Of a stretch of DNA of 64,000 nt, positions 1 to 64,000 are shown piece after piece. Made by a program: the position numbers and the translations under genes. The first letter of the stretch is position 1, and every line of letters starts with the position of its first letter. Location: contig NZ_GL538208.1 of assembly GCF_000165735.1 (NCBI RefSeq), forward strand, positions 296,682 through 360,681. The letters are read 5' to 3'. The notes under the pieces are model-generated. The model was given only the letters and a program-made list of their open reading frames with translations. It made no database searches and was not told where the DNA came from. Origin of the DNA: Megasphaera micronuciformis F0359 (lineage in GTDB: Bacteria; Bacillota; Negativicutes; Veillonellales; Megasphaeraceae).

Positions 1-66
1 TGCCCTGAACTTTGTCGCGTAGAAGTATATGAAACGCCGACCAATAAGGCGGCATACGAGGAATAA
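1..66 (+). CDS. queD: 6-carboxytetrahydropterin synthase QueD, C-terminal end only
   Basis: Only the last 21 codons and the stop are inside the window. The tail (ELCRVEVYETPTNKAAYEE) fits the conserved end of QueD/6-pyruvoyl-tetrahydropterin synthases, where a V-x-V-x-E-T-P-T strand closes the protein. QueD converts dihydroneopterin triphosphate, made by FolE, to 6-carboxytetrahydropterin in queuosine precursor synthesis. The gene ends 2 bp before queE and heads a run of four more pathway genes, which is the main support for such a short fragment. The family call from 21 residues alone would be moderate; the context raises it. Confidence 0.8.
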   Translation, partial: CPELCRVEVYETPTNKAAYEE

Positions 67-68
67 TC

Positions 69-722
69 ATGCGAGTTGTCGAAAAATTTGTGAGCATTAA
101 CGGCGAAGGACAACGTGCCGGCGAATTGGCTCTCTTCATTCGCTTTCAAGGCTGTAATCTGAGCTGTACCTATTGCGATACGGCTTGGGCCAATGAAGCG
201 GACTGTCCTTACGAGGAAGAATCGCCGCAGGAAATTGTCGACTATGCCTGTCGTGAAGGAGTGACGGACATTACCCTTACGGGCGGAGAACCGCTCTTAC
301 AAGAGGGGATAGATGAACTGATAGATCTCTTGTCTAAGCATGGCTTTCACGTAGAAATCGAAACAAACGGGGCCGTATCCCTTCTTCCGTTTTGCCAAAA
401 GCGACGACCGTCCTTTACGATGGACTATAAGTTGCCGGGCAGCGGTTGTGAAAAAGCTATGATGACGGGAAACTTCGCCATTCTTACCGAGAAGGATACG
501 GTAAAGTTCGTCGTTTCAAGTACAGAAGACTTACAAAAAGCGGAAGAAATCGCAACACGCTACGATCTTGTCAATCATTGCGCCGTATATATCAGCCCCG
601 TCTTCGGCTCCATCGACCCGGCGCAGATGGTAGACTTTATGAAACAGAGGCGACTCAACGGGTGGAGGCTGCAGCTTCAGCTCCATAAGTTTATTTGGGA
701 CCCTGAGAAAAGAGGAGTATAA
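69..722 (+). CDS. queE: 7-carboxy-7-deazaguanine synthase QueE (radical SAM)
   Basis: QueE rearranges 6-carboxytetrahydropterin to 7-carboxy-7-deazaguanine using S-adenosylmethionine and a 4Fe-4S cluster. The CX3CX2C cluster motif is visible as CNLSCTYCDT at about residues 29-38, followed by the SAM-binding TGGEPLLQ at about 71-78. The N-terminal F-x-S-I-N-G-E-G-x-x-x-G substrate-binding segment is also present. At 217 residues it is normal for the compact bacterial form. It begins 2 bp after queD and its stop codon touches the folE start, so it is translated as part of one operon. The ATG at 69 lies in the queD-queE junction and the conserved N-terminus starts a few residues later, so the start is secure. 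Confidence 0.95.
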   Translation: MRVVEKFVSINGEGQRAGELALFIRFQGCNLSCTYCDTAWANEADCPYEEESPQEIVDYACREGVTDITLTGGEPLLQEGIDELIDLLSKHGFHVEIETNGAVSLLPFCQKRRPSFTMDYKLPGSGCEKAMMTGNFAILTEKDTVKFVVSSTEDLQKAEEIATRYDLVNHCAVYISPVFGSIDPAQMVDFMKQRRLNGWRLQLQLHKFIWDPEKRGV

Positions 723-1292
723 ATGATAGACAAAAAAGCCATAGAAGAACATATTCGCGGCATCCTCGTCGCCTTGGGAGAAGACCCGGAAAGAGAAGGG
801 CTGAAGGAAACGCCCAAGCGTGTGGCGGACATGTATGAAGAAGTCTTCGCAAGTATCGGTGAGTCGAATGACGATATTGCGGTCCGCCTGGCCAAGACCT
901 TTGAAGACGAAGAGCAGACTGAAGATAAGGACCGTGTCGTCGTCATGAAGGATATCGATATGTTTTCTTTTTGTGAGCACCACATGGCACTTATGTACGA
1001 TATGAAGGCGACAGTAGCCTATATCCCCAAAGGGCGAGTCATCGGCCTGTCCAAGATTGCCAGAATTTGTGATGCCGTAGGAAAAAGGCTTCAGCTCCAG
1101 GAACGAATCGGCAGAGACATTGCGGATATTATGGCCAAGGCGACGGGAAGTGACGACGTGGCCGTTATTTTGACGGCATCCCACGCCTGCGTGACGACGC
1201 GCGGCATTAAGAACCGTAGTACGCGGACAAAGACGGTGGAACTAAGGGGACGTTTTAAGACGGATGCAACCCTTCAAGTTTATTTACAATAA
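723..1292 (+). CDS. folE: GTP cyclohydrolase I FolE
   Basis: FolE is the cytosolic homodecameric enzyme that turns GTP into dihydroneopterin triphosphate. That product feeds folate synthesis and, in this operon, QueD. The zinc-site signature FCEHHM is at about residues 82-87 and the second zinc Cys lies in SHACVTTRG near 158-166. The C-terminal TVELRGRF is typical. The length of 189 residues is the family norm. It starts directly after the queE stop with GAGGAG upstream, and queC follows after 11 bp. Its place in a complete preQ1 operon suggests that here it mainly serves the queuosine pathway. Confidence 0.96.
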
Positions 1293-1303
1293 AGGACGAT
1301 TAT

Positions 1304-1993
1304 ATGAAAACAGCAGTATTACTGAGCGGCGGTATCGACTCGACGACAGCTCTGGCACAGGCCGTAGACACGTACGGAGCTGAAAATGTCATAGCCCTTT
1401 CCGTACTCTACGGACAAAAACATAAAAAAGAACTGAATTGTGCTGAAAAAATTGCGAACTATTACGGCGTACGGCGAATCTCCTTTGATGTGAGCCCCTT
1501 ATTTTCATACAGTCACAACAGCTTGATGGAAAATTCGGATAAGGCCGTGCCGCAAACGAGCTATGCCGAACAAATTGAAGAAACAAAGGGGCAGTCGCCC
1601 GTAAGTACTTATGTACCCTTCAGAAACGGCATCTTCCTTTCCGCCGCCGCCGGCGTGGCTCTCAGCCTCGATTGCGAACGCGTCGTCTACGGCGCCCATG
1701 CGGATGATGCGGCGGGAGCGGCCTATCCCGATTGCTCGCCGGCCTTCTTCGACGCCATGAAAACGGCTGTTTACGAGGGTACGGGCGGTGGGATTACTCT
1801 GGAAGCTCCGTTCATTCACATGAATAAAGCGGACATTGTGGCTGAAGGCCTGCGCCTTCATGTACCGTACGAGCTGACCTGGTCGTGCTATGAAGGGGGA
1901 GACAAGCCCTGCGGCCTCTGCGGTACCTGTAGAGACAGAGAAGCGGCCTTTTCTGCCAACGGCACGATCGATCCCTTACTGAAAGGAAAATAA
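1304..1993 (+). CDS. queC: 7-cyano-7-deazaguanine (preQ0) synthase QueC
   Basis: QueC is an ATP-dependent PP-loop enzyme that converts 7-carboxy-7-deazaguanine and ammonia to preQ0. The PP-loop motif SGGIDSTT is at residues 8-15. Near the C-terminus, the Cys cluster in [16 protein letters not shown] (about 199-214) forms the structural zinc site of the family. [17 protein letters not shown] in the middle is the conserved substrate-side segment. The length of 229 residues is normal. The RBS-like AAAGGAC lies upstream of the ATG. The stop lies 1 bp before queF. Confidence 0.96.
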
Positions 1994-1994
1994 G

Positions 1995-2468
1995 ATGGAA
2001 AAATTGACACTCTTAGGCAATCAGAACGTGACCTATGCCAACGAATACAACCCGAAAATCTTGGAAGTCTTTGAAAACAAGCACCAAGACCACGATTACT
2101 TCGTTAAATTTAACTGCCCTGAATTTACGAGCCTTTGCCCCATAACGGGACAACCAGACTTTGCGACCGTCACCATTTCCTACGTACCGGATATAAAAAT
2201 GGTGGAAAGCAAAAGCCTTAAACTCTACCTCTTCTCCTTCAGAAACCACGGTGCCTTCCACGAAGACTGCGTCAACATCATCATGGAAGACCTGATAACA
2301 CTTATGGATCCCAAATACATTGAAGTATGGGGAAAATTCCTGCCTCGCGGCGGCCTCTCCATCGATCCGTACTGCAACTACGGAAAAAAAGGAACTAAGT
2401 GGGAAGACGTGGCCTTTAAACGCCTGGCCGAACACGACATGTATCCCGAAAAGGTGGATAATCGGTAG
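1995..2468 (+). CDS. queF: NADPH-dependent preQ0 reductase QueF (type I)
   Basis: QueF reduces the nitrile of preQ0 to the amine preQ1, which is then placed in tRNA by a transglycosylase not encoded here. The unimodular 157-residue form is recognised by [12 protein letters not shown] (about 48-59), which carries the catalytic Cys and Asp. [20 protein letters not shown] (about 72-91) carries the NADPH-binding segment. It is related to FolE in fold, so both tunnelling-fold enzymes occur in one operon. It is the last gene, followed by a strong terminator and then an insertion sequence. Confidence 0.96.
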
Positions 2469-2510
2469 ATGCTTGGGGATGTAGTGGGTCAATAATGTTA
2501 ATATGTGAAA

Positions 2511-2537
2511 AGCTCTCGCCTAGTGGCGAGAGCTTTT
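2511..2537 (+). terminator. Rho-independent terminator of the que operon
   Basis: A 10-bp perfect stem AGCTCTCGCC / GGCGAGAGCT with a TAGT loop is followed by a run of T. It lies 42 bp after the queF stop. An ISL3 element begins five bases after the T run. Confidence 0.9.
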
Positions 2538-2541
2538 TTGA

Positions 2542-3911
2542 GGCTCTTTTGCAAATGTTGGGGTCTAACTGATCAACAAGTTTCTTTGGCATCGAATACC
2601 CTCGTGTTCGATGCCATTCTTTTTGCTTAACAATAGGATACGAGTTCGGAAGTGCTCAAAGTGTCTAAGGCCGTAGCTTATTCGTTTCAATACTTTGACC
2701 TTGTTATTACATTCCTTCGTATAGCCTTTTGAAAAAGGTAGTAAGAACGCATTGGTTATCTGGCCTTTTCATGAAATAAAGGATGTGGAAAAGTTCCTAA
2801 ATTCCAGTAACTGAGATGTCTTTACACTCTGTAACCACCATTCTAAGTGGTACGTAATTCGTTCCTTACTCTGTCTTTTCAAGATATGAAGAAATTATTG
2901 TTTTAATTGGTATGCTTTTCTTAACTTATCGGAAATCCGTAAAATCTCTTCTAACTTAATAAGAGCGGCATCCATTAGGCGGCCGGGGCGCTTCATAAGG
3001 CTTCTTTTGTTGCTCTTTAGCGTGGCTGAATAGCGTACCAGCTTCTTTTGTTCGTGTTTTCCAACAACGGCAAACAGGGTATCGGTCACACAATATGGGC
3101 ATGGGGAAACAGGGGTTCCATAACAAGACTAAATTGGGAGAGATATCCACCACAATAAAGCGAACCGTCTGTCTTGTTTTCCGGCTATAGGCTGCGAAAT
3201 ACCGACACAGCGCATTCGTATACTTCTTTGATAAAATATCAATAACATGATGGCTATCCGGGTCGGTTAAGATTACCCGGTATTTCTGCCCGGCTGCATT
3301 GCCTCTAAACTCATCTATGCCCAAGACGGTCGGTAATTCTTTGGGTCGTGAAATAGAAATAAGGGAACAATACCGAATGACGGTAGTAACGGAAACGTGG
3401 CAAGCACGGACTATGGTTGTGTAGTTCAGCCCTCCATGTAACAGACGAAATATTTCGGAAATAGTCGTCATCCCTAATTGCTTATACCTCTGAATAAAGG
3501 GATTTTTTTCTGAAAATGAATGGGTACATTGAGGGCAAGAATATCTACGTTGTTTGTATTTAGCACAAATATGTAAACCATGAATACTCCCCAAATTTAT
3601 CGTACGGACTCGATAGTCTTTTATGTATTTCGTAGTATGCCCGCAATAAGGACAGGTATGCTCCGTAACAGGAAGTATCACTTCATAGACTAAGGAATTA
3701 TCTTTCTGGTAGGAATGGGTAATACATTCCCCTTTAATATTGAAGAAGGGTTGTATATAATCAATAGTAGGCATATGAGATCGCATCCTTTCTTTAGGGC
3801 TTGGACACTTTTATTGTAAAGCATGCGAACCTCATATGCTTTTGTTTTGCAAAAAAATAATGTTGAAGTCAGCACTTATTTGGTGTTGACCCAAACATTT
3901 ATTATAGAACC
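2542..3911 (-). mobile_element. ISL3-family insertion sequence, decayed
   Basis: Imperfect terminal inverted repeats bound the element: GGCTCTTTTGCAAATGTTGG at the left and GGTTCTATAATAAATGTTTG read inward on the other strand at the right. Both continue into GGGTC...AAC. It encodes a broken ISL3 transposase on the minus strand. The flanking octamers (TTTTTTGA and TGTAATAA) do not match, so no target duplication survives. It separates the que terminator from the ietAS-like genes. The ends are read by eye, so the exact boundary may be off by a few bases. Confidence 0.8.
2565..3786 (-). pseudogene. ISL3-family transposase, frameshifted
   Basis: The N-terminal half reads from 3786 and has the ISL3 zinc finger (CPYCGHT and CPQC about 30 residues apart), then a helix-turn-helix and the start of the DDE domain (LGIDEFRGNAAGQKY, then VVDISPN). 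Near 3090-3110 the frame is lost. The next stretch (RYSATLKSNKRSLMKRP) lies in another frame at 2895-3089. A third piece (KGYTKECNNKVKVLKR, then GLRHFEHFRTRILLL) lies at about 2630-2720 in yet another frame and is the conserved ISL3 C-terminus, ending at TAG 2565-2567. At least three lesions make it inactive. It can only move if helped in trans. Confidence 0.88.
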
Positions 3912-3993
3912 TGTAATAATAGAGGGGGTATCCACTAGAGAAAGACCCTTATAGGGTCAGAGAAAACCACTTGTTTAACGGGTGGACATAACT

Positions 3994-4044
3994 ATAATAA
4001 CAATAATTAAAAAATAATAACAAAAAAAATAGACTTGATAACAA
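3994..4044. repeat. Three ATAACAA-type repeats with about 20-bp period
   Basis: ATAATAACAA occurs at 3994-4003 and 4014-4023, and TTGATAACAA at 4035-4044. Start spacings of 20 and 21 bp place them on one face of the helix, directly upstream of the promoter of the ietAS-like pair. The region is very AT-rich, so chance similarity is possible. The parallel with four differently sequenced repeats before the second copy (62045-62120) argues for an operator. Confidence 0.5.
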
Positions 4045-4048
4045 AATA

Positions 4049-4078
4049 TTGAAAAAACAATTCGGCTTGATGTATAAT
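4049..4078 (+). promoter_or_regulatory. Sigma-70 promoter of the first ietAS-like pair
   Basis: A -35-like TTGAAA (4049-4054) and a perfect -10 TATAAT (4073-4078) are separated by 18 bp. The -10 lies 24 bp before the ATG at 4102, with AGGGGG as ribosome binding site. Confidence 0.65.
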
Positions 4079-4101
4079 GAATAAAATAGGGGGTGTATGG
4101 A

Positions 4102-5199
4102 ATGTATACTGAAATTTCCAAAATAATTGAAGGTGCGTTATCCGGAGACAAGGAAAAGGTCTTTAATTATTCTAAAATATTGGCCCAAAATTTAGAAAAT
4201 GATGGTGACTTAGCATTATCACGAAAAATAAATAATTTATTATCAAAAAAAAGAGGAGGAATACTGTCCTTAGATGCATTATCGTCTAGGCCTGTTGATG
4301 GTGAAAGCAGAATGGACATGGTGGATATTTGCTATCCAATTATTGATAGAAACAAATTAATTTTGAATAATGAAATTGACAACAAAATCAAGGAGTTTAT
4401 AAAAGGCTATGAAAATAGAGATAAATTATTAAAAGCTGGAATAGATGAACCTTGTACATTGCTTCTCTATGGTCCGCCGGGATGTGGTAAAACCTCAATG
4501 GCACAATATATATCTATGGAGACTGGACTTCCATTAATAACAGCAAGGTTAGATGGAATGATTTCATCTTTGTTGGGGAATACAGCAAAAAATATTAGGA
4601 AAATATTTGATTTTGCTTCAAGGCAAGAATGTATCTTGCTTTTAGATGAATTTGATGTAATCGCTAAAATAAGAGATGATAAAAATGAGACGGGAGAATT
4701 AAAAAGAGTTGTAAATAGCCTTATTCAAAATATAGATGTTTTTAGCAAAGATAGTATTATAATTGCAGCTACAAATCATCATGAATTACTTGATCCCGCT
4801 ATTTGGCGAAGATTTAATAGAGTTTTAAGTGTTAGTAAACCAACAGAACTTGAAATTAATAGTTTGATTCATACATGTATCGATACATCAAAATTTAAAT
4901 TTGATATTTCAGATAAGAAAATTGAGAATATATCAAGTTTGCTAATAGGATTAAGTCATTCTGATATTAACACTATAATGAATAATTCTATGAGAAGTTC
5001 CGTAATAAATGAAAAAAATAAGATTACATTATTTGATATTTTAAGGGAGGCATTTTTGTTCAAAAATCATTCAATAACTAGTGACATGGAGTTCCTTGAA
5101 TTTTTAATTCAAGGAAGAATGACTCATAGAGAATTGCAAAGTTGTGGATTTCCACTGAGAAGAATACAGATGGTTTCTAAAAAGTTAAGGGGTGAATAA
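4102..5199 (+). CDS. AAA+ ATPase of ietAS-like defence/stability system, copy 1
   Basis: This is a single-domain AAA+ ATPase of about 365 residues. Walker A is GPPGCGKT at residues 124-131. Walker B is LLLDEFD near 180-186. Sensor 1 is in AATNHH, and the arginine-finger region is AIWRRF. The last 35 residues (MTHRELQSCGFPLRRIQMVSKKLRG) look like a helix-turn-helix. The next gene, 2 bp downstream, is a subtilisin-like protease. This gene order is that of IetA-IetS, known as a plasmid stability pair of Agrobacterium Ti plasmids and reported as an anti-phage module. I chose ATG 4102 over the in-frame GTG at 4093 because AGGGGG is well spaced from it and copy 2 starts with the same residues. Codon use is AT-rich, unlike the que genes, which suggests transfer. 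Confidence 0.85.
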   Translation: MYTEISKIIEGALSGDKEKVFNYSKILAQNLENDGDLALSRKINNLLSKKRGGILSLDALSSRPVDGESRMDMVDICYPIIDRNKLILNNEIDNKIKEFIKGYENRDKLLKAGIDEPCTLLLYGPPGCGKTSMAQYISMETGLPLITARLDGMISSLLGNTAKNIRKIFDFASRQECILLLDEFDVIAKIRDDKNETGELKRVVNSLIQNIDVFSKDSIIIAATNHHELLDPAIWRRFNRVLSVSKPTELEINSLIHTCIDTSKFKFDISDKKIENISSLLIGLSHSDINTIMNNSMRSSVINEKNKITLFDILREAFLFKNHSITSDMEFLEFLIQGRMTHRELQSCGFPLRRIQMVSKKLRGE

Positions 5200-5201
5200 T
5201 A

Positions 5202-7535
5202 ATGAAAGAGAAATTGCCAATTAAATTTTTTTCTAAACGTGAAGAAGATAAACAAAGAGTAGAAGGTGGAGGTAAAAAAGAACTTCCTAAATTTGTTCTA
5301 AGTGGTAGTGAGTTAAATGAAAAATCTGCTGAATTGTCTCGAATGATTTTTGATGCGTTAGAAGAAGATTGGGAAGACAGAAACATACCAGTTATAATTG
5401 AAGCAAAATTAAATAAAGATGCTCATGCTAAAAGCCATAGAAAGAAAATTGAGAATATATTTTTTACTAATAAGAATAATGTTATTGGAGTTTCAGATGA
5501 AAATACTTTAATTGTTCGTGTAGATTCTCAAAAAGATGGAGCTAAAATTGAAGAAAAAATAACCGATGTTAAAAATAATGCATATGGTATTTCGGGTATT
5601 GACAATATCATTAAATATAAGCCTACTGCATATAAAACGGAAGGCGTCTCTAACTATAAGGTAAAACTTTTTAACTTCAATGAGTTTTCTGTTAACACGA
5701 GTCATAAAGCAAAATTTGAGATGCTCTTGAGAAATGAACATGTAGAATTCGTAAAAACAAATTATACGAAATCACTGATAATATATAAACTATGCAATAT
5801 ATCAAATTTGCAAGTGGATAAGCTTGTAAATAGCACATTATTTGACTTAGCAGAAGAATTTGTTCCTATGCCATATGTATCAATTAATTTAGATATTTTG
5901 AATAAAAAAGATGAAGTTAAAGTAAAAGAATATGATGCTGATAAAAAAAGTGAGATTGTCGGTGTTTTAGATAATGGAATATGTGGGATAGCCCCATTAA
6001 AGTCATGGATTTATGGAAATAGAAATTCCCCATATCCAAATGAATTAATATCGGCAAGTCATGGAACATTTGTTGCGGGTGTTATTACATATGGGGATGA
6101 GTTTCAAGGAGAAGAAGTTGTTGGGGCTAAAAATATAAGAGTCTTTGACGCTGCGATTTTTCCAGATACTCAAAAGGAAAGCATAGAAGAAGATGAATTA
6201 ATAGAAAACATTAGAGAGGTTATAAAAAATAACCATAAAGAAATAAAAATATGGAATTTATCAATAAGTATTGTTCGAGAAATATCTGAACAAAAATTTA
6301 GCGATTTTGCTATTGCATTGGATGATATTCAAGACGAATATAATGTCCTAATATGTAAATCAGCTGGAAATTGTGATAATTTTTCTAGAGGAGGTGCTGT
6401 TGGCAAATTACAAGAAGGAGCTGATTCCGTTAGATCATTGGTGGTTGGATCTATTGCAGATAAAAAAGAGTATGGTTGGATATCTGAGCCATATAACTTA
6501 TCGCCATTTTCGAGAAGAGGTCCAGGTCCTGCATATATAATAAAGCCTGATATTGTTCATTTAGGCGGTAATGCTGGAGTTAATTCACAAGGAGAGATTA
6601 TTCAAGGGGGAGTAAAATCATTTTCTAAAAATGGAGAGATTGCAGAACAAGCAGGCACTAGCTTTTCCACCCCTAGAGTAGCGGCTTTAGCTGCGGGATT
6701 ATTAAATGAAATGGATGAAGAATTTGACCCGTTGTTATTGAAAAGCTTAATAATTCATTCAGCTAATTATCCTAATAATACTGAAATATCAGAATTTGAA
6801 AGAACTAAATATCTTGGTTTTGGATTACCTAATACCGTTCATAACATATTATATAATACTCCAAATGAGACAACTTTAATACTGCGAGATGTTCTGCCAA
6901 AAGGGAGATTTATAGATATTAAAGACTTTCCTATGCCAGAATGCTTGGTAAAGGATGGGTTCTTTAATTTTCAGGCTATTGTAACACTTGTATATGATCC
7001 TATTTTAGATCCAACTCAAGGGTTCGAATATTGTCAATCGAATATAGATGTGAAGTTTGGTTCTTATGATGAAAAGGTACCTAGAGATACAAGTAAGAAT
7101 TGTATATTAAATCCGATTGGAAGGAATGGGGCTCAAAATATATTGGTGGGTTCATTATATAGCAAGGTCAAAATGAGAGAATCATCGAAAGAGTTTGCGT
7201 TAAAAGAAAGAATGTTAATTCAGTATGGAGACAAATATTATCCAGTAAAAAAATATGCAGTGGATACATCTGAGTTAACAGACGGGAACAAATTGAAATA
7301 TACAACTGCCGATAAAAAATGGTATTTAACAATAGATAACACTTATAGAAGTAGTATTGAAGATAGGGCAGTTATCGAGAATAGGGAATTAAGTCAAGAA
7401 TTTTGTTTAATCATCACAATTAAAGATCCAACTAATACTTGTAATGTTTATAATGGTATTACACAAAAACTCGATGAATATAATTTTTGGCACAATAATA
7501 TCAAAATATCAGAAAATATCAATATTAAGTTATAA
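5202..7535 (+). CDS. Subtilisin-like (S8) serine protease of ietAS-like system, copy 1
   Basis: This 777-residue protein has an S8 peptidase core. The catalytic Asp is in GVLDNGI (D257), His in ASHGTFVAG (H287), and Ser in GTSFSTPRVA (S487). The oxyanion Asn is in SAGNCDN (N390). About 240 residues precede the core, beginning LPIKFFSKREED, and about 270 follow it. No signal peptide is visible, so a cytoplasmic role with the AAA+ partner is likely. In the IetAS family the protease is the toxic effector and the ATPase restrains or directs it. That is family knowledge and was not shown here. It is AT-rich, shares the promoter of the ATPase, and converges on a relaxase remnant 29 bp away. The proteolytic target is unknown. 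Confidence 0.85.
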   Translation: MKEKLPIKFFSKREEDKQRVEGGGKKELPKFVLSGSELNEKSAELSRMIFDALEEDWEDRNIPVIIEAKLNKDAHAKSHRKKIENIFFTNKNNVIGVSDENTLIVRVDSQKDGAKIEEKITDVKNNAYGISGIDNIIKYKPTAYKTEGVSNYKVKLFNFNEFSVNTSHKAKFEMLLRNEHVEFVKTNYTKSLIIYKLCNISNLQVDKLVNSTLFDLAEEFVPMPYVSINLDILNKKDEVKVKEYDADKKSEIVGVLDNGICGIAPLKSWIYGNRNSPYPNELISASHGTFVAGVITYGDEFQGEEVVGAKNIRVFDAAIFPDTQKESIEEDELIENIREVIKNNHKEIKIWNLSISIVREISEQKFSDFAIALDDIQDEYNVLICKSAGNCDNFSRGGAVGKLQEGADSVRSLVVGSIADKKEYGWISEPYNLSPFSRRGPGPAYIIKPDIVHLGGNAGVNSQGEIIQGGVKSFSKNGEIAEQAGTSFSTPRVAALAAGLLNEMDEEFDPLLLKSLIIHSANYPNNTEISEFERTKYLGFGLPNTVHNILYNTPNETTLILRDVLPKGRFIDIKDFPMPECLVKDGFFNFQAIVTLVYDPILDPTQGFEYCQSNIDVKFGSYDEKVPRDTSKNCILNPIGRNGAQNILVGSLYSKVKMRESSKEFALKERMLIQYGDKYYPVKKYAVDTSELTDGNKLKYTTADKKWYLTIDNTYRSSIEDRAVIENRELSQEFCLIITIKDPTNTCNVYNGITQKLDEYNFWHNNIKISENINIKL

Positions 7536-7564
7536 AAGAACATTAAAAATGGGTAAGAAATTAA

Positions 7565-8550
7565 TTATCTCTCAATCTCCTTACCCATATAAATTCCATA
7601 ATTTTCTCGTATCTTGTAAAGCTTGTCCATAGTAGATTTTGAGGAAGAATACTCTTGCATGAGGGTATTCTTTTTTTTTGTAATTTATCAAGCTCAGCTA
7701 AAATATCTTTTGAATTTGGGAGCTTGGAATAGGATTTTTTAAGCTCTGAAAGAACATTTTTATATAGGGGAATCTGAGCTTTGTACTCTTCAAAAATGCA
7801 TTGTCAGATGGATTAGACTTATATTCCTTGTAGCATGTGCCCTGTATTTTTTAACGGTATGAACTTTCTTCATAGTAGTAGAATACATCTGCATTTCCTT
7901 ATCAATAGCCTTAATTTTCTTTTGGATATTTTGACTTTCATCCGCTGCTTTTTGAATATACTCGTCAAGCTGATTAACTGATTTAATGCCATGTTCTCTG
8001 ATATAAATAGCAGACTCAGCCATTGTATGGAGGTTATGTTTGGGTATCCAATATTCGTAGCATTTACTTTCCTTTACCTTTATATTGGTATTCATATTGA
8101 TGACATTTCTGATTCGTTTTTTGACAGATGGAGGTTTGATAGTTTGATTTTCTGTAATACGTTCTCTTAATCTTTCCTCCATATAGTCCTCACCAATCGT
8201 CTTAGCCCTTGTAAATCTCTGCGTATCTTTGGCTTAAAGGCTATATGTTTTCTATACTTTATTTCATAATCAAGCTCTGCCATTTTCTTTAGAAATTCTT
8301 CCCAATCCTTAGACTGTTTTATTAGACGAACAATGTCAAATTGAAGCCTGCTTTTCCAAGAAGTACCTTTCTTAGATTGTTCATTTTCATACCATGGCTT
8401 ACCATTTGTTTTGTACTTTCTCTTGTAGCTCTTGTAGAACTCATCAATCACAGATAGGTTGGTTTCTTTGTATTGCTTATCGCTTTGACACCTGATTTGA
8501 TGATAGCCTCTTTTGTTGGACTGATAGCACTTTCCTGTTACTGTAAGAGA
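7565..8550 (-). pseudogene. MobA/VirD2-like conjugative relaxase, truncated and frameshifted
   Basis: Pieces in three frames on the minus strand join to the C-terminal two thirds of a Firmicutes ICE relaxase. 8550-8225 gives NKRGYHQIR...LSVIDEFYKSYKRKYKTNG. 8215-7850 gives MEERLRERITENQ and HNLHTMAESAIYIREHGIKS. 7787-7565 gives EEYKAQIPLYKNVLSELKK and ends GIYMGKEIER-stop. Single-base losses near 8220 and 7800 explain the frame changes. The N-terminus with the catalytic Tyr/His region is missing, cut where an IS481-like element begins at about 8561. The remnant shows that the ietAS-like pair came in on, or next to, an integrative conjugative element. Confidence 0.8.
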
Positions 8551-8560
8551 ACAGGACATA

Positions 8561-9574
8561 TGTGACAAAGAAATAAAAAATAAGAAGGAACTCTGTTATA
8601 ATGCAAGTGACCAAACCAACAAGATAACAGGAGACCCTTCTTATGAGACCTATTATAACCGAAGAACTGAGACTTCGTAAACGGATATGTGAATTTGCCA
8701 TTAAGCATGGAAACAATGCAGAGGCAGCTCGGTGTTATCATACGAGCAGATAATAGGCACAACGGTGGTTAAAAAGATACGATGGAACCCTAGATTCGTT
8801 GAGACCTTTAAGCCGAAGACCGCATACACAGCCCAACCAACACACGACAGCCGAATTAGCTATAGTTCGTCAGATGAATACGCGATATCGTCACGAGGGG
8901 TTGGCTCAAGTATACGTAGAGTCGTGTAAACGGGGATATACTCGTTCATATGGATCCATGTGTAGGCAAATACGTAAGCATCAGTTCACGGTAAAAAAGG
9001 TCAAGAATTTCCCCAAAAGTAAATGGAAGCCGGACGTAGTATCGTATCCGGGTGAGAAGGTATAAAATATGTTCCCCGGGAATGTATCGAGGAAAACCCG
9101 AATGGGACGCAGTACTATCAGGTTACAGCCATTGATGAATATTCAAGGAAACGAGTGGCGGCTATTGTTGATGAAAAAAGAGTTACTCATACGAGTGAGT
9201 TCTTGTTGACGTTGGAATCCAAGATAGGATTTAAGATAAGCACTGTACAAACAGATAATGGCAGGGAGTTTACGAATATGGGAATCAGTGAACGAATCTG
9301 TCAGTTTGATGTGGTAGCGCAATGGCTAAAGATAGAACATAAAACGATTCGACCGTTCTCGCCGTGGCAAAACGGCAAGGTTGAGCGTAGCTACAGACGA
9401 GACAGAGAGCACTTTTATAATCGTAGCTTTAGAACGATAGAAGCCCTTTGAAAAGCTCATAAACGGTATATTAGCCGCTATAACAACATCGTACAACGGA
9501 TACTTGGATTTAAATCACCCAATGAACTGGTGACAGAATTCTTCTTAGCTCATTCTGCATGAGCCCTTGTCACA
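8561..9574 (+). mobile_element. IS481-like insertion sequence, inactive
   Basis: Terminal TGTGACAAAG (8561) and its inverted partner CCTTGTCACA (ending 9574) bound a transposase remnant. The similarity continues a few bases outward (GACATA versus GACATT read inward), so the true ends may be near 8555 and 9580. The element cuts the relaxase remnant on its left and lies about 15-20 bp from the first small-RNA repeat block on its right. Confidence 0.72.
8643..9562 (+). pseudogene. IS481-like integrase-core transposase, broken
   Basis: Reading from ATG 8643 gives a helix-turn-helix region (CEFAIKHGNNAEAARCYHTSR). It is interrupted by two consecutive stops (TAA TAG at 8751-8756) and continues in frame as AQRWLKRYDGTLDSL. 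At about 9062 a deletion and frame change removes the residues between GEKV and KYVPREC. In this family that gap holds VQID with the first catalytic Asp. The second Asp is in VQTDNGREF, and the Glu in SPWQNGKVERSYR is intact. A further stop lies at about 9449 before GFKSPNEL. The gene cannot give active enzyme. Confidence 0.85.
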
Positions 9575-9657
9575 AATGTCTTGATACACTACATTATTTT
9601 GGAACGAAAACATGACTTCCTCTTGACGTATTCTTATGAGAGTGGTTATACTGATCT

Positions 9658-9780
9658 TGCCCGTGGTGTTGGGCTGAGTATCCGGCGTTTCAACACCGTC
9701 TCGGGACGCCTGTCGGGGGTACTCCGTCGGACGGGCTAAATTTAATTCTTACCGGTGTATGTGTATACGCCGGTTTTTTT
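9658..9780 (+). ncRNA. Predicted small structured RNA A1 with own promoter and terminator
   Basis: A promoter TTGACG (9623-9628), 18 bp, TATACT (9647-9652) precedes it. A terminator follows, with a 10-bp stem ACCGGTGTAT/ATACGCCGGT (9751-9774) and a T run. Hairpin 1 has outer stem GGTGTTG (9665-9671)/CAACACC (9691-9697), inner stem GCTG/CGGC, and hexaloop AGTATC (9677-9682). Hairpin 2 is GCCTGTC (9708-9714)/GACGGGC (9730-9736), with GGTACT (9718-9723) in the loop. The two loops are complementary, allowing an internal kissing-loop. Paralogues keep this pattern with different bases. Function is unknown. Confidence 0.72.
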
Positions 9781-9828
9781 GTTTTCCCTTCATTGACGTG
9801 CGTCCTTATATTTTGATACACTTAGGTC

Positions 9829-9910
9829 ACCGGATGTGTCGGGTCTAGCGTCAGACGAAGCGACACTGGTACCGGTTGCCTGCGGGGGACGCTCCGACTG
9901 TCGGGTACTA
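9829..9910 (+). ncRNA. Predicted small structured RNA B1
   Basis: The promoter is TTGACG (9793-9798), 18 bp, TACACT (9817-9822). Hairpin 1 is GTGTCG (9836-9841)/CGACAC (9861-9866), with inner stem GTCT/AGAC and loop AGCGTC (9847-9852). Hairpin 2 is GCCTG (9878-9882)/CGGGT (9902-9906), with GACGCT (9888-9893) in its loop, perfectly complementary to loop 1. No strong terminator is seen directly after it. A 6-bp hairpin ATGTGT/ACACAT lies about 25 bp downstream without a T run, so the 3' end is uncertain. Confidence 0.65.
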
Positions 9911-9990
9911 AGCTCATTCTTGATATTATTTTGAATGTGTGCAACACATGTTCATTAGTTATATCGGGTTTGGGCATTTTTTATTTTATA

Positions 9991-10044
9991 ATAAATATTG
10001 AGGTCAGTGCTGAGTAGGTGCCGACTTCAATATTATTGAACTCC
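9991..10044. mobile_element. Solo end of an ISL3-like element
   Basis: ATTGAGGTCAGTGCTGAGTA and the following GGTGCCGACTTCAA resemble the right end of the ISL3 element at about 3860-3911, which has TTGAAGTCAGCACTTATTTG followed by GGTGTTGACCCAAA. No transposase lies beside it. It looks like a remnant or a single end left by a deletion. It also forms a long hairpin (AATATTGA/TCAATATT). Confidence 0.45.
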
Positions 10045-10064
10045 AAAATGGGTATGGCAAAAGA

Positions 10065-10092
10065 GGCACCGAACACAACTGTGTTCGGTGCC
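10065..10092 (-). terminator. Terminator hairpin of the MatC/HMGL/CoA-transferase operon
   Basis: A 12-bp perfect stem GGCACCGAACAC / GTGTTCGGTGCC with loop AACT lies 53 bp beyond the carrier gene stop on the minus strand. The T run on that strand is short (CTCTTTTG). Confidence 0.7.
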
Positions 10093-10144
10093 GAGTAATA
10101 CCATTTGTTTACTTACTCCTCAATGTTTGAGAAAGAGAAGAAGT

Positions 10145-11419
10145 TTATATAAATAATGAAACAATGGGGTCAAACAGTAACGCTGATACGACTATAATGA
10201 CAACGAGGGAAGCTGCCGCCGCCATAAGTAACTGAACGAATACTTTAGCTTGTTGGGTAGAGGTAAAGTTTTCTACGTTGGTCCCCATTGCGGCTAAGAT
10301 TAGAGCTCCGCCTGTTGACATGGGAGAAATTCCTGCTAACGAGCCTCCGGCTCCGACGGCTGCCATTAAGGCAAGCGGTTCAACTCCACCGACTTGTGCA
10401 GCTATATCGGTACACATGGGCATCATGGTAGGATATACGACTGCCAATGCAGAACTTACCAGACTGAGTAAACCTGCCGACACGCCCATAAGAGGAATTG
10501 CCGTATTACTGGTCATAATGGAAGAAATTGCGGCGCTCAGTAACTTTATTCCGCCAACCTTATCTACGATGGTTAATAAGACGCCGACACCTAATACCAT
10601 AATAATTGTTCCCCAAGGAAGGGCTTTTAAGCATTCTCCATCGGGAGCGATGCCGAATAGGACTAAAAGGGCACTGGATATAAAGGCTGCTAAACCGATG
10701 TTGACTTTGAATACAATCATTAATACTAACATCAATAATATACCGCTTAAAGCAATCAGCTGTTTAGCAGTAAAGGGACCGGGTTTTGTTACCGTTGCAT
10801 TGGTCGTTGTCAATTTATATCCTTTGAAATAAATGAATACAAGGATAGAGATGACAAGGGTAATGATTGTCTGACAAGCCAGTATAGCGGGCATTACATT
10901 ATCAATACCTGAAGTAGCTGCTGCACTAGTGATAACAGCGGCTTCGGGTGTAACGCTGGTCATTCGGCCCGCTATCAATCCGAATTCACCTATGAGGGCT
11001 AACATAATCGGATTGTAACCTACTTTTAAAGCTGTTGTAACGGCTATAGCCGGGATGATTGCTAAAGCGGGAATTGCACCGGGGCCTACACCAGCAACAA
11101 TAAATCCGGCTATGTAGATTGCGATCGGAAGAAGCCAAACTTTTTTCCCCGTAGCTGAAATTATTTTTTCAGCCAATAAGTCCAAGGCTCCCGTGGACTT
11201 TACTACGGCAAATAAGAAAGTTATGCCGACTAAGGTACAAAACATAGAGCTGCTTATGCCGCTGATTAATTGTTTGTCTGTTAAACCGAATATACGGACT
11301 GCGATCGCGCCGACAGCAATTGCCAAAATACCTATATTTACTTTTCGTATAAAAGCAAGAACTATAGTAACAATGAACAATACTAATGCAAGTAAATCCA
11401 TCTCCATAATCGTTTCCAT
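10145..11419 (-). CDS. MatC-like dicarboxylate carrier
   Basis: This 424-residue membrane protein has about 11-12 hydrophobic segments and no signal peptide. The N-terminal part (NIGILAIAVGAIAVRIFGL, then LVGITFLFAVVKSTGALDLL) matches the MatC N-terminal domain of the IT (ion transporter) superfamily. Conserved loops such as GVGPGAIPALAIIPAIA and SPMSTGGALILAA are where substrate and Na+ binding is expected. It is the last gene of a three-gene minus-strand operon, 24 bp after the lyase gene. The likely substrate is the C5-C6 diacid that the two enzymes activate and cleave. MatC itself carries malonate, but the substrate here cannot be read from sequence. Confidence 0.8.
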   Translation of the reverse strand: METIMEMDLLALVLFIVTIVLAFIRKVNIGILAIAVGAIAVRIFGLTDKQLISGISSSMFCTLVGITFLFAVVKSTGALDLLAEKIISATGKKVWLLPIAIYIAGFIVAGVGPGAIPALAIIPAIAVTTALKVGYNPIMLALIGEFGLIAGRMTSVTPEAAVITSAAATSGIDNVMPAILACQTIITLVISILVFIYFKGYKLTTTNATVTKPGPFTAKQLIALSGILLMLVLMIVFKVNIGLAAFISSALLVLFGIAPDGECLKALPWGTIIMVLGVGVLLTIVDKVGGIKLLSAAISSIMTSNTAIPLMGVSAGLLSLVSSALAVVYPTMMPMCTDIAAQVGGVEPLALMAAVGAGGSLAGISPMSTGGALILAAMGTNVENFTSTQQAKVFVQLLMAAAASLVVIIVVSALLFDPIVSLFI

Positions 11420-11443
11420 AATTATACCTCCGTTATGACTAAC

Positions 11444-12349
11444 CTAGTGGGAGCAGGGGGTGTTGATGTGTATCTGGTGACCGCTGTAGTTACCGGATAT
11501 AACTGTCGTTTCATATAGTGCCGTATCAAGCATCTTTTGGAAGTCGATGCCGGTGTGAATGTTCATAGCGTTTAACATGAATATCAAGTCCTCGGAAGCT
11601 ACATTGCCGGAGGCTCCGGGAGCAAACGGGCAACCACCGAGACCACCGACCGCAGCCTGAACTGAATTAATTCCGGCTTCAATTCCGGCTAATGTACTGG
11701 CAAGCCCCATTCCTCGGGTATCATGAATATGCAATTCGAAATGTTCATTAGGAAATTCTTTGAGTACGGCTTTAGCGGTATTTCGTACCATTAAAGGATC
11801 GGCTTGGCCTATTGTGTCGGCTAAACAGAATTGATGAATTCCTAAGTCAACGCCTTTACGGATGATAGACAGTACATTATCTATAGGCGTAATGCCTTCA
11901 AAAGGACAGGTGAATGAAGTTGCTAGAGAAAGAATTATTTCCATGTCAGGCAGCTCTTGGCGGATAGCGGTTAATCCTTCTAAGGACTCGGAAACAGTAC
12001 GATTTATATTTGCTTTATTATGAGATTCGCTTACCGAAATAACCGTATCAATTTTGGTTAAACCGCATTCTGCAGCTGCTTTTGCTCCAAATAAATTAGG
12101 GACGAGTGCAAAAAAATCAACGTCGGAAGAACCGTGCTTTTCGAGCGTTTTAATGACTACATCGTGCGAGTCTTTCATTTGGGGAATAGCCTTGGGGTGC
12201 ACAAAAGAGGTGAGCTCCATAGATTTAACTCCCGATTGAATCAGCATATCTATGATGTGAAGTTTTTTTTCGAGAGGAATATATTCTTTTACATTCTGAA
12301 AACCGTCTCTGGGACCAACTTCAACAAAATTTACAGATTTAATATCCAT
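11444..12349 (-). CDS. Hydroxymethylglutaryl-CoA lyase family enzyme
   Basis: This TIM-barrel aldolase-type lyase of 301 residues belongs to the HMGL-like/DRE-TIM group. The N-terminal VEVGPRDGFQN carries the Arg-Asp pair that binds the metal and substrate. LHIHDTRGMG provides the metal His ligands. GGLGGCPFAPGASGN carries the catalytic Cys loop typical of HMG-CoA lyases. It would cleave a 3-hydroxy-3-methyl acyl-CoA, for example HMG-CoA to acetyl-CoA and acetoacetate, or citramalyl-CoA to acetyl-CoA and pyruvate. The neighbouring class III CoA transferase could supply that thioester. Sequence alone does not separate these substrates. The transferase gene stops 11 bp upstream of its ATG. Confidence 0.88.
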   Translation of the reverse strand: MDIKSVNFVEVGPRDGFQNVKEYIPLEKKLHIIDMLIQSGVKSMELTSFVHPKAIPQMKDSHDVVIKTLEKHGSSDVDFFALVPNLFGAKAAAECGLTKIDTVISVSESHNKANINRTVSESLEGLTAIRQELPDMEIILSLATSFTCPFEGITPIDNVLSIIRKGVDLGIHQFCLADTIGQADPLMVRNTAKAVLKEFPNEHFELHIHDTRGMGLASTLAGIEAGINSVQAAVGGLGGCPFAPGASGNVASEDLIFMLNAMNIHTGIDFQKMLDTALYETTVISGNYSGHQIHINTPCSH

Positions 12350-12360
12350 TACAGATCCTC

Positions 12361-13554
12361 CTAAATATAATTATTTGTTTTCAATTCTTCAATTTCGGCA
12401 TCATTAAGACCCAGGAGAGCGGATAATACATCTTCGGTATCTTGTCCTAATGCCGGTGCGGGTCTGGAGATTTGCACTTTGGTATCCATTAATTTAACCG
12501 GGTTGCCGTTGACTTTCATATCCCCGATAACCGGGTGAGGCAAAGATACAAACATTTCTCGGGCTTCGGCAATATGTTCATCTTCCGTCACACGTTTTAA
12601 GCCGTTAATAGGTGCGGCAGGAACTCCGGCGTCATTTAGAAGTGTAACGGCTTCGTCGATTGTAAGATGGCGGCTCCATTCTTCTATAATGGGTTTTAAT
12701 TCCTGATGGTTTTCACAGCGTTTCAAATTTGTTTCAAATCTGGGGTCAGACAACAACTCAGGCATATTAATTACCTTGTTGCAAAATAGAGAGAATAACT
12801 TATCATTACCGCAACCGATAACAAATAAACCGTCGCTGGCTTGGAATGAATCATACGGGTATGCGGCGGCATAACGGTTTCCCATTAATTCAGGCTGCTT
12901 TCCCGATGCAAAGAAACGTTGTGTCCCTGTTTCCAAACTGGAAACTACGGAGTCAACTAAAGATACGTCTACTCGTTGGCCTTTATGTATGAGTGTTCTT
13001 GCATGGAGTGCCATCAGTATGCCGATAGTTAAGTTCATGCCGCCCAGAACGTCGCCCATAGCGTTGCCGACACGAATACCGTGTCCGCCGGGATCTCCGG
13101 TAATACTCATGAGTCCGCCGGTAGCCTGGGCAATGATATCATATCCGGGGCGATCGGATTTAGGACCATAGCAACCGAAGCCGGAAACTGCGGCATAAAT
13201 AATTTGATCATTTACTTCTTTTAAAGTGTCATAACCAATTCCGAGTTTATCCATAACTCCGGGACGGAAATTTTCTACAACTACATCGGCTTTTTTGACT
13301 AAATCGAGGAAGAGTTGTTTTCCTTTTTCGGATTTCAAGTTTAACGTAATGCCTTTTTTGCCTCGATTTACATTAGCATAGTAAAGACTTTCACCGTTTT
13401 TAAAGGGTCCGAATGCACGAGTATCATCGCCCTTGTTGGGGACCTCGATTTTTATTACATTTGCACCATAGTCTGCTAACATCATCGTGCAGTAAGGCCC
13501 GGCAAGTACACGTGTGAGGTCTAATACAATAATGTCTTCCAATGCTTTTTTCAT
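12361..13554 (-). CDS. CaiB/BaiF (class III) CoA transferase
   Basis: This 397-residue protein is a formyl-CoA-transferase-like enzyme. The N-terminal LDLTRVLAGPYCTMMLADYG, the RGKKGITLNL motif, and RPGYDIIAQATGG with the catalytic Asp that forms the acyl anhydride are all visible. The family moves CoA between carboxylic acids, often from succinyl-CoA. Known members act on hydroxymethylglutarate, citramalate, itaconate, carnitine and oxalate. With the HMGL-like lyase and the carrier, the simplest reading is uptake, activation and cleavage of hydroxymethylglutarate or citramalate. It is the first gene of the minus-strand operon and divergent from a PrpR-like regulator. Confidence 0.88.
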   Translation of the reverse strand: MKKALEDIIVLDLTRVLAGPYCTMMLADYGANVIKIEVPNKGDDTRAFGPFKNGESLYYANVNRGKKGITLNLKSEKGKQLFLDLVKKADVVVENFRPGVMDKLGIGYDTLKEVNDQIIYAAVSGFGCYGPKSDRPGYDIIAQATGGLMSITGDPGGHGIRVGNAMGDVLGGMNLTIGILMALHARTLIHKGQRVDVSLVDSVVSSLETGTQRFFASGKQPELMGNRYAAAYPYDSFQASDGLFVIGCGNDKLFSLFCNKVINMPELLSDPRFETNLKRCENHQELKPIIEEWSRHLTIDEAVTLLNDAGVPAAPINGLKRVTEDEHIAEAREMFVSLPHPVIGDMKVNGNPVKLMDTKVQISRPAPALGQDTEDVLSALLGLNDAEIEELKTNNYI

Positions 13555-13782
13555 TTCGTCACATCCTGTCTTTTAATTAAAGTAATAAGAACATTCTTGA
13601 TGGTTATTATGTTAAAATAGAGAACAAGTAATGTATAATTGTGTTAAAAAAGGCGAAAATGAACAAAAAATGTTTCATAAATAAGCAATATAAAATGAAT
13701 GAAACTAAAAAGCATATAACACGTGATGTAAGATGGCGACTTAATTTCAATATATGAGAAAAATGAATAGGTATGAAGGGAT
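13555..13782. promoter_or_regulatory. Divergent control region between CoA-transferase operon and its regulator
   Basis: This 228-bp AT-rich spacer separates two divergent genes. It contains the imperfect inverted repeat ATGAAC-N7-GTTTCAT (13659-13678), a candidate operator. I see no clear -24/-12 sigma-54 element. Sigma-70-like TATAAT (13634-13639) is present on the plus strand. Assignment of promoters to either gene is uncertain. Confidence 0.4.
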
Positions 13783-15675
13783 GTGTGTTGTAAAGTTATG
13801 AAGGGATCTGTCCGAAAAGATAAGTATAAGGTTTGTATATTGTGTTTTTCTTATATGTGGGAATTAGCAAAGACGGTAATCAGTGAACTGGATCACACCG
13901 ACACGGATTATGATTTGTATGAAGCGGATTTATTAAATCAGGATGAAGTTGTTCACACGGCATTAAAGGAGGGTACACAGGTTTTTGTTACAGGAGGCGG
14001 TAGTGCGGCACGCTTTAAGCGAAACTACTCCTTGCCGCTGATAGAGTTTCGTGTTAGAGATATAGATTATATGGTTGCTATACAACATGCAAAACAACTG
14101 GGATATTCCAAAATCGGTGTTGTATATCATAAAGATGCTACGATTGTCCCTCGTTTGTCCATGTATGAGCAATTGTCAGAGACTATGGTATGTCCTATAG
14201 TATTTGACGATGTTTCGGATTTGAAAGAGTCTATTGAAAAGACTGATTGCGAAGTGGTTATAGGAGCGGCAGCGACAATAGATCTTGCAATTACATTGAA
14301 TAAACCTTATGTGAGGCTGTATGCCGGTGAGGAAACTATTAGAGACGCCTGTTTAAGGGCCAGAGACTTGGCAATCCAATTATTTGAAACAAAGCGAAAC
14401 AAGCGAATTTTTAAATCTGTTTTATACACGGCTCAATTAGGGATTGTTATAACCGATAAAGACGGAAAAATTGAATTTATGAATAAGACTATGGAAAAAT
14501 ATATACAAGCGTCCGCTCAGGATCTTCAGGCTATGAGCGTCGAAGAACTCTTCCCTAACTTGCCGTATAAAAAGCTTATGGAAAATGAAGCTTGTTCAAA
14601 CGACAGTTATCATTTGATTGCTAACACTATGATGCGGTGCGTTATGGAGAAGATTGTCGTTTATGGGAAAAATAGCGGTGTTATTATGTCATTCCATCCT
14701 AATCCGCATAACTTAAGGAGAAAAGGGAAAAGCATAAAGAATCCTTTTCCGGTGTATAAATTGAAAAATATTACGGCATATTCTGATAGTATGAAAGGGC
14801 TGGTGGATAGTTGTCACAGTATAATTCCGGTAGAAGAGCATACCATGATTTTAGGAGAAATTGGAACAGCCAGAGAAGAAGTAGCAATGTGTTTGCATAA
14901 TGCATCTCACAGAGCCGACAAAACTTGTATAACCATAGACTTAGCTCTTGTTGATGACGACAATGCTAATAAAATATTTTACGGGTATATAGAAAAGGGA
15001 TGTAGGATTGATGGATTGCTTGTGGATGCAAATGGGGGAAGCGTTATATTAAAAAACATAGAAATGGCCTCATTACGAGTACAAGCAATTTTGAGTAATG
15101 CAATCTATCATAAACAGATATTTTTACCGGGAATGGCATTACCGGATATTTTTGATATCGTTTTTTATACGGTAGCTCTCCCTGAGGAAGAACAGAAGAT
15201 TCGTCCGGATTTAAGACAAGCCCTATCCATAAATCAATTACAAATACCTGTTTTACGGCAGCGAATTGAAGATATAGTACCTTTATTTATGAAGTATCTT
15301 ATTAGTTTAACCAAATCTAAGAAAATCCAATCCGTAACTGAGAAGATGGAAAGACTTTTAGTTACATATACTTGGCCCGGTAATGTTACTGAACTAAGGA
15401 CTGTTTCTATAAAATATGTAAAAATGCTTGAACAATCCAGTTATAGAACGGCTGAGTGGAGGTATGAGTGTCTAATCAAATCAATCGGCGAAAAAAATAT
15501 TATAGAGGCAATTAGAAGTATGTATCCCTATTCGGACGGAGCTAAGGCGGAAAATAATGAGCAGTTGAGGAAACGAATTGAAAAAGTTAAAGACTTATTA
15601 GGATATACTAATGAAAAAATTGCCGACTTGTTAGCGGTCAGCAGGACAACTGTATGGCGAATTATGAAGAAATAA
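13783..15675 (+). CDS. PrpR-N/PAS/degenerate sigma-54-activator-like regulator
   Basis: This is a transcriptional regulator of about 630 residues. Residues 15-200 resemble the PrpR N-terminal sensor (VFVTGGGSAARFKRNYSLPLIEF), and about 205-300 a PAS domain (TAQLGIVITDKDGKIEFMNK). Next comes an AAA+-like domain followed by a C-terminal helix-turn-helix (NEKIADLLAVSRTTVWRIMKK). The AAA+ part is degenerate. The Walker A position reads GEIGTAREEVA without the GxxGxGK(T/S) lysine, and no GAFTGA loop is seen, so sigma-54 activation is unlikely. It probably senses an acyl intermediate and controls the divergent operon. GTG 13783 is poorly spaced from GAAGGG, and ATG 13798 is an alternative start. 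Confidence 0.82.
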   Translation: MCCKVMKGSVRKDKYKVCILCFSYMWELAKTVISELDHTDTDYDLYEADLLNQDEVVHTALKEGTQVFVTGGGSAARFKRNYSLPLIEFRVRDIDYMVAIQHAKQLGYSKIGVVYHKDATIVPRLSMYEQLSETMVCPIVFDDVSDLKESIEKTDCEVVIGAAATIDLAITLNKPYVRLYAGEETIRDACLRARDLAIQLFETKRNKRIFKSVLYTAQLGIVITDKDGKIEFMNKTMEKYIQASAQDLQAMSVEELFPNLPYKKLMENEACSNDSYHLIANTMMRCVMEKIVVYGKNSGVIMSFHPNPHNLRRKGKSIKNPFPVYKLKNITAYSDSMKGLVDSCHSIIPVEEHTMILGEIGTAREEVAMCLHNASHRADKTCITIDLALVDDDNANKIFYGYIEKGCRIDGLLVDANGGSVILKNIEMASLRVQAILSNAIYHKQIFLPGMALPDIFDIVFYTVALPEEEQKIRPDLRQALSINQLQIPVLRQRIEDIVPLFMKYLISLTKSKKIQSVTEKMERLLVTYTWPGNVTELRTVSIKYVKMLEQSSYRTAEWRYECLIKSIGEKNIIEAIRSMYPYSDGAKAENNEQLRKRIEKVKDLLGYTNEKIADLLAVSRTTVWRIMKK

Positions 15676-15770
15676 TAGACATTAAATAGACCGCTGCAAG
15701 CACAGATCATACCCTAAAAGTCGGATAAAACTTTGATATACAACTTGTATGTGTAATATCTGATTTCCCC

Positions 15771-15888
15771 TTGCCAAGTTCCCATCCGATCTGCTACACT
15801 TGCAGTGAAAAGGTGTATTTCTGCCGCCGCATTCGGACGTATGGCAGGGGTTCTTACGAGCATCGCGCCCCGGCAGTAGCATCTTTTT
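15771..15888 (+). other. Candidate further small transcription unit D
   Basis: A promoter of the same layout as the A/B/C RNAs (TTGCCA 15771-15776, 18 bp, TACACT 15795-15800) precedes a GC-rich segment. That segment can form CTGCCG/CGGCAG and GGGG/CCCC pairings (about 15830-15877), followed by CTTTTT. The pairing does not follow the A/B/C plan, and loop-loop complementarity is weak. It may be a diverged relative or unrelated. Nothing else is seen between the regulator stop and the repeat at 15889. Confidence 0.35.
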
Positions 15889-15950
15889 ATTTTGGAACGA
15901 AAACATGATTTTCTCTTGACGGATTCTTATGAGAGTGGTTATACTGACCT

Positions 15951-16072
15951 TGCCCGTGGTGTTGGGCTGAGTATCCGGCGTTGCAACACCGTCTCGGGAC
16001 GTGGGTCGCGGATACTCGGACGGACTCACTAATTTTAATTCTTACCGGTGTATGTATGTACGCCGGTTTTTT
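15951..16072 (+). ncRNA. Predicted small structured RNA A2
   Basis: The promoter is TTGACG (15916-15921), 18 bp, TATACT (15940-15945). The terminator stem ACCGGTGTA/TACGCCGGT (16044-16067) is followed by T6. Hairpin 1 keeps GGTGTTG/CAACACC and loop AGTATC as in A1. Hairpin 2 is GTGGGTC/GACTCAC instead of GCCTGTC/GACGGGC, so several pairs changed on both strands. Its loop GATACT pairs perfectly with loop 1, whereas A1 has a G-U at one position. These compensatory changes support the structure. Confidence 0.72.
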
Positions 16073-16118
16073 GTTTTCCTTCATTGACGTTCGTCCTTGT
16101 GTTTGATACACTTAGGTC

Positions 16119-16196
16119 ACCGGATGTGTCGGGTCTAGCGTCAGACGAAGCGACACTGGTACCGGTTGCCTGCGGGGGACGCTCCGACTGTCGGGC
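16119..16196 (+). ncRNA. Predicted small structured RNA B2
   Basis: The promoter is TTGACG (16084-16089), 17 bp, TACACT (16107-16112). The body is nearly identical to B1: GTGTCG/CGACAC, inner GTCT/AGAC, loop AGCGTC, and second-hairpin loop GACGCT. The closing pair of hairpin 2 reads GCCTG/CGGGC here versus GCCTG/CGGGT in B1. The 3' end is not defined by an obvious terminator. Confidence 0.65.
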
Positions 16197-16293
16197 TTTT
16201 AGCTCATTCTTGATATTATTTTGAATGTGTGTAGTACATGTTCATTATTTATATCGGGTTTGAGCGTTTTTTTATATTCTGATATACTTGTTT

Positions 16294-16403
16294 CACCGGA
16301 TGTGTCGGGTTGAATATCCAACGAGGCGGCACTGGCACCGGTTGCCCGCATTGGATATTCAGATTGACGGGCTCTTGCCGACGTATGTACGTCGGCTTTT
16401 TTT
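16294..16403 (+). ncRNA. Predicted small structured RNA C
   Basis: The promoter is TTGAGC (16260-16265), 17 bp, TATACT (16283-16288). Hairpin 1 is GTGTCG (16302-16307)/CGGCAC (16327-16332), with inner stem GTTG/CAAC and loop AATATC (16313-16318). Hairpin 2 is GCCCG/CGGGC, with GATATT (16354-16359) in its loop. The loop pairing can extend to 10 bp (GAATATCCAA/TTGGATATTC). A strong terminator GCCGACGT/ACGTCGGC (16377-16396) plus T7 follows. It has the same plan as B with different paired bases. Confidence 0.75.
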
Positions 16404-16482
16404 CGTCTTCGTGTCGCCTGTATAGTGAAGGGACGGGAAGTATGGTATATTACCATTATGATATGCAGATGCGGAGGTAGGT

Positions 16483-16839
16483 ATGGATTTTTTAAAAGGA
16501 TTAGGGCGTAAGTTATTGCTTGTATCCGTACTTTTAGACTTGTCTTTGTTTTGCAGTTTTTTCGTCGGAATCGGATTGCGATTGGGTGATGAGGGTGAAT
16601 CCGTAGTATCTGCTGTGGGCGGGTATTTGATTGCCTATGCCTTCACGGGGCTGCCTTATATTATGGCTTTGAGTATTATTTTGAAAATAGCCGTTATCGT
16701 TTGGTATAGTCGTAAGGGCTGGGCAGGGCATCATAAGGAGCTCGCCGTCACCTTAGGGTCTTTTGTCTATCTTGTCATTTCCGGCGGTTTTATCTATTTT
16801 ATTTACTTTATCGGCAAGGTTATGAGTAGTGTAGGCTAG
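16483..16839 (+). CDS. Small membrane protein, unknown
   Basis: This protein of 118 residues has three to four hydrophobic segments (about 12-32, 42-75 and 90-112) and short polar loops. I do not recognise a family. An RBS-like GGAGG lies 5 bp before the ATG. It is the first of three small membrane-protein genes that end at one terminator (17724-17758). They are separated by 7 bp and a 4-bp overlap, so they probably form one transcript and perhaps one complex. GC content is near that of the core, so recent transfer is not obvious. Confidence 0.7.
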   Translation: MDFLKGLGRKLLLVSVLLDLSLFCSFFVGIGLRLGDEGESVVSAVGGYLIAYAFTGLPYIMALSIILKIAVIVWYSRKGWAGHHKELAVTLGSFVYLVISGGFIYFIYFIGKVMSSVG

Positions 16840-16846
16840 GTTTCTT

Positions 16847-17293
16847 ATGAAGATAGATATACGTAAGCATTTTTTATATAAGTATGTTGTATATCGGTTT
16901 AACAAAGAGTGTCGTAAGGATGTGACTTGGGACCGCCTGTCGGCTGAAGACAGGGACCGATTTTGTCTGCACGTATTTCGACGTGTATGGAAGCGGGTCG
17001 CGGTTATCGCTTTTGTCTACTTCCTTGTATTTGTGCTAGGGACGGTGTCGATGATTTCCGATTCCCATCCGGGGCCCTTCTTGTGTTGGTATGAAGAACG
17101 TTTGGCCTTTGTCGGGGATTTGATCAATGCGAAACATTGGAATATGTACGGGCCTTATGAGCGAAGTGTCTTCTACTATATCCTCATTCAGGCTTTGCCT
17201 ATTGTCGTCATTGAAGGAGGCCCGCTCTTAGTCATTGTTTTTGCCGTGACGGAATATATTTTAAGACGGGAAATGAAAGGGAAAGGCAGATGA
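16847..17293 (+). CDS. Membrane protein, unknown
   Basis: This protein of 148 residues has a basic N-terminal cytoplasmic part of about 45 residues (KHFLYKYVVYRFNKECRKD). A first membrane segment follows near 51-70, then an extracytoplasmic loop. A second hydrophobic segment lies near 110-135 and ends in a charged tail (EYILRREMKGKGR). No recognised domain. Its last four bases overlap the next gene (ATGA), which points to translational coupling. Confidence 0.68.
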   Translation: MKIDIRKHFLYKYVVYRFNKECRKDVTWDRLSAEDRDRFCLHVFRRVWKRVAVIAFVYFLVFVLGTVSMISDSHPGPFLCWYEERLAFVGDLINAKHWNMYGPYERSVFYYILIQALPIVVIEGGPLLVIVFAVTEYILRREMKGKGR

Positions 17294-17718
17294 CGGAATA
17301 TATTCATTATTTTTGGGTAGGCTTTGATTCTATAGGAAGATTCCCTCTTTTTCGGAATGCTTTTATATTTCTGTGCTGTGTCGTTCTTGTTATCGTCATT
17401 CGTCGACTTACGGCATCATTTCGTAGTGGCGGGAGCTTTTTTGAGGCTTATCGTATTGCCGAGGGAAATTTTTATATTCACGGGGCTATTCAGTTCGGTC
17501 CGAGGACGATTCCTTTAAAAGATATTCGCTCCATTCAGGTATATCATGTTCGGGGGCGCTACGGATTGGGCAATCGATATATGGTGTATTTGGAACGTAA
17601 AAAGGGGCGAACAATTACGCTTATCGTCGGAGAGAGTGCAAGAAATTGCCGTTTAATGGAAAGTTTACGGGCCGATACGAGAAAATACGGTATTAAAGTG
17701 TACGGAGATATATCGTAA
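17290..17718 (+). CDS. Membrane-anchored protein with PH-like C-terminal part
   Basis: This protein of 142 residues has one N-terminal hydrophobic segment (about 22-40). A soluble C-terminal part follows with a strand pattern such as IAEGNFYIHGAIQFGPRTIPL and DIRSIQVYHVRG. That part resembles bacterial PH-like (bPH) membrane-associated domains, although the match is weak. It is last in the three-gene unit. Function unknown. Confidence 0.65.
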   Translation: MTEYIHYFWVGFDSIGRFPLFRNAFIFLCCVVLVIVIRRLTASFRSGGSFFEAYRIAEGNFYIHGAIQFGPRTIPLKDIRSIQVYHVRGRYGLGNRYMVYLERKKGRTITLIVGESARNCRLMESLRADTRKYGIKVYGDIS

Positions 17719-17723
17719 AAAAG

Positions 17724-17758
17724 AGGTTCGCTCATAGGACGGCGAATCTCTTTTTTTG
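17724..17758 (+). terminator. Terminator after the three membrane-protein genes
   Basis: Stem AGAGGTTCGC / GCGAATCTCT (one G-T) with loop TCATAGGACG, followed by T7. Confidence 0.85.
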
Positions 17759-17890
17759 TAGCGGTCTGCAAGGCTGCGAAGTTGTTGGAAATCTTATTTC
17801 TTACAAGGTTTATTAATGAAAGGTCAGCGCATTTCTGTTACAATAAACAAGATGTATCAGTACATGTGAATGACGGAGGAGTCAGGGCCA

Positions 17891-18379
17891 GTGATTAAGA
17901 TTTTATTTGTATGTCACGGGAATATTTGCCGTTCTACTATGGCAGAATTTTATATGAAAGAAATCGTTCGTCGTGCCGGTCTTTCCGGTGAGATAGAAGT
18001 GGCCTCAGCGGCGACGACGAATGACGAAGCGGGTAATGATACGTATTACGCTACGAAGGATGTATTGACGGAAAAGGGGATTCCCTTTACGCCCCGTCGA
18101 GCCGTGAAGATGACGAAGGATGATTATAATACGTATGACTATATTATTGTCTTTGATGAAGAGAATATACGCGGTGTTGAACGGATTACGGGGCTTCACG
18201 ATGCCGAAAAGGTGTACACGCTCCTGACCTTTGCCGGTGAAGACAGAGACATTGCCGACCCGTGGTATACGCGAGATTTTCAACAGACCTACCGAGATGT
18301 GGAAGCGGGATGCAACGAGTTATTACACTGCCTTATGGAAGCCAATCCCGATTTGGCTGACAAGGCTGTGAAAAACTAA
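17891..18379 (+). CDS. Low-molecular-weight protein tyrosine phosphatase
   Basis: This cytosolic LMW-PTP has the phosphate-binding loop CHGNICRS near the N-terminus (catalytic Cys and Arg). The general-acid Asp is in ADPWYTRDF, about 120 residues later. With GTG 17891 as start the protein is 162 residues, the usual length, and begins IKILFVCHGN. GGAGGAG (17875-17881) is spaced 9 bp before it, which makes this start better than the upstream ATG 17870. The substrate is not known; in bacteria these enzymes often act on tyrosine kinases of polysaccharide export. pyrK follows after 12 bp. Confidence 0.9.
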   Translation: MIKILFVCHGNICRSTMAEFYMKEIVRRAGLSGEIEVASAATTNDEAGNDTYYATKDVLTEKGIPFTPRRAVKMTKDDYNTYDYIIVFDEENIRGVERITGLHDAEKVYTLLTFAGEDRDIADPWYTRDFQQTYRDVEAGCNELLHCLMEANPDLADKAVKN

Positions 18380-18391
18380 GGGGGACTTAGG

Positions 18392-19150
18392 GTGAAAAAG
18401 TATTTGGAAGAGGCCCGTGTCATAAGCAACGAGGCCATTACGGAAGCTATTTACAAGTTGACCTTTGAGTCGCCGCAGATTGCCCGGTCGGCTCTTCCGG
18501 GACAGTTCGTCAACGTATCTGTGGAGACGGCTTTTCTGCGACGTCCCTTCGGTATTGTGGAAGCCTGCGGGGAAACGGGAGAAGTGACGATTATTTACCG
18601 TCTTGTCGGAACGGGAACGGCAGCCATGACAACCTTGCGTGCAGGCGACAAGGTATCTGTCGAAGGACCTCTCGGTGAGGGGACCTTTTCAACGGCTGCG
18701 GGCAAAGTTCTTCTCGTCGGCGGCGGTGTAGGCTTGGCTCCTTTGATCTATCTGGCCGGCCGACTTGATGAAAAACCGGTTGTCCTCGTCGGCGGTAAGA
18801 CAAAGGAAGAAACGTTTTGGAGAGAGTTTTTTAAGGATAAGGCGGAAAAAGTATATGTGACGACCGATGACGGTTCAGCAGGGATTCAGGGGTTTGCCGT
18901 AGCGGCGTTACCGCAGATTTTCTCGGAAAATAAAATTGATCGCATTGCCGTCTGCGGCCCGACGGTGATGATGAAGACCATTGCCGAAAAGGCTGAAGAA
19001 GCGGGTATTTCTTGCGAAGTATCTATGGAAAAACGCATGGCTTGCGGTATCGGTGTCTGTCTGGGCTGTACGTTTGAGAGTAAGAAGGACAAAAAGCGCT
19101 ATAAGGTCTGCTCCGACGGCCCCGTATTTGACAGTAAGGAGGTATTCTGA
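18392..19150 (+). CDS. pyrK: Dihydroorotate dehydrogenase electron-transfer subunit PyrK
   Basis: PyrK is the FAD and 2Fe-2S subunit that passes electrons from the type 1B dihydroorotate dehydrogenase to NAD+. The FAD-binding region includes RPFGIVEA near residue 51. The NAD region has LLVGGGVGLAPLIYLA (about 110-125). The C-terminal Cys set (MACGIGVCLGCTFES, then YKVCSDGPVF) binds the cluster. The length of 252 residues is normal. It starts with GTG after AAGGGGGA, and its stop overlaps the pyrD start. No other pyr genes are nearby. Confidence 0.94.
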   Translation: MKKYLEEARVISNEAITEAIYKLTFESPQIARSALPGQFVNVSVETAFLRRPFGIVEACGETGEVTIIYRLVGTGTAAMTTLRAGDKVSVEGPLGEGTFSTAAGKVLLVGGGVGLAPLIYLAGRLDEKPVVLVGGKTKEETFWREFFKDKAEKVYVTTDDGSAGIQGFAVAALPQIFSENKIDRIAVCGPTVMMKTIAEKAEEAGISCEVSMEKRMACGIGVCLGCTFESKKDKKRYKVCSDGPVFDSKEVF

Positions 19151-20064
19151 TGAATTTCGACAGATTGGGAAGCGAGTTTCTCGGCTTTCAGATGAATACG
19201 CCACTTACCGGTGCATCGGGGACCTTCGGTTTCGGCTCGGAATATGAAGATTTTCTTTCTATGGAAGCGGTGGGAGCTGTCATTTCCAAGGGTATTACCC
19301 CGATTCCCAGAGCGGGAAATGAAGGCGTGCGTATTGCCGAAACGCCCGGCGGTATGCTCAATTGTATCGGCTTGGAAAATCCGGGGGTGGATGTGTTCCT
19401 GAGGGATATTTTGCCGCAGGCTCGCCGCTTGAAGACTCGGTTTATTGTCAATATGTCGGCCGGGTCTACGGAAGACTATGGTGAGTTGGCGGCTCGCCTT
19501 GACGTAGCCGGAATCGATGCGGTGGAAGTCAATATTTCCTGTCCCAATGTTAAAGAAGGGGGCATTGTCTTCGGAACGGATCCGAAGGCGGCTGCTGCCG
19601 TAACGGAAAGTGTCCGCAAGCATACGAAAAAGCCGGTTATTGTAAAGCTGTCGCCGAATGTAACGGATATTACGGTTATGGCGAAGGCCGTTGAGGCAGC
19701 CGGAGCCGATGCGGTGTCTCTTATCAATACGTTGACGGGTATGGCCGTTGACATCGATGCCCGTCGTCCTTTACTGGGCAATATTACGGGCGGGTTGTCG
19801 GGTCCTGCCGTAAAGCCCGTAGCTTTGCGCATGGTGTGGCAGACGGCTAAAGCCGTATCTATTCCCGTCCTCGGTTTGGGCGGGATCAGTAGCTGGAAGG
19901 ATGCTGTTGAATTCATGCTCGTCGGTGCCAGAATTGTTTCCGTAGGCGCTTATAACTTCGTTGATCCCCGTGCCATCGAAAAGATGGCTGTCGGCATGCA
20001 GAACTGGTGCGAAAAAGAAGGGGTCCGCAATATTCAGGATATTGTAGGCACTTTAAAGAATTGA
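19150..20064 (+). CDS. pyrD: Dihydroorotate dehydrogenase catalytic subunit, type 1B
   Basis: This FMN-dependent TIM-barrel enzyme oxidises dihydroorotate to orotate in pyrimidine synthesis, working as a heterotetramer with PyrK. Class 1 features are seen: the NISCPNVKEGG segment with the catalytic Cys, SKGITPIPRAGN at the substrate side, and GLGGISSWKDAVEFMLVGA for phosphate binding. The length of 304 residues is normal. The ATG overlaps the pyrK TGA by one base, so translation is coupled. A hairpin terminator follows. Confidence 0.95.
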   Translation: MNFDRLGSEFLGFQMNTPLTGASGTFGFGSEYEDFLSMEAVGAVISKGITPIPRAGNEGVRIAETPGGMLNCIGLENPGVDVFLRDILPQARRLKTRFIVNMSAGSTEDYGELAARLDVAGIDAVEVNISCPNVKEGGIVFGTDPKAAAAVTESVRKHTKKPVIVKLSPNVTDITVMAKAVEAAGADAVSLINTLTGMAVDIDARRPLLGNITGGLSGPAVKPVALRMVWQTAKAVSIPVLGLGGISSWKDAVEFMLVGARIVSVGAYNFVDPRAIEKMAVGMQNWCEKEGVRNIQDIVGTLKN

Positions 20065-20116
20065 TATAAAAATGTAGGTTCATAAGGAACTAAGCATGCC
20101 AATCAATAAAAAGCAA

Positions 20117-20158
20117 AGAGCGTATTGCCGGGTGAAAGCTTGACAATATGCTCTTTTT
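20117..20158 (+). terminator. Terminator of the pyrK-pyrD unit
   Basis: Stem AAAGAGCGTATTG / CAATATGCTCTTT (G-T pairs allowed) with a 16-base loop, then TTTTTGT. Confidence 0.75.
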
Positions 20159-20253
20159 GTATGTCATTTTAAAAATAAGAATTACTAAAAGAAGAGAATA
20201 TAAATGAATACATTACATTTGGTCATACCTAACAGGGGTAAAATGATAAAAAT

Positions 20254-20317
20254 ATATCAAAATGATATTTAGAAAATGAAAAATATATTGCATTTTAAAA
20301 GAGCGGAAGGCTATAAT
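20254..20317 (+). promoter_or_regulatory. Promoter and candidate operator of the gluconate operon
   Basis: The promoter is TTGCAT (20288-20293), 18 bp, TATAAT (20312-20317). The perfect inverted repeat ATATCA-AAA-TGATAT (20254-20268) lies 19 bp upstream and is a candidate site for the RpiR-type regulator at the end of the operon. The rest of the 306-bp gap after pyrD holds the terminator and AT-rich sequence only. Confidence 0.6.
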
Positions 20318-20370
20318 TGGTTTATGAGAAGTAGTCTTACAGTTGATTGCACGAAAGGCGGTACGAACTA

Positions 20371-21924
20371 ATGGGTATGACCATGGATTCGCAGAATCAG
20401 GAAGTATGGATCGGTGTCGATGTCGGTACGACAGGCGTCCGGGCTATTGCTTATACGGCCGAAGGGGTCAGCGTTTCTTCTTCCGAAGCGTTTTATCCTC
20501 TTTTGACTCCCCATCCGGATTGGGCGGAAGAAAGTGCTTTGCAAATATACGAAGCCGTTGAAGAAGTGGTGAAAAAGACGGCGGCTCAGCTTCGTTATAA
20601 AAATAAGGAATTATCCGGTATTGCGTTGAGTACGGTTATGCACAGCTTTGCCGGTCTTGATGAAAATAAAGAACCGTTGATGGACATGCAGACTTGGGCG
20701 GATAGCCGCAGTGCCGGTATTGTACGGGACATGAAGAAGGACCCGGACTTATGCCGCAAGTTTTACGAACGGACCGGCTGCCCCATTCATGCCTCCTATC
20801 CGTTAGCCAAGATTATTTGGTTGAAAACGTATCAGCCCGACTTGTTCGGACAAATGAAGTATATAGGTTCACTGAAGGACTACATCTTCTATAATTTGAC
20901 GGGCGAGTGGGTTATTGATAAATCTACGGCTTCAACAAGCGGTATGTACAATGAAAGAACCTTGTCATGGGATGATGAAATTCTTGCATATGCGGGTATC
21001 TCCAAGGAATATATGCCGCCTGTCGTATCGACGACATACAGCCACGCTTTGAGTGATGTAGCGGCGGCAAAACTCGGTTTGCCGAAAGGCCTTCCCGTCG
21101 TTATCGGTGCTACGGACGGCGTTCTCGTCAACGTCGGTATCGGTGCCGTCAACCCGGGACAGTTGAGTTGCACCATCGGAACGAGCGGCGCCTTGCGCAT
21201 GCTTACGAAGGAGCCGAAGACGGATCCGAAGATGCGTACATGGTGCTACAACCTCGTTGACGATGTATGGGTAGCCGGCGGAGCCATCAATAACGGCGGT
21301 ATGATTTTACGTTGGGGTCGCGACAAGATTTGCCATTACGGCGGTAATACTCTTGAATCTCTCGATATCGATCCGTACGATTTGATGACCATGAAGGCTG
21401 AACACGTAGAAGCCGGCGCGGACGGGCTTATTTGTTTGCCTCACTTTACGGGTGAACGGGCTCCGTACTGGAATTCCGAATTACGCGGTATGTTCTTCGG
21501 TTTCTCGTTGAACCATAGCCGATCTCATATGATTCGTGCCGTTATGGAAGGGATTTGCTATTGCTTAAACAGCGTTATGGTAGCTCTCAAAGAGTTCGGT
21601 CCTGTCGAAGATATTCGCGTCAGCGGCAGCTTTACGAAATCTCAGCTGTGGCTGCAGATTCTGTCGGATGTACTGAATGAGCCTATTACCTTGCCGGACA
21701 ACAGCGAAGGGGCAGCCTTCGGGGCAGCCGTACTGGGCTTTATTTCCAGCGGTAAGTTGAAGAGTATTGCCGATACGGCGGAACTCGTTCATGCCAAGAA
21801 GGTTTATACGCCTCAGGCCGGAAACGCGGAAACGTATAAAGAGCTGTACAGTATTTTTGAACAACTTTATGATAATTTATTGCCGCAGTTCACAGCGATT
21901 ACGGCATACCAGAAAAAATTATAA
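20371..21924 (+). CDS. gntK: Gluconate kinase, FGGY family
   Basis: This FGGY carbohydrate kinase phosphorylates gluconate to 6-phosphogluconate. The ATP-fold start GVDVGTTGVRAIAY is near residue 14. The substrate Asp region is MQTWADSRS, and the second ATPase lobe shows IGATDGVLVNVG and TIGTSGALRM. The gene order with 6-phosphogluconate dehydrogenase and a GntP permease fixes the substrate as gluconate with good confidence, although xylulokinase-like members look similar. ATG 20371 is chosen because AAAGGCGG is 9 bp upstream and the fold begins shortly after. That gives 517 residues, the family norm. Confidence 0.9.
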   Translation: MGMTMDSQNQEVWIGVDVGTTGVRAIAYTAEGVSVSSSEAFYPLLTPHPDWAEESALQIYEAVEEVVKKTAAQLRYKNKELSGIALSTVMHSFAGLDENKEPLMDMQTWADSRSAGIVRDMKKDPDLCRKFYERTGCPIHASYPLAKIIWLKTYQPDLFGQMKYIGSLKDYIFYNLTGEWVIDKSTASTSGMYNERTLSWDDEILAYAGISKEYMPPVVSTTYSHALSDVAAAKLGLPKGLPVVIGATDGVLVNVGIGAVNPGQLSCTIGTSGALRMLTKEPKTDPKMRTWCYNLVDDVWVAGGAINNGGMILRWGRDKICHYGGNTLESLDIDPYDLMTMKAEHVEAGADGLICLPHFTGERAPYWNSELRGMFFGFSLNHSRSHMIRAVMEGICYCLNSVMVALKEFGPVEDIRVSGSFTKSQLWLQILSDVLNEPITLPDNSEGAAFGAAVLGFISSGKLKSIADTAELVHAKKVYTPQAGNAETYKELYSIFEQLYDNLLPQFTAITAYQKKL

Positions 21925-21943
21925 GTCAGGGGGAGACACCTAT

Positions 21944-23350
21944 ATGGCAAAGGATATCGGCGTTGTCGGCATGGCCGTCATGGGCAGTAATTTGGCTTTA
22001 AACATGGCCGACCACGGGTTTGACGTGGCTGTATACAATTACACGCCCGATTTGACGGAAAAGTTTGTTGCCGAACGGCCGCATGAAAAAATTACGCCTT
22101 ATTATGATTTGAAAGAGTTTGTACAGTCTTTGAAACGTCCGCGTAAAATCATGCTCATGATTATGGCAGGTGCACCTGTAGACAGCATGCTGGCATCTCT
22201 GGACGGGCTGTTGGAAGAAGGGGATATCGTCATTGACGGCGGCAACTCTTTCTTTGAAGATACGCGCCGTCGTTACGATGCTTGCAAGGCTAAGGGCATC
22301 CATTTTTACGGTATGGGTATTTCGGGCGGTGAAACAGGCGCTCGTCGCGGTCCGGCTATTATGCCCGGCGGCCATAAGGAAAGTTATGCGGAAATAAAGG
22401 ATGTGTACGAAGCTATTGCGGCGAAAGCCGATGACGGAAAACCGTGCTGCACTTATATCGGTGAAGACGGGGCCGGTCATTTTGTAAAAATGGTACATAA
22501 CGGCATTGAATATGCGGATATGCAGTTAATTGCCGAAGCGTACCTGCTCATGAAATACGTAGGCAAGTTTACGAATCGGGAAATTTCCGAAACCTTCCAT
22601 CGATGGAATCAGGGGGAACTGAAGAGTTTCCTCATCGGTATTGCCGCTGATATTTTTGCGGAAGAAGACGACCTGGCGGACGGCGATATTATCGATAAAA
22701 TCGTTGATGCGGCAGGCCAAAAGGGTACGGGGCGCTGGACGAGTCTGGAAGCCTTGAAGTTGGGCGTCAATATTTCCATGATTACGGCGGCTTGCAATAC
22801 GCGCGGATCTTCCAACGATACGGGACGTAAAGCGGCTCAAGAGGTCATTGCAGCACCTTCCGTCGCCGCTGTCGACAAAGAGAAATTTGCCGAAGATTTG
22901 CGCACAGCCTTGTATACGGCGAAGATTATGGCCTATGCTCAAGGGTTCTCCTTGTATCGCAAGGCATCGGAAGAATACGGCTGGGATCTCAACTACGGGG
23001 CTATTGCCTCTATTTTCAGAGCCGGCTGCATTATTCAGGCCGTATTCCTCAATAAGATTACGGAAGCCTATGAAAAAAATCCGTCTATGGAAAATCTGGT
23101 CTTTGATGAATTCTTCCTGTCACGCGTTAACAGCGGTCTCGGCAGTCTGCGTAAGATTATTTCCTTAGCCGTTTTGAGCGGTATTCCTGTGCCGGCCTTT
23201 GTGAACGGTTTGGAATATATCGATTTGTTGAGAAGTCCGTCCGTCGGCGCCAACCTGATCCAAGGGTTGCGCGATTATTTCGGCGCACATACGTTCAAAC
23301 GTATTGATAAAGAAGGCAGTTTCCACCACGACTGGAAACAGCATTATTAA
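21944..23350 (+). CDS. gnd: 6-phosphogluconate dehydrogenase, decarboxylating
   Basis: This cytosolic enzyme oxidises 6-phosphogluconate to ribulose 5-phosphate and CO2 with NADP+. The Rossmann motif GVVGMAVMGSNLALN is near residue 6. GISGGETGARRGPAIMPGG (about 128-146) and the catalytic Lys in HFVKMVHNGIEYADMQ follow. The ending HHDWKQHY is close to the usual FHxxW tail. At 468 residues it is the long form. ATG 21944 follows CAGGGGGAG by 8 bp. It completes the gluconate to pentose phosphate route with the kinase before it. Confidence 0.95.
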   Translation: MAKDIGVVGMAVMGSNLALNMADHGFDVAVYNYTPDLTEKFVAERPHEKITPYYDLKEFVQSLKRPRKIMLMIMAGAPVDSMLASLDGLLEEGDIVIDGGNSFFEDTRRRYDACKAKGIHFYGMGISGGETGARRGPAIMPGGHKESYAEIKDVYEAIAAKADDGKPCCTYIGEDGAGHFVKMVHNGIEYADMQLIAEAYLLMKYVGKFTNREISETFHRWNQGELKSFLIGIAADIFAEEDDLADGDIIDKIVDAAGQKGTGRWTSLEALKLGVNISMITAACNTRGSSNDTGRKAAQEVIAAPSVAAVDKEKFAEDLRTALYTAKIMAYAQGFSLYRKASEEYGWDLNYGAIASIFRAGCIIQAVFLNKITEAYEKNPSMENLVFDEFFLSRVNSGLGSLRKIISLAVLSGIPVPAFVNGLEYIDLLRSPSVGANLIQGLRDYFGAHTFKRIDKEGSFHHDWKQHY

Positions 23351-23406
23351 GGTGTTAACCGTTTAGCGGTCACGATATTATTATTTTATTTCGGGAGGTG
23401 TACAAA

Positions 23407-24726
23407 GTGCCTTTAGTGATTCTTGCCATCGGCATACTTGTCCTGTTTTTCCTCATTGTTCGCGTAAAGCTCAACAGCTTTCTCGCACTCTTACTCGTTG
23501 CGGGCTTTGTCGGCATAGCCGAAGGATTGCCCGTTGCCAAGCTCATTCCGACCATTGAAAAAGGGTTGGGCGGAACCTTGGGCGGCTTGGCCATTGTTGT
23601 TTGCTTCGGTGCCATCTTGGGTAAATTGATGGCCGAAAGCGGCGGTGCTCAACGTATTGCGACGACTCTTATCAACGTCTTCGGTCGTAAAAATGTTAAG
23701 TGGGCCGTTTGCTTGACGGGCTTTATCGTCGGTATCGCCCTGTTTTACGAAATCGGTTTCGTATTGTTGATTCCCCTCGTATTTACCATTGCGGCGGAAG
23801 CGAAGATTCCCCTCTTGGAAGTCGGCATTCCCATGGCTGCGGCCTTGTCCGTAACGCACGGGTTCTTACCGCCTCATCCGGGCCCTACGGCTATTGCCAT
23901 TATTTATAATGCCGATATCGGCGTAACTCTTGTATACGGTGCTATTATAGCTATTCCTACGGCTATTGTGGCAGGTCCCGTATTCTATAACTTTACCAAA
24001 GGGATTAACCCGGAAATACCCAAGGGCTTATACAACCCCAAGATTTTTGAAGACCATGAAATGCCCGGTTTCGGCGTATCCGTATTTACGGCTCTCGTAC
24101 CGGTTGTACTCATGGCGGCTTCGGCTATTGCCAAACTCGCTTTGGACCAGTCTTCGCCTGTAGCGGTAGCTCTTGAATTCCTCGGTCAACCGGATATGGC
24201 ACTGACCATTTCCGTAGCCATTGCTGTTTATACCTTCGGCTTGGCGCGCGGCAAGAAGATGGACGAAATCATGAATACCGTTAAGGATGCTATCCTTGCT
24301 ATCGCCATGATTCTTCTCATCGTCGGTGCCGGCGGTGCTCTCAAACAGATCCTCATCGACAGCGGTGTAGGTACGTATATCGGAACTCTTGTTGCCGATG
24401 CCAGCCTGTCGCCTTTAGTATTAGCTTGGCTTGTGGCTGCCGTTATTCGTACGGCTTGCGGCTCCGCAACGGTTGCGGCTTTGACGGCCGGCGGCATTGC
24501 AGCTCCTATCTGCGCGGCAACAGGCGCCAATCCGGAATTGATGGTTTTGGCGACCGGTGCCGGTTCGCTCATTTTCAGCCCGCCTAATGACCCGGGGTTC
24601 TGGCTCTTCAAAGAATTCTTCGGCCTGACCGTTAAAGAAACGGTACGGACCTGGTGCGCATTGGAAACCATCATTGCCATTATGGGCCTTATCGGCGTAT
24701 TGGTATTGAACACCGTCGTAGCGTAA
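23407..24726 (+). CDS. gntP: Gluconate:H+ symporter, GntP family
   Basis: This inner-membrane permease of about 439 residues has 11-12 hydrophobic segments. GntP family hallmarks are seen: GFVGIAEGLPVAKLIPTIEK, FGAILGKLMAESGGAQRIA, SVTHGFLPPHPGPTAIA and AVIRTACGSATVAALTAGG. GTG 23407 is preferred over GTG 23398 because GGGAGGTG (23393-23400) ends 6 bp before it. It imports gluconate for the preceding kinase and dehydrogenase. An RpiR-type regulator follows after 26 bp. Confidence 0.92.
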   Translation: MPLVILAIGILVLFFLIVRVKLNSFLALLLVAGFVGIAEGLPVAKLIPTIEKGLGGTLGGLAIVVCFGAILGKLMAESGGAQRIATTLINVFGRKNVKWAVCLTGFIVGIALFYEIGFVLLIPLVFTIAAEAKIPLLEVGIPMAAALSVTHGFLPPHPGPTAIAIIYNADIGVTLVYGAIIAIPTAIVAGPVFYNFTKGINPEIPKGLYNPKIFEDHEMPGFGVSVFTALVPVVLMAASAIAKLALDQSSPVAVALEFLGQPDMALTISVAIAVYTFGLARGKKMDEIMNTVKDAILAIAMILLIVGAGGALKQILIDSGVGTYIGTLVADASLSPLVLAWLVAAVIRTACGSATVAALTAGGIAAPICAATGANPELMVLATGAGSLIFSPPNDPGFWLFKEFFGLTVKETVRTWCALETIIAIMGLIGVLVLNTVVA

Positions 24727-24752
24727 TTTATGATAAAGAGAGGTATTCGGAC

Positions 24753-25610
24753 GTGTCTTACGATGACGTAGAAAAAATACCCTTTCTTCGCGGCACCTAT
24801 GAGGGGATGACGAAGTCGGAGCGGCGTATAGCGGAATACATTGCCGCTGATCCGGAACGGCTTATGAAGCTGACCATCCCCCATATTGCGGCGGAAACGG
24901 ACAGTTCGGAAATCACGGTATCCCGTTTTTGCAAGAAACTGGGGTATAAGGGTTTGCAAGAACTGAAGCAGGCCTTGACTGCCTATCTGTCCATGAATGA
25001 GTTGAAAAACTATCATGACATTAAGGCGGAAGATACGTGCAATGCCGTTACGTCCAAGATTTTTCAAAATATTGCGGACGGGCTTTTGGATACGCTGCAA
25101 CTTCTTGATTATGAGGCAATCGATCGGGCTGCCGCCGTCTTGCGGCAAGCCCGGCGTATTGCCGTATACGGTTTCGGAAACTCGGCTACGGTCTGTCGCG
25201 ATTTGACGACACGGTACTTGCGGTTGGGGCTGTCTATTCAGGATTATGCGGACTCTCATATGCAGGTTACGTCGGCAGCTCTGTTAGATGAGAACGATGC
25301 CGTTCTGGCTGTCTCACACAGCGGTTTATCCAAGGATTTGATCCACTCTGTCGAAACGGCGAAGGAACGGGGTGCGACGATTATCGTCATTACGAGCCAT
25401 ATTCATTCGCCTTTGGCGAAATTGGCCGATATCTGTCTGCACGGCATGGGTAGAGAAGTAAATTACTCGACCGAAGCCGGTGCGTCCAGACTGATTCACA
25501 TGGCTATCGGTGATGTCTTATATACGCGCATTGCTATGGCCGATCCCGCTTTATTTGAATCCAATATGACGCGTATGCGTCATGAAATCAGTAAAAAAAG
25601 ACTTCCTTAG
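24753..25610 (+). CDS. RpiR-family transcriptional regulator of the gluconate operon
   Basis: This regulator has 285 residues from GTG 24753. An N-terminal HTH-6 domain (MTKSERRIAEYIAADPERLM, then ETDSSEITVSRFCKKLGYKG) is followed by a SIS sugar-phosphate-binding domain (VYGFGNSATVCRDL, then AVSHSGLSKDLI). RpiR proteins sense sugar phosphates; 6-phosphogluconate is the likely ligand by context. It ends the gntK-gnd-gntP operon and may act at the inverted repeat 20254-20268. Its stop codon lies in the loop of the terminator hairpin. Confidence 0.88.
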   Translation: MSYDDVEKIPFLRGTYEGMTKSERRIAEYIAADPERLMKLTIPHIAAETDSSEITVSRFCKKLGYKGLQELKQALTAYLSMNELKNYHDIKAEDTCNAVTSKIFQNIADGLLDTLQLLDYEAIDRAAAVLRQARRIAVYGFGNSATVCRDLTTRYLRLGLSIQDYADSHMQVTSAALLDENDAVLAVSHSGLSKDLIHSVETAKERGATIIVITSHIHSPLAKLADICLHGMGREVNYSTEAGASRLIHMAIGDVLYTRIAMADPALFESNMTRMRHEISKKRLP

Positions 25611-25624
25611 GGAAGTCTTTTTTT
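25597..25624 (+). terminator. Terminator of the gluconate operon, overlapping the regulator stop
   Basis: 10-bp stem AAAGACTTCC / GGAAGTCTTT with loop TTAG, where TAG is the stop codon, followed by more T. Confidence 0.9.
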
Positions 25625-25709
25625 GTTGTATCGCTTGTTGCCTGGTAAGTATGATATACTGTTATTGTCTTCTTTTTCGGGAAGACGGATTACTTATATG
25701 GAGGACAGT

Positions 25710-26342
25710 ATGTTTGATTTTGATTTGTTGGGCCTTGTCGCCGGCATTCCCGGCCTCATTATCGCCCTGGCTATACACGAATATTCGCATGCCCGCATGG
25801 CTGTTGCCATGGGTGACGACACGCCGAAGTATACGGGACGTCTGACCTTAAACCCGATTGCACATATTGACCCTATCGGGCTCATTATGCTTTTTGTAGC
25901 ACGCTTCGGTTGGGCTAAGCCGGTTATGATTAATTCGGACAATTTCCGCAACCGTCGCCAAGGAGAGGTCTTGACGGCGTTGGCCGGCCCTGCGGCCAAT
26001 TTCGTGACGGCCTTCGTCTTTTTATTTTTGACGGCCCTTGTTTTGCGATTGGGATTACCTGTTTCACAAGGCCTCATTATCGTTTTTCAACTCATTGTTA
26101 TTTACAATGTGAACTTCGGAATTTTTAATTTGATCCCCATTCCGCCCTTAGACGGGTCGCGTGTTATTACGGCCTTTTTACCGACTGAATGGGAATATAA
26201 GTTGGCAGGATATGAACGTTATTCGTTCCTCATTTTCGTATTTCTCTTTATGAGCGGTGCTTTCGGGTATATTTTGTTGCCCGTACAACGTTTGATTATG
26301 CATGGTTACGGAGTCATTCTTTCGGCTTTGGGCCTTATGTAA
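25710..26342 (+). CDS. Site-2 protease family intramembrane zinc metalloprotease
   Basis: This membrane protein of about 210 residues has the zinc motif HEYSH (HExxH) in the first hydrophobic region near residues 23-27. The family segment TLNPIAHIDPIG follows. A second metal/catalytic Asp lies in PIPPLDGSR near 150. It belongs to the short S2P group without a PDZ domain, of the SpoIVFB-like kind, with several further hydrophobic helices. The substrate is unknown. GGAGG (25700-25704) fits the ATG at 25710. It stands alone between two terminators. Confidence 0.88.
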   Translation: MFDFDLLGLVAGIPGLIIALAIHEYSHARMAVAMGDDTPKYTGRLTLNPIAHIDPIGLIMLFVARFGWAKPVMINSDNFRNRRQGEVLTALAGPAANFVTAFVFLFLTALVLRLGLPVSQGLIIVFQLIVIYNVNFGIFNLIPIPPLDGSRVITAFLPTEWEYKLAGYERYSFLIFVFLFMSGAFGYILLPVQRLIMHGYGVILSALGLM

Positions 26343-26352
26343 CGCGGGATAA

Positions 26353-26387
26353 AAAGAAGGGTCGTATCTTCGGATACGACCCTTTCT
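26353..26387. terminator. Bidirectional terminator between S2P protease and sodA
   Basis: A 12-bp stem AAGGGTCGTATC / GATACGACCCTT with a UUCG tetraloop lies between convergent genes. A on one side and T on the other let it serve both. Confidence 0.9.
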
Positions 26388-26402
26388 CTATAAACAGTCG
26401 GT

Positions 26403-27008
26403 TTACAGAGCTTTTTTGTATAATTCGTTCACTACGTCCCAATTGACGACATTCCAAAAAGCGGAAATGTAGTCGACACGGGCATTTTTGTACTTCAAGT
26501 AGTAAGCGTGTTCCCAGACGTCGAGAGCGAGAATCGGTGTTTTACCTTCGCTCAAGGGAGAGTCCTGGTTGGCTGTAGACATGATTTCCAGTTCTTTTTT
26601 ATGGACGACGAGCCAGGCCCAACCGGAACCGAAACGGGTAGCTGCCGCCTGTGCGAAAAGTTTTTTAAAGTCTTCTTCGCCGCCGAAGGTCTTTATGACG
26701 GCCTCTTGTACGGGGCCGTTCAGGTGGCCGCCGTCAGGCCCCATGATTTGCCAAAAGAGGCTGTGGTTGGCATGGCCACCGCCGTTGTTTCTGACGGCAC
26801 CGCGAATATCTTCGGGAATAGCCGCTAAGTCCGTAATGAGTTCTTCCGCCGATTTGCTGAAGAGTTCCGGATGCTTTTCAACAGCGCCGTTCAGATTGTT
26901 GACGTAGGTTTGATGGTGTTTATCGTGGTGATAGTGCATCGTTTCTTCGTCAATGTACGGCTCAAGAGCATTGTAAGCATAGGGTAAGTCGGGTAATGTA
27001 TAGGCCAT
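26403..27008 (-). CDS. sodA: Superoxide dismutase, Mn/Fe type
   Basis: This 201-residue cytosolic SOD has metal ligands in MHYHHDKHH (first His), HANHSLFW (second His), and [11 protein letters not shown] (Asp and third His). GGGHANH and GSGWAWLV fit the Mn/Fe family; metal preference cannot be settled from sequence. The start is placed at 27008 because GGAGGTATCT precedes it and the mature N-terminus [11 protein letters not shown] is the family start. It protects an anaerobe or microaerophile from oxygen stress. Monocistronic by context. Confidence 0.95.
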
Positions 27009-27137
27009 GAGATACCTCCGTAACTTAAAAAAGATGAATAAGATAGGTACAGTATACAAAGAAAGACTGAAAAGGTATAGATTACAAATGTGTTAGTCCC
27101 CGATTGACGGATACAAAGCGGTCTATTATGTATTTTC

Positions 27138-27166
27138 TTGACACGGTTCCGGAAAGTTCGTATACT
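27138..27166 (+). promoter_or_regulatory. Promoter of the serine T-box operon
   Basis: Consensus TTGACA (27138-27143), 17 bp, TATACT (27161-27166), immediately before the T-box leader. Confidence 0.85.
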
Positions 27167-27173
27167 TTAAAAC

Positions 27174-27400
27174 AAGTAATAAATGAAACGCAAAGAGGGA
27201 GAAGCAAATCGGATACCTTCTCAGAGAGCCGACGGTCGGTGCAAGTCGGCAAGGTTACGAGGCGTTCCGCTCCGGAGCGGCAGATGATGAATTTGACGGG
27301 TTCGCCCGATACAGCGACCGAAGATGGCCGAAAGGCAAGCTGGGTGGCAACGCGGGAATATACTCTCGTCCCTATGAGGGACGGGAGTTTTTTGTTTTTT
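27174..27400 (+). promoter_or_regulatory. T-box riboswitch leader of the serC operon
   Basis: A stem I region (GAGAAG...CTTCTC, then AGAGAGCCGACGGTCGGTG) is followed by the T-box bulge sequence GCTGGGTGGCAACGCGGG (27339-27356). A terminator helix with CGTCCCT/AGGGACG follows, ending in TTTTTT (to about 27394). Downstream genes make and charge serine, so uncharged tRNA-Ser is the likely ligand. The specifier triplet could not be fixed by eye. Confidence 0.9.
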
Positions 27401-27477
27401 CTCATAAGTCTTCGGAGAACAATGCCTACGGTGTTATTACACTGTAGGCAGGAAAGATTCGCACATAGGAGGACATG

Positions 27478-28554
27478 ATGGGAAACAGAGTTTATAACTT
27501 TAATGCCGGTCCGTCGGCCATGCCGTTACCGGTTCTGGAAGAAATACAACAAGAGTTTCTGGATTTTAACCATACGGGCATGAGCATTGTGGAAATCAGT
27601 CATCGCAGTGATGCCTATCAGAAGATGCAGGACGAAACGATAGCCTTGTTGCATAAGCTTTTGAATATTCCCGACGAATACGGTATTACGTTTATGCAAG
27701 GCGGCGGCAGTATGCAGTTTTTAATGCACGGAGCCAATTTTTTAAAACATCGCGGCGGTTATATTAATACGGGCGTATGGTCGAAAAAGGCTAAAGAAGG
27801 AGCCGCTTTTTACGGTGACGTATATGACGTAGCTACCAGTGAAGGCGAAGGCTTCCGAAGAATTCCCGGGCCTGAAGAGTTTGACCTGTTGCCGGACACG
27901 GATTACGTATATCTGACATCGAATAATACGATTCACGGTACGCAGTGGCAAGCGTTTCCTCACATTGACTTGCCCCTGATTTGCGATATGTCCAGCGATT
28001 TTCTTTCCCGCCCTGTAGATGTGAAGAATTTTGATTTCATCTATGCGGGCATTCAAAAGAATGTGGGCCCTGCCGGAGCGGTTATCGGTATTGCCAAGCA
28101 TTCGTACTTGGAAACGGCACGGCAGGATTTGCCGATTATGCTTCAATATAAGACGTTCTTTGATCACGATTCGACGTATAATACGCCGCCCGTATTTTGT
28201 ATTTACTTCGTCAATAAGGTTTTACACTGGTTGGATGAACGGGGCGGACTTAAAGAAACGGAGCGGATTAATAAGGAAAAGGCGGCCTTCGTTTATGATG
28301 CCATTGACGCAAGCGACGGATTTTATCGACCTCATGCGGCAAAAGACTCGCGCAGTTTAATGAATATTACGTTTAATTTGGTTACACCTGAACTTGAAAA
28401 AGAATTTGTTTCCCGAGCGGCTGAAGAAAAGCTCATAGGCCTTAAGGGACATCGCTCTATAGGCGGCTGTCGGGCCTCTACCTATAATGCGGTAACAAAG
28501 GAAGCTTGCGAACGGTTGGCTGATTTTATGCACCGTTTCCGCAAGGTACACTAA
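27478..28554 (+). CDS. serC: Phosphoserine aminotransferase SerC
   Basis: This class V PLP aminotransferase converts 3-phosphohydroxypyruvate and glutamate to phosphoserine. NFNAGPSAMP at the N-terminus, the PLP Lys in YAGIQKNVGPAG, and SIGGCRASTYNA near the C-terminus are typical. The length is 358 residues. ATG 27478 is preferred over ATG 27475 because AGGAGG (27467-27472) needs the extra spacing. It is the first gene under the T-box, followed 14 bp later by serA. Confidence 0.95.
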   Translation: MGNRVYNFNAGPSAMPLPVLEEIQQEFLDFNHTGMSIVEISHRSDAYQKMQDETIALLHKLLNIPDEYGITFMQGGGSMQFLMHGANFLKHRGGYINTGVWSKKAKEGAAFYGDVYDVATSEGEGFRRIPGPEEFDLLPDTDYVYLTSNNTIHGTQWQAFPHIDLPLICDMSSDFLSRPVDVKNFDFIYAGIQKNVGPAGAVIGIAKHSYLETARQDLPIMLQYKTFFDHDSTYNTPPVFCIYFVNKVLHWLDERGGLKETERINKEKAAFVYDAIDASDGFYRPHAAKDSRSLMNITFNLVTPELEKEFVSRAAEEKLIGLKGHRSIGGCRASTYNAVTKEACERLADFMHRFRKVH

Positions 28555-28568
28555 GGGAGGTAAGACAG

Positions 28569-30185
28569 ATGGATGAAGTCATGAAGATTTTAGTCAGCGA
28601 CGACGTGTCGGAAAAGGGCGTCGAACTGCTTAGACAAAACGGATATACGGTTGATGTGGAAACCAATTTGGACGAAGAACAATTGGCCGAACGCATCGGA
28701 GAGTATGATGGGTTAATTACCCGTTCTATGACACATGTTACGGCAAAAGTTATTGAAAAGGCGAAGAAACTTAAAATCGTCGGTCGTGCCGGCGTCGGTA
28801 TTGACAGTATCGACTTAAAGGCTGCAACGGCCCGCGGTATCATTGTCGTTAATGCCCCTACGTCCAATACGATTGCGGCGACGGAACACACGTGTGCCAT
28901 GATTTTGGCCGTTACGAGACATATTCCTCAGGCCCATGATTCGTTAATGAGCGGCGAGTGGAATCGGGAAAAATTTACGGGTATTCAGTTGAAAGATAAG
29001 ACGATGGGGATTATCGGTGTCGGTCGTATCGGATCGCGCATTGCCAAACGGATGCAGGCTATGGAAATGCGGACCATCGGTTATGACCCGTACATTCCTG
29101 AAGAACGGGGCAAGCAGCTTAACTGTGAACTCGTCGACTTGGATACGCTTTTACGCGAATCGGATTACATTACGTTGCATACACCTCTTACGAAGGAAAC
29201 ACGCGGCATGATCGGAGCAGAAGAAATTGCCAAAATGAAAGACGGCGTTCGGGTTATTAACGTATCGCGCGGTGCCGTTTTAGACATTAACGCTCTGGCA
29301 GAAGCCTTAAAGAGCGGTAAGGTAGCCGGTGCGGCGGTAGACGTATTCCCGGAAGAACCCTTGACGTCGGATATTAATCCCTTCAAGGGTATGGATAATG
29401 TGGTCATTACTCCGCATTTGGGTGCTTCGACAATAGAAGCCCAGGAAGGCGTATCCCTCGATGTGGCACGCAGCATTATGGCCGGACTTAAAGGCGAACC
29501 GGTGCCGACAGCGGTAAATATGGCACCCATTGCTCCCGGCGTGTACTCGACCATTCGTCCCTATTTTGACTTAATGGAACGAATGGGCATCATGGGTGTC
29601 TATTTGGCGGAAGCTCCTATGAAAGAAATTACGGTCGAATATTCGGGCAAGTTGGCTGAAACGGAAACGGCCCTGTTGACGACGGCTGTTTTAAAAGGTG
29701 CTTTAAACCCCATCTTGCAGGATGCGGTCAACTTCGTAAACGCTCCGGATCTCGCTAAGCAGAGACATATTTCCGTAAAAGAAGTAAAGACAAGCGATCA
29801 CGGAAACTTCGTCGATGCCGTTACGGTTCGCATTGTGACGGCCAAGGGTGAACACAAGGTCGTAGGCAGCCTCTTTAATCAGACGGAAGCCAAAATTGTT
29901 CAGATTGATGAATATCGCGTCGACTTCAAGCCGGAAAACTATCTGTTGTTGGCACCTCATATCGACCAGCCCAATATGATCGGTCAAATCGCTACCGTTT
30001 TAGGGGAAGCAAAGATCAATATTACGGGCATGCAGGTCGGCAATATGACACAAAAGGGAACGAATATTATGGCCGTTGCCGTAGAGGACGATATTCCTAA
30101 CGACGTAATGGTAAAACTCCGCTCCATTAACGGTATTTTGGATATGAAACTCATTCATTGCGAACCGAACCAACAGGAGGCGTAA
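28569..30185 (+). CDS. serA: D-3-phosphoglycerate dehydrogenase, long form
   Basis: SerA oxidises 3-phosphoglycerate to phosphohydroxypyruvate. The NAD motif GIIGVGRIGSRIAKR is near 146-160. The Arg/Glu/His catalytic set lies in INVSRGAVLD and TPHLGASTIEAQ. The intervening ASB domain follows, with a C-terminal ACT domain (HIDQPNMIGQIATVLGEAKI) for likely serine feedback. At 538 residues it matches the long class. It is followed without gap by a histidine phosphatase gene, suggesting coupled translation. Confidence 0.95.
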   Translation: MDEVMKILVSDDVSEKGVELLRQNGYTVDVETNLDEEQLAERIGEYDGLITRSMTHVTAKVIEKAKKLKIVGRAGVGIDSIDLKAATARGIIVVNAPTSNTIAATEHTCAMILAVTRHIPQAHDSLMSGEWNREKFTGIQLKDKTMGIIGVGRIGSRIAKRMQAMEMRTIGYDPYIPEERGKQLNCELVDLDTLLRESDYITLHTPLTKETRGMIGAEEIAKMKDGVRVINVSRGAVLDINALAEALKSGKVAGAAVDVFPEEPLTSDINPFKGMDNVVITPHLGASTIEAQEGVSLDVARSIMAGLKGEPVPTAVNMAPIAPGVYSTIRPYFDLMERMGIMGVYLAEAPMKEITVEYSGKLAETETALLTTAVLKGALNPILQDAVNFVNAPDLAKQRHISVKEVKTSDHGNFVDAVTVRIVTAKGEHKVVGSLFNQTEAKIVQIDEYRVDFKPENYLLLAPHIDQPNMIGQIATVLGEAKINITGMQVGNMTQKGTNIMAVAVEDDIPNDVMVKLRSINGILDMKLIHCEPNQQEA

Positions 30186-30830
30186 ATGGTACGAATTATT
30201 CTGGTCCGTCACGGCGAAACAAAATGGAATATAGAAGGTCGTTATCAGGGACAGGAAGATACGGAGTTAAGTGAAAGAGGCTTGGAACAGGGGCGTCTGT
30301 TGGCACAGGGACTGAAGGACGTGCCTATTGACGTATTCGTGTCCAGTCCGTTGAAACGCTCCTTTATGACCGCTTCTTTTTGTGCCGAGTTGCACGGTAA
30401 CACCGTAGCCAAAGATGAACGTCTGACGGAAATCAATCACGGCTTATGGGAAGGCAGGCTGGCTGGGGACATCGAGGCCGAGTATCCCGACGAGTTTGCC
30501 GCCTGGCACACGCAGCCCCATACGGTACAAATGCCCGGAGAAGGCGGAGAATCTCTGGAAGACGTGAGAGTGAGAGTGCGTGCGGCCTTTGACGACTATG
30601 CGCAAAAGTATGCGGGAAAAACTGTTCTCGTAGCAGCTCACGATGCGGTGAACAAGGCGGTTATCTGTGATCTTTTGGGTTTATCGCAAGCAGCTTTTTG
30701 GCAAATAAAACAGGATAATACATGTATTAATGTTCTGGAAGAACAGGACGGCCGTTGGCGGCTGGTGTTATTGAATTCAACTACTCATTTGGGATATTTG
30801 TTCAGCGGAATCGAACAAAAAGGGTTGTAA
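30186..30830 (+). CDS. Histidine phosphatase family protein, probable phosphoserine phosphatase
   Basis: This protein of 214 residues is of the dPGM/histidine phosphatase superfamily. The catalytic RHGET is at residues 9-13. The second His is in VAAHDAVN near 155, with the Glu in INHGLWEG. Standing between serA and serS under a serine T-box, with no HAD-type SerB in view, it is best read as the metal-independent phosphoserine phosphatase known from Hydrogenobacter and other bacteria. A cobalamin-pathway (CobC-like) or phosphoglycerate mutase role is possible from sequence alone. Confidence 0.85.
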
Positions 30831-30852
30831 TCGTATAAAAAGGAGCGGTATT

Positions 30853-32130
30853 ATGTTAGACATTAAATTTATTCGCGAACATACAGAAGAAGTAAGACAG
30901 AATTTGAAAAATCGTCATGCACAAGTCGATTTGGATGCCCTGTTGGAAGCCGACGCTCGCCGTCGTGAACTTTTGGGCCAGGTTGAAGCCATGAAAAATC
31001 GTCGCAACGACGTAACGAAAGAAATCAGCGTCTTAAAGAGAAATAAGGAAAATGCGGACGAAAAGATTGCGGCTATGAAAGAATTAGGCGACGAAATCGC
31101 CGTTTTAGACGGTAAGGTTAAGGAAACGGAAGAACAGATGTTGGCCGTTCAGCTCATGATTCCCAACATGTGCCACCCGTCCGTTCCCGTAGGCAATGAT
31201 GACAGCGACAACCCGGAAGTTCGTAAGTGGGGCGACGTGACGACCTTTGACTTTGAAGCGAAGAATCATTGGGAAATCGGCGAACATTTGGGTATCCTTG
31301 ATGCGGAAAGAGCCGGTAAGGTAGCAGGGTCGCGTTTTTATTTCTACCTCGGTGCCGGTGCTCGTTTGGAACGGGCCGTATACAACTTCATGCTCGATAT
31401 GCACACGGAAGTGGACGGATATACGGAAGTCATTCCTCCGTATATCGTCAACCGTGATTCCATGTTGGGAACCGGTCAGTTGCCGAAATTCTATGAAGAT
31501 ATGTTCCGCATTGAAGGACAGGAAATGTTCATGATTCCTACGGCGGAAGTGCCGCTAACCAACTACTATCGCGGCGAAATTATTGACGGTAATAAGTTGC
31601 CCGTATATTTGACGGCCATGACTCCCTGCTTCCGTGCCGAAGCGGGTTCGGCCGGTCGCGATACGCGCGGTCTTATTCGCCAGCACCAGTTCCATAAGGT
31701 GGAAATGGTTAAATACGTAGCTCCTGAAACGAGTTATGATGAATTGGACAAGTTGACGAACAACGCCGAAGCTATTTTGCAGGCTCTGAAACTTCCTTAT
31801 CACGTCGTTTGCCTGTGCACGGGTGATATCGGCTTCTCGGCAGCCAAGACTTTCGACGTGGAAGTGTGGTTCCCGGCTCAAGGTAAGTACAGAGAAATCT
31901 CTTCGTGCTCCAATACGGAAGACTTCCAGGCACGTCGTGCCAATATCCGCTTCCGTCGCGATGCCAAATCGAAGCCGGAATACGTACATACGTTGAACGG
32001 GTCCGGCTTGGCAGTAGGACGTACGGTAGCGGCTATTTTGGAAAACTATCAGCAAGCTGACGGCTCCGTTATCGTGCCGGAAGTATTGCGGCCGTATATG
32101 AAGTGTGACGTCATTAAACCGGCTGAATAA
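30853..32130 (+). CDS. serS: Seryl-tRNA synthetase
   Basis: This class II synthetase charges tRNA-Ser with serine. The N-terminal 100 residues form the long coiled-coil arm ([20 protein letters not shown]). Motif 2 appears as [20 protein letters not shown] and motif 3 as [27 protein letters not shown] is part of the Ser/ATP site. The length of 425 residues is normal. Its place at the end of the serine synthesis operon puts supply and use of serine under one T-box. Confidence 0.97.
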
Positions 32131-32145
32131 GTCATTTACAGAGTT

Positions 32146-32200
32146 TCAAGGTCATAACGGTCGAATCCTTTAGAAACGGCCTTATGACCTTGATTTTTTT
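32146..32200 (+). terminator. Terminator of the serine operon
   Basis: 12-bp perfect stem TCAAGGTCATAA / TTATGACCTTGA, 24-base loop with a small inner pairing, and T7. Confidence 0.92.
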
Positions 32201-32221
32201 GTGCGTTTTGATATACTGTAA

Positions 32222-32410
32222 CCAAGAGAAACCCTACTGTGTGCGTAAAAAGTTCTCGATGTTTTGAACCAACACTTTTACATCGGGAGTCCGGGCTCTA
32301 TGGCGGCAAAACAATGCCTACACGGGACTGTTAAGCGTTATAGGAGGACACCCACCTGCTCAGGCAGGCTCAAAACTCGGCTAAGACGGCATGGTGGGGC
32401 TCTTTTTTTG
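32222..32410 (+). ncRNA. ssrS: Probable 6S RNA
   Basis: A TATACT -10 (about 32211-32216) begins a roughly 190-nt unit. Its 5' end (AAGAG...CCCTACTG) pairs with its 3' end (ATGGTGGGGCTCTT), giving a long rod. The inner part holds hairpin TTCTCGATG/CATCGGGAG with TTTTGAACCAACAC in the loop, then a large unpaired centre and CACCTGCTCAGGCAGG. A T run follows. Length, rod shape, and the GAACCAACA-like segment fit Firmicutes 6S RNA, which binds the RNA polymerase housekeeping holoenzyme. The assignment was made without covariance-model search. Confidence 0.55.
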
Positions 32411-32529
32411 AATTATAATCATTGATTATTCGGCCGCTAAGTTAGCTTGGCGGCTTTCTATATGGATTTGAGACCAAACAAATGAACGGTTTTGATGAAA
32501 TGTGTATGTGCAATGGAAGGTGAAGAACG

Positions 32530-35142
32530 TTGGCCGAACGAAAAAGGCGAAGTACTACAGGAACTACGGGAAGTAAAACAAAGGGAACGACAAGGAGCAA
32601 GACTAAGCGGACGACAGGCAAAACGGGAACGGGCCGTAAAAAAAGCGGCACCATGTCGTGGATGAAGTATGAGTTATGGGGGCTGGTCCTGGTTGTTATC
32701 GGCGCTCTCGTAGCAGCCGGTACGGCCGGTGTCGATACGGGCAATATCGGTCTGTCATTGGATGATATTTTTGCATATGCTTTCGGTACGGGGCGGATGC
32801 TTGTAGCCTTGATGCTCGTAGCGGCCGGATTGCAGTACATAGTGAAAAGAAAGGCCCTGCCTTTTACGCGAAACTGGCTCATGGGAGCTGCCGTTTTCGA
32901 GTTATTGCTCAGCCTGTGGCATGTTATCTTTACCAATCCCGGTGAAGAATTCGTTCCTTTGGCACTGCGTGCCGGCGGCGGACTTTTCGGAGCCGTACCG
33001 ACAGCTTTTTTGCGCAGTTGGTTCGGCGGTTTCGGAGCCGTTTTGGCCCTCATCGTCGTCCTCATCGGTACGGTTATGATTTGGAAGAAAGTTTCTCTTT
33101 CCAAACCCGTCGCTTTTGCTCAGGAGATGACGGCTGAAGGAGTATCGCATGTTTCCGAAAAAGCGGTAGCCGGTATTCAAACAGCATCTCATTCCGTGCA
33201 GGAATCGTGGCAACGTCACAAGGAACGGAAAATTTTTGACGTTGAACGGGAAAAAGACGCTTTAGGTGATGGTGTCGCAGGGGCGGCATCAGTCGTGACT
33301 GACGAAGGGTCGGCTGAAGATAACGGGGCGGGCATAGAAACGCCGTCCGTAAGTCCTTCGTCATACGTCGGGTCGGAACGTACGGACCAAGTCGGTGCCG
33401 AAGATAATGACTCCTTCGAGGATGAATACGGAACACCTTGTGATGAAGAGGAGTCGCAAGGAGACGTACCCGTGCCGGACGATGAAGACGTACCCGCACC
33501 TGAAGAAGAGGAAGTCATGCCCAAGGCACCCGGCAACGGCATCGTAGAGCATAAAATTGTTACGACGGACGCACCCGGTGCGTATACTTCCGTGCCTTCT
33601 CGAGATCCGTCATTGCCGCCCGTAGCGGATATAAAACCTATGGAGTCGGAACTGACGGCCGGGACGGTTGAAGTGGGCGCCAAGGGACAGACGGCCGTAC
33701 CGACGGCTGTAGGTGAAAAGACGTATCGCTTGCCGTCCGTGTCTATTTTGCACCGCGGCAATCCGCCTGAAGAAGGTCTTAGTGATGAAGTACGTCAAAA
33801 TGCACAGATTTTGCAAGATACGTTGAAGAGTTTCAATATTGACGCCAAGATGTTGACGGCCAGCAGGGGTCCGGCCGTTACGCGTTACGAATTGGAACCG
33901 GCGGCGGGTGTAAAGGTAAGTAAAATCGTACATTTGGCCGATGATCTGGCCTTGAAGCTGGCAGCGACGGATATTCGTATAGAAGCGCCCATTCCCGGTA
34001 AGGCCGCCGTGGGCATTGAGGTTCCCAATAAAAAGGTTACGCCTGTGTGCCTGCGCGATGTCCTCGATACGGATGTTTTTCAAAACTCCGTAGGCGGCGT
34101 GCCCGTAGCCTTAGGTAAGGATATTGCCGGTACGCCTATTGTGGCCGACTTGACGAAGATGCCTCATATGCTCGTCGCCGGGTCTACCGGGTCGGGTAAG
34201 AGTGTGTGCATTAATACCCTTATTTCCAGTATTCTCTTTAAGCAACGGCCGGAAGACGTAAAGTTGATTCTCGTCGACCCGAAAGTTGTCGAATTGTCCA
34301 ACTATAACGGGATTCCTCATTTGATGACACCGGTTGTTACGGATCCGAAAAAGGCTGCCAATGTTTTGCGTTGGGCCGTAAAGGAAATGGATGATCGATA
34401 TAAGCGCTTTGCCTTGACGAAGACGCGCGATATTAAGCGATATAATGAACTCAATCCGGAAGAAGCCATGCCGTATGTAGTCATTATTATCGACGAATTG
34501 GCGGATCTCATGATGGCTGCCGCCGGTGACGTGGAAGATTCTATTTGCCGTTTGGCACAGAAGGCTCGTGCCTGCGGTATGCATCTGGTGTTAGCTACGC
34601 AGCGACCGTCCGTGGATGTCATTACCGGCCTTATTAAGGCCAATGTACCCAGTCGTATTGCCTTTGCCGTATCGAGTCAAATCGATTCGCGTACCATTTT
34701 GGATATGGCCGGAGCGGAAAAACTCATCGGTAAAGGAGATATGCTTTTTTATCCCATGGGCGCTTCCAAACCCGTGCGCGTACAGGGTGCCTTCGTATCG
34801 GACGGAGAAATCGACGAGTTGGTGGAATATATTAAAGAGCAACGCCGTCCTCAGTATAATGAAGCGGTTGAAGCGGCTCAGCAGGAGGCAGCTCACGACG
34901 GCGGTAAAGACGACTTCTTTGAAGACGAGCTTATGGACAAGGCCATTATGATGGTTATGGAAACTCAGCAAGCTTCCGTATCCTTGTTGCAGCGCCGTTT
35001 CCGCATAGGTTTTTCACGGGCGGCACGCATGATTGATACGATGGAAGCCATGCATATTGTCGGGCCGTCCAACGGCAGTAAGGCCAGAGATATATTGATG
35101 ACGCCTGAAGAGGTGCAGGAAAAGTATTTTTCGCATTCATAG
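32530..35142 (+). CDS. ftsK: DNA translocase FtsK/SpoIIIE
   Basis: This 870-residue translocase pumps chromosome ends through the division septum. A very basic N-terminus (KRRSTTGTTGSKTKGTTRSK) precedes four membrane segments (about 45-175). An acidic linker with Glu/Asp/Pro runs (about 230-370) follows. The motor domain has Walker A AGSTGSGKS and Walker B IIIDELADLMM. A C-terminal gamma winged helix (LLQRRFRIGFSRAARMID) recognises polar DNA sequences. TTG 32530 is the likely start after GGAAGGTGAAG. No shorter in-frame start keeps the whole basic tail. Confidence 0.95.
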   Translation: MAERKRRSTTGTTGSKTKGTTRSKTKRTTGKTGTGRKKSGTMSWMKYELWGLVLVVIGALVAAGTAGVDTGNIGLSLDDIFAYAFGTGRMLVALMLVAAGLQYIVKRKALPFTRNWLMGAAVFELLLSLWHVIFTNPGEEFVPLALRAGGGLFGAVPTAFLRSWFGGFGAVLALIVVLIGTVMIWKKVSLSKPVAFAQEMTAEGVSHVSEKAVAGIQTASHSVQESWQRHKERKIFDVEREKDALGDGVAGAASVVTDEGSAEDNGAGIETPSVSPSSYVGSERTDQVGAEDNDSFEDEYGTPCDEEESQGDVPVPDDEDVPAPEEEEVMPKAPGNGIVEHKIVTTDAPGAYTSVPSRDPSLPPVADIKPMESELTAGTVEVGAKGQTAVPTAVGEKTYRLPSVSILHRGNPPEEGLSDEVRQNAQILQDTLKSFNIDAKMLTASRGPAVTRYELEPAAGVKVSKIVHLADDLALKLAATDIRIEAPIPGKAAVGIEVPNKKVTPVCLRDVLDTDVFQNSVGGVPVALGKDIAGTPIVADLTKMPHMLVAGSTGSGKSVCINTLISSILFKQRPEDVKLILVDPKVVELSNYNGIPHLMTPVVTDPKKAANVLRWAVKEMDDRYKRFALTKTRDIKRYNELNPEEAMPYVVIIIDELADLMMAAAGDVEDSICRLAQKARACGMHLVLATQRPSVDVITGLIKANVPSRIAFAVSSQIDSRTILDMAGAEKLIGKGDMLFYPMGASKPVRVQGAFVSDGEIDELVEYIKEQRRPQYNEAVEAAQQEAAHDGGKDDFFEDELMDKAIMMVMETQQASVSLLQRRFRIGFSRAARMIDTMEAMHIVGPSNGSKARDILMTPEEVQEKYFSHS

Positions 35143-35172
35143 GCGCCGAGGAAATAACGGAGGATAAATAAG

Positions 35173-35553
35173 TTGTCTTCAATCGGTAATATATTGCGGA
35201 CCGAGAGGGAAACTCAAGGTCGTACGTTGACGGAAGTATCCAAGGCCGTCTATATTAAAACGAAGTATTTATCCGCCCTGGAAGAGGAAAACTTCGCCGT
35301 CATTCCCGGAGAGGTATATGTCAAGGGCTTTATCCGTGCCTATGCCTCCTATTTGGGCATGGACGGGGAAGAACTCGTGGCTCAATACGACGGACCGAGT
35401 GAACCGGTTCTTTTGCAAAAAGCGGCTCCTACCGCCGTGGAAAGCGGAAAAGGACGGCGTAGGCGTCGTCGCAAGACTGTAAGTTGGCCGGAGATTACGA
35501 TTATTGTAGGAGTAATTTTGTTTATTCTCCTCATAGTATGGTTGATTGTTTAG
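35173..35553 (+). CDS. RodZ-like helix-turn-helix membrane protein
   Basis: This protein of 126 residues has an N-terminal HTH of the Xre/HTH-25 kind (RTLTEVSKAVYIKTKYLSALEEENF, residues about 17-41). GEVYVKGFIRAYASYLGMD follows, as in RodZ. A basic stretch KGRRRRRRK precedes one C-terminal membrane segment (ITIIVGVILFILLIVWLIV). It lacks the periplasmic domain of full RodZ and so is a short form. It may link MreB and cell shape to the membrane. It starts with TTG after GGAGG and sits between ftsK and ygiQ with short gaps. Confidence 0.8.
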   Translation: MSSIGNILRTERETQGRTLTEVSKAVYIKTKYLSALEEENFAVIPGEVYVKGFIRAYASYLGMDGEELVAQYDGPSEPVLLQKAAPTAVESGKGRRRRRRKTVSWPEITIIVGVILFILLIVWLIV

Positions 35554-35562
35554 AGGTAGACG

Positions 35563-37533
35563 ATGAGTACGGAATTTTTGGTAACAAGTCGTAAAGATAT
35601 GGAAGAACGCGGCTGGGATCAGCTTGACTTCGTATATGTCAACGGGGATGCCTATGTGGATCACCCCGGCTTTGCAGCGGCTCTGATAGGACGCATGCTG
35701 GAAGCCCGCGGTTATCGTGTAGGCCTTATTTCTCAACCGGATTGGCACGATGTCGAGGCGTTTAAGGTTCTCGGCAAGCCGCGGCTGGGTATTCTGATTA
35801 CGGCGGGAAACCTCGATTCTATGCTCAGTGAAAAAACGGCTGCCAAGAAAATTCGCAATACGGACAGTTATTCGCCGGGCGGGAAGGCCGGTCGGCGTCC
35901 CGAACGGGCGACGATTGTATACGCCAACCGCATGCGTGAAGCCTATAAAGACGTACCCATCATTATCGGAGGGATTGAAGCGAGTCTCAGACGCTTTGCT
36001 CATTACGATTATTGGTCCGATAAGGTGCGTCATTCCATGCTCTTAGACAGTAAGGCCGATATTCTGAGCTACGGTATGGGTGAACATTCGGTAGCTCAAA
36101 TAGCAGACGCGCTGGCGGAAGGAAAAACGACGGCGGAAATGTACAATATTCGCGGCATTTGCTATGTGACCGGTAAGACGCCGAATATTAAGGATTCCGT
36201 TTTTTGCCCTTCTTATGAAGAGGTTAAAGCGGATAAGCATAAATTTGCCGAAGCTTTTAAAATTCAATATGAAGAGCAAGACCCTTTTTACGGAAAGACG
36301 ATTATTCAACCGTCTGAAAATCGGTTTGTCGTGCAGACTCCGCCGGCAGAGCCATTGACTACGGCGGAAATGGATGCTGTTTACGAATTGCCGTTTACGC
36401 GTCGTTGGCATCCCGATTACGATGAAGACGGCGGCGTGCCGGCCCTGCAGGAGGTTCAGTTCAGTCTGACGAGCCAACGCGGCTGCTTCGGTCATTGCCA
36501 TTTTTGTGCCATCGCCAGCCATCAGGGACGAATCATTCAACACCGAAGTCATGAATCCCTCATTCGCGAAGCGGAGCACATGACGACGCTGGAAGGTTTT
36601 AAAGGATATATTCATGACGTAGGCGGGCCGACGGCTAACTTCAGACACGTAGCCTGTCGCAAACAATTGACGGCCGGAGCTTGTCGCAATAAGCATTGTA
36701 TCGGCAGTGAAACGTGTATGCGACTGGACCCGTCTCATGCCGATTATTTATCTTTGTTGCGTAAAATTCGCAAGGTTAAGAAGGTCAAAAAGGTATTTGT
36801 CCGTTCGGGTTTGCGTTATGATTATTTGTTGGAAGACCCGAATAATCGTGAGTTTATTAAAGAATTATGCGAGTTTCACGTAAGCGGTCAGCTAAAGGTG
36901 GCACCGGAGCATGCGGCTAAGCACGTGACGGATATGATGGGTAAGGCCGGTATCGACACGTTTTATAAGTTTAAAGACGTTTTTGACGATGTCAATCGGG
37001 AGTTGGGTAAAAAGCAATATCTCGTACCGTATTTCATGTCCAGTCATCCCGGTTGTACCTTACAAGATGCCGTTACGTTAGCCGAATTTTTACGAGATAT
37101 GCATATGCAGCCCGAACAGGTACAGGATTTTATTCCTACACCGGGAAGCTTGTCGACGGCTATGTATTATACGGGAATGAATCCCTTGACAGGTGAGAAG
37201 GTTTACGTGGCACGGCGACAGGAAGAAAAGGCTATGCAACGGGCACTTATGCAGTATAAGAACCCGGCTAATTATGATACGGTTCACAAAGCGTTGTGCC
37301 TTGCCGGAAGAAGAGATCTCATCGGCTTCGGACCTAAATGTCTTATTGCACCGCGCCGCAAGGCGGAGGCGAAAGAAAGACGGGATTATAAGGGCGCTCG
37401 CAAGTCCCGCACCTCTCAAGGGCAGGACATACACAAAAGCGAAGGCAGACAGTCGGGAAGGATGAATTCCGTCAAGGGAACAAGGCGGCAAGGCGGCCGG
37501 TTCTCACAAAATCGGAAGACTGCAAGGAGATAA
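35563..37533 (+). CDS. YgiQ-family radical SAM protein
   Basis: This 656-residue protein starts FLVTSRKDMEERGWDQLDFV, the conserved YgiQ N-terminus. The radical SAM cluster CX3CX2C is in RGCFGHCHFCAIASHQGR near residue 305. KVAPEHAAKHV and FMSSHPGCTLQDAV are further family signatures. The tail after about 600 is very basic and repetitive (Lys/Arg/Gln/Gly), which suggests nucleic acid contact. The chemical role of the family is not established. The next gene starts 4 bp later. Confidence 0.93.
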   Translation: MSTEFLVTSRKDMEERGWDQLDFVYVNGDAYVDHPGFAAALIGRMLEARGYRVGLISQPDWHDVEAFKVLGKPRLGILITAGNLDSMLSEKTAAKKIRNTDSYSPGGKAGRRPERATIVYANRMREAYKDVPIIIGGIEASLRRFAHYDYWSDKVRHSMLLDSKADILSYGMGEHSVAQIADALAEGKTTAEMYNIRGICYVTGKTPNIKDSVFCPSYEEVKADKHKFAEAFKIQYEEQDPFYGKTIIQPSENRFVVQTPPAEPLTTAEMDAVYELPFTRRWHPDYDEDGGVPALQEVQFSLTSQRGCFGHCHFCAIASHQGRIIQHRSHESLIREAEHMTTLEGFKGYIHDVGGPTANFRHVACRKQLTAGACRNKHCIGSETCMRLDPSHADYLSLLRKIRKVKKVKKVFVRSGLRYDYLLEDPNNREFIKELCEFHVSGQLKVAPEHAAKHVTDMMGKAGIDTFYKFKDVFDDVNRELGKKQYLVPYFMSSHPGCTLQDAVTLAEFLRDMHMQPEQVQDFIPTPGSLSTAMYYTGMNPLTGEKVYVARRQEEKAMQRALMQYKNPANYDTVHKALCLAGRRDLIGFGPKCLIAPRRKAEAKERRDYKGARKSRTSQGQDIHKSEGRQSGRMNSVKGTRRQGGRFSQNRKTARR

Positions 37534-37537
37534 TCAG

Positions 37538-38590
37538 ATGAAGCGATATTTCACGTTCATAGGCATGATTGTGTTCATAGGACTGTTTTTGGCAGTAGGC
37601 GTATATATACAGCAAGAACAGCAACAGCAGTTGGCTACTCAGGAAATGTATGCTAAAGAGCGGCATCTTGTCGTATATTCGGATATGCCTACTGCCGTGA
37701 ACAGAGATTTGGCCGAAGCCTTTTACAAGTCCAAGCATTTGCGGGTACAAATGGTGTCCATGTCGGAAGACGGCTTGCAACGGGCCTTGCAAAAGCCCGT
37801 GCAGGGACGCATGACGCCGGACGTGGTCATTGCATCGGAAGATACACTTCGCCAAGGTCAGATTCAGGGATGTTTTATTCCCTATTCATCGGAGGCGACG
37901 GAAACGGTACCTCTTTATTTGAAGGACGATGAAAATGCTTGGACCGGATTGTGGTACGACCCTTTATTGTTTGTAGTTAATCGTGATTATTATGCCATGG
38001 GCGGCAATAATATCAATACGTGGAGCGACTTATTGACAGATTCGACTATCAGTATCAGTTTTCCCGATTTGGCGGCTACGGATATTGGCGGCGACTTTCT
38101 TTGCGAGTTCGTAGAAGTACACGGCAGCGAGCGGTCGGCACTGTATTTTCGCAGCCTACAGGAACGCATCGGTACTTATTCTAAAACCATGGCTCCCGTC
38201 ATGCATCGCGTCGCATCCGGAGAAGTTCAGGTCGGCATTATCGATGCTCTGACGGAACGGCAATATCGTTTTGACGGCGCTCCCGTATTCGATGTGTATC
38301 CTCAGGACGGGACATCGTACTGGTTGACGGGAACAGCTGTTACGCGTTGGTGCGAAGACGAGGAGTTGGCCGCCGTCTTTACGGATTGGCTTTTGTCCAA
38401 CGAAGCTGTCGATATATTGAGCAAAAACCGCTTGTACTATAACTTTGCTTCTTCGACCTTGCCGCAACGTCAGGATTCGAAGGGAAAAGACCCCGTTTTG
38501 TTTATGACGACGAAGCATTACAATGACGAACAACGAAAAGAATTGCAAGATTGGTGGATCAGAACGGTCCGCTTCGGAAAGGATACGTAA
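37538..38590 (+). CDS. Extracellular solute-binding protein, orphan
   Basis: This 350-residue protein has an N-terminal hydrophobic segment (FIGMIVFIGLFLAVGVYI) without lipobox Cys, so it is probably a membrane-anchored or secreted binding protein. The rest resembles type 2 periplasmic binding proteins of the iron/spermidine group: HLVVYSDMPTAVNRDLAEAFY at the first strand, TPDVVIASE, and WYDPLLFVVNRDYY at the hinge. No permease or ATPase gene is near. Ligand unknown. The end overlaps the rimO start by one base (TAATG). Confidence 0.82.
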   Translation: MKRYFTFIGMIVFIGLFLAVGVYIQQEQQQQLATQEMYAKERHLVVYSDMPTAVNRDLAEAFYKSKHLRVQMVSMSEDGLQRALQKPVQGRMTPDVVIASEDTLRQGQIQGCFIPYSSEATETVPLYLKDDENAWTGLWYDPLLFVVNRDYYAMGGNNINTWSDLLTDSTISISFPDLAATDIGGDFLCEFVEVHGSERSALYFRSLQERIGTYSKTMAPVMHRVASGEVQVGIIDALTERQYRFDGAPVFDVYPQDGTSYWLTGTAVTRWCEDEELAAVFTDWLLSNEAVDILSKNRLYYNFASSTLPQRQDSKGKDPVLFMTTKHYNDEQRKELQDWWIRTVRFGKDT

Positions 38591-39921
38591 TGGAGAAGAT
38601 TGCCTTTGTCAGCTTGGGCTGCTCGAAGAATTTAATAGATACGGAAGTCATGCTGGGGATTTTGAAGGATAAACATATGGGCATGACCGACGATCCGGCG
38701 CAGGCCGACATTATTATCGTCAATACATGTACGTTTATTGAAAAAGCTAAGCAAGAGTCTATTGACGCCATTATCGAGGCAGGCCGATATAAGACTGAAG
38801 GCAGGTGCAAGATTCTCATTGTCACAGGGTGTCTCAGTCAGCAGTATCAGGAAGAGTTGTTGAAAGAGTTGCCCGAAGTAGATGCCCTCTTGGGCACCGG
38901 TTCGTGGGACCGAATTTGGGAAGCCGTTACGGCGGGTAAGACGGGTAAACGGGCTTGCTTTATGGACGATGTAAGTCATTTGTACGACCAGAATACGAGT
39001 CGTGTTTTGACGACGCCCACGTACAGTGCCTATGTCAAAATCGGGGAAGGCTGTAATAACGGCTGTACCTTCTGTATCATTCCGCACGTACGCGGACCCT
39101 TGTACAGTCGAACTGTCGAATCCGTAACGGCGGAAGTGCGGCAACTCGCCGCCGGCGGGGTGAAGGAAATCAACCTTATTGCACAGGATACGACGAGTTA
39201 CGGATTCGATTTGGCGGGAAAATCCCTCTTGCCCGACTTGTTGCGTGAATTAGTTAAGATAGAAGGGATTGAATGGATTCGTCTCTTCTATTTATACCCC
39301 CATTTCTTTACGGATGAATTGACGGAACTTATTGTTAAGGAAGAAAAAATCTGTCCTTACGTCGATTTACCGTTACAACACATTTCACAGAGCGTGTTGA
39401 AACGCATGAATCGACGGGACAGTCAGGCCGATATTTTAAAACTGATAGATAAGCTTACGGCTCACGGTCGCAAGCTGACATTGAGATCTACGTTTATTGT
39501 CGGATTTCCGGGAGAAACGGAAGAAGAGTTTCAGGAACTGTGCGACTTTGTGGAACGGACGAAGTTCGATGCCGTCGGTGTTTTCACCTATTCACAGGAA
39601 GAAGGGACTCCCGCAGCGGCTATGGCCGACCAGATTCCCGAAGAGGTGAAGGAAGAACGATATCATAGGCTTATGGCTATTCAAGCCAAGGTGTCGGAAG
39701 AACGAAATCGCGACCTGGAAGGCTCCATCCATCCTTTTATCGTTGAGGAATTGACGGACGAAAGCGGTCATTTGCAGGCTGTCGGTCGTCTGGATATTCA
39801 GGCTCCCGAAGTAGACGGCTTGACGTATGTAGAAGACGCAAAAGGACTAAAAGAAGGAGACATCATTCCCGTACGCGTTGTTCAAGGGTTTGCCTATGAT
39901 GTCATTGCCGAACGCATTTAA
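38590..39921 (+). CDS. rimO: Ribosomal protein S12 methylthiotransferase RimO
   Basis: This radical SAM enzyme methylthiolates an Asp of ribosomal protein S12. The N-terminal MTTase domain shows FVSLGCSKNLIDTEVMLG and NTCTFIEKAKQES with cluster Cys. The radical SAM motif GEGCNNGCTFCIIP is near residue 150. A C-terminal TRAM-like domain ends the protein. SLGCSKNLIDTE marks RimO rather than MiaB. The start at 38590 gives 443 residues, the family length, and overlaps the preceding stop. Confidence 0.95.
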   Translation: MEKIAFVSLGCSKNLIDTEVMLGILKDKHMGMTDDPAQADIIIVNTCTFIEKAKQESIDAIIEAGRYKTEGRCKILIVTGCLSQQYQEELLKELPEVDALLGTGSWDRIWEAVTAGKTGKRACFMDDVSHLYDQNTSRVLTTPTYSAYVKIGEGCNNGCTFCIIPHVRGPLYSRTVESVTAEVRQLAAGGVKEINLIAQDTTSYGFDLAGKSLLPDLLRELVKIEGIEWIRLFYLYPHFFTDELTELIVKEEKICPYVDLPLQHISQSVLKRMNRRDSQADILKLIDKLTAHGRKLTLRSTFIVGFPGETEEEFQELCDFVERTKFDAVGVFTYSQEEGTPAAAMADQIPEEVKEERYHRLMAIQAKVSEERNRDLEGSIHPFIVEELTDESGHLQAVGRLDIQAPEVDGLTYVEDAKGLKEGDIIPVRVVQGFAYDVIAERI

Positions 39922-39937
39922 TATCGAGGTGTAAGCT

Positions 39938-41188
39938 GTGCTGGTTGAATTGGTAACGACCGGGTCGGAACTCTTGCTCGGTGAAATAAGCAATGTAGAT
40001 GTTCAATATTTATCACAACAGCTTAATACGATGGGGTATTCCGTTATTTACCATACGACGGTAGGCGACAATCCTCAGCGTATGAAGCAGGTTCTGGAAA
40101 CGGCTTTGGGTCGTGCCGATATGGTTATAACGACAGGCGGTCTCGGACCGACACAGGGCGATATGACGAAAATCATCGGTGCCGAAGTGATGGATGCGCC
40201 TCTTGAGTTTCGTGAAGACGTAATGGAAGGTGTCGTTGCGTGGATTAAACTTCGTCATCCTGAGCGGGATTTGACGGAAAACCAGCGCCGCCAAGCCATG
40301 ATCCCAAAAGGTGCGGATGTCTTGACCAACGAGGCGGGGACGGCACCGGGAACGGCCTTGTACAAGAGCGGCAAGGTTCTCATTCACTTGCCGGGACCGC
40401 CGTCGGAAATGAAGTGGGTTTTTGATCATAGCGTCAAGCCGTGGCTATATGAACGTTTCGGGTCACAAGGCTACATTTACTCGTCGTATATGAGAATTTA
40501 CGATATGGGTGAAGCACGCATTGAAGAAACGATTATGGATCTTGTCAAGAACCAGTCGGAGCCGACTTTGGCCATGTATGCCCGCATCGGTTATGTGGAA
40601 ATACGTATTACGGCTAAGGGAGAGACAAAAGAAGCCGCTCAAAACCTTGTCGAACCGATGAAAGAAAAGTTGGCTGAACGGTTGGGAGATGTTATTATTA
40701 CGTACGATGACGAACCGATTGCGGCGGCTTTGGGACGAACGGCCCGTAAAAAAGGGTTGACCGTCAGTGCCGCAGAATCCTGTACGGGCGGTCTGGTCGG
40801 TTCGTACATTACGGATATTGCCGGGAGTTCCGCTTATTTTCTGGGTTCCGCAGGAACGTATCAGGATGAAATCAAGGCGAAGTTGTTGGGTGTTCCTGAA
40901 AAAACACTGCAAACCTATACGGCTGTCAGTGAAGAAACGGCGGCGGCCATGGCTGAAGGAAGTCGCGCTTTATACGGCAGTGATGTAGCTGTCAGTACGA
41001 CGGGTATCGCCGGTCCCGACGGCGGTACGGATGAACAGCCGGTGGGGCTTGTCTATTTCGGCGTAGCCGGGCCGAAGGGGACGGTCGTTTATAAGAGCGT
41101 CTTTCCGGGCGATCGCAAAGAAGTAAAAGAAAGAGCCGCTACGAAGGCGGTTTACCATTTGTTGCAATATATGAGGGAACGGTTGTAA
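39938..41188 (+). CDS. cinA: CinA: competence/damage-inducible protein with NMN deamidase domain
   Basis: This 416-residue protein has an N-terminal molybdopterin-binding-like (MoCF/COG1058) domain ([20 protein letters not shown], then [16 protein letters not shown]). A C-terminal PncC domain ([20 protein letters not shown], then [17 protein letters not shown]) hydrolyses nicotinamide mononucleotide. It starts with GTG after GAGGTG. It stands 11 bp before recA, the same order as in Streptococcus and other Firmicutes, where cinA and recA are cotranscribed. Confidence 0.94.
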
Positions 41189-41199
41189 GGAGGTTCTAC

Positions 41200-42243
41200 A
41201 TGGAAGCGAAACAAGCGGCATTGGAAAATGCCATGAAAAAAATTGAAAAAGATTTCGGTAAGGGTGCGATTATGCGCCTTGGCGATTTGGCTGAAAAAAT
41301 GAATCTGGAGGTCATTTCGTCCGGGTCTTTGGCTGTTGACCTGGCAGTCGGCGTCGGCGGGTATCCGCGCGGTCGTGTTATCGAAATTTACGGTCCCGAA
41401 TCGTCGGGTAAAACCACCTTGGCTTTGCATGCCATTGCTTCGGCACAAAAGGCCGGCGGTATTGCCGCTTTTATCGATGCGGAACATGCGTTGGACCCCG
41501 TGTATGCCCGTCATTTGGGTGTCGATACGGCGGATCTTCTCATTTCTCAGCCCGATAACGGAGAACAGGCGCTGGAAATTACGGAAGAACTCGTGCGCAG
41601 CGGTGCTATCGATATCATTGTCGTCGATTCTGTAGCAGCCCTCGTACCGAAGGCGGAAATCGAGGGCGAAATGGGCGATTCTCATGTAGGGCTGCAGGCT
41701 CGTCTTATGAGTCAGGCTTTGCGTAAGTTGACGGGTATCATTTCCAAGTCTAAGGCCATCGTTATATTCATTAACCAGTTACGCGAAAAAGTAGGTATCA
41801 TGTTCGGCAATCCGGAAACGACGACGGGCGGCCGTGCATTGAAATTTTACGCTTCCGTACGCATGGAAATCCGCAAGGGAGAAGCTATTAAGTCCGGTAC
41901 GGATGTAATTGGTAACCGAGCTCGCATTAAAGTGGTTAAAAACAAGGTGGCTCCGCCTTTCCGCAATTGTGAAGTCGATATTATGTACGGCACGGGGATA
42001 TCTAAAGAAGGGACTCTCCTTGACCTGGGTTCGTCCATGGAAATTTTGGAAAAGAGCGGCACGTGGTATTCCTATAAGGGAGAACGTCTCGGGCAGGGTA
42101 AGGAAAATGTTAAGAATTACTTAAAAGAACATGCCGATGTGGCTGCTGAAATCGAACAGATCATTCGCGATACCCTCGTAGCCGAACCGGAAAAGTTTGA
42201 TGAAGTGTTGACCGACGTGCCTCATGCTTCGGATGACGAATAA
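41200..42243 (+). CDS. recA: Recombinase RecA
   Basis: RecA forms filaments on single-stranded DNA for strand exchange and SOS signalling. Walker A is GPESSGKTT (about 66-74) and Walker B is [24 protein letters not shown] and [21 protein letters not shown] are loop L1/L2 regions. The C-terminus is acidic ([19 protein letters not shown]). The length is 347 residues. An RBS AGGAGG precedes the ATG. recX follows 5 bp later. No LexA box was recognised directly upstream. Confidence 0.98.
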
Positions 42244-42248
42244 GAACT

Positions 42249-42683
42249 ATGGAGTATAAGGAAGCCTACGGAGCGGCCCTACGGTTCTTAAACGTACGTT
42301 TTTTGAGTGAAGAAGAGTTACGTCGCAAGTTAAGACGCCGCGAAGTGACGGATGACATCATTGATGAAGTGACGGAAAAGCTTAAAAGTGAACGGTTTCT
42401 TGATGATCATCGCTTGGCTGAAAGCGTATACCGCTATTATGCTCAAAAAGCACAATACGGGCATGCTTATATTTGTAATAAATTGCGTCTGCGATTTTTA
42501 CCCGTTCCCGAAGAGACTAAAGCCTACGATGAGGTGCCTGTGGCCTTGGCTTTAGTTGCCAAAAAATTTAAAAACCGTTGTGACAATGAGCAGAAAATTA
42601 TTCGTTATCTGCAAAACCGAGGGTTTTCGGGAAAGGCTGTACGAGCGGCGTTAGAGGACTTTGTCAGCTTGACAGACGACTGA
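42249..42683 (+). CDS. recX: RecX regulatory protein
   Basis: RecX binds and caps RecA filaments. The 144-residue protein has three repeats of three helices. The first shows ALRFLNVRFLSEEELRRKL, and the last has IIRYLQNRGFSGKAVRAALED. This is slightly shorter than the enterobacterial protein. Placement right after recA supports it. Confidence 0.92.
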   Translation: MEYKEAYGAALRFLNVRFLSEEELRRKLRRREVTDDIIDEVTEKLKSERFLDDHRLAESVYRYYAQKAQYGHAYICNKLRLRFLPVPEETKAYDEVPVALALVAKKFKNRCDNEQKIIRYLQNRGFSGKAVRAALEDFVSLTDD

Positions 42684-42780
42684 AAAAAATTTACAATAAT
42701 TATAACCGGTATATGTATGCTGGAAATAATATGTAATCATGGTTTTTTGAAAAATGATGAATTGAGAAAAGACTCATACT

Positions 42781-42811
42781 AAAAAAGCCGGACGCAAGTT
42801 CGGCTTTTTTT
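42781..42811 (+). terminator. Terminator of the recA unit
   Basis: AAAAAAGCCGGAC-GCAA-GTTCGGCTTTTTTT: an 8-bp core stem AAGCCGGA/TTCGGCTT (one G-T) flanked by A and T runs, 98 bp after recX. Confidence 0.88.
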
Positions 42812-42835
42812 AATGAAAAGGAGGTGAACCAGAGT

Positions 42836-44371
42836 ATGACGGAAATTATTGTGGCAGCTGTAATTTGCGGTGTGGCCGGTCTCGGGGCCGGTTATTTCTA
42901 TCGTCTGAAAATCGCTGAAGGTAAATTGGGCAGTGCTGAAACGGAAGCGGCTCGAATTATCAGTGCAGCGAAAAAAGACGCGGAAGCGCAGCGCAAAGAA
43001 ACGATTCTTGAAGGCAAAGAAGAAGCGCAACGCTTACGCAGTGAAGCGGAACGTGATTATAAAGAACGACACAGTGAACTGCAGCACCAAATGCGTCGCC
43101 TCAATCAGAAGGAAGAGCATTTGGACAAGAAGTTCGATACGATGGAAAAGAAGGAAGAAGCTCTTCTTCGTAAAGAAGGAGAAATTACGAAGGTTCGTGA
43201 AAAGATTGACCGGTTACATGAACAGCAACTGGCAGAGTTGGAACGAATTTCCGAACTTTCTTACGACGATGCGAAAGAGTTGCTTTTGGCCAACGTAAAG
43301 ACGGAAATCAAGCATGAAACGGCTCAGCTTATTAAGTCTCTTGAAGACGAAGCCAAAGAAGAAGCGGAACAGAAGTCGTTGGAAATTATTTCCTTGGCTA
43401 TTCAAAGATGTGCAGCCGATCACGTGGCGGAAACGACGGTGTCCGTCGTATCCTTGCCTAATGATGAAATGAAGGGGCGTATTATCGGTCGTGAAGGCCG
43501 TAATATCCGAGCCATCGAAACACTGACGGGCGTTGATTTGATTATCGACGATACGCCGGAAGCTGTTATTTTGTCCTGTTTCGACCCCATTCGTCGGGAA
43601 GTAGCCCGACTTGCTTTGGAAAAACTGATTGTCGACGGGCGTATTCATCCGGCACGAATTGAAGAAATGGTTGAAAAAGCTCGTAAAGAAGTGAGTCAGA
43701 AGATTCGTGAAGCCGGGGAACAGGCTACGTATGAAGCGGGTGTTCACGGCCTTCATCCGGAAGTTATCAAAACCCTCGGGCGTTTGCGGTATCGTACGAG
43801 TTACGGTCAAAACGTATTGCGTCACTCCATTGAAGTGGCTCAGTTGGCCGGCATTATGGCGGCCGAATTGGGTGTCGATGTCAACTTGGCGCGTCGCGGC
43901 GGCTTGATTCATGATATCGGTAAGGCCTTGGATCATGATTTGGAGGGTACGCACGTATCTATCGGTGTCGACGTAGCGAAGAAATACGGCGAATCGAAGG
44001 CGGTTATCAATTGTATCGCTTCTCATCACGGCGATGAAGAAGCCACATCTGTTGAAGCGGTTTTGGTAGCGGCAGCCGATGCCGTGTCGGCGGCTCGACC
44101 GGGAGCACGTCGAGAAACCTTGGAAAACTACTTGAAGCGATTGTCCAAGTTGGAAGAAATCGCCAAATCCTTCGAAGGCGTTGAAGAGTGTTTCGCTATT
44201 CAGGCAGGACGTGAAATTCGCGTAATGGTTAAGCCTGAAAAGCTGAACGAAGACGATTGTGTTATTCTCTGCCATGACGTGGCGAAACGAATCGAAGCGG
44301 AATTGGAATATCCCGGACAGATTAAGGTCGTCATTATCAGAGAAACGCGCATGGTCGATTATGCAAAATAG
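42836..44371 (+). CDS. rny: Ribonuclease Y
   Basis: This membrane-anchored endoribonuclease starts mRNA decay in Firmicutes. An N-terminal membrane helix ([19 protein letters not shown]) is followed by a long coiled coil (about 30-200). A KH domain ([19 protein letters not shown]) comes next, then an HD domain ([13 protein letters not shown], then [13 protein letters not shown]). AAAGGAGGTGA (42817-42827) places the start at ATG 42836, giving 511 residues. Confidence 0.96.
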
Positions 44372-44377
44372 AAAGTT

Positions 44378-44414
44378 ACAGCCCTTTGTACCATACGGTG
44401 CGAAGGGCTGTTTT
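44378..44414 (+). terminator. Terminator after rny
   Basis: 9-bp stem ACAGCCCTT / AAGGGCTGT with a 15-base loop and TTTT. Confidence 0.75.
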
Positions 44415-44465
44415 GTGTCCGTATACCTATGGCGTAAAGTTCATCGGGTATGATATAATGCCATA

Positions 44466-44713
44466 ACACGTGCTGTGGTTGAAAGTCGATGCCAGTCGCA
44501 GGCGAAGCGATCCACGTAAGGGCTCGAAGCGGGTCCGATCATAGTGCGGCCTAGAAGTAAGACCTGCCGCGAAAAGCGAGAGAACCGGTAGTGGGGGACA
44601 AAAGTCTATGAGCGAAAGTTCCAGCAGGCGAGTGTGGGGGTAAAAACCAGGTCAGGCGTGTTGGACTTCGTTTGAAGTCTATTGAAAAGCCATCTTTGGA
44701 TGGCTTTTTCAAT
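44466..44713 (+). ncRNA. Large structured RNA of unknown identity (raiA-motif-like)
   Basis: An extended -10 promoter (TGATATAATG, TATAAT at 44454-44459) begins a roughly 245-nt G+C-rich segment with no open frame of note. It has many short self-complementary stretches (CGCAGGCGAAGCG, TGCGGCCTAGAAGTAAGACC then TGCCGCG). It ends with a strong terminator TTGAAAAGCCATC/GATGGCTTTTTCAA (44682-44713). Sequences typical of RNase P, tmRNA and SRP RNA are not recognised. Its size, G-rich GTGTGGGGG part and location are compatible with the raiA-motif RNA class of Firmicutes, but I could not verify that. Confidence 0.55.
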
Positions 44714-44772
44714 ATGCAGTGATAATATCGGTTATAATACAGCGTTTTCACGGAAGAAAAAAGGAAGGTATA

Positions 44773-45291
44773 ATGAAAGCTTTAGTAGTCATCGATATTC
44801 AAAATATGTTGATCCGTATGAAGCCCTATGAAAGCACTCGCTTTTTGCAGCGAGTCGGCATTTTGATTGAACAGGCTCGGAAAAAGGGTATTGAAGTCAT
44901 TTATGTTCGTCATAAAAGCGACAGTTTGGTTCCGGGAACAAAAGATTGGCAGATTCATGAAGCTGTAGCTCCTAAGGAAGGCGAAAAGATTATTGAAAAG
45001 ACTTATCCGTCGTCATTTAAGGATACGGATTTTGATACCTATTTGAAAGACAAGGGGATAGACAATCTGATCCTTGTGGGCATGCAAGTTGAATATTGTG
45101 TGGACACGACTATTCGCGTAGCCTTTGAAAAGAATTATAAGATTACGGTACCTCAAGGGGGGACGACGACCTTTGATACGAAGAATATGCCGGCGGCGAA
45201 TATCCGGATTCATCATGAAAAAATCTGGGACCGTGTTTTCGGACGGGTATTGCCTTTAGAAGAGGTCTTGTCTTTTATGGATGAAAAATAA
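44773..45291 (+). CDS. Isochorismatase-family cysteine hydrolase
   Basis: This 172-residue protein of the isochorismatase-like fold has the catalytic triad Asp in VVIDIQNM (residue 8), Lys in IEKTYPSSF, and Cys in VGMQVEYCVDTTIR. The family includes nicotinamidase, isochorismatase and N-carbamoylsarcosine hydrolase. The substrate cannot be assigned. ATG 44773 follows AAGGAAGG. It stands alone with a terminator behind it. Confidence 0.88.
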   Translation: MKALVVIDIQNMLIRMKPYESTRFLQRVGILIEQARKKGIEVIYVRHKSDSLVPGTKDWQIHEAVAPKEGEKIIEKTYPSSFKDTDFDTYLKDKGIDNLILVGMQVEYCVDTTIRVAFEKNYKITVPQGGTTTFDTKNMPAANIRIHHEKIWDRVFGRVLPLEEVLSFMDEK

Positions 45292-45313
45292 TTAGCTGAA
45301 AAGTGATATATCT

Positions 45314-45346
45314 AAAAAGTAACGGACAGACTCCGTTGCTTTTTTA
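45314..45346 (+). terminator. Terminator after the isochorismatase-family gene
   Basis: AAAAAGTAACGGA-CAGAC-TCCGTTGCTTTTTT with a 6-bp core AACGGA/TCCGTT. Confidence 0.8.
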
Positions 45347-45452
45347 TTTATCTGCAAATAGGATAGGTAAGCCGTTTTGTTTGACGAACTATGAGGGCTA
45401 TAGTAAAATATAGAATGTATGTACATTATTTTCAGGAAGGTGCGACGTATAG

Positions 45453-45869
45453 ATGACCGCTTCGGAACAAAGGGTATATGATGATTTGGCAAATAGCCCT
45501 TTTGATCAGCTCATGGGTTTCGACATATCAGAGATAAGTCAGGACGGGCTTACTCTGGTCTTTCACAATGTGGGAACAGCATGGGATAATCCGAACGGGA
45601 CCTTGTACGGCGGCGTTTTTTACGGCATGGCCGCATCCGTAACGGAGAAGATGTGTCTGTTGCACGGGTTAAAGCCTCGCCTTCTCGATTTGGCTGTAAA
45701 CCATATTCGGCCGGGTAAGGCCGATACGGATATTGTTGTCAAAACCTTTTTCATTCATGAAGGTCGGACGACGGCCGTAGCGGTTTGCGAGTTTTTCGAT
45801 AATGAAAAACGGCGATTGGCCTATGCCAAGGCTACGTTTACTGTCAAAGCGGACGGAGGCGAACGATAA
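45453..45869 (+). CDS. Hotdog-fold (PaaI-like) thioesterase 1
   Basis: This 138-residue single hotdog domain has PNGTLYGGVFYGMAASVTEK carrying the conserved Gly-Gly and the acidic helix residue. LAVNHIRPGKADTDIVVK is the second family strand. It would hydrolyse an acyl-CoA. It overlaps by one base with a second, different hotdog gene and precedes an acyl-CoA dehydrogenase gene, so a role in fatty or branched acyl-CoA metabolism is likely. Substrate unknown. Confidence 0.82.
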   Translation: MTASEQRVYDDLANSPFDQLMGFDISEISQDGLTLVFHNVGTAWDNPNGTLYGGVFYGMAASVTEKMCLLHGLKPRLLDLAVNHIRPGKADTDIVVKTFFIHEGRTTAVAVCEFFDNEKRRLAYAKATFTVKADGGER

Positions 45870-46309
45870 TGAACGAACGCTTTACGCCTGAAGAAAAGAA
45901 GGAATTGCAAGAAACGTTGGCACGGATTTATAAAAGTACGCCTTATTTTCAAACGTTGCCGTGTCGCGTTATAGACTTCGACAGGGGAGAAGTAAGAATT
46001 GATTTTCCCGTAGAAGAACGGTTTTGCACGGCCGACGGTACGGCATCAGCCGGACTGATGACGGCCTTTTGCGATACACTCATGGGATTTTCCAGCCGAA
46101 CTTGCGGCTACCGCATAACAACGCTGGAAATTAACATGAATTACGTACGACATGCTCGTGTAGGTGAATTGTTACACGGTATGGGTACGGTTGTGAATAT
46201 AGGGGAAGATACGCTGTTGACGGAAGCGGTTATTCACGATGATGAAGGCCGACTTGTAGTTAAGAGCCGAGCTTCTTTTTATATTCTTGAAAAACCTGAA
46301 AAACAGTAG
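45869..46309 (+). CDS. Hotdog-fold thioesterase 2
   Basis: This second 146-residue hotdog domain has CTADGTASAGLMTAFCDTLMG and TTLEINMNYVRHARVGELLHG, the usual PaaI/YbgC-like pattern. It shares only the fold with its neighbour, so the two may form a heteromer or act on different chain lengths. It starts within the stop of the preceding gene (TAATG). An acyl-CoA dehydrogenase follows after 26 bp. Confidence 0.82.
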   Translation: MNERFTPEEKKELQETLARIYKSTPYFQTLPCRVIDFDRGEVRIDFPVEERFCTADGTASAGLMTAFCDTLMGFSSRTCGYRITTLEINMNYVRHARVGELLHGMGTVVNIGEDTLLTEAVIHDDEGRLVVKSRASFYILEKPEKQ

Positions 46310-46335
46310 TCATTGACGGAAGGTTGGGTAACGAC

Positions 46336-47475
46336 ATGGATTTTGCTTACAACGACGAACAACTGGATATTATCAAAGTCGTACGTGATTTGGTAGAAAA
46401 AGAAATCAAACCGTATGCTTTGGAAATGGACGAAACGGAAAAGCTTCATGAAGGTTTGTTGGAAAAATTGGCAGCACAGGGCCTTTTGGGCGTAGCTATT
46501 CCCGAAGAATTCGGCGGTGCCGGCTTGGATGCCGTTACCATTGCCGCTATTTATGAAGAACTCGGTAAAGGGTGCGCCGGCGTAGCTACGACGGTTGCAG
46601 CCAATGCTTTGGCCTCGTACCCCGTTATCATTGCCGGGAACGATGATCAGAAAAAGCGTTATTTCGATATTATTAATGACGACCACTTGGCGGCTTTTGC
46701 TTTGACCGAGCCGGGAACGGGTTCCGATGCGGGCTCCGTATCGACCCAGGCTACGAAAACGGAAGATGGCAAGGGCTATATCTTAAACGGCACGAAGTGC
46801 TTCATTACTAACGGCGCTTTGGCCGAAGTTTTCGTCGTCTTCGCCAATACGCGTAAGGGCGGCGGTGTTCGCGGCTTGACAGCCTTTATAGTCAAGAAGG
46901 GCACACCGGGCTTTTCGGTAGGCAAGGCCGAAAATAAGATGGGTATTCGTGCGTCCAACACGACGGAACTTATTTTCCAGGATTGCTTCGTACCCATGGA
47001 AGATCGCCTCGGCCGTGAAGGTCAGGGCTTCCGTATTGCCATGAATACGCTTGATGCGGCTCGTCCCTTTGTAGGTGCCGTATCGGTCGGTATTGCCGAA
47101 GCGGCTTTCCGCGCTTGCACGGAATATGCTAAGGTACGTGTACAATTCGACAAGCCTATCGCTTCTTTCCAAATGGTCCAGGCTATGATTGCCGATATGG
47201 CGATGAAGGTTGAAGGTGCTCGCCTTTTAGTTCAACGCGCTTGCTGGATGAAGGATCAGGGCATGGATTTCAGCCGTGAAGCGGCTATTGCCAAGTGCAA
47301 TGCTTCGGATGTAGCCATGCAGGTTACGACGGATGCCGTACAGGTTATGGGCGGCTACGGATATATTAAAGAATATCCCGTAGAAAAGTATATGCGTGAC
47401 GCTAAAATTATGCAGATCTACGAAGGCACAAACCAGATCCAAAGATTGGTTATTGCAAATAAGACGCTCTATTGA
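46336..47475 (+). CDS. Acyl-CoA dehydrogenase, probable butyryl-CoA dehydrogenase
   Basis: This FAD enzyme of 379 residues catalyses the reversible alpha-beta desaturation of acyl-CoA. FALTEPGTGSDAGSV is the FAD/substrate segment and YGYIKEYPVEKYMRDAKI the second family signature. The catalytic Glu is expected in IYEGTNQIQRLVIA near 366. Similarity pattern and length fit short-chain (butyryl-CoA) dehydrogenases of anaerobes. No etfAB is adjacent. ATG 46336 is preferred over TTG 46324 because GGAAGG abuts the latter. Confidence 0.88.
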   Translation: MDFAYNDEQLDIIKVVRDLVEKEIKPYALEMDETEKLHEGLLEKLAAQGLLGVAIPEEFGGAGLDAVTIAAIYEELGKGCAGVATTVAANALASYPVIIAGNDDQKKRYFDIINDDHLAAFALTEPGTGSDAGSVSTQATKTEDGKGYILNGTKCFITNGALAEVFVVFANTRKGGGVRGLTAFIVKKGTPGFSVGKAENKMGIRASNTTELIFQDCFVPMEDRLGREGQGFRIAMNTLDAARPFVGAVSVGIAEAAFRACTEYAKVRVQFDKPIASFQMVQAMIADMAMKVEGARLLVQRACWMKDQGMDFSREAAIAKCNASDVAMQVTTDAVQVMGGYGYIKEYPVEKYMRDAKIMQIYEGTNQIQRLVIANKTLY

Positions 47476-47481
47476 TACAAT
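47453..47481 (+). promoter_or_regulatory. Candidate promoter of the pheST T-box leader, overlapping the preceding gene end
   Basis: TTGCAA (47453-47458), 17 bp, TACAAT (47476-47481). The -35 lies inside the last codons of the acyl-CoA dehydrogenase gene. Confidence 0.6.
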
Positions 47482-47489
47482 AAATGCAT

Positions 47490-47715
47490 TAACACATAAG
47501 TAGCTATGACGAAGACAGCATATAACAATAAGACGTGTACAGGAAACGACATCACCGATTGAGAGTGTCGTGCGTCCGGTTTTATGATTCCCTTCGGAGC
47601 TTCCGGTTGAAATTGTAGTAGGCCGGGCGGGTCTTCCCGTTATAGGAGAGCAAAGTCATAATTAGGGTGGTACCGCGAGACCTTCGCCCCTTTGGGGTGA
47701 AGGTCCGTTTTTTAT
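47490..47715 (+). promoter_or_regulatory. T-box riboswitch leader of pheST
   Basis: The T-box sequence AGGGTGGTACCGCG (47664-47677) is a near-perfect consensus. It is followed by terminator stem GACCTTCGCCCC / GGGGTGAAGGTC and T6. The preceding segment folds into stem I and III-like parts (GCTTCCGGTTG, then CGGGCGGGTCTTCCCG). tRNA-Phe is the likely ligand because pheS and pheT follow. The start of the RNA is set from the promoter and is approximate. Confidence 0.92.
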
Positions 47716-47732
47716 TATGCAGGAGGTATACG

Positions 47733-48758
47733 ATGATTACAGACAGAATCGAAGAGATTAAGGCGGCCGTCAACGAACAGTTGAAAAAAAGCAGTGCCTT
47801 ACAGGATGTACAGGATATTCGTGTCAAGTATTTAGGTAAAAAGGGCGAACTTACGTCTCTTATGAAGAGCTTGAAAGATTTGTCGGCAGAAGAACGTCCG
47901 AAAGTCGGCCAGGCTGTCAATTCGGCACGCGAAGTAATTGAAGGTTACTTGAATACCAAGACGGAAGAATTGAAAGCCGCCGTATTGGCAGCTAAAATCG
48001 AGTCGGAACGCATTGATATCACTTTGCCGGGCAGACAACCGATTACAGGTCATGAACATCCTCTCCATAAAATTCGCCGTGAAATGGAACAGGCCTTCCT
48101 GCACATGGGCTTTTCTATTGTGGAAGGTCCCGAAATTGAAGACGATTACTATAACTTCCAATGTCTCAATTTCCCTGATGACCATCCGGCACGGGATATG
48201 CAAGACTCCATGTACATAACAGATAAAATCCTCCTGCGTACTCATACATCGCCCATGCAGGCACGTACTTTACAGGCTCACGAACCGAACGAACCGGTTA
48301 AGGTTATCGTCCCCGGTAAGGTATATCGTTGGGACTATGATGCTACTCACTCGCCCGTATTCCATCAAATGGAAGGGCTTATTGTAGATGAACATATTCG
48401 TTTCTCCGACTTGAAAGGCATGTTGGAAGACTTTTTGCGTGAAATATTCGGACCGCAGACGAAGGTGCGTTTCCGTGCCAGCTTCTTCCCCTTTACAGAA
48501 CCCAGTGCGGAAGTGGATATTTCCTGTGTTATGTGCGGCGGTGAAGGATGCCGCGTATGCTCTCACACGGGGTGGCTTGAAATCCTCGGTTGCGGGATGG
48601 TTCACCCGAACGTATTGCGCCTGAACGGTTACGATCCCGACAAAGTCAACGGCTTTGCTTTCGGGATGGGTGTAGAACGTATTGCCATGTTAAAGTACGG
48701 AATCGACGACTTGCGCCTGTTCTACGAAAACGATATGCGTTTCTTGAATCAGTTTTAG
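47733..48758 (+). CDS. pheS: Phenylalanyl-tRNA synthetase alpha subunit
   Basis: PheS is the catalytic subunit of the alpha2beta2 enzyme. The N-terminal coiled coil is followed by the class II core: motif 2 around PGKVYRWDYDATHSPVFHQMEG, and motif 3 at GFAFGMGVERIAMLKYGI. HPLHKIRREMEQAFLHMGF is motif 1. From ATG 47733 after AGGAGG the protein has 341 residues, as usual. pheT follows after 12 bp under the same T-box. Confidence 0.96.
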   Translation: MITDRIEEIKAAVNEQLKKSSALQDVQDIRVKYLGKKGELTSLMKSLKDLSAEERPKVGQAVNSAREVIEGYLNTKTEELKAAVLAAKIESERIDITLPGRQPITGHEHPLHKIRREMEQAFLHMGFSIVEGPEIEDDYYNFQCLNFPDDHPARDMQDSMYITDKILLRTHTSPMQARTLQAHEPNEPVKVIVPGKVYRWDYDATHSPVFHQMEGLIVDEHIRFSDLKGMLEDFLREIFGPQTKVRFRASFFPFTEPSAEVDISCVMCGGEGCRVCSHTGWLEILGCGMVHPNVLRLNGYDPDKVNGFAFGMGVERIAMLKYGIDDLRLFYENDMRFLNQF

Positions 48759-48770
48759 GAGGTACGGAAG

Positions 48771-51197
48771 ATGAAAAGTTCATTCGAATGGATGCAAGAT
48801 TATGTAACTATAGATAAAAGCCGCACACCTCAAGAATTTGCCGATGTTTTGACCATTGCCGGCATTCCTGTAGAACAGGTGGAATATTGGGGCGAAGATA
48901 TACAAAATGTCATTACAGGTAAGATTACAAAAATCGTGCCGCATCCCAATGCGGATAAGCTCGTTATTTGCACTCTTAATATGGGAGATAAGGAACTGAC
49001 CATCGTTACGGGCGCTACGAATGTACGGGAAGGACAAATCGTGCCTGTTGCCGTACACGGAGCTCATTTACCCGGCGGTGTGAAAATTAAAAAGTCGAAG
49101 CTCCGCGGTGAAACGTCGGAAGGTATGCTTTGTTCGGCTCATGAATTGGGATTGGACGACAGTCTTCTCTTACCGGAAGAACGGTCGGGGATCTGGATTT
49201 TACCGGAAGATACACCTGTGGGCGTTGATGCCGTAGCTCAGACGGGGTTGCGTGATGTCGTATATGAATACGAATTGACACCGAACCGGGCCGATTGCTT
49301 CAGCATGGTGGGCTTAAGCCGTGAATTTGCCGTGTTGTCCCGACAGGAAGCCAAGTTGCCGCAAGTAGAAGTACAAGAAGGCAGTGAAAAGATTGACGGG
49401 AAATTGAAGGTAACCATTGACGATTCGGAACTGTGTGCTCGCTATGCGGCCCGCATGTTTTATAACGTCAAGGTGGGCAAGTCGCCGTTTTGGATGCAGC
49501 AACGGTTGCGTAAAGCCGGCGTTCGTCCTATTAACAATGTCGTCGACGTAACGAATTATGTCATGATTGAATTCGGCATTCCCTTACATGCATACGATTA
49601 CGATAAGTTGGCCGGACATGAACTCATTGCCAGAAGAGCAAAGAAGGGCGAAAAGATTACGACCTTGGATCAGGTTGAACGGCAACTGACGGAAAATATG
49701 CTGGTCATTGCCGACGCTGAAAAGGCAAGCTGTGTTGCCGGTGTTATGGGCGGCTTTGATTCGGAAGTAACGGAAGAAACGACAACGGTTGTCTTGGAAT
49801 GTGCATCTTTTAAGGGTTCTTCCATTCGTAAGACCGGCCGTGCTTTAGGGCTTCGTTCCGAAGCGTCGGCTCGTTTTGAACGAGGCCTCGATTCGGAAGG
49901 GTGTGTACACTCCCTTAACCGGGCGGCTCAGTTGTTGCAACAAATGGGGGCTTGCGAAGTAGCGGCCGGCGTTATTGATGAATATGTACGTCCTCAGGAA
50001 GTTCGCCGCATCGACTTTACAGCACAGCGAGTCAATGACTTCCTCGGTACGGATATTTCGGAAGAAAATATGATTTCCATCTTGGCAACCTTGGGCTTTA
50101 CGACGGAAAAACACGACAAGGTATTGACGGCTGTTGTACCGACATGGCGTATCGACTGCACGGAAATGCCCGATATTGCAGAAGAAGTAGCTCGTATTTA
50201 CGGATATGAGAACATTCAATCCACCCGTCCTCTCAGTAATATTTCGGAAGGCCAGGAAGGATTTGAACATGCCGTTCGGGAACATATTTCGTCCGTCTTG
50301 AGTCGCAGCGGTTTGAATGAAACGGTAACGTTCAGCTTTATGAGTGCCGATTCGCTGAAAAAACTCCTCTTTAAAGAAGACGATGCTCATTATCAGGCCG
50401 TGCCTATATTGAATCCCATTACGGAAGAATTCCCTCTTATGAGAACAACCTTGCTTCCGTCTTTGATGGACGTACTTGTACGCAATCAGGCGGTAAAAAA
50501 TGACCGCGTGGCTATTTATGAAATTGCATCTACGTATCGTCCCAAGAGTCTTCCCGTTACGGAATTGGTTGATGAAAACAGAGAAATTACGGGCCTTTTA
50601 TACGGGAATCGAACACAGGCAAGCTGGCCGTATAAAGCGGAAGGATTTGATTTCTACGACGTAAAAGGTTTGATGGAAGCCGTTCTGACAAGCTTGGGCA
50701 TTCATGCACAGTTGCGGGCCTCCGATTATGCCCCCTTACACCCCGGTAAGGCGGCTGAATATGTTGTAGGCGACACGGTTCTTTGCCGTTTCGGCGAACT
50801 TCATCCGCAGTGCGTCGACAACTACGATGTTGCGGGCCCCGTATATGTCTTTGAAATGTACTTGAAGGACCTCTTGCCTTTAATCAACCTCATTCCCGAT
50901 TATCACAAGGTAGGCAAGTTCCCGGCTCTTACCCGTGACTTGGCCGTACTCGTTCCGGTCAGTGCCAAGCATGCCGACTTGCTGAATATTATTCGAGAAA
51001 AAGGCGGTCAGTATTTAGAAGGCGTACATCTCTTCGACGTATATTCAGGAGAACAGGTTCCTCGCGGTTTTGTAAGCCTTGCTTTCGCCTTGACCTTCCG
51101 TTCTGCTGAAGGGACCTTGTCCGATGCGGATATTCAACAACCCGTTACGGACATTCTTGAAGAATTACAAGAAAAAGCCGGGGCAAAACTTCGTTAG
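48771..51197 (+). CDS. pheT: Phenylalanyl-tRNA synthetase beta subunit
   Basis: This 808-residue bacterial-length beta subunit has an N-terminal EMAP/OB tRNA-binding domain ([18 protein letters not shown]), B3/B4 editing domain ([14 protein letters not shown], then [22 protein letters not shown]), B5 domain, and a C-terminal ferredoxin-like anticodon-binding domain ([17 protein letters not shown]). Normal in all parts seen. Confidence 0.96.
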
Positions 51198-51218
51198 CCT
51201 TATTTTGCATAATAACAA

Positions 51219-51248
51219 CAAGGCTCTGCCTTTACAGGCAGAGCCTTG
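51219..51248 (+). terminator. Hairpin after pheT
   Basis: 13-bp perfect stem CAAGGCTCTGCCT / AGGCAGAGCCTTG with loop TTAC. The T run is poor (TAGTGT), so it may be a weak terminator or mainly an RNA 3' end stabiliser. Its loop also carries part of the next -35 box. Confidence 0.65.
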
Positions 51249-51258
51249 TAGTGTATAA
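51230..51258 (+). promoter_or_regulatory. Promoter of rpsO embedded in the pheT hairpin
   Basis: TTTACA (51230-51235), 17 bp, TATAAT (51253-51258). The roughly 85-base leader before rpsO can form GCACCGGGTGT-like pairings with ACACGCAGTGC. This leader could hold an S15 autoregulation site. Confidence 0.6.
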
Positions 51259-51346
51259 TAAGCCATGTCGTACGGGCACCGGGTGTATCGATCACTCCGA
51301 CGAACACGCAGTGCTTGGTGAATTTTATATTACAGGAGGAATTACA

Positions 51347-51613
51347 ATGTTAAGCGTAGAAGAAAAACAAGCTATTGTTGCCAAATTCGGCACAAACGAA
51401 AAAGACACGGGGTCTCCGGAAGTACAGATCGCGCTCCTTACGAGCCGTATCCTTTATTTGACGGACCACCTTCGCAGTCATAAAAAGGACCATGCGTCCC
51501 GTCGCGGTTTGTTGAAACTTGTCGGCCAGCGCCGTAACTTACTTGCATACTTGCAAAAACATGACTTGGAACGTTACCGTGCTATTCTCGAAAAACTCAA
51601 CCTGCGTAAATAA
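51347..51613 (+). CDS. rpsO: Ribosomal protein S15
   Basis: This 88-residue S15 binds the central domain of 16S r[25 protein letters not shown] and [21 protein letters not shown] are the family blocks. ATG 51347 follows ACAGGAGGAATTACA. It lies directly before pnp, the usual bacterial order. Confidence 0.98.
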
Positions 51614-51623
51614 TTGCACGAAC

Positions 51624-51659
51624 TGAGGCTGATGTATAGACACATCAGCCTCTTTTTTG
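51624..51659 (+). terminator. Terminator between rpsO and pnp
   Basis: GAGGCTGATGT / ACATCAGCCTC (11 bp) with a 6-base loop and T6. Confidence 0.88.
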
Positions 51660-51685
51660 GATAGTAGATATAAGGAGGAAAGGGA

Positions 51686-53839
51686 ATGGAAGAAAAAATA
51701 TTCCAAATGGATTTTGCCGGTCGACCTCTTACCGTGGAAGTCGGTAAATTGGCAAAACAGTCTAGCGGTGCCGCTTTGGTACGTTACGGCGATACGGCCG
51801 TTTTCGTTTCGGCAACAGGATCGAAAGAAGCACGTGAAGATGCGGATTTCTTCCCCTTAACTGTAGACTATGAAGAAAAAATGTATGCTGTTGGCAAGAT
51901 TCCCGGCGGCTTTATAAAAAGAGAAGGCAAACCGCCTGAATCGGCGACCTTGTTTGCTCGCCTTATTGACCGCCCTATTCGGCCCTTGTTCCCGAAAACG
52001 TATCGTCACGACGTACATGTTGTAGCCTATGACTTTGCAGTCGACCATGATAACGCTCCGGAAATTGCGGCTATGATCGGTGCATCCGTCGCCTTATGCA
52101 TGTCTCACATTCCCTTTGCGGGTCCGATTGCAGGCGTTCGTGTCGGTCGTATAGACGGCAACTTTATTATTAACCCCACAGTGGAACAGAGTGAAAAGAG
52201 CGACATGGATATTGTCGTAGCTGGCACAAAAGACGCTATTCTCATGGTTGAAGGCGGCGCTAAAGAAGTACCGGAAAGCGATATTCTCGATGCTATCATG
52301 TTTGCTCATGAAGAAATTCGCAAGGTCGTTGAATTCCAGCTGTCTTTCCTCGATGAAATCAGCGTACCGAAGCAGGAATTTGTTGAAAAAGAACTGCCTG
52401 CAGATATTGTGGAAGCTATTCATACCTATGGCGAAGCCAAGATGAAGGAAGCTATTTTCGATGCCGATAAGATGGCTCGTGAAGAAAAGATGAATGCCGT
52501 TGAAGCGGATATTTACGAACACTTTGCCGACATTTATCCGGATAATCAGGCCGATGTGGCAACGATTACACAGAAGATGATTAAAGAAATCGTTCGTCAC
52601 ATGATTGCTGTCGACAAGATTCGTCCCGACGGCCGTAAGGTTAACGAAGTTCGCCCCGTATCATGTGAAGTAGGACTCTTCAAGCGTACTCACGGCACGG
52701 GTCTGTTTACGCGCGGACAAACACAGATTCTGAGTTTTGCTACCTTGGCACCCTTGTCGGAAGCTCAGCATATCGACGGTGTCGGTACGGAAACGGAACG
52801 CCGTTACATGCACCATTACAACTTCCCGTCCTTTAGCGTCGGTGAAACTCGTTCTTCCCGCGGTCCGGGTCGTCGTGAAATAGGTCACGGTAAGTTGGCC
52901 GAACGGGCTCTTACTCAGGTGATGCCGTCGGAAGAAGAGTTCCCGTACGCTATTCGCGTCGTGTCGGAAGTTCTCGAATCCAACGGTTCCAGCTCTATGG
53001 GCAGCGTTTGCGGCAGTACGTTGGCGCTTATGGATGCGGGCGTTCCCATTAAGGCTCCCGTTTCGGGCGTAGCTATGGGGCTTGTAACGAAGGATGACGA
53101 CTTCACGATTTTGACGGATATTCAAGGCATGGAAGATGCTTTGGGTGATATGGACTTCAAGGTAGCCGGCACGACAAAGGGCGTTACGGCTATTCAAATG
53201 GATATTAAAATCAAAGGCCTCAGTCGTGAAATCCTTGATACGGCTTTGAAACAGGCTCATGAAGGACGCCTTCATATTATGGATAAGATGTTGGCGGTCC
53301 TCGACGCACCGCGTAAGGAATTATCTCCCTATGCACCGCGTATTATTACCATGCAGGTACATCCCGACAAGATTCGTGATATCATCGGGCCGGGCGGCAA
53401 GATGATTAAACAGATTACGGAAGAAACGGGTGCCAAAATCGACATTGACGATACGGGACTCGTATACATCGCTTCCGTAGACGGAGAAGGCGGGGCTAAG
53501 GCCAAGGAATGGATTGAAAATCTGACGAAGGACGTAGAAGTCGGCGAAACGTATGTCGGCAAGGTTACGCGCCTTATGGCCTTCGGTGCCTTTGTAGAAG
53601 TTCTGCCCGGTAAAGAAGGCTTGGTTCATATTTCCCAGCTTGCGACGGAACGGGTGGAAAAGGTAGAAGACGTTGTCAACGTAGGCGATGAAATTGTCGT
53701 TAAATGCGTGGAAATCGACAGTCAGGGACGCATTAACCTGTCCCGTAAGGTCGTATTGACGGGCGAAGACGGCGACTTCAAGAGTCGTGATCGCGGCGAC
53801 AGAGGCAATCGCGGTCACAGAGACGGTCATCGGAGATAA
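51686..53839 (+). CDS. pnp: Polyribonucleotide nucleotidyltransferase (PNPase)
   Basis: This 717-residue trimeric 3'-5' phosphorolytic exoribonuclease has two RNase PH-like domains ([19 protein letters not shown] near 37, then [20 protein letters not shown] near 330). They are joined by an alpha domain, followed by KH ([20 protein letters not shown]) and S1 ([21 protein letters not shown]) domains. A short Arg/Asp/Gly-rich tail ([18 protein letters not shown]) ends it. Its stop overlaps dut. Confidence 0.97.
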
Positions 53840-54288
53840 TGATGAGACAGCGCGGATTTGAAATCGTTTCGGCTTATGCTGGACAAGGTATCCACATACC
53901 GTCCCGGAAGACGGCTAAAAGTGCGGGCTATGATTTGGAAGCGGCAGAAACGAAGGTCTTGGCACCTCATGCCGTAACCGTCGTTCCTACGGGTCTTAAG
54001 GCCTATATGGGCGATGACGAATATCTGTCCGTCTTTATTCGCTCATCCTTGGCCTTTAAAAAAGGACTCATGCTTGCTAACAGCACGGGCATTGTGGATA
54101 GCGATTACTATAATAACCCCGACAATGAAGGGCATATTATGATTGCCTACTACAACACGGGTGATACGCCCTATACGGTTGAAAAGGGTGATCGTATAGG
54201 TCAGGGGATTTTTATGAAATACTTAACGGTCGATGAAGACGCCGCATCGGGAATGCGGACGGGCGGCATCGGCAGTACAGGTAAATAA
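53839..54288 (+). CDS. dut: dUTP diphosphatase
   Basis: This trimeric dUTPase hydrolyses dUTP to dUMP. Motif 1 is SAGYDLEA, motif 2 includes IRSSLAFKKGL, motif 3 is GIVDSDYYN, motif 4 is EKGDRIGQ, and motif 5 is RTGGIGSTGK at the C-terminus. The length is 149 residues. The ATG overlaps the pnp stop (TAATGATG), so either of two adjacent ATG codons may be used. Confidence 0.95.
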   Translation: MMRQRGFEIVSAYAGQGIHIPSRKTAKSAGYDLEAAETKVLAPHAVTVVPTGLKAYMGDDEYLSVFIRSSLAFKKGLMLANSTGIVDSDYYNNPDNEGHIMIAYYNTGDTPYTVEKGDRIGQGIFMKYLTVDEDAASGMRTGGIGSTGK

Positions 54289-54298
54289 GTTAGCGGAA

Positions 54299-54345
54299 AG
54301 AGGCACTCTACTGTATAATAACAGTGTAGTGCCTTTTTTGTATTG
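54299..54345 (+). terminator. Terminator of rpsO-pnp-dut region
   Basis: AGGCACTCTACTGT / ACAGTGTAGTGCCT (14 pairs, one mismatch and one G-T) with loop ATAATA, and T6. Confidence 0.85.
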
Positions 54346-54360
54346 TAAAGGGGGAGACAC

Positions 54361-54906
54361 ATGAGTATCAGTACGGAAAAAATGATAGACAGTCAAGATA
54401 TTTTTAAAGGACATGTATTGCATCTGACTTTGGATACAGTACGTATTAACGATACAGATCAGACTTCGACGCGAGAAGTGGTACGTCACAAAGGGGCTTG
54501 TGCCATTTTGCCGATTACGCCGGAGGGAAAGATCATTCTCGTGCGCCAGTATCGGTATGCACCGGATGAGGTACTCTTGGAAATTCCGGCGGGGAAAATA
54601 GACAGTAAGGAAGAAAATCCTTTGCATTGTGCAGCTCGTGAGCTGGAAGAAGAAGCGGGCGTTACGGGTGAGCTTATTCCTTTGGGACATGTGTATACGT
54701 CACCGGGTTTTTCGGATGAATGTCTCTACTTATATGCGGCACGGAATCTGAAAAAAGGGACTCAGCATTTGGATGAAGATGAATTTATGAATATTGAATA
54801 TTACACGCCTGAAGAAGTGGAAAAGATGATTGACAATAATGAAATCGTCGACTCGAAGACCATTGCCTGCTTCTTCAAGGCTCGTAAGTACATGCTCGGA
54901 AAATAA
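54361..54906 (+). CDS. Nudix hydrolase, ADP-ribose pyrophosphatase type
   Basis: This 181-residue protein has the full Nudix box (GKIDSKEENPLHCAARELEE, then EAGV), with the catalytic Glu ladder near residues 80-102. VRQYRYAPDEVLLEIPAGK before it is typical of ADP-ribose pyrophosphatases (NudF-like), as is the following Pro-Gly segment TSPGFSDE. It would remove ADP-ribose. RBS AAGGGGGAG. It precedes deoB by 17 bp. Confidence 0.92.
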   Translation: MSISTEKMIDSQDIFKGHVLHLTLDTVRINDTDQTSTREVVRHKGACAILPITPEGKIILVRQYRYAPDEVLLEIPAGKIDSKEENPLHCAARELEEEAGVTGELIPLGHVYTSPGFSDECLYLYAARNLKKGTQHLDEDEFMNIEYYTPEEVEKMIDNNEIVDSKTIACFFKARKYMLGK

Positions 54907-54923
54907 GCGGGCAGGGGGACATT

Positions 54924-56105
54924 ATGAAACGTTTTAAAAGAATAATTGTCATCGTAACGGACAGTGTCGGTGCCGGCGGAGCTCCCGATGCCGAACGCTT
55001 CGGTGATGAAGGAGCCGATACGTTAAAGCATATTGATGAAGCCGTGCCGGGTGGTCTTAAGATACCGAATCTGCGCCGCCTCGGTTGGGAAAAGGCGACA
55101 CACATTCATCCTGAAGGCGTGAAAATCATCGGTTCGTACGGACGTATGAGAGAAATCTCCAACGGCAAGGATACGACGAGCGGCCACTGGGAATTTATGG
55201 GAAATCCCGTGGAAAATCCTTTCCCCGTCTTTTACGACGCCTTCCCGCAAGACTTACTGGATGCGTTTACGAAACAAACGGGCCATGGATGGCTCGGTAA
55301 CGAAGTGGCGTCGGGAACGGAAATTATTGCTCGCCTCGGTCCTGAACATATACAGACGAAAAAGCCCATTGTCTATACATCGGCAGACAGTGTCTTTCAG
55401 ATTGCGGCTCATACGGATGTCATTCCCCTGGAAGAACTCTACCGTATTTGCGAAGTGACACGTAAGGAAGTATGCGTAGGGCCGTACGAAGTGGGGCGTG
55501 TTATTGCCCGTCCCTTTGTGGGAGAACCGGGGAATTTCGTGCGTACGGGAGATCGTCAAGATTACAGTCGTCTGCCGGAGCGGAAAATGGTCTTTTCCTA
55601 TTTAAAAGAAAATGGATATAAAGTCATCGGCGTCGGTAAAATCGGTGATATTTATGCTCATATCGACCTTACGGAAAGTTATCATACGGCAAATAATCGG
55701 GAAGATATGGATTTTCTTATTCGCGAATTGAAAAGGCATCGAGACAAGGAAGGCTTGCTTATGGCCAACTTTGTCGACTTCGACAGTATGTACGGTCATC
55801 GGCGCAATGCTCAAGGATATGCACAGTGCCTGGAAGACTTCGATGCCATGTTAGGAGAACTCTTACCCTTGTTGCAAGATGACGAACTCTTGATGATTAC
55901 GTCCGATCACGGCAACGATCCGACTATGTCGGGTACGGACCATACGCGAGAAGAGGTTCCTCTCGTTGCGTACAGTCCGGGCCTTACGGAAAGTACGGAT
56001 TTGGGAACGCGCAAGACCTTTGCCGACTTGGGTCAAACGATTATGGATAACTTTGATGCGGGCAAGTTGCCTTTCGGCACTTCTTTTTTGAATGACTTGA
56101 AATAG
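54924..56105 (+). CDS. deoB: Phosphopentomutase
   Basis: DeoB interconverts ribose/deoxyribose 1- and 5-phosphates. The alkaline phosphatase-like metal sites are visible: IVTDSVGAGGAPDA at the start, GKDTTSGHWEFMG with the phosphorylated Thr, and MITSDHGNDPTMSGTDHTRE at the end. The length is 393 residues. It is followed by a pyrimidine nucleoside phosphorylase, giving a nucleoside salvage pair. deoC is not present here. Confidence 0.95.
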   Translation: MKRFKRIIVIVTDSVGAGGAPDAERFGDEGADTLKHIDEAVPGGLKIPNLRRLGWEKATHIHPEGVKIIGSYGRMREISNGKDTTSGHWEFMGNPVENPFPVFYDAFPQDLLDAFTKQTGHGWLGNEVASGTEIIARLGPEHIQTKKPIVYTSADSVFQIAAHTDVIPLEELYRICEVTRKEVCVGPYEVGRVIARPFVGEPGNFVRTGDRQDYSRLPERKMVFSYLKENGYKVIGVGKIGDIYAHIDLTESYHTANNREDMDFLIRELKRHRDKEGLLMANFVDFDSMYGHRRNAQGYAQCLEDFDAMLGELLPLLQDDELLMITSDHGNDPTMSGTDHTREEVPLVAYSPGLTESTDLGTRKTFADLGQTIMDNFDAGKLPFGTSFLNDLK

Positions 56106-56126
56106 TAACCGGAGGAGGGACGGACT

Positions 56127-57434
56127 ATGTGGCCTGTCGACTTTATAGAAGAAAAACGGGACGGCAAGGAGCAGAGTACGTCTCGAATTAAAAAATTTAT
56201 AGAAGACTATACGCAAGGCCGAGTTGTAGATTATCAGGCGGCGGCGTGGCTTATGGCTGTGTACCTGAAGGGTATGAATGAAAGAGAAACAGCGGCTCTT
56301 ACGGAGGCTATGCGCAATTCGGGAGATGTCGTTGATTTGTCGGCCATTGAAGGCGTTACGGTAGATAAGCACAGTACGGGCGGCATTGCCGATACGACAA
56401 CCCTCATCGTGGCACCTCTTGTTGCGGCGGCAGGTGTGAAGGTAGCGAAAATGAGCGGCCGCGGGCTTGGATTTACGGGCGGTACCTTGGATAAACTTGA
56501 ATCCGTACCGGGATTTCGCATTACCTTATCAAAGGAAGAATTCTTCAATCAAGTCAATCGTATCGGCTTGGCCGTCATCGGACAGTCGGGAGAATTGGCA
56601 CCGGCCGATAAGCTTTTGTATGCCTTGCGAGATGCAACGGGGACGGTAGAAAGTATACCGCTTATTGCAAGCTCCGTTATGAGTAAGAAGCTTGCCGGCG
56701 GAGCGGATGCTATTGTCCTGGATGTAAAATACGGTAGCGGAGCTTTTATGAAAACGAAGGAACGGGCCTTTGAATTGGCACGAGCCATGGTGGATATCGG
56801 CGTGGCGTCAGGAAAACCTACGACGGCTGTCCTGACATCTATGAATGCGCCGTTAGGCATGAGTATCGGCAACAGCTTGGAAATTGATGAAGCCGTCGAC
56901 GTTCTTTCAGGCAGAGGCGGTAAAAGGCTGAAAGAAGTGGTTCTTACTGTCGGTGCCTATATGCTGAAGTCGGCGGGACTCGTTGCTACAGCCGAAGAAG
57001 GTCGGACGATTTTACAAGAACACATCAACGACGGGTCGGGCCTTCAAAAATTTAAGGAGTTTTTAGAAGCACAAGGGGGAGATACGTCCTTTATAGGCGT
57101 GCGTCCTCTGACAAAAAGAGTAAATGCAAGAGACATACGAGCTGAAAAGAACGGCTTTATCGTGCATGTAGACGGCAGAGCCTTGGGTGAGATCGCCATG
57201 GAAACGGGTGCCGGTAGGGCTCACAAGGATGATGTTATCAACTTGTATACAGGCCTCGCCTTGCATAAAGAAGTATATGATAAGGTGGAAGCAGGCGACC
57301 TCTTATGTACCCTATACGGGGGTGAGGGGGCTGATACGTCTGCATATGAAGAACGGGTACGTGTGGCCTTTCAGATAGAAGAAACAGAGCCTACTGAAAA
57401 AGAATCGGTTGTTGCCGATATAATAGATGGGTAA
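56127..57434 (+). CDS. pdp: Pyrimidine-nucleoside phosphorylase
   Basis: This 435-residue enzyme splits thymidine/uridine with phosphate. DKHSTGGIADTTTLIVAPLVAA carries the phosphate-binding loop, KMSGRGLGFTGGTLDKLES the pyrimidine site, and VLDVKYGSGAFMKT the third block. A C-terminal alpha/beta PYNP domain follows. The Lys in the DVKYG segment favours Pdp or DeoA without telling them apart. It shares the salvage operon with deoB and precedes an RNA methyltransferase. Confidence 0.93.
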   Translation: MWPVDFIEEKRDGKEQSTSRIKKFIEDYTQGRVVDYQAAAWLMAVYLKGMNERETAALTEAMRNSGDVVDLSAIEGVTVDKHSTGGIADTTTLIVAPLVAAAGVKVAKMSGRGLGFTGGTLDKLESVPGFRITLSKEEFFNQVNRIGLAVIGQSGELAPADKLLYALRDATGTVESIPLIASSVMSKKLAGGADAIVLDVKYGSGAFMKTKERAFELARAMVDIGVASGKPTTAVLTSMNAPLGMSIGNSLEIDEAVDVLSGRGGKRLKEVVLTVGAYMLKSAGLVATAEEGRTILQEHINDGSGLQKFKEFLEAQGGDTSFIGVRPLTKRVNARDIRAEKNGFIVHVDGRALGEIAMETGAGRAHKDDVINLYTGLALHKEVYDKVEAGDLLCTLYGGEGADTSAYEERVRVAFQIEETEPTEKESVVADIIDG

Positions 57435-57446
57435 ACGGGAGTAGTT

Positions 57447-58829
57447 ATGGCGGAAAAATTTAAAGTTCCTGTAGAAAAGGGAAAAACATATACTATCGAT
57501 ATTTTGCGTCTCGGGTCAAACGGTGAGGGCGTGGGACGAGTGGAAAACTTTACGGTCTTTGTAGACGGAGCCTTGCCGGGAGAAACGGTGACGGCACGGA
57601 TTACCTTTGTAAAGAAACAATATGCGACGGGGCGTTTAGAGAAGGTGCAAAAGCCGTCGGAACACAGGGTAAAACCGCCTTGCAGTGTTTATGCCGAATG
57701 TGGCGGCTGTCAGTTACAGCATCTGTCGTACGAAGGACAATTGGCGGAAAAACGGCAACAAGTACAGGATGCGGTTGAACGGATCGGCAAGTTAAAAGAT
57801 GTTCCCGTCTTGCCGACGCTGGGAGCCGATGACCCGTGGGCCTATCGCAATAAGATGCAGCTACCTGTGGGGGGCGATAAAAGAAGCCTTCATATCGGCT
57901 GCTTTGCCGAAAAGTCGCATCGCATTATCGACATTGATGCCTGTCCCATTCAAAAAGGGGGCAATAACGAAATCATTCCCGTCGTTCGGCAGTGGATGAA
58001 GGAATATAAAATTCCCGCCTATGACGAAGACAAAGGGACGGGAATGATCCGTCATATTATGGGCAGAACCGGCGTTCATTCGGGTGAGATCATGGTTTGT
58101 ATCGTCACGGCCGTACCCATGGTGCCGCATATGAAAGAACTTGTGCAAATGTTGCGCAAAGATGTGCCGGGGCTAACGAGCGTCATTCAGAACATTAACT
58201 CTCGCCATACGAATGTCATCTTGGGAAACAAGACGAAGGTCATTTACGGAAGTCCGACTATTTCCGACTCCATCGGCGACTTGAGTTTCAGAATATCGGC
58301 TCAATCCTTCTTTCAGGTAAACAGCGAACAGGCTCAAAAACTCTACGATACGGCTCTGTCCTATGCGGACCTTAAAGGAAATGAAACGGTAGTGGACGTA
58401 TATTGCGGTACAGGAACCATTACCCTCTTTTTAGCCGAAAGAGCCAAGTTTGCCTACGGCATTGAAATCGTCGAACCGGCCATTCGCGACGCCGTAAAAA
58501 ACGCACGGGACAACGGAGTGAAGAACGCTCACTTTATGTGCGGCGATGCGGCGTATAAACTTCCCGAACTGTTGAGAAGCGGTGTAAAACCCGATGTCAT
58601 TGTCATCGATCCCCCCCGAGCGGGTTGTGAGGAAAAAGTTCTGAACGCCATTGCAAGCGTCAGACCGAAACGCGTCGTCTACGTGTCGTGCAACCCGGCG
58701 ACCTTGGCAAGAGACCTGGCATACATGAAAACGAGAGGCTACGAAACACAAAAAGTTCAACCCGTCGACATGTTCCCCCAAACCCATCATGTGGAGACTG
58801 CCTGTTTGATGTCAAGAGTAAAGGTCTAA
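57447..58829 (+). CDS. 23S rRNA (uracil-5-)-methyltransferase, RlmD/RlmCD type
   Basis: This 460-residue TrmA/RlmC/RlmD family enzyme has an N-terminal TRAM domain (GSNGEGVGRVENFTVFVDGA), cluster Cys in ECGGCQLQHLSYE, and the SAM motif VVDVYCGTGTITLFLA. The catalytic Cys is in VVYVSCNPATLARDL, with DPPRAGCEEKV before it. Whether it modifies one or two uridines of 23S rRNA cannot be told. It ends the core part of the window; a strong terminator follows. Confidence 0.93.
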   Translation: MAEKFKVPVEKGKTYTIDILRLGSNGEGVGRVENFTVFVDGALPGETVTARITFVKKQYATGRLEKVQKPSEHRVKPPCSVYAECGGCQLQHLSYEGQLAEKRQQVQDAVERIGKLKDVPVLPTLGADDPWAYRNKMQLPVGGDKRSLHIGCFAEKSHRIIDIDACPIQKGGNNEIIPVVRQWMKEYKIPAYDEDKGTGMIRHIMGRTGVHSGEIMVCIVTAVPMVPHMKELVQMLRKDVPGLTSVIQNINSRHTNVILGNKTKVIYGSPTISDSIGDLSFRISAQSFFQVNSEQAQKLYDTALSYADLKGNETVVDVYCGTGTITLFLAERAKFAYGIEIVEPAIRDAVKNARDNGVKNAHFMCGDAAYKLPELLRSGVKPDVIVIDPPRAGCEEKVLNAIASVRPKRVVYVSCNPATLARDLAYMKTRGYETQKVQPVDMFPQTHHVETACLMSRVKV

Positions 58830-58850
58830 TAGCACACAAATAGCCTTGAA

Positions 58851-58908
58851 ATCAAGGGATTCCGAAGAACTGCCCGGATTCGGGCGGGTGATCGGAATCC
58901 CTTTTTTA
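58851..58908 (+). terminator. Terminator of the nucleoside salvage unit
   Basis: AAGGGATTCCG / CGGAATCCCTT enclosing an inner hairpin CCCGGATTCGGG, and T6. It marks the last core-like feature before the accessory block. Confidence 0.85.
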
Positions 58909-58915
58909 GACCGTT

Positions 58916-59000
58916 TGACAACAGTTCTGACTACTGGAAACATGAGGGTTGTAACTACAGAACTGCTTTTTGCCGTATTGAGACTACAGAACTGTTGTCA
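58916..59000. repeat. 14-bp perfect inverted repeat with internal direct repeats at the accessory boundary
   Basis: TGACAACAGTTCTG (58916-58929) is the exact inverse of CAGAACTGTTGTCA (58987-59000), 57 bp apart. ACTACAGAACTG also occurs twice in direct orientation (58954-58965 and 58983-58994). It lies at the junction between the rlmD terminator and the restriction-modification block. It could be an integration site scar or binding site array. No gene is seen between 58830 and 59145. Confidence 0.7.
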
Positions 59001-59049
59001 TGTATCCGGGGATTTTCTGCGGGCGGATATAGGGGAAATAAAATATACC

Positions 59050-59126
59050 AAATTAAATCCATCGTCTTGAATAATGGGGAATTTTCTGGTATGCTGGGAA
59101 AGAACTAATACAAATTAAATCCCCAT
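59050..59126 (+). promoter_or_regulatory. Promoter and possible operator of the methyltransferase operon
   Basis: TTGAAT (59067-59072), 17 bp, TATGCT (59090-59095). AAATTAAATCC occurs twice around it (59050-59060 and 59112-59122). ATGGGGAATTT (59074-59084) is nearly the inverse of AAATCCCCAT (59117-59126). Such symmetric boxes suit binding of the N-terminal ribbon-helix-helix of the methyltransferase. Confidence 0.5.
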
Positions 59127-59145
59127 AATAAAGGAGTGGACATAA

Positions 59146-60348
59146 ATGGCGAAACAGATACATGTCAGACTGGATGATGCAGTCTATGAGGCTATTTCCA
59201 AATATAACGATGATACTAATATTTCAATGCAGGATGCGGTTTCTACAGCACTTATGCAGTTCCTGACACGTGAAATGAGGGATGTTCAGCCAGAAGCTGA
59301 TTTTACTTTTATTGACCTTTTTGCGGGAATAGGAGGCATGAGACTTGCTTATGAGCAGGCTGGAGGTCATTGCGTGTACTCCAACGAGTGGAACAAGTAC
59401 AGTCAGCAGACTTATTTTGCAAACTTCGGAGAACAGCCGGATGGCGATATTACTAAAGTGGACGAAAACAGTATACCTGATCATGACATTCTTGTTGCAG
59501 GCTTCCCCTGCCAGCCTTTCTCAATTGCCGGCGTATCAAAGAAGCAAAGTCTTGGAAGAGCGACCGGGTTTGAGGATAAGACCCAGGGAACCCTTTTCTT
59601 TGATATTTGTCGGATTCTTAAGGCCAAGAGACCTAAAGCGTTTATGCTGGAGAACGTGAAGAACCTTAAAGGCCATGACAGGGGCAGAACATTCAAAGTT
59701 ATTACCGAAGCCCTTGAAGAATTGGACTATGAAGTATTCCATGCCGTACTTGATGGGCAGAACTATGTTCCACAGCACAGGGAACGTATTTTGATTGTAG
59801 GTTTTGACAGGAAGAGATATGGAAGAGATATTGGCTTCCGCTTTAGCATTGCACCTGTTAATCCAAAGCCTGCAATAAAAGCAATTCTTGAAACAAAAGT
59901 AGACGACAAATACACACTGACAGATAAACTTTGGACATATCTTCAGAATTATGCGGCAAAACACCGTGCTGCAGGCAACGGATTTGGTTACGGCATCGCT
60001 GATCCAAACGGTGTGTCAAGAACATTATCCGCCCGCTATTATAAGGATGGATCAGAGATCCTGATTGAGCAGAGAGGAAAAAACCCAAGAAGACTGACTC
60101 CGCGGGAGTGTGCAAGACTCCAGGGATTTCCGGATGATTTTATTATTCCGGTTTCTGATACGCAGGCGTATAAACAGTTTGGAAATTCTGTTGTCGTCCC
60201 GTTGATGGCTAATGTCGCACAGCTTGTTGTGGATAAAATGAAGGAACTTGATGCTGAAAAGAAGAAGAAAAAACAACAGGATCAGAGGGCTGCACTCATT
60301 TACGAAACTGATGAAACCAATGGAAGAAAAGTGGCGGTGATGGCATGA
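59146..60348 (+). CDS. DNA (cytosine-5) methyltransferase with N-terminal ribbon-helix-helix
   Basis: This 400-residue m5C methyltransferase belongs to the Dcm/EcoRII group. Motif I is [14 protein letters not shown], motif IV is GFPCQPFS with catalytic C122, motif VI is MLENVKN, motif VIII is [11 protein letters not shown], and motif X is [14 protein letters not shown]. The first 45 residues ([20 protein letters not shown]) look like a ribbon-helix-helix DNA-binding domain, unusual for this family and a likely autorepressor. The target is probably CCWGG-like, judged from the EcoRII-like and Vsr neighbours. It overlaps the endonuclease gene by 4 bp (ATGA). The RBS is AAAGGAGTGG. Confidence 0.92.
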
Positions 60349-61523
60349 ATAACGAAATTACGACAAAAGCAATCGGTGCTGTGCTGAGCGGCGGTCCTTC
60401 ATACTGCAAGTTCCTTTCAGCAAATGACAGTGGTGAGACAGGCGGTCATCAGTCTGGGATTTTGATTTCAAAATCCGCTAAGGCCATGCTCTGGACGGAT
60501 GATGAAATGCGGGAAAATCATATTCTTAAGAAATATGGTCGGATTCGCTGGCAGGAAGATTACGTTACAGACTGTACTTTTACCTAGTATGAAAGTAAAA
60601 ACGAACTGAGAATAACGGGTTTTGGAAGAGGAAAATCGCCGCTTTCAGCAGAGTTCACTGGGGCCCTTTTTGTCATGGTGAAGGATTCAGAAGAAGAGTA
60701 TCGCGGGTATATTCTGAATACAGATGATGACATTGAGCAGTTCCTTGATGCGTTTGGCTTAACTCCAGCAGAGACAAACAGGCCAATAGAGATTAATCGA
60801 GTAAGCCCTGAAATTCGGGAAAAACAGGCTATAGATTCGTTTATTGAAACACTGAAGGTGGACTTTCCTGCATCAGCAGAAATGTCACAGGCAGCAAGAA
60901 TCATCCAGAATCAGGTGTATTTGAATCAAATGCTCGCGGTAAAAGATCCTGACTCCATTCTTCTGCGATGGACGGATCAGGAATATACACTCTTCCGGGC
61001 TATTGAACATGCGAGGTATGGGGATGTTGTAGCCGGTGGGTTTGCCTCGGTTGATGATTTTGTTATCATGGCAAACCGTGTGTTGAACCGGCGAAAAAGC
61101 CGTGCCGGAAAGAGCCTCGAGCATCATCTCTCTGCAATTTTTGATGAGAACAGAATACAATATGCAGCACAGGCTGTTACAGAGGGAAATAAAAAGCCGG
61201 ACTTTCTATTCCCGTCAGAGGAAGCATATCATGATATGACGTTTGAAATTGAGAAACTCTGCACACTGGCAGCCAAAACCACCTGTAAGGACAGATGGCG
61301 ACAAATACTTAATGAGGCAGACAGACTTCGCGATGAGAGTAAATATCTTTGTACTATGCAACAGGGTATATCGGCGGCGCAGATGGATGAAATGCAGGCC
61401 GAGAAAGTAATTCTTGTTGTTCCAAAAGCTTATCATTCAGCATATCCGAAGGAAAAGCGGGATCGCATATGGACTCTTGGTAGGTTTGTGAATTATGTGA
61501 GGGAAATGGAAGGTATTATCTGA
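60345..61523 (+). pseudogene. EcoRII-like type II restriction endonuclease, interrupted by in-frame amber codon
   Basis: Reading from ATG 60345 gives 392 codons with one TAG at codon 81 (60585-60587) and no frame shift. Before it lies the N-terminal EcoRII effector domain (CKFLSANDSGETGGHQSG). After it follow YESKNELRITGFGRGKS and TGALFVMVKD, and the catalytic domain with NRRKSRAGKSLEHHL, EGNKKPDFLFPSEEAYHD and TTCKDRWRQILNEADR. A single TGG-to-TAG change would explain the stop. Either the gene is silent, leaving a solitary methylase with Vsr, or a shorter product starts at ATG 60675. The overlaps with the methylase and vsr genes are intact. Confidence 0.88.
60675..61523 (+). CDS. C-terminal part of the EcoRII-like endonuclease (possible reinitiation product)
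   Basis: This is the open reading frame downstream of the amber codon, 282 residues from ATG 60675. It keeps the whole predicted catalytic domain (PD-(D/E)xK type, KPDFLFPS and KTTCKDRW). It lacks about 110 residues of the N-terminal domain. In EcoRII the N-terminal domain restrains the C-terminal nuclease, so a truncated product could be active. No good ribosome binding site is seen before 60675, and translation would rely on reinitiation about 87 bp after the stop. Confidence 0.55.
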   Translation: MVKDSEEEYRGYILNTDDDIEQFLDAFGLTPAETNRPIEINRVSPEIREKQAIDSFIETLKVDFPASAEMSQAARIIQNQVYLNQMLAVKDPDSILLRWTDQEYTLFRAIEHARYGDVVAGGFASVDDFVIMANRVLNRRKSRAGKSLEHHLSAIFDENRIQYAAQAVTEGNKKPDFLFPSEEAYHDMTFEIEKLCTLAAKTTCKDRWRQILNEADRLRDESKYLCTMQQGISAAQMDEMQAEKVILVVPKAYHSAYPKEKRDRIWTLGRFVNYVREMEGII

Positions 61524-61975
61524 TGGCGGATATCAAATCCCCTGAAGAACGGAGTCTTAACATGGCGAGAATTCGTAGTAAAGACACAAAACCGGAAATC
61601 TGGCTACGAAGGAAGCTGTTTGCAAAGGGATATCGATACCGGAAGAATGTGAAAAATGTGCAGGGACATCCGGATGCATGGCTTGCAAGATATAATACGG
61701 CACTCTTTGTTCACGGTTGTTTCTGGCACAGGCATAATGGGTGTAGATATGCATACATGCCAAAAAGCAGAATTGAATTTTGGACAGACAAGTTTCAGAA
61801 AAATGTAGAGAGGGATCAGACGGTCAGAACCGAACTTGAAGCTGCTGGAATTAAAACGTTGATCATTTGGGAATGCACGATAAAACAGATGATGAGGCAG
61901 GAACAATACTCTGATGAGGTGTTGAGTCAGATAGAAGATTTTTTACGATCAGAAGAAAAATTTAAAGAGATATAA
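61523..61975 (+). CDS. vsr: Very-short-patch repair endonuclease Vsr
   Basis: This 150-residue Vsr nicks next to T:G mismatches that arise from deamination of 5-methylcytosine in the methylase site. SKDTKPEIWLRRKLFAKGYRYR is the N-terminal block. The catalytic Asp is in GHPDAWL, and the zinc/active-site segment is FVHGCFWHRHNGC. KNVERDQTVRTELEAAGI and LIIWECTIKQ close the fold. It overlaps the endonuclease stop by one base, completing a methylase-nuclease-Vsr operon. A terminator follows. Confidence 0.94.
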   Translation: MADIKSPEERSLNMARIRSKDTKPEIWLRRKLFAKGYRYRKNVKNVQGHPDAWLARYNTALFVHGCFWHRHNGCRYAYMPKSRIEFWTDKFQKNVERDQTVRTELEAAGIKTLIIWECTIKQMMRQEQYSDEVLSQIEDFLRSEEKFKEI

Positions 61976-61990
61976 ACAGATATTATCATT

Positions 61991-62020
61991 AAAAGCTGAG
62001 ACATTTTGTTTCGGCTTTTA
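61991..62020 (+). terminator. Terminator after vsr
   Basis: AAAAGCTGA / TCGGCTTTT (one G-T) with a 12-base loop. Confidence 0.7.
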
Positions 62021-62044
62021 TTGTGTGAAGAATCACAAAATCGT

Positions 62045-62129
62045 AACGCTACGATTAAAAGCAATAACGCTCCGAAAATCGTTAAAATGCTCCGATATTA
62101 TTGACAACGCTCCGATATTATGATATTAT
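62045..62129 (+). promoter_or_regulatory. Four 20-bp-period repeats overlapping the promoter of the second ietAS-like pair
   Basis: AACGCTACGATTA (62045), AACGCTCCGAAAA (62066), AATGCTCCGATATTA (62086) and AACGCTCCGATATTA (62106) start 21, 20 and 20 bp apart. A consensus promoter TTGACA (62101-62106), 17 bp, TATTAT (62124-62129) lies across the last unit. A protein binding the array would cover the promoter, so autorepression is likely. The HTH-like tail of the ATPase encoded next is the candidate binder. Confidence 0.75.
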
Positions 62130-62153
62130 CACCTCAGCCGAAAGGAGGCCTCT

Positions 62154-63251
62154 ATGTACTATACTGAGATTACCAAAATCATAGAAGCCGGCTTGAGAAA
62201 AGATCCAACGAAAGTGGCAAGCTATTCACGTCTTCTTGCAAAAAAGTTAAGCGGCGATGGAGAAGAGCGTGCGAGCAGCAGAATTTTATCCGTACTGGAA
62301 AAGATGGGAAATGGCCATACTGCTATGGATGCATTGACAGCCATGCCGGTGGATCAGGAAAGCCGACTTGATATTGCAGATATTGATTACGCCCCCGGTG
62401 TCGATAATCTAATTTTAAGTGACTCTGCACAGAACATGCTAAATGATTTCAGAGATACAATCCAAAATAAAAGCAAGATGATATCTCTTGGACTTGAGTT
62501 TCGTAGCACTCTATTGCTATATGGTCCTCCGGGATGTGGAAAAACGAGTGCGGCAAAGTATCTTGCCGCGGAACTAAAATTGCCGCTCGTTACTGCGAGA
62601 TTCGATACTCTAATATCTTCTCTTTTAGGAAATACTGCGAAGAACATACACCGTATTTTTGATTTTGCGAAAAAACAACCCTGCATTTTATTTCTTGATG
62701 AATTTGATGCTATTGCAAAGGCAAGGGATGATGCTCATGAACTTGGTGAACTAAAGAGAGTTGTTAATAGCCTGCTTCAAAATATTGACGACTTTTCGCA
62801 GGATAGTATTTTGATTGCTGCTACAAATCACGCTCAAATGTTAGATTCCGCTGTTTGGAGAAGATTTCAGGCTGTTATTGAACTTCCTAAACCTGGAAAT
62901 GTAGAGATACGTAAATTTATAGATCAGTTCCCTAAGGTCGCCGATGAAAGTGGCATCAATGAACCACAATGGAGAACTATTACGGACTCCATGGAAAATC
63001 TGGCGTATTCAGATATAAAAGATATTGTTCAAAATGTATTAAAAAAAGCTGTTCTTAAAGATAAAACAGAGATTGAATGTGCTGATTATCTGGTTGAAGT
63101 TTTTCTTTTTAAGAGGCACGGGAATTATAATCAGGAGGAAGCGGTTAAGTTTTTATATGACAACGGTGTTGCACAAAAGCAGATCGCAAGATATTACTCC
63201 ATATCCGAAAGACAAGTTAGAAATTTTCTGGGGAAGGGAGTGAATAAATAA
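62154..63251 (+). CDS. AAA+ ATPase of ietAS-like system, copy 2
   Basis: This 365-residue AAA+ ATPase is the same length as copy 1, with Walker A GPPGCGKT at the identical position (124-131), Walker B LFLDEFDAIAKARDD, sensor 1 AATNHAQML, and SAVWRRF. It starts YYTEITKIIEAGL, matching copy 1 (YTEISKIIEGAL). The tail ends in a clearer helix-turn-helix (NGVAQKQIARYYSISERQVRNFLGK). AAAGGAGG precedes ATG 62154. The stop overlaps the protease start (TAATG). Base composition is less AT-rich than copy 1, so the two loci were probably acquired separately. Confidence 0.86.
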   Translation: MYYTEITKIIEAGLRKDPTKVASYSRLLAKKLSGDGEERASSRILSVLEKMGNGHTAMDALTAMPVDQESRLDIADIDYAPGVDNLILSDSAQNMLNDFRDTIQNKSKMISLGLEFRSTLLLYGPPGCGKTSAAKYLAAELKLPLVTARFDTLISSLLGNTAKNIHRIFDFAKKQPCILFLDEFDAIAKARDDAHELGELKRVVNSLLQNIDDFSQDSILIAATNHAQMLDSAVWRRFQAVIELPKPGNVEIRKFIDQFPKVADESGINEPQWRTITDSMENLAYSDIKDIVQNVLKKAVLKDKTEIECADYLVEVFLFKRHGNYNQEEAVKFLYDNGVAQKQIARYYSISERQVRNFLGKGVNK

Positions 63252-64000
63252 TGGATAAGCTATTGCCAATCAAATTTTTTGAGAAGAGAAAAATTGACGA
63301 GCAACTTACAGAAGCCGGTGGTAATAATAAGCCTCCCAAGTGGGTCTTGAAAGATGGGGAACTCGCTGCTCACTCTCAGCATCTTACAATCGGTCTATCA
63401 AAGGTTGCCGCCAATTTCGAGATACATAAAAATGAGGAACATGCACTTCCAATGGTTATGACCACAGCCGTAACCGAGGAAGCTCTCGCAAAGACTCATA
63501 GAAAAGCTATCGTTGATCTTCTCAATAGTGACAGCAACGCCAACGTTATAGGTATTGAGCCTGATAGAAAGCTGAAATCCGAAACCGCAGCTGTTGATTC
63601 ATCCCGTATGGAGCCCAAGAAGGAAGAACCAAAAGAAACAAGAAGGCTACTATCCATTGTAGCAACAGACGAACTGATTTCAAATATCAACAGGGCCTTG
63701 CAGGATACGAAAGGCTCTGCAAAGATCATTTCTTCGATTGCTGATATCGAGCCTTTTGAAGCGTGGAGTGGTGATTATAATCCGGAAAACAAAGCCTATC
63801 GTGTGGTACTGATTAATTATCAGGATGCTCACAGGAATCAGTTAGCCCAGACGTTGTTTAAGAATCAATGTGCTGCACATGGAATTACAATCGACAGAGA
63901 AACACGGTATTCATCTGACATGAGACTATATAGGGTTAGTCTTGATTGTCTGGAAGAAATGGAGACCGTTCGTAATTTTGAGGGTGTCCAATCTATTGAA
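63251..64000 (+). CDS. Subtilisin-like protease of ietAS-like system, copy 2, N-terminal part
   Basis: The open frame runs to the window end (250 codons). Its N-terminus DKLLPIKFFEKRKIDEQLTE, then GG and PPKWVL, aligns with copy 1 (KLPIKFFSKREEDKQRVEGG, then PKFVL). The AKTHRKAI segment matches AKSHRKKI. The S8 catalytic residues would lie beyond the window, so the protease call rests on similarity to copy 1 and on gene order. The start overlaps the ATPase stop by one base. Confidence 0.8.
   Translation, partial: MDKLLPIKFFEKRKIDEQLTEAGGNNKPPKWVLKDGELAAHSQHLTIGLSKVAANFEIHKNEEHALPMVMTTAVTEEALAKTHRKAIVDLLNSDSNANVIGIEPDRKLKSETAAVDSSRMEPKKEEPKETRRLLSIVATDELISNINRALQDTKGSAKIISSIADIEPFEAWSGDYNPENKAYRVVLINYQDAHRNQLAQTLFKNQCAAHGITIDRETRYSSDMRLYRVSLDCLEEMETVRNFEGVQSIE

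Follow-up and report, generated by a model that had tools for sequence, protein, structure and literature searches.

The packaging RNA (pRNA) of phage phi29 possesses complementary loops that pair between molecules around a three-way junction, and the lysine riboswitch is characterized by a loop-loop contact. In the SAM-I riboswitch, a terminal loop meets a distant partner by virtue of a kink or turn (PMC5061560). ROOL and GOLLD are structured phage and prophage RNAs with covarying kissing loops (PMC12286853). OLE (ornate large extremophilic) RNA, a standalone bacterial noncoding RNA, needs its kink-turn to be bound by the L7Ae relative YbxF/OapC, as stated in PMC9723947. Finally, svsR, a prophage-encoded small RNA of Enterobacteriaceae, limits phage infection and represses maltodextrin transport genes (PMC12803456).

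Here, we describe a comparative analysis of a family of putative small RNAs represented by five units, A1, B1, A2, B2 and C, within 64,000 nucleotides of the Megasphaera micronuciformis F0359 genome (NZ_GL538208.1, positions 296,682 to 360,681), hereafter the window. Like pRNA, this RNA has two complementary pairing loops and a phage link, whereas its helices P0/P1 and P2 lie side by side, and many of its copies are not located in recognised phage genes. It shares phage presence and covarying kissing loops with ROOL and GOLLD, which are several hundred nucleotides long and form nanocages, whereas the core of the present RNA measures 86 nt and the RNA matches no Rfam family. A kink-turn sequence in 14 of the 19 aligned rows, in what is predicted to be a standalone RNA, recalls OLE, although OLE is approximately 600 nt long and has a different secondary structure. 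A kink or turn that could bring a loop to a distant partner is likewise a property of the SAM-I and lysine riboswitches, but these are gene leaders with a ligand, whereas here the gene appears to stand alone. The resemblance to svsR is drawn from the description of svsR as a prophage RNA altering phage infection. To our knowledge, few structured small RNAs are known on mobile DNA, and fewer still have both a kink-turn and a covarying six-base kiss within less than 90 nt.

Results

Five predicted small RNA genes in the window

The preliminary description of the window had claimed five units, each bearing a -35/-10 pair spaced 17-18 bp, and had listed their loop pairs and the inner stems of hairpin 1 (GCTG/CGGC, GTCT/AGAC or GTTG/CAAC). 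All five units were located where it had placed them, each with an 86-nt core; the measured spacings agree, the inner stems have the sequences given, and the loop pairs read as written, including the single G-U of A1:

4093-5199 (IetA) and 5202-7535 (IetS), + strand: defence gene pair, a neighbour outside the RNA (PADLOC E 5.5e-132 and 0)
9623-9652, + strand: A1 promoter (-35 TTGACG 9623-9628, -10 TATACT 9647-9652, spacing 18)
9653-9738, + strand: A1 core RNA (predicted start 9659; loop 1 AGTATC 9677-9682 pairs with loop 2 GGTACT 9718-9723)
9751-9780, + strand: A1 terminator-like hairpin and T run (from fold and sequence)
9793-9822, + strand: B1 promoter (-35 TTGACG 9793-9798, -10 TACACT 9817-9822, spacing 18)
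9823-9908, + strand: B1 core RNA (predicted start 9829; loop 1 AGCGTC 9847-9852 pairs with loop 2 GACGCT 9888-9893)
9912-9982, + strand: B1 3' part, long hairpin then T run, terminator-like (from fold and sequence; weak in the 40-nt test, -5.0)
15916-15945, + strand: A2 promoter (-35 TTGACG 15916-15921, -10 TATACT 15940-15945, spacing 18)
15946-16031, + strand: A2 core RNA (predicted start 15952; loop 1 AGTATC 15970-15975 pairs with loop 2 GATACT 16011-16016)
16044-16072, + strand: A2 terminator-like hairpin and T run (from fold and sequence)
16084-16112, + strand: B2 promoter (-35 TTGACG 16084-16089, -10 TACACT 16107-16112, spacing 17)
16113-16198, + strand: B2 core RNA (predicted start 16119; loop 1 AGCGTC 16137-16142 pairs with loop 2 GACGCT 16178-16183)
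16202-16273, + strand: B2 3' part, long hairpin then T run, terminator-like (from fold and sequence; weak in the 40-nt test, -7.0)
16260-16288, + strand: C promoter (-35 TTGAGC 16260-16265, within the B2 end, -10 TATACT 16283-16288, spacing 17)
16289-16374, + strand: C core RNA (predicted start 16295; loop 1 AATATC 16313-16318 pairs with loop 2 GATATT 16354-16359)
16377-16403, + strand: C terminator-like hairpin and T run (from fold and sequence)

From predicted start to the end of the T run, the window RNAs span 109-155 nt. The genome carries five copies, with one AB pair on either side of a metabolic operon, and the A1 and A2 cores are identical at 74 of 86 bases. The A1 core scored 91.5 bits against covariance model R1, of which it is one of the source sequences. 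The IetA/IetS pair (4093-7535) sits 2.1 kb upstream of A1.

The family is patchily distributed and matches no Rfam model

Of 380 genomes of the window's class, 14 (the window genome and 13 others) yielded a full-length core to one DNA search and two covariance models, for a total of 19 loci. Two weak partial matches, in G110 and G343, which by eye look like coding sequence, were dropped from this count, and G025 (E 0.33) had been excluded before counting. Also excluded were a degenerate 53-nt match to P2 only (L076:5890-5942) and three IMG/VR loci (L062, L063 and L064) with 17-mer matches and no covariance model hit; L061 and L065, whose cores are identical to those of L051 and L044, were omitted from the final alignment. 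Twelve of the 13 other carriers have a single copy, and G052 has two at separate places. Thus, the tandem arrangement claimed for the family holds in the window genome and is seen in no other carrier.

The remaining 14 genomes of the window's genus gave no hit, and just one of them matched the stretch running from the operon regulator to the genes beyond C, over 331 bp. When the 509-bp A2-B2-C stretch was searched as DNA against 60 relatives, one clear outside match emerged, and nucleotide searches of phages and plasmids yielded none. At an orthologous site, the RNA is present in G043 and G052 and absent from G054, G060, G041 and G023. The family is therefore scattered patchily through related bacteria and their phages.

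The preliminary description recognised no described RNA class, and this still stands: no family of Rfam release 15 reached its gathering threshold on the units or their homologs, and none of the models, presumably including OLE, matches the RNA. At gathering, a scan of the window returned only raiA and 6S, both elsewhere in the window, and eleven homolog regions returned one tRNA and one SAM riboswitch, both off the RNA. At E<=10 the units gave five sub-threshold matches of 11-17 bits, against thresholds of 31-49.5, and at E<=1 eight homolog loci gave one match, off the RNA. A tRNA or tmRNA identity was tested and rejected. A literature search, which took in PMC8632094, PMC6429828 and PMC7160235, showed no description of the family among the entries listed.

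Two hairpins pair through their loops

Covariation was counted on a sequence-only alignment of the 19 loci comprising 25 base pairs. Standard pairs fill 97.1% of the cells (shuffle mean 74.9%), 20 pairs show two-sided change (mean 13.4) and 110 cells are changed on both sides (mean 31.0), values reached in 0 of 500 shuffles; the count of further pair types was matched in 3 of 500. Sliding the partners by 1-3 columns lowers pairing to 40.5-43.8%. The pairing described in the five units is thus retained in further sequences. With the five units and one relative only, 98.0% of cells are paired (mean 85.3%) and 11 pairs show two-sided change (mean 5.3), again unmatched in 500 shuffles, and further pair types are not above chance (175 of 500). 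Hairpin 2 stems differ on both strands between A1 and A2, as had been described; the broader claim that three helices keep pairing while bases change is right as to the pairing, but the helices number six.

Like hairpin 1, hairpin 2 bears a hexaloop. The loop-loop helix, which was absent from every search model, has six of six pairs in 16 of the 19 rows and five of six in the remaining three; 97.4% of its cells are paired, each of its six pairs changes on both sides somewhere, and nine loop-pair types occur. The next position could join the helix in just 6 and 7 of the 19 rows, and the helix is therefore confined to the loops in most of them. Comparison across the family thus establishes a predicted structure in which two hairpins with six-base loops pair loop-to-loop over six base pairs.

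In a tree-based covariation test, column pairs 68-77 and 10-55 exceeded all pooled null scores, pair 24-34 of stem P1b reached E=0.04 and loop pair 27-73 reached E=0.06. Most single pairs, tested on 19 sequences, fell short of E<0.05, and some column pairs outside the structure (24-73, 25-54 and 54-75) scored no lower than loop pair 25-75. Thermodynamic folding alone does not set the RNAs apart (z-scores -0.17 to -2.30 for six folded, three of them window units), and the minimum-energy folds of several units favour a different fold.

Relatives outside the window genome possess a kink-turn sequence

Between P1a and P1b of hairpin 1, all 14 rows from outside the window have, at the sequence level, a standard kink-turn: a three-base bulge followed by G.A and A.G pairs between two helices. 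The GA/GA core is present in 14 of 14 such rows and in none of the five window rows, which have Watson-Crick pairs in its place; not every member, therefore, needs a kink-turn. An A.G at positions 3b,3n, present in 12 of the 14, is tied to kink-turn folding ahead of protein binding in PMC5061560. PF01248 proteins were found in all 18 genomes tested, 14 carriers and four non-carriers, so their presence does not explain the patchy distribution of the RNA.

Nearly every copy has the features of a standalone gene

Relative to the fold, the -10 box keeps one distance in 18 of the 19 loci (shuffle P 0-0.085), G104 (P 0.37) being the exception, and all 19 have a purine as their predicted first base. 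By a lenient test run without a control, all 19 loci have a terminator-like hairpin after the core, and in 16 it is at or below -12 kcal/mol; a 40-nt test found it weak in B1, B2 and G113. A promoter of its own at a fixed distance, together with a terminator, is what is expected of a standalone sigma-70 small RNA gene, and the family conforms to this. By eye, the linker between P2 and the terminator varies among members.

Genomic neighbourhoods

Family copies occur within a phage gene, close to restriction-modification genes, next to a CRISPR-like array and on a contig that also carries a ParA-type gene. A protein search with part of the phage gene found relatives of less than 60% identity, those listed being at 25%. 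All-against-all BLASTP of 141 neighbouring ORFs detected no gene common to more than two of 11 contexts, which argues for action in trans. A type III antitoxin RNA was rejected on the same observation, no toxin family being found among the scanned neighbours. In G286 and G290 a large same-strand gene, in G290 a type IIG restriction-modification gene, starts about 180 bp downstream of the RNA, and in G043/G052 the gene after the RNA is convergent.

Defence genes lie near the RNA in 5 of 11 contexts, compared with at least one, probably one or two, of 19 control regions (p 0.016-0.043, rising above 0.05 if three control regions are counted), a weak and post hoc association. No known defence gene occurred within the distance compared in G022, G104, G163 or G295.

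Discussion

The structure of this RNA is well supported, and what we infer of its function is as follows. The reading that we favour, at a probability of about 0.4, is that the RNA is mobile, self-contained and trans-acting and that, by kinking and kissing, it forms a compact protein-binding scaffold, with a possible role in phage-host conflict. Each unit would be a self-contained small RNA gene with its own sigma-70-type promoter and terminator. As predicted from the promoter position, the RNA would begin at or beside the first helix, P0, locking its 5' end in pairing. Within a single molecule, the kink would then return loop 1 to loop 2, yielding a compact, nuclease-resistant scaffold that may act in trans by binding a widespread host protein. 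All 14 carriers encode L7Ae-family kink-turn proteins (YbxF/YlxQ type), the first candidate partners; the window units, lacking the kink-turn, would need another bend or partner. Phages and other mobile DNA may spread the gene as a small cassette, an RNA-only 'moron' retained because it would benefit the carrier in phage-host or element-host conflict, and the window genome would have multiplied the cassette to five copies.

A related reading, which we consider quite unlikely, casts the family as an RNA-only accessory gene of phages and defence islands, a cassette moving among prophages, restriction-modification islands, CRISPR loci and perhaps plasmids, whose self-kissing RNA, perhaps between molecules, would build a particle or protein trap guarding the carrier against competing phages. 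That the loops pair between molecules, assembling the RNA into dimers, rings or larger particles as in phi29 pRNA or ROOL and GOLLD, is itself unlikely. It predicts the same covariation, which cannot separate intramolecular from intermolecular pairing, and the presence of the family in phages and a kissing helix held to six base pairs in most rows are consistent with it; moreover, the ROOL kissing loop was called tertiary from covariation and later proved to link different chains (PMC12286853). The placement of the kink-turn, however, could fold hairpin 1 onto hairpin 2, and the RNA is much smaller than ROOL or GOLLD. Homo-assembly would also not be strictly specific, because in the window loop 1 of A can also form six standard pairs with loop 2 of C. 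Improbable, too, is a two-state switch in which the two hairpins, once opened, give way to one long nested helix of the loop region. The minimum-energy folds of A2, B1, C and G163 do merge the loop regions in this way, the helix of C running well past the loops, but stem P1b covaries in its own right and the minimum-energy folds of G043 and A1 keep the hexaloop of hairpin 1, that of G043 also loop 2. Furthermore, extension on both sides is possible in just 6 of the 19 rows, and a long nested helix was rejected as the general fold on this ground.

The preliminary description had guessed at protein-binding or antisense regulators; the kink-turn sequence, the hexaloop of hairpin 2 and the phage and defence-gene surroundings are additions to it. 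Protein binding is made likelier by the kink-turn sequence of the relatives, whereas the joint change of both loops makes antisense action through them less likely. A classical antisense regulator, its loops serving as seeds for target messages, would agree with a standalone gene and with loops that differ between paralogues as if their targets differed; the concerted change of loop 1 with loop 2 is instead the sign of an internal partner, and the variable linker also speaks against this reading, which we regard as distinctly improbable. Kink-turn and kissing loops resemble riboswitch architecture, and the large genes downstream in G286 and G290 would suit a cis-acting leader, yet a terminator-like hairpin follows the core and the next gene is convergent in G043/G052. 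Since the contexts have no downstream gene in common, a leader was rejected and is very improbable indeed.

If expressed, this RNA would serve as a compact model system for RNA tertiary structure and as a testable example of an RNA moron, and bacterial L7Ae-type proteins might have in it a natural target. The window genome, in turn, shows the family diversifying, loops and stems changing in step between paralogues and the kink-turn lost.

Five units in the window and their relatives

The preliminary description had reported five small-RNA units (A1, B1, A2, B2 and C) with promoters spaced 17-18 bp, and these are present in the window at two places, which flank a metabolic operon with its regulator (10145-15675):

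9623-9982, A1 and B1
15916-16403, A2, B2 and C

In each unit a -35/-10 pair with that spacing precedes a core of 86 nt, and a terminator-like hairpin follows. The RNA class had not been recognised, and Rfam release 15 likewise places no family on the units at gathering scores; at E<=10 it returns five matches only, of 11-17 bits, far under thresholds. A raiA RNA (44463-44664) and a 6S RNA (32228-32404) in the window each exceed the Rfam threshold. Transposase-like broken frames, judged by eye, lie directly upstream of A1 (8799-9560).

A DNA search of 60 relatives yielded one clear match outside the window genome, in genome G022, whose core aligned with the five units without internal gaps. These sequences gave the first covariance model, R1, which contains helices P0, P1a, P1b (hairpin 1) and P2 (hairpin 2) and omits the loop-loop pairing. 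R1 matched 8 of 61 genomes of the order and 13 of 380 of the class, G025 (E 0.33) being removed from the order-level matches and G110 from the class-level ones; in the remaining 14 genomes of the window's genus it matched none. A second model, R2, matched 16 of the 380, from which G110 and G343 were excluded as partial and, by eye, coding-like. The search of relatives that had been proposed thus recovered cores with retained pairing in 14 of 380 class genomes, at 19 loci, five of them in the window genome:

Carrier genomes: G000, G022, G041, G043, G052 (two copies), G054, G060, G104, G113, G163, G278, G286, G290, G295

The 13 other carriers came from the DNA search (1), R1 (10) and R2 (2). A third model, R3, found no new genome in the family of G163 (5 matches among 151 genomes) or in that of G104 (3 among 59, one of them the excluded G110). 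Across the phylum, its only match among 398 sampled genomes was the window's own. Genome counts are lower bounds, because in the large model searches no more than 11-76 candidate places were scored in each genome.

Fold and covariation

The 19 cores were aligned with MAFFT from sequence only (alignment A4). In the 25 pairs of the six helices, standard pairs fill 97.1% of cells (shuffle mean 74.9%), 20 pairs show two-sided change (shuffle mean 13.4) and 110 cells are changed on both sides (shuffle mean 31.0), each value being reached by 0 of 500 shuffles; when partners are shifted by 1-3 columns, paired cells fall to 40.5-43.8%. The helix between the two loops (columns 25-30 and 70-75), absent from every search model, is 97.4% paired, with two-sided change somewhere in each of its six pairs and nine loop-pair types, such as AGTATC/GATACT, AGCGTC/GACGCT, GGCATT/AATGCC, GATATT/AATATC and GGCACT/AGTGCC, which upholds the covarying loop-loop pairing claimed from the window units. 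The rows of G286, G290 and G295 form five of the six pairs.

For A4 we also built a covariation test whose null places the substitutions of the tree anew at randomly drawn positions. Its top-scoring pair, 68-77, lay outside the structure drawn beforehand; it and 69-76 close loop 2, which is therefore a hexaloop as well, and both pairs, which entered the structure after the test, are formed in 19 of 19 rows. Pairs 68-77 and 10-55 lie above all pooled null scores and 24-34 has E=0.04, and with 19 sequences the majority of single pairs miss 0.05. Of the loop pairs, for which a significance test had been suggested, 27-73 has E=0.06 and 25-75 has E=0.59; scores level with that of 25-75 are also found for some column pairs that the structure does not contain (24-73, 25-54 and 54-75). 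By minimum-energy folding, the six RNAs folded are not clearly separable from shuffles (z -0.17 to -2.30); a long nested helix is favoured in A2, B1, C and the G163 RNA, and the two-hexaloop form in that of G043.

At the P1a/P1b junction, the two strands read NGA and NNNGAN in all 14 rows outside the window. A standard kink-turn, as outlined in PMC5061560, has a bulge of three bases and then G.A and A.G pairs, and the junction has the sequence of such a turn; position 3b,3n is A.G in 12 of the 14, a pair associated in PMC5061560 with folding prior to protein binding. The window units have Watson-Crick pairs here and the kink-turn sequence in 0 of 5, so that the kink-turn appears to have been lost in the branch of the window genome.

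The -10 box of the best sigma-70-like promoter ends exactly at column 1 of the core in 18 of 19 loci (spacing 17-18 bp, shuffle P 0-0.085), G104 being the only locus without a promoter at the fixed distance. Because of this fixed position and a predicted start at column 7 (G in 11 rows, A in 8), the fold is placed at the extreme 5' end of a dedicated predicted transcript.

Genomic surroundings

Eleven kinds of place were examined. In G041, G052, G060 and two IMG/VR contigs, the RNA lies antisense within a large phage gene that encodes LPD38 and phage-lysozyme domains; the four complete examples of the gene have 1771 codons and no break. The RNA adjoins a segment that matches PBECR2 below threshold (E 0.0074; 16.9 bits, cut-off 27.1), and a relative of the gene (39% identity) has no matching insert in the alignment at the RNA site. 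One IMG/VR contig with the RNA, L065, runs at 5706-6059 into an ORF resembling EF-Tu by eye, and its prophage may adjoin tuf. In G278 the RNA is antisense to the start of a different large ORF, which encodes a ddrB-ParB domain and matches phage families, and in G163 it lies on an 11-kb contig bearing a ParA-type gene, with a long inverted structure, seen by eye, directly upstream of the RNA (L077, about 9190-9330).

At the G043 site, the flanking genes are present and the RNA is absent in G054, G060, G041 and G023; the empty G054 site is short, and no target duplication was seen by eye. When 141 ORFs from the 11 contexts were compared all against all by BLASTP, five matches linked different contexts, and none extended beyond two of them:

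two methyltransferases
two PTS-type permeases (G043 and G290)
one far gene (G043 and G054)
spurious ORFs over a structured repeat (G104 and G113)

In G104 (L076, 5900-8140), 2.2 kb without clear genes hold other repeated units beside the RNA, namely three copies of a 48-nt family and two of a 68-nt family whose start resembles a -10 box. Rfam gives no match here up to E 1, and the 48-nt unit is also found close to the G113 RNA.

Possible association with defence genes

A known defence locus lies within 2.2 kb of the RNA in 5 of 11 contexts. The RNA follows a CRISPR-like array (period 67-68 bp) in G054, has a restriction enzyme and methyltransferase nearby in G043 and G052, and EcoRII-type, methyltransferase and Vsr genes in G113; in G286 and G290 a large gene, a type IIG enzyme in G290, starts about 180 bp downstream; and in the window the IetA/IetS pair (4093-7535) is 2.1 kb away. 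No known defence gene was found close to the RNA in G022, G104, G163 or G295, the last having a Fic-like ORF (by eye) nearby. Also by eye, the window holds a second gene pair similar to IetA/IetS (62154-64000) and cytosine methyltransferase-like and Vsr-like ORFs similar to the genes adjoining the G113 RNA (59146-61975).

As controls, 70 ORFs of at least 120 codons from 19 randomly chosen regions of the same genomes were compared with PADLOC (E<=1e-20) and matched 54 families. When 10 of the 70 were scanned singly, two genes explained 52 of the 54:

G054:C1:1706092-1710492, probable defence gene of HEC-06/Orf5 type, 8 kb from G054's RNA
UvrD-type helicase, which may be housekeeping

Fisher's p is 0.016, 0.043 or 0.091 with 1, 2 or 3 of 19 controls counted. 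The distance was picked post hoc, the tally for the RNA contexts includes the CRISPR array, and a check for repeats covered only 3 of the 19 controls; the association is suggestive only.

Proposed mode of action

The results show a dedicated RNA gene under structural constraint, with two hexaloops that kiss, whose distribution is patchy and partly phage-borne. Among the entries listed in a literature search that took in few subscription journals, none describes this structured, mobile small RNA, with its unusual compact fold and no Rfam match. The chief alternative is that the loops pair between molecules rather than within one, as in ROOL, where a kissing loop at first taken as tertiary joins different chains according to PMC12286853.

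The RNA would act in trans, since its neighbours are not common to the contexts. Constraint on the entire fold, and the frequency with which proteins bind kink-turns, suggest a protein partner as well. All 18 genomes tested, 14 carriers and four non-carriers, have PF01248 (L7Ae-type) proteins, which are thus an available candidate partner that leaves the patchiness of the RNA unexplained. A precedent is OLE RNA, a bacterial noncoding RNA described in PMC9723947 as needing a kink-turn bound by YbxF/OapC. A prophage small RNA that limits phage infection, as outlined in PMC12803456, is a precedent for the proposed role of the kissing-loop RNA as an RNA-only moron, an accessory gene carried by phage.
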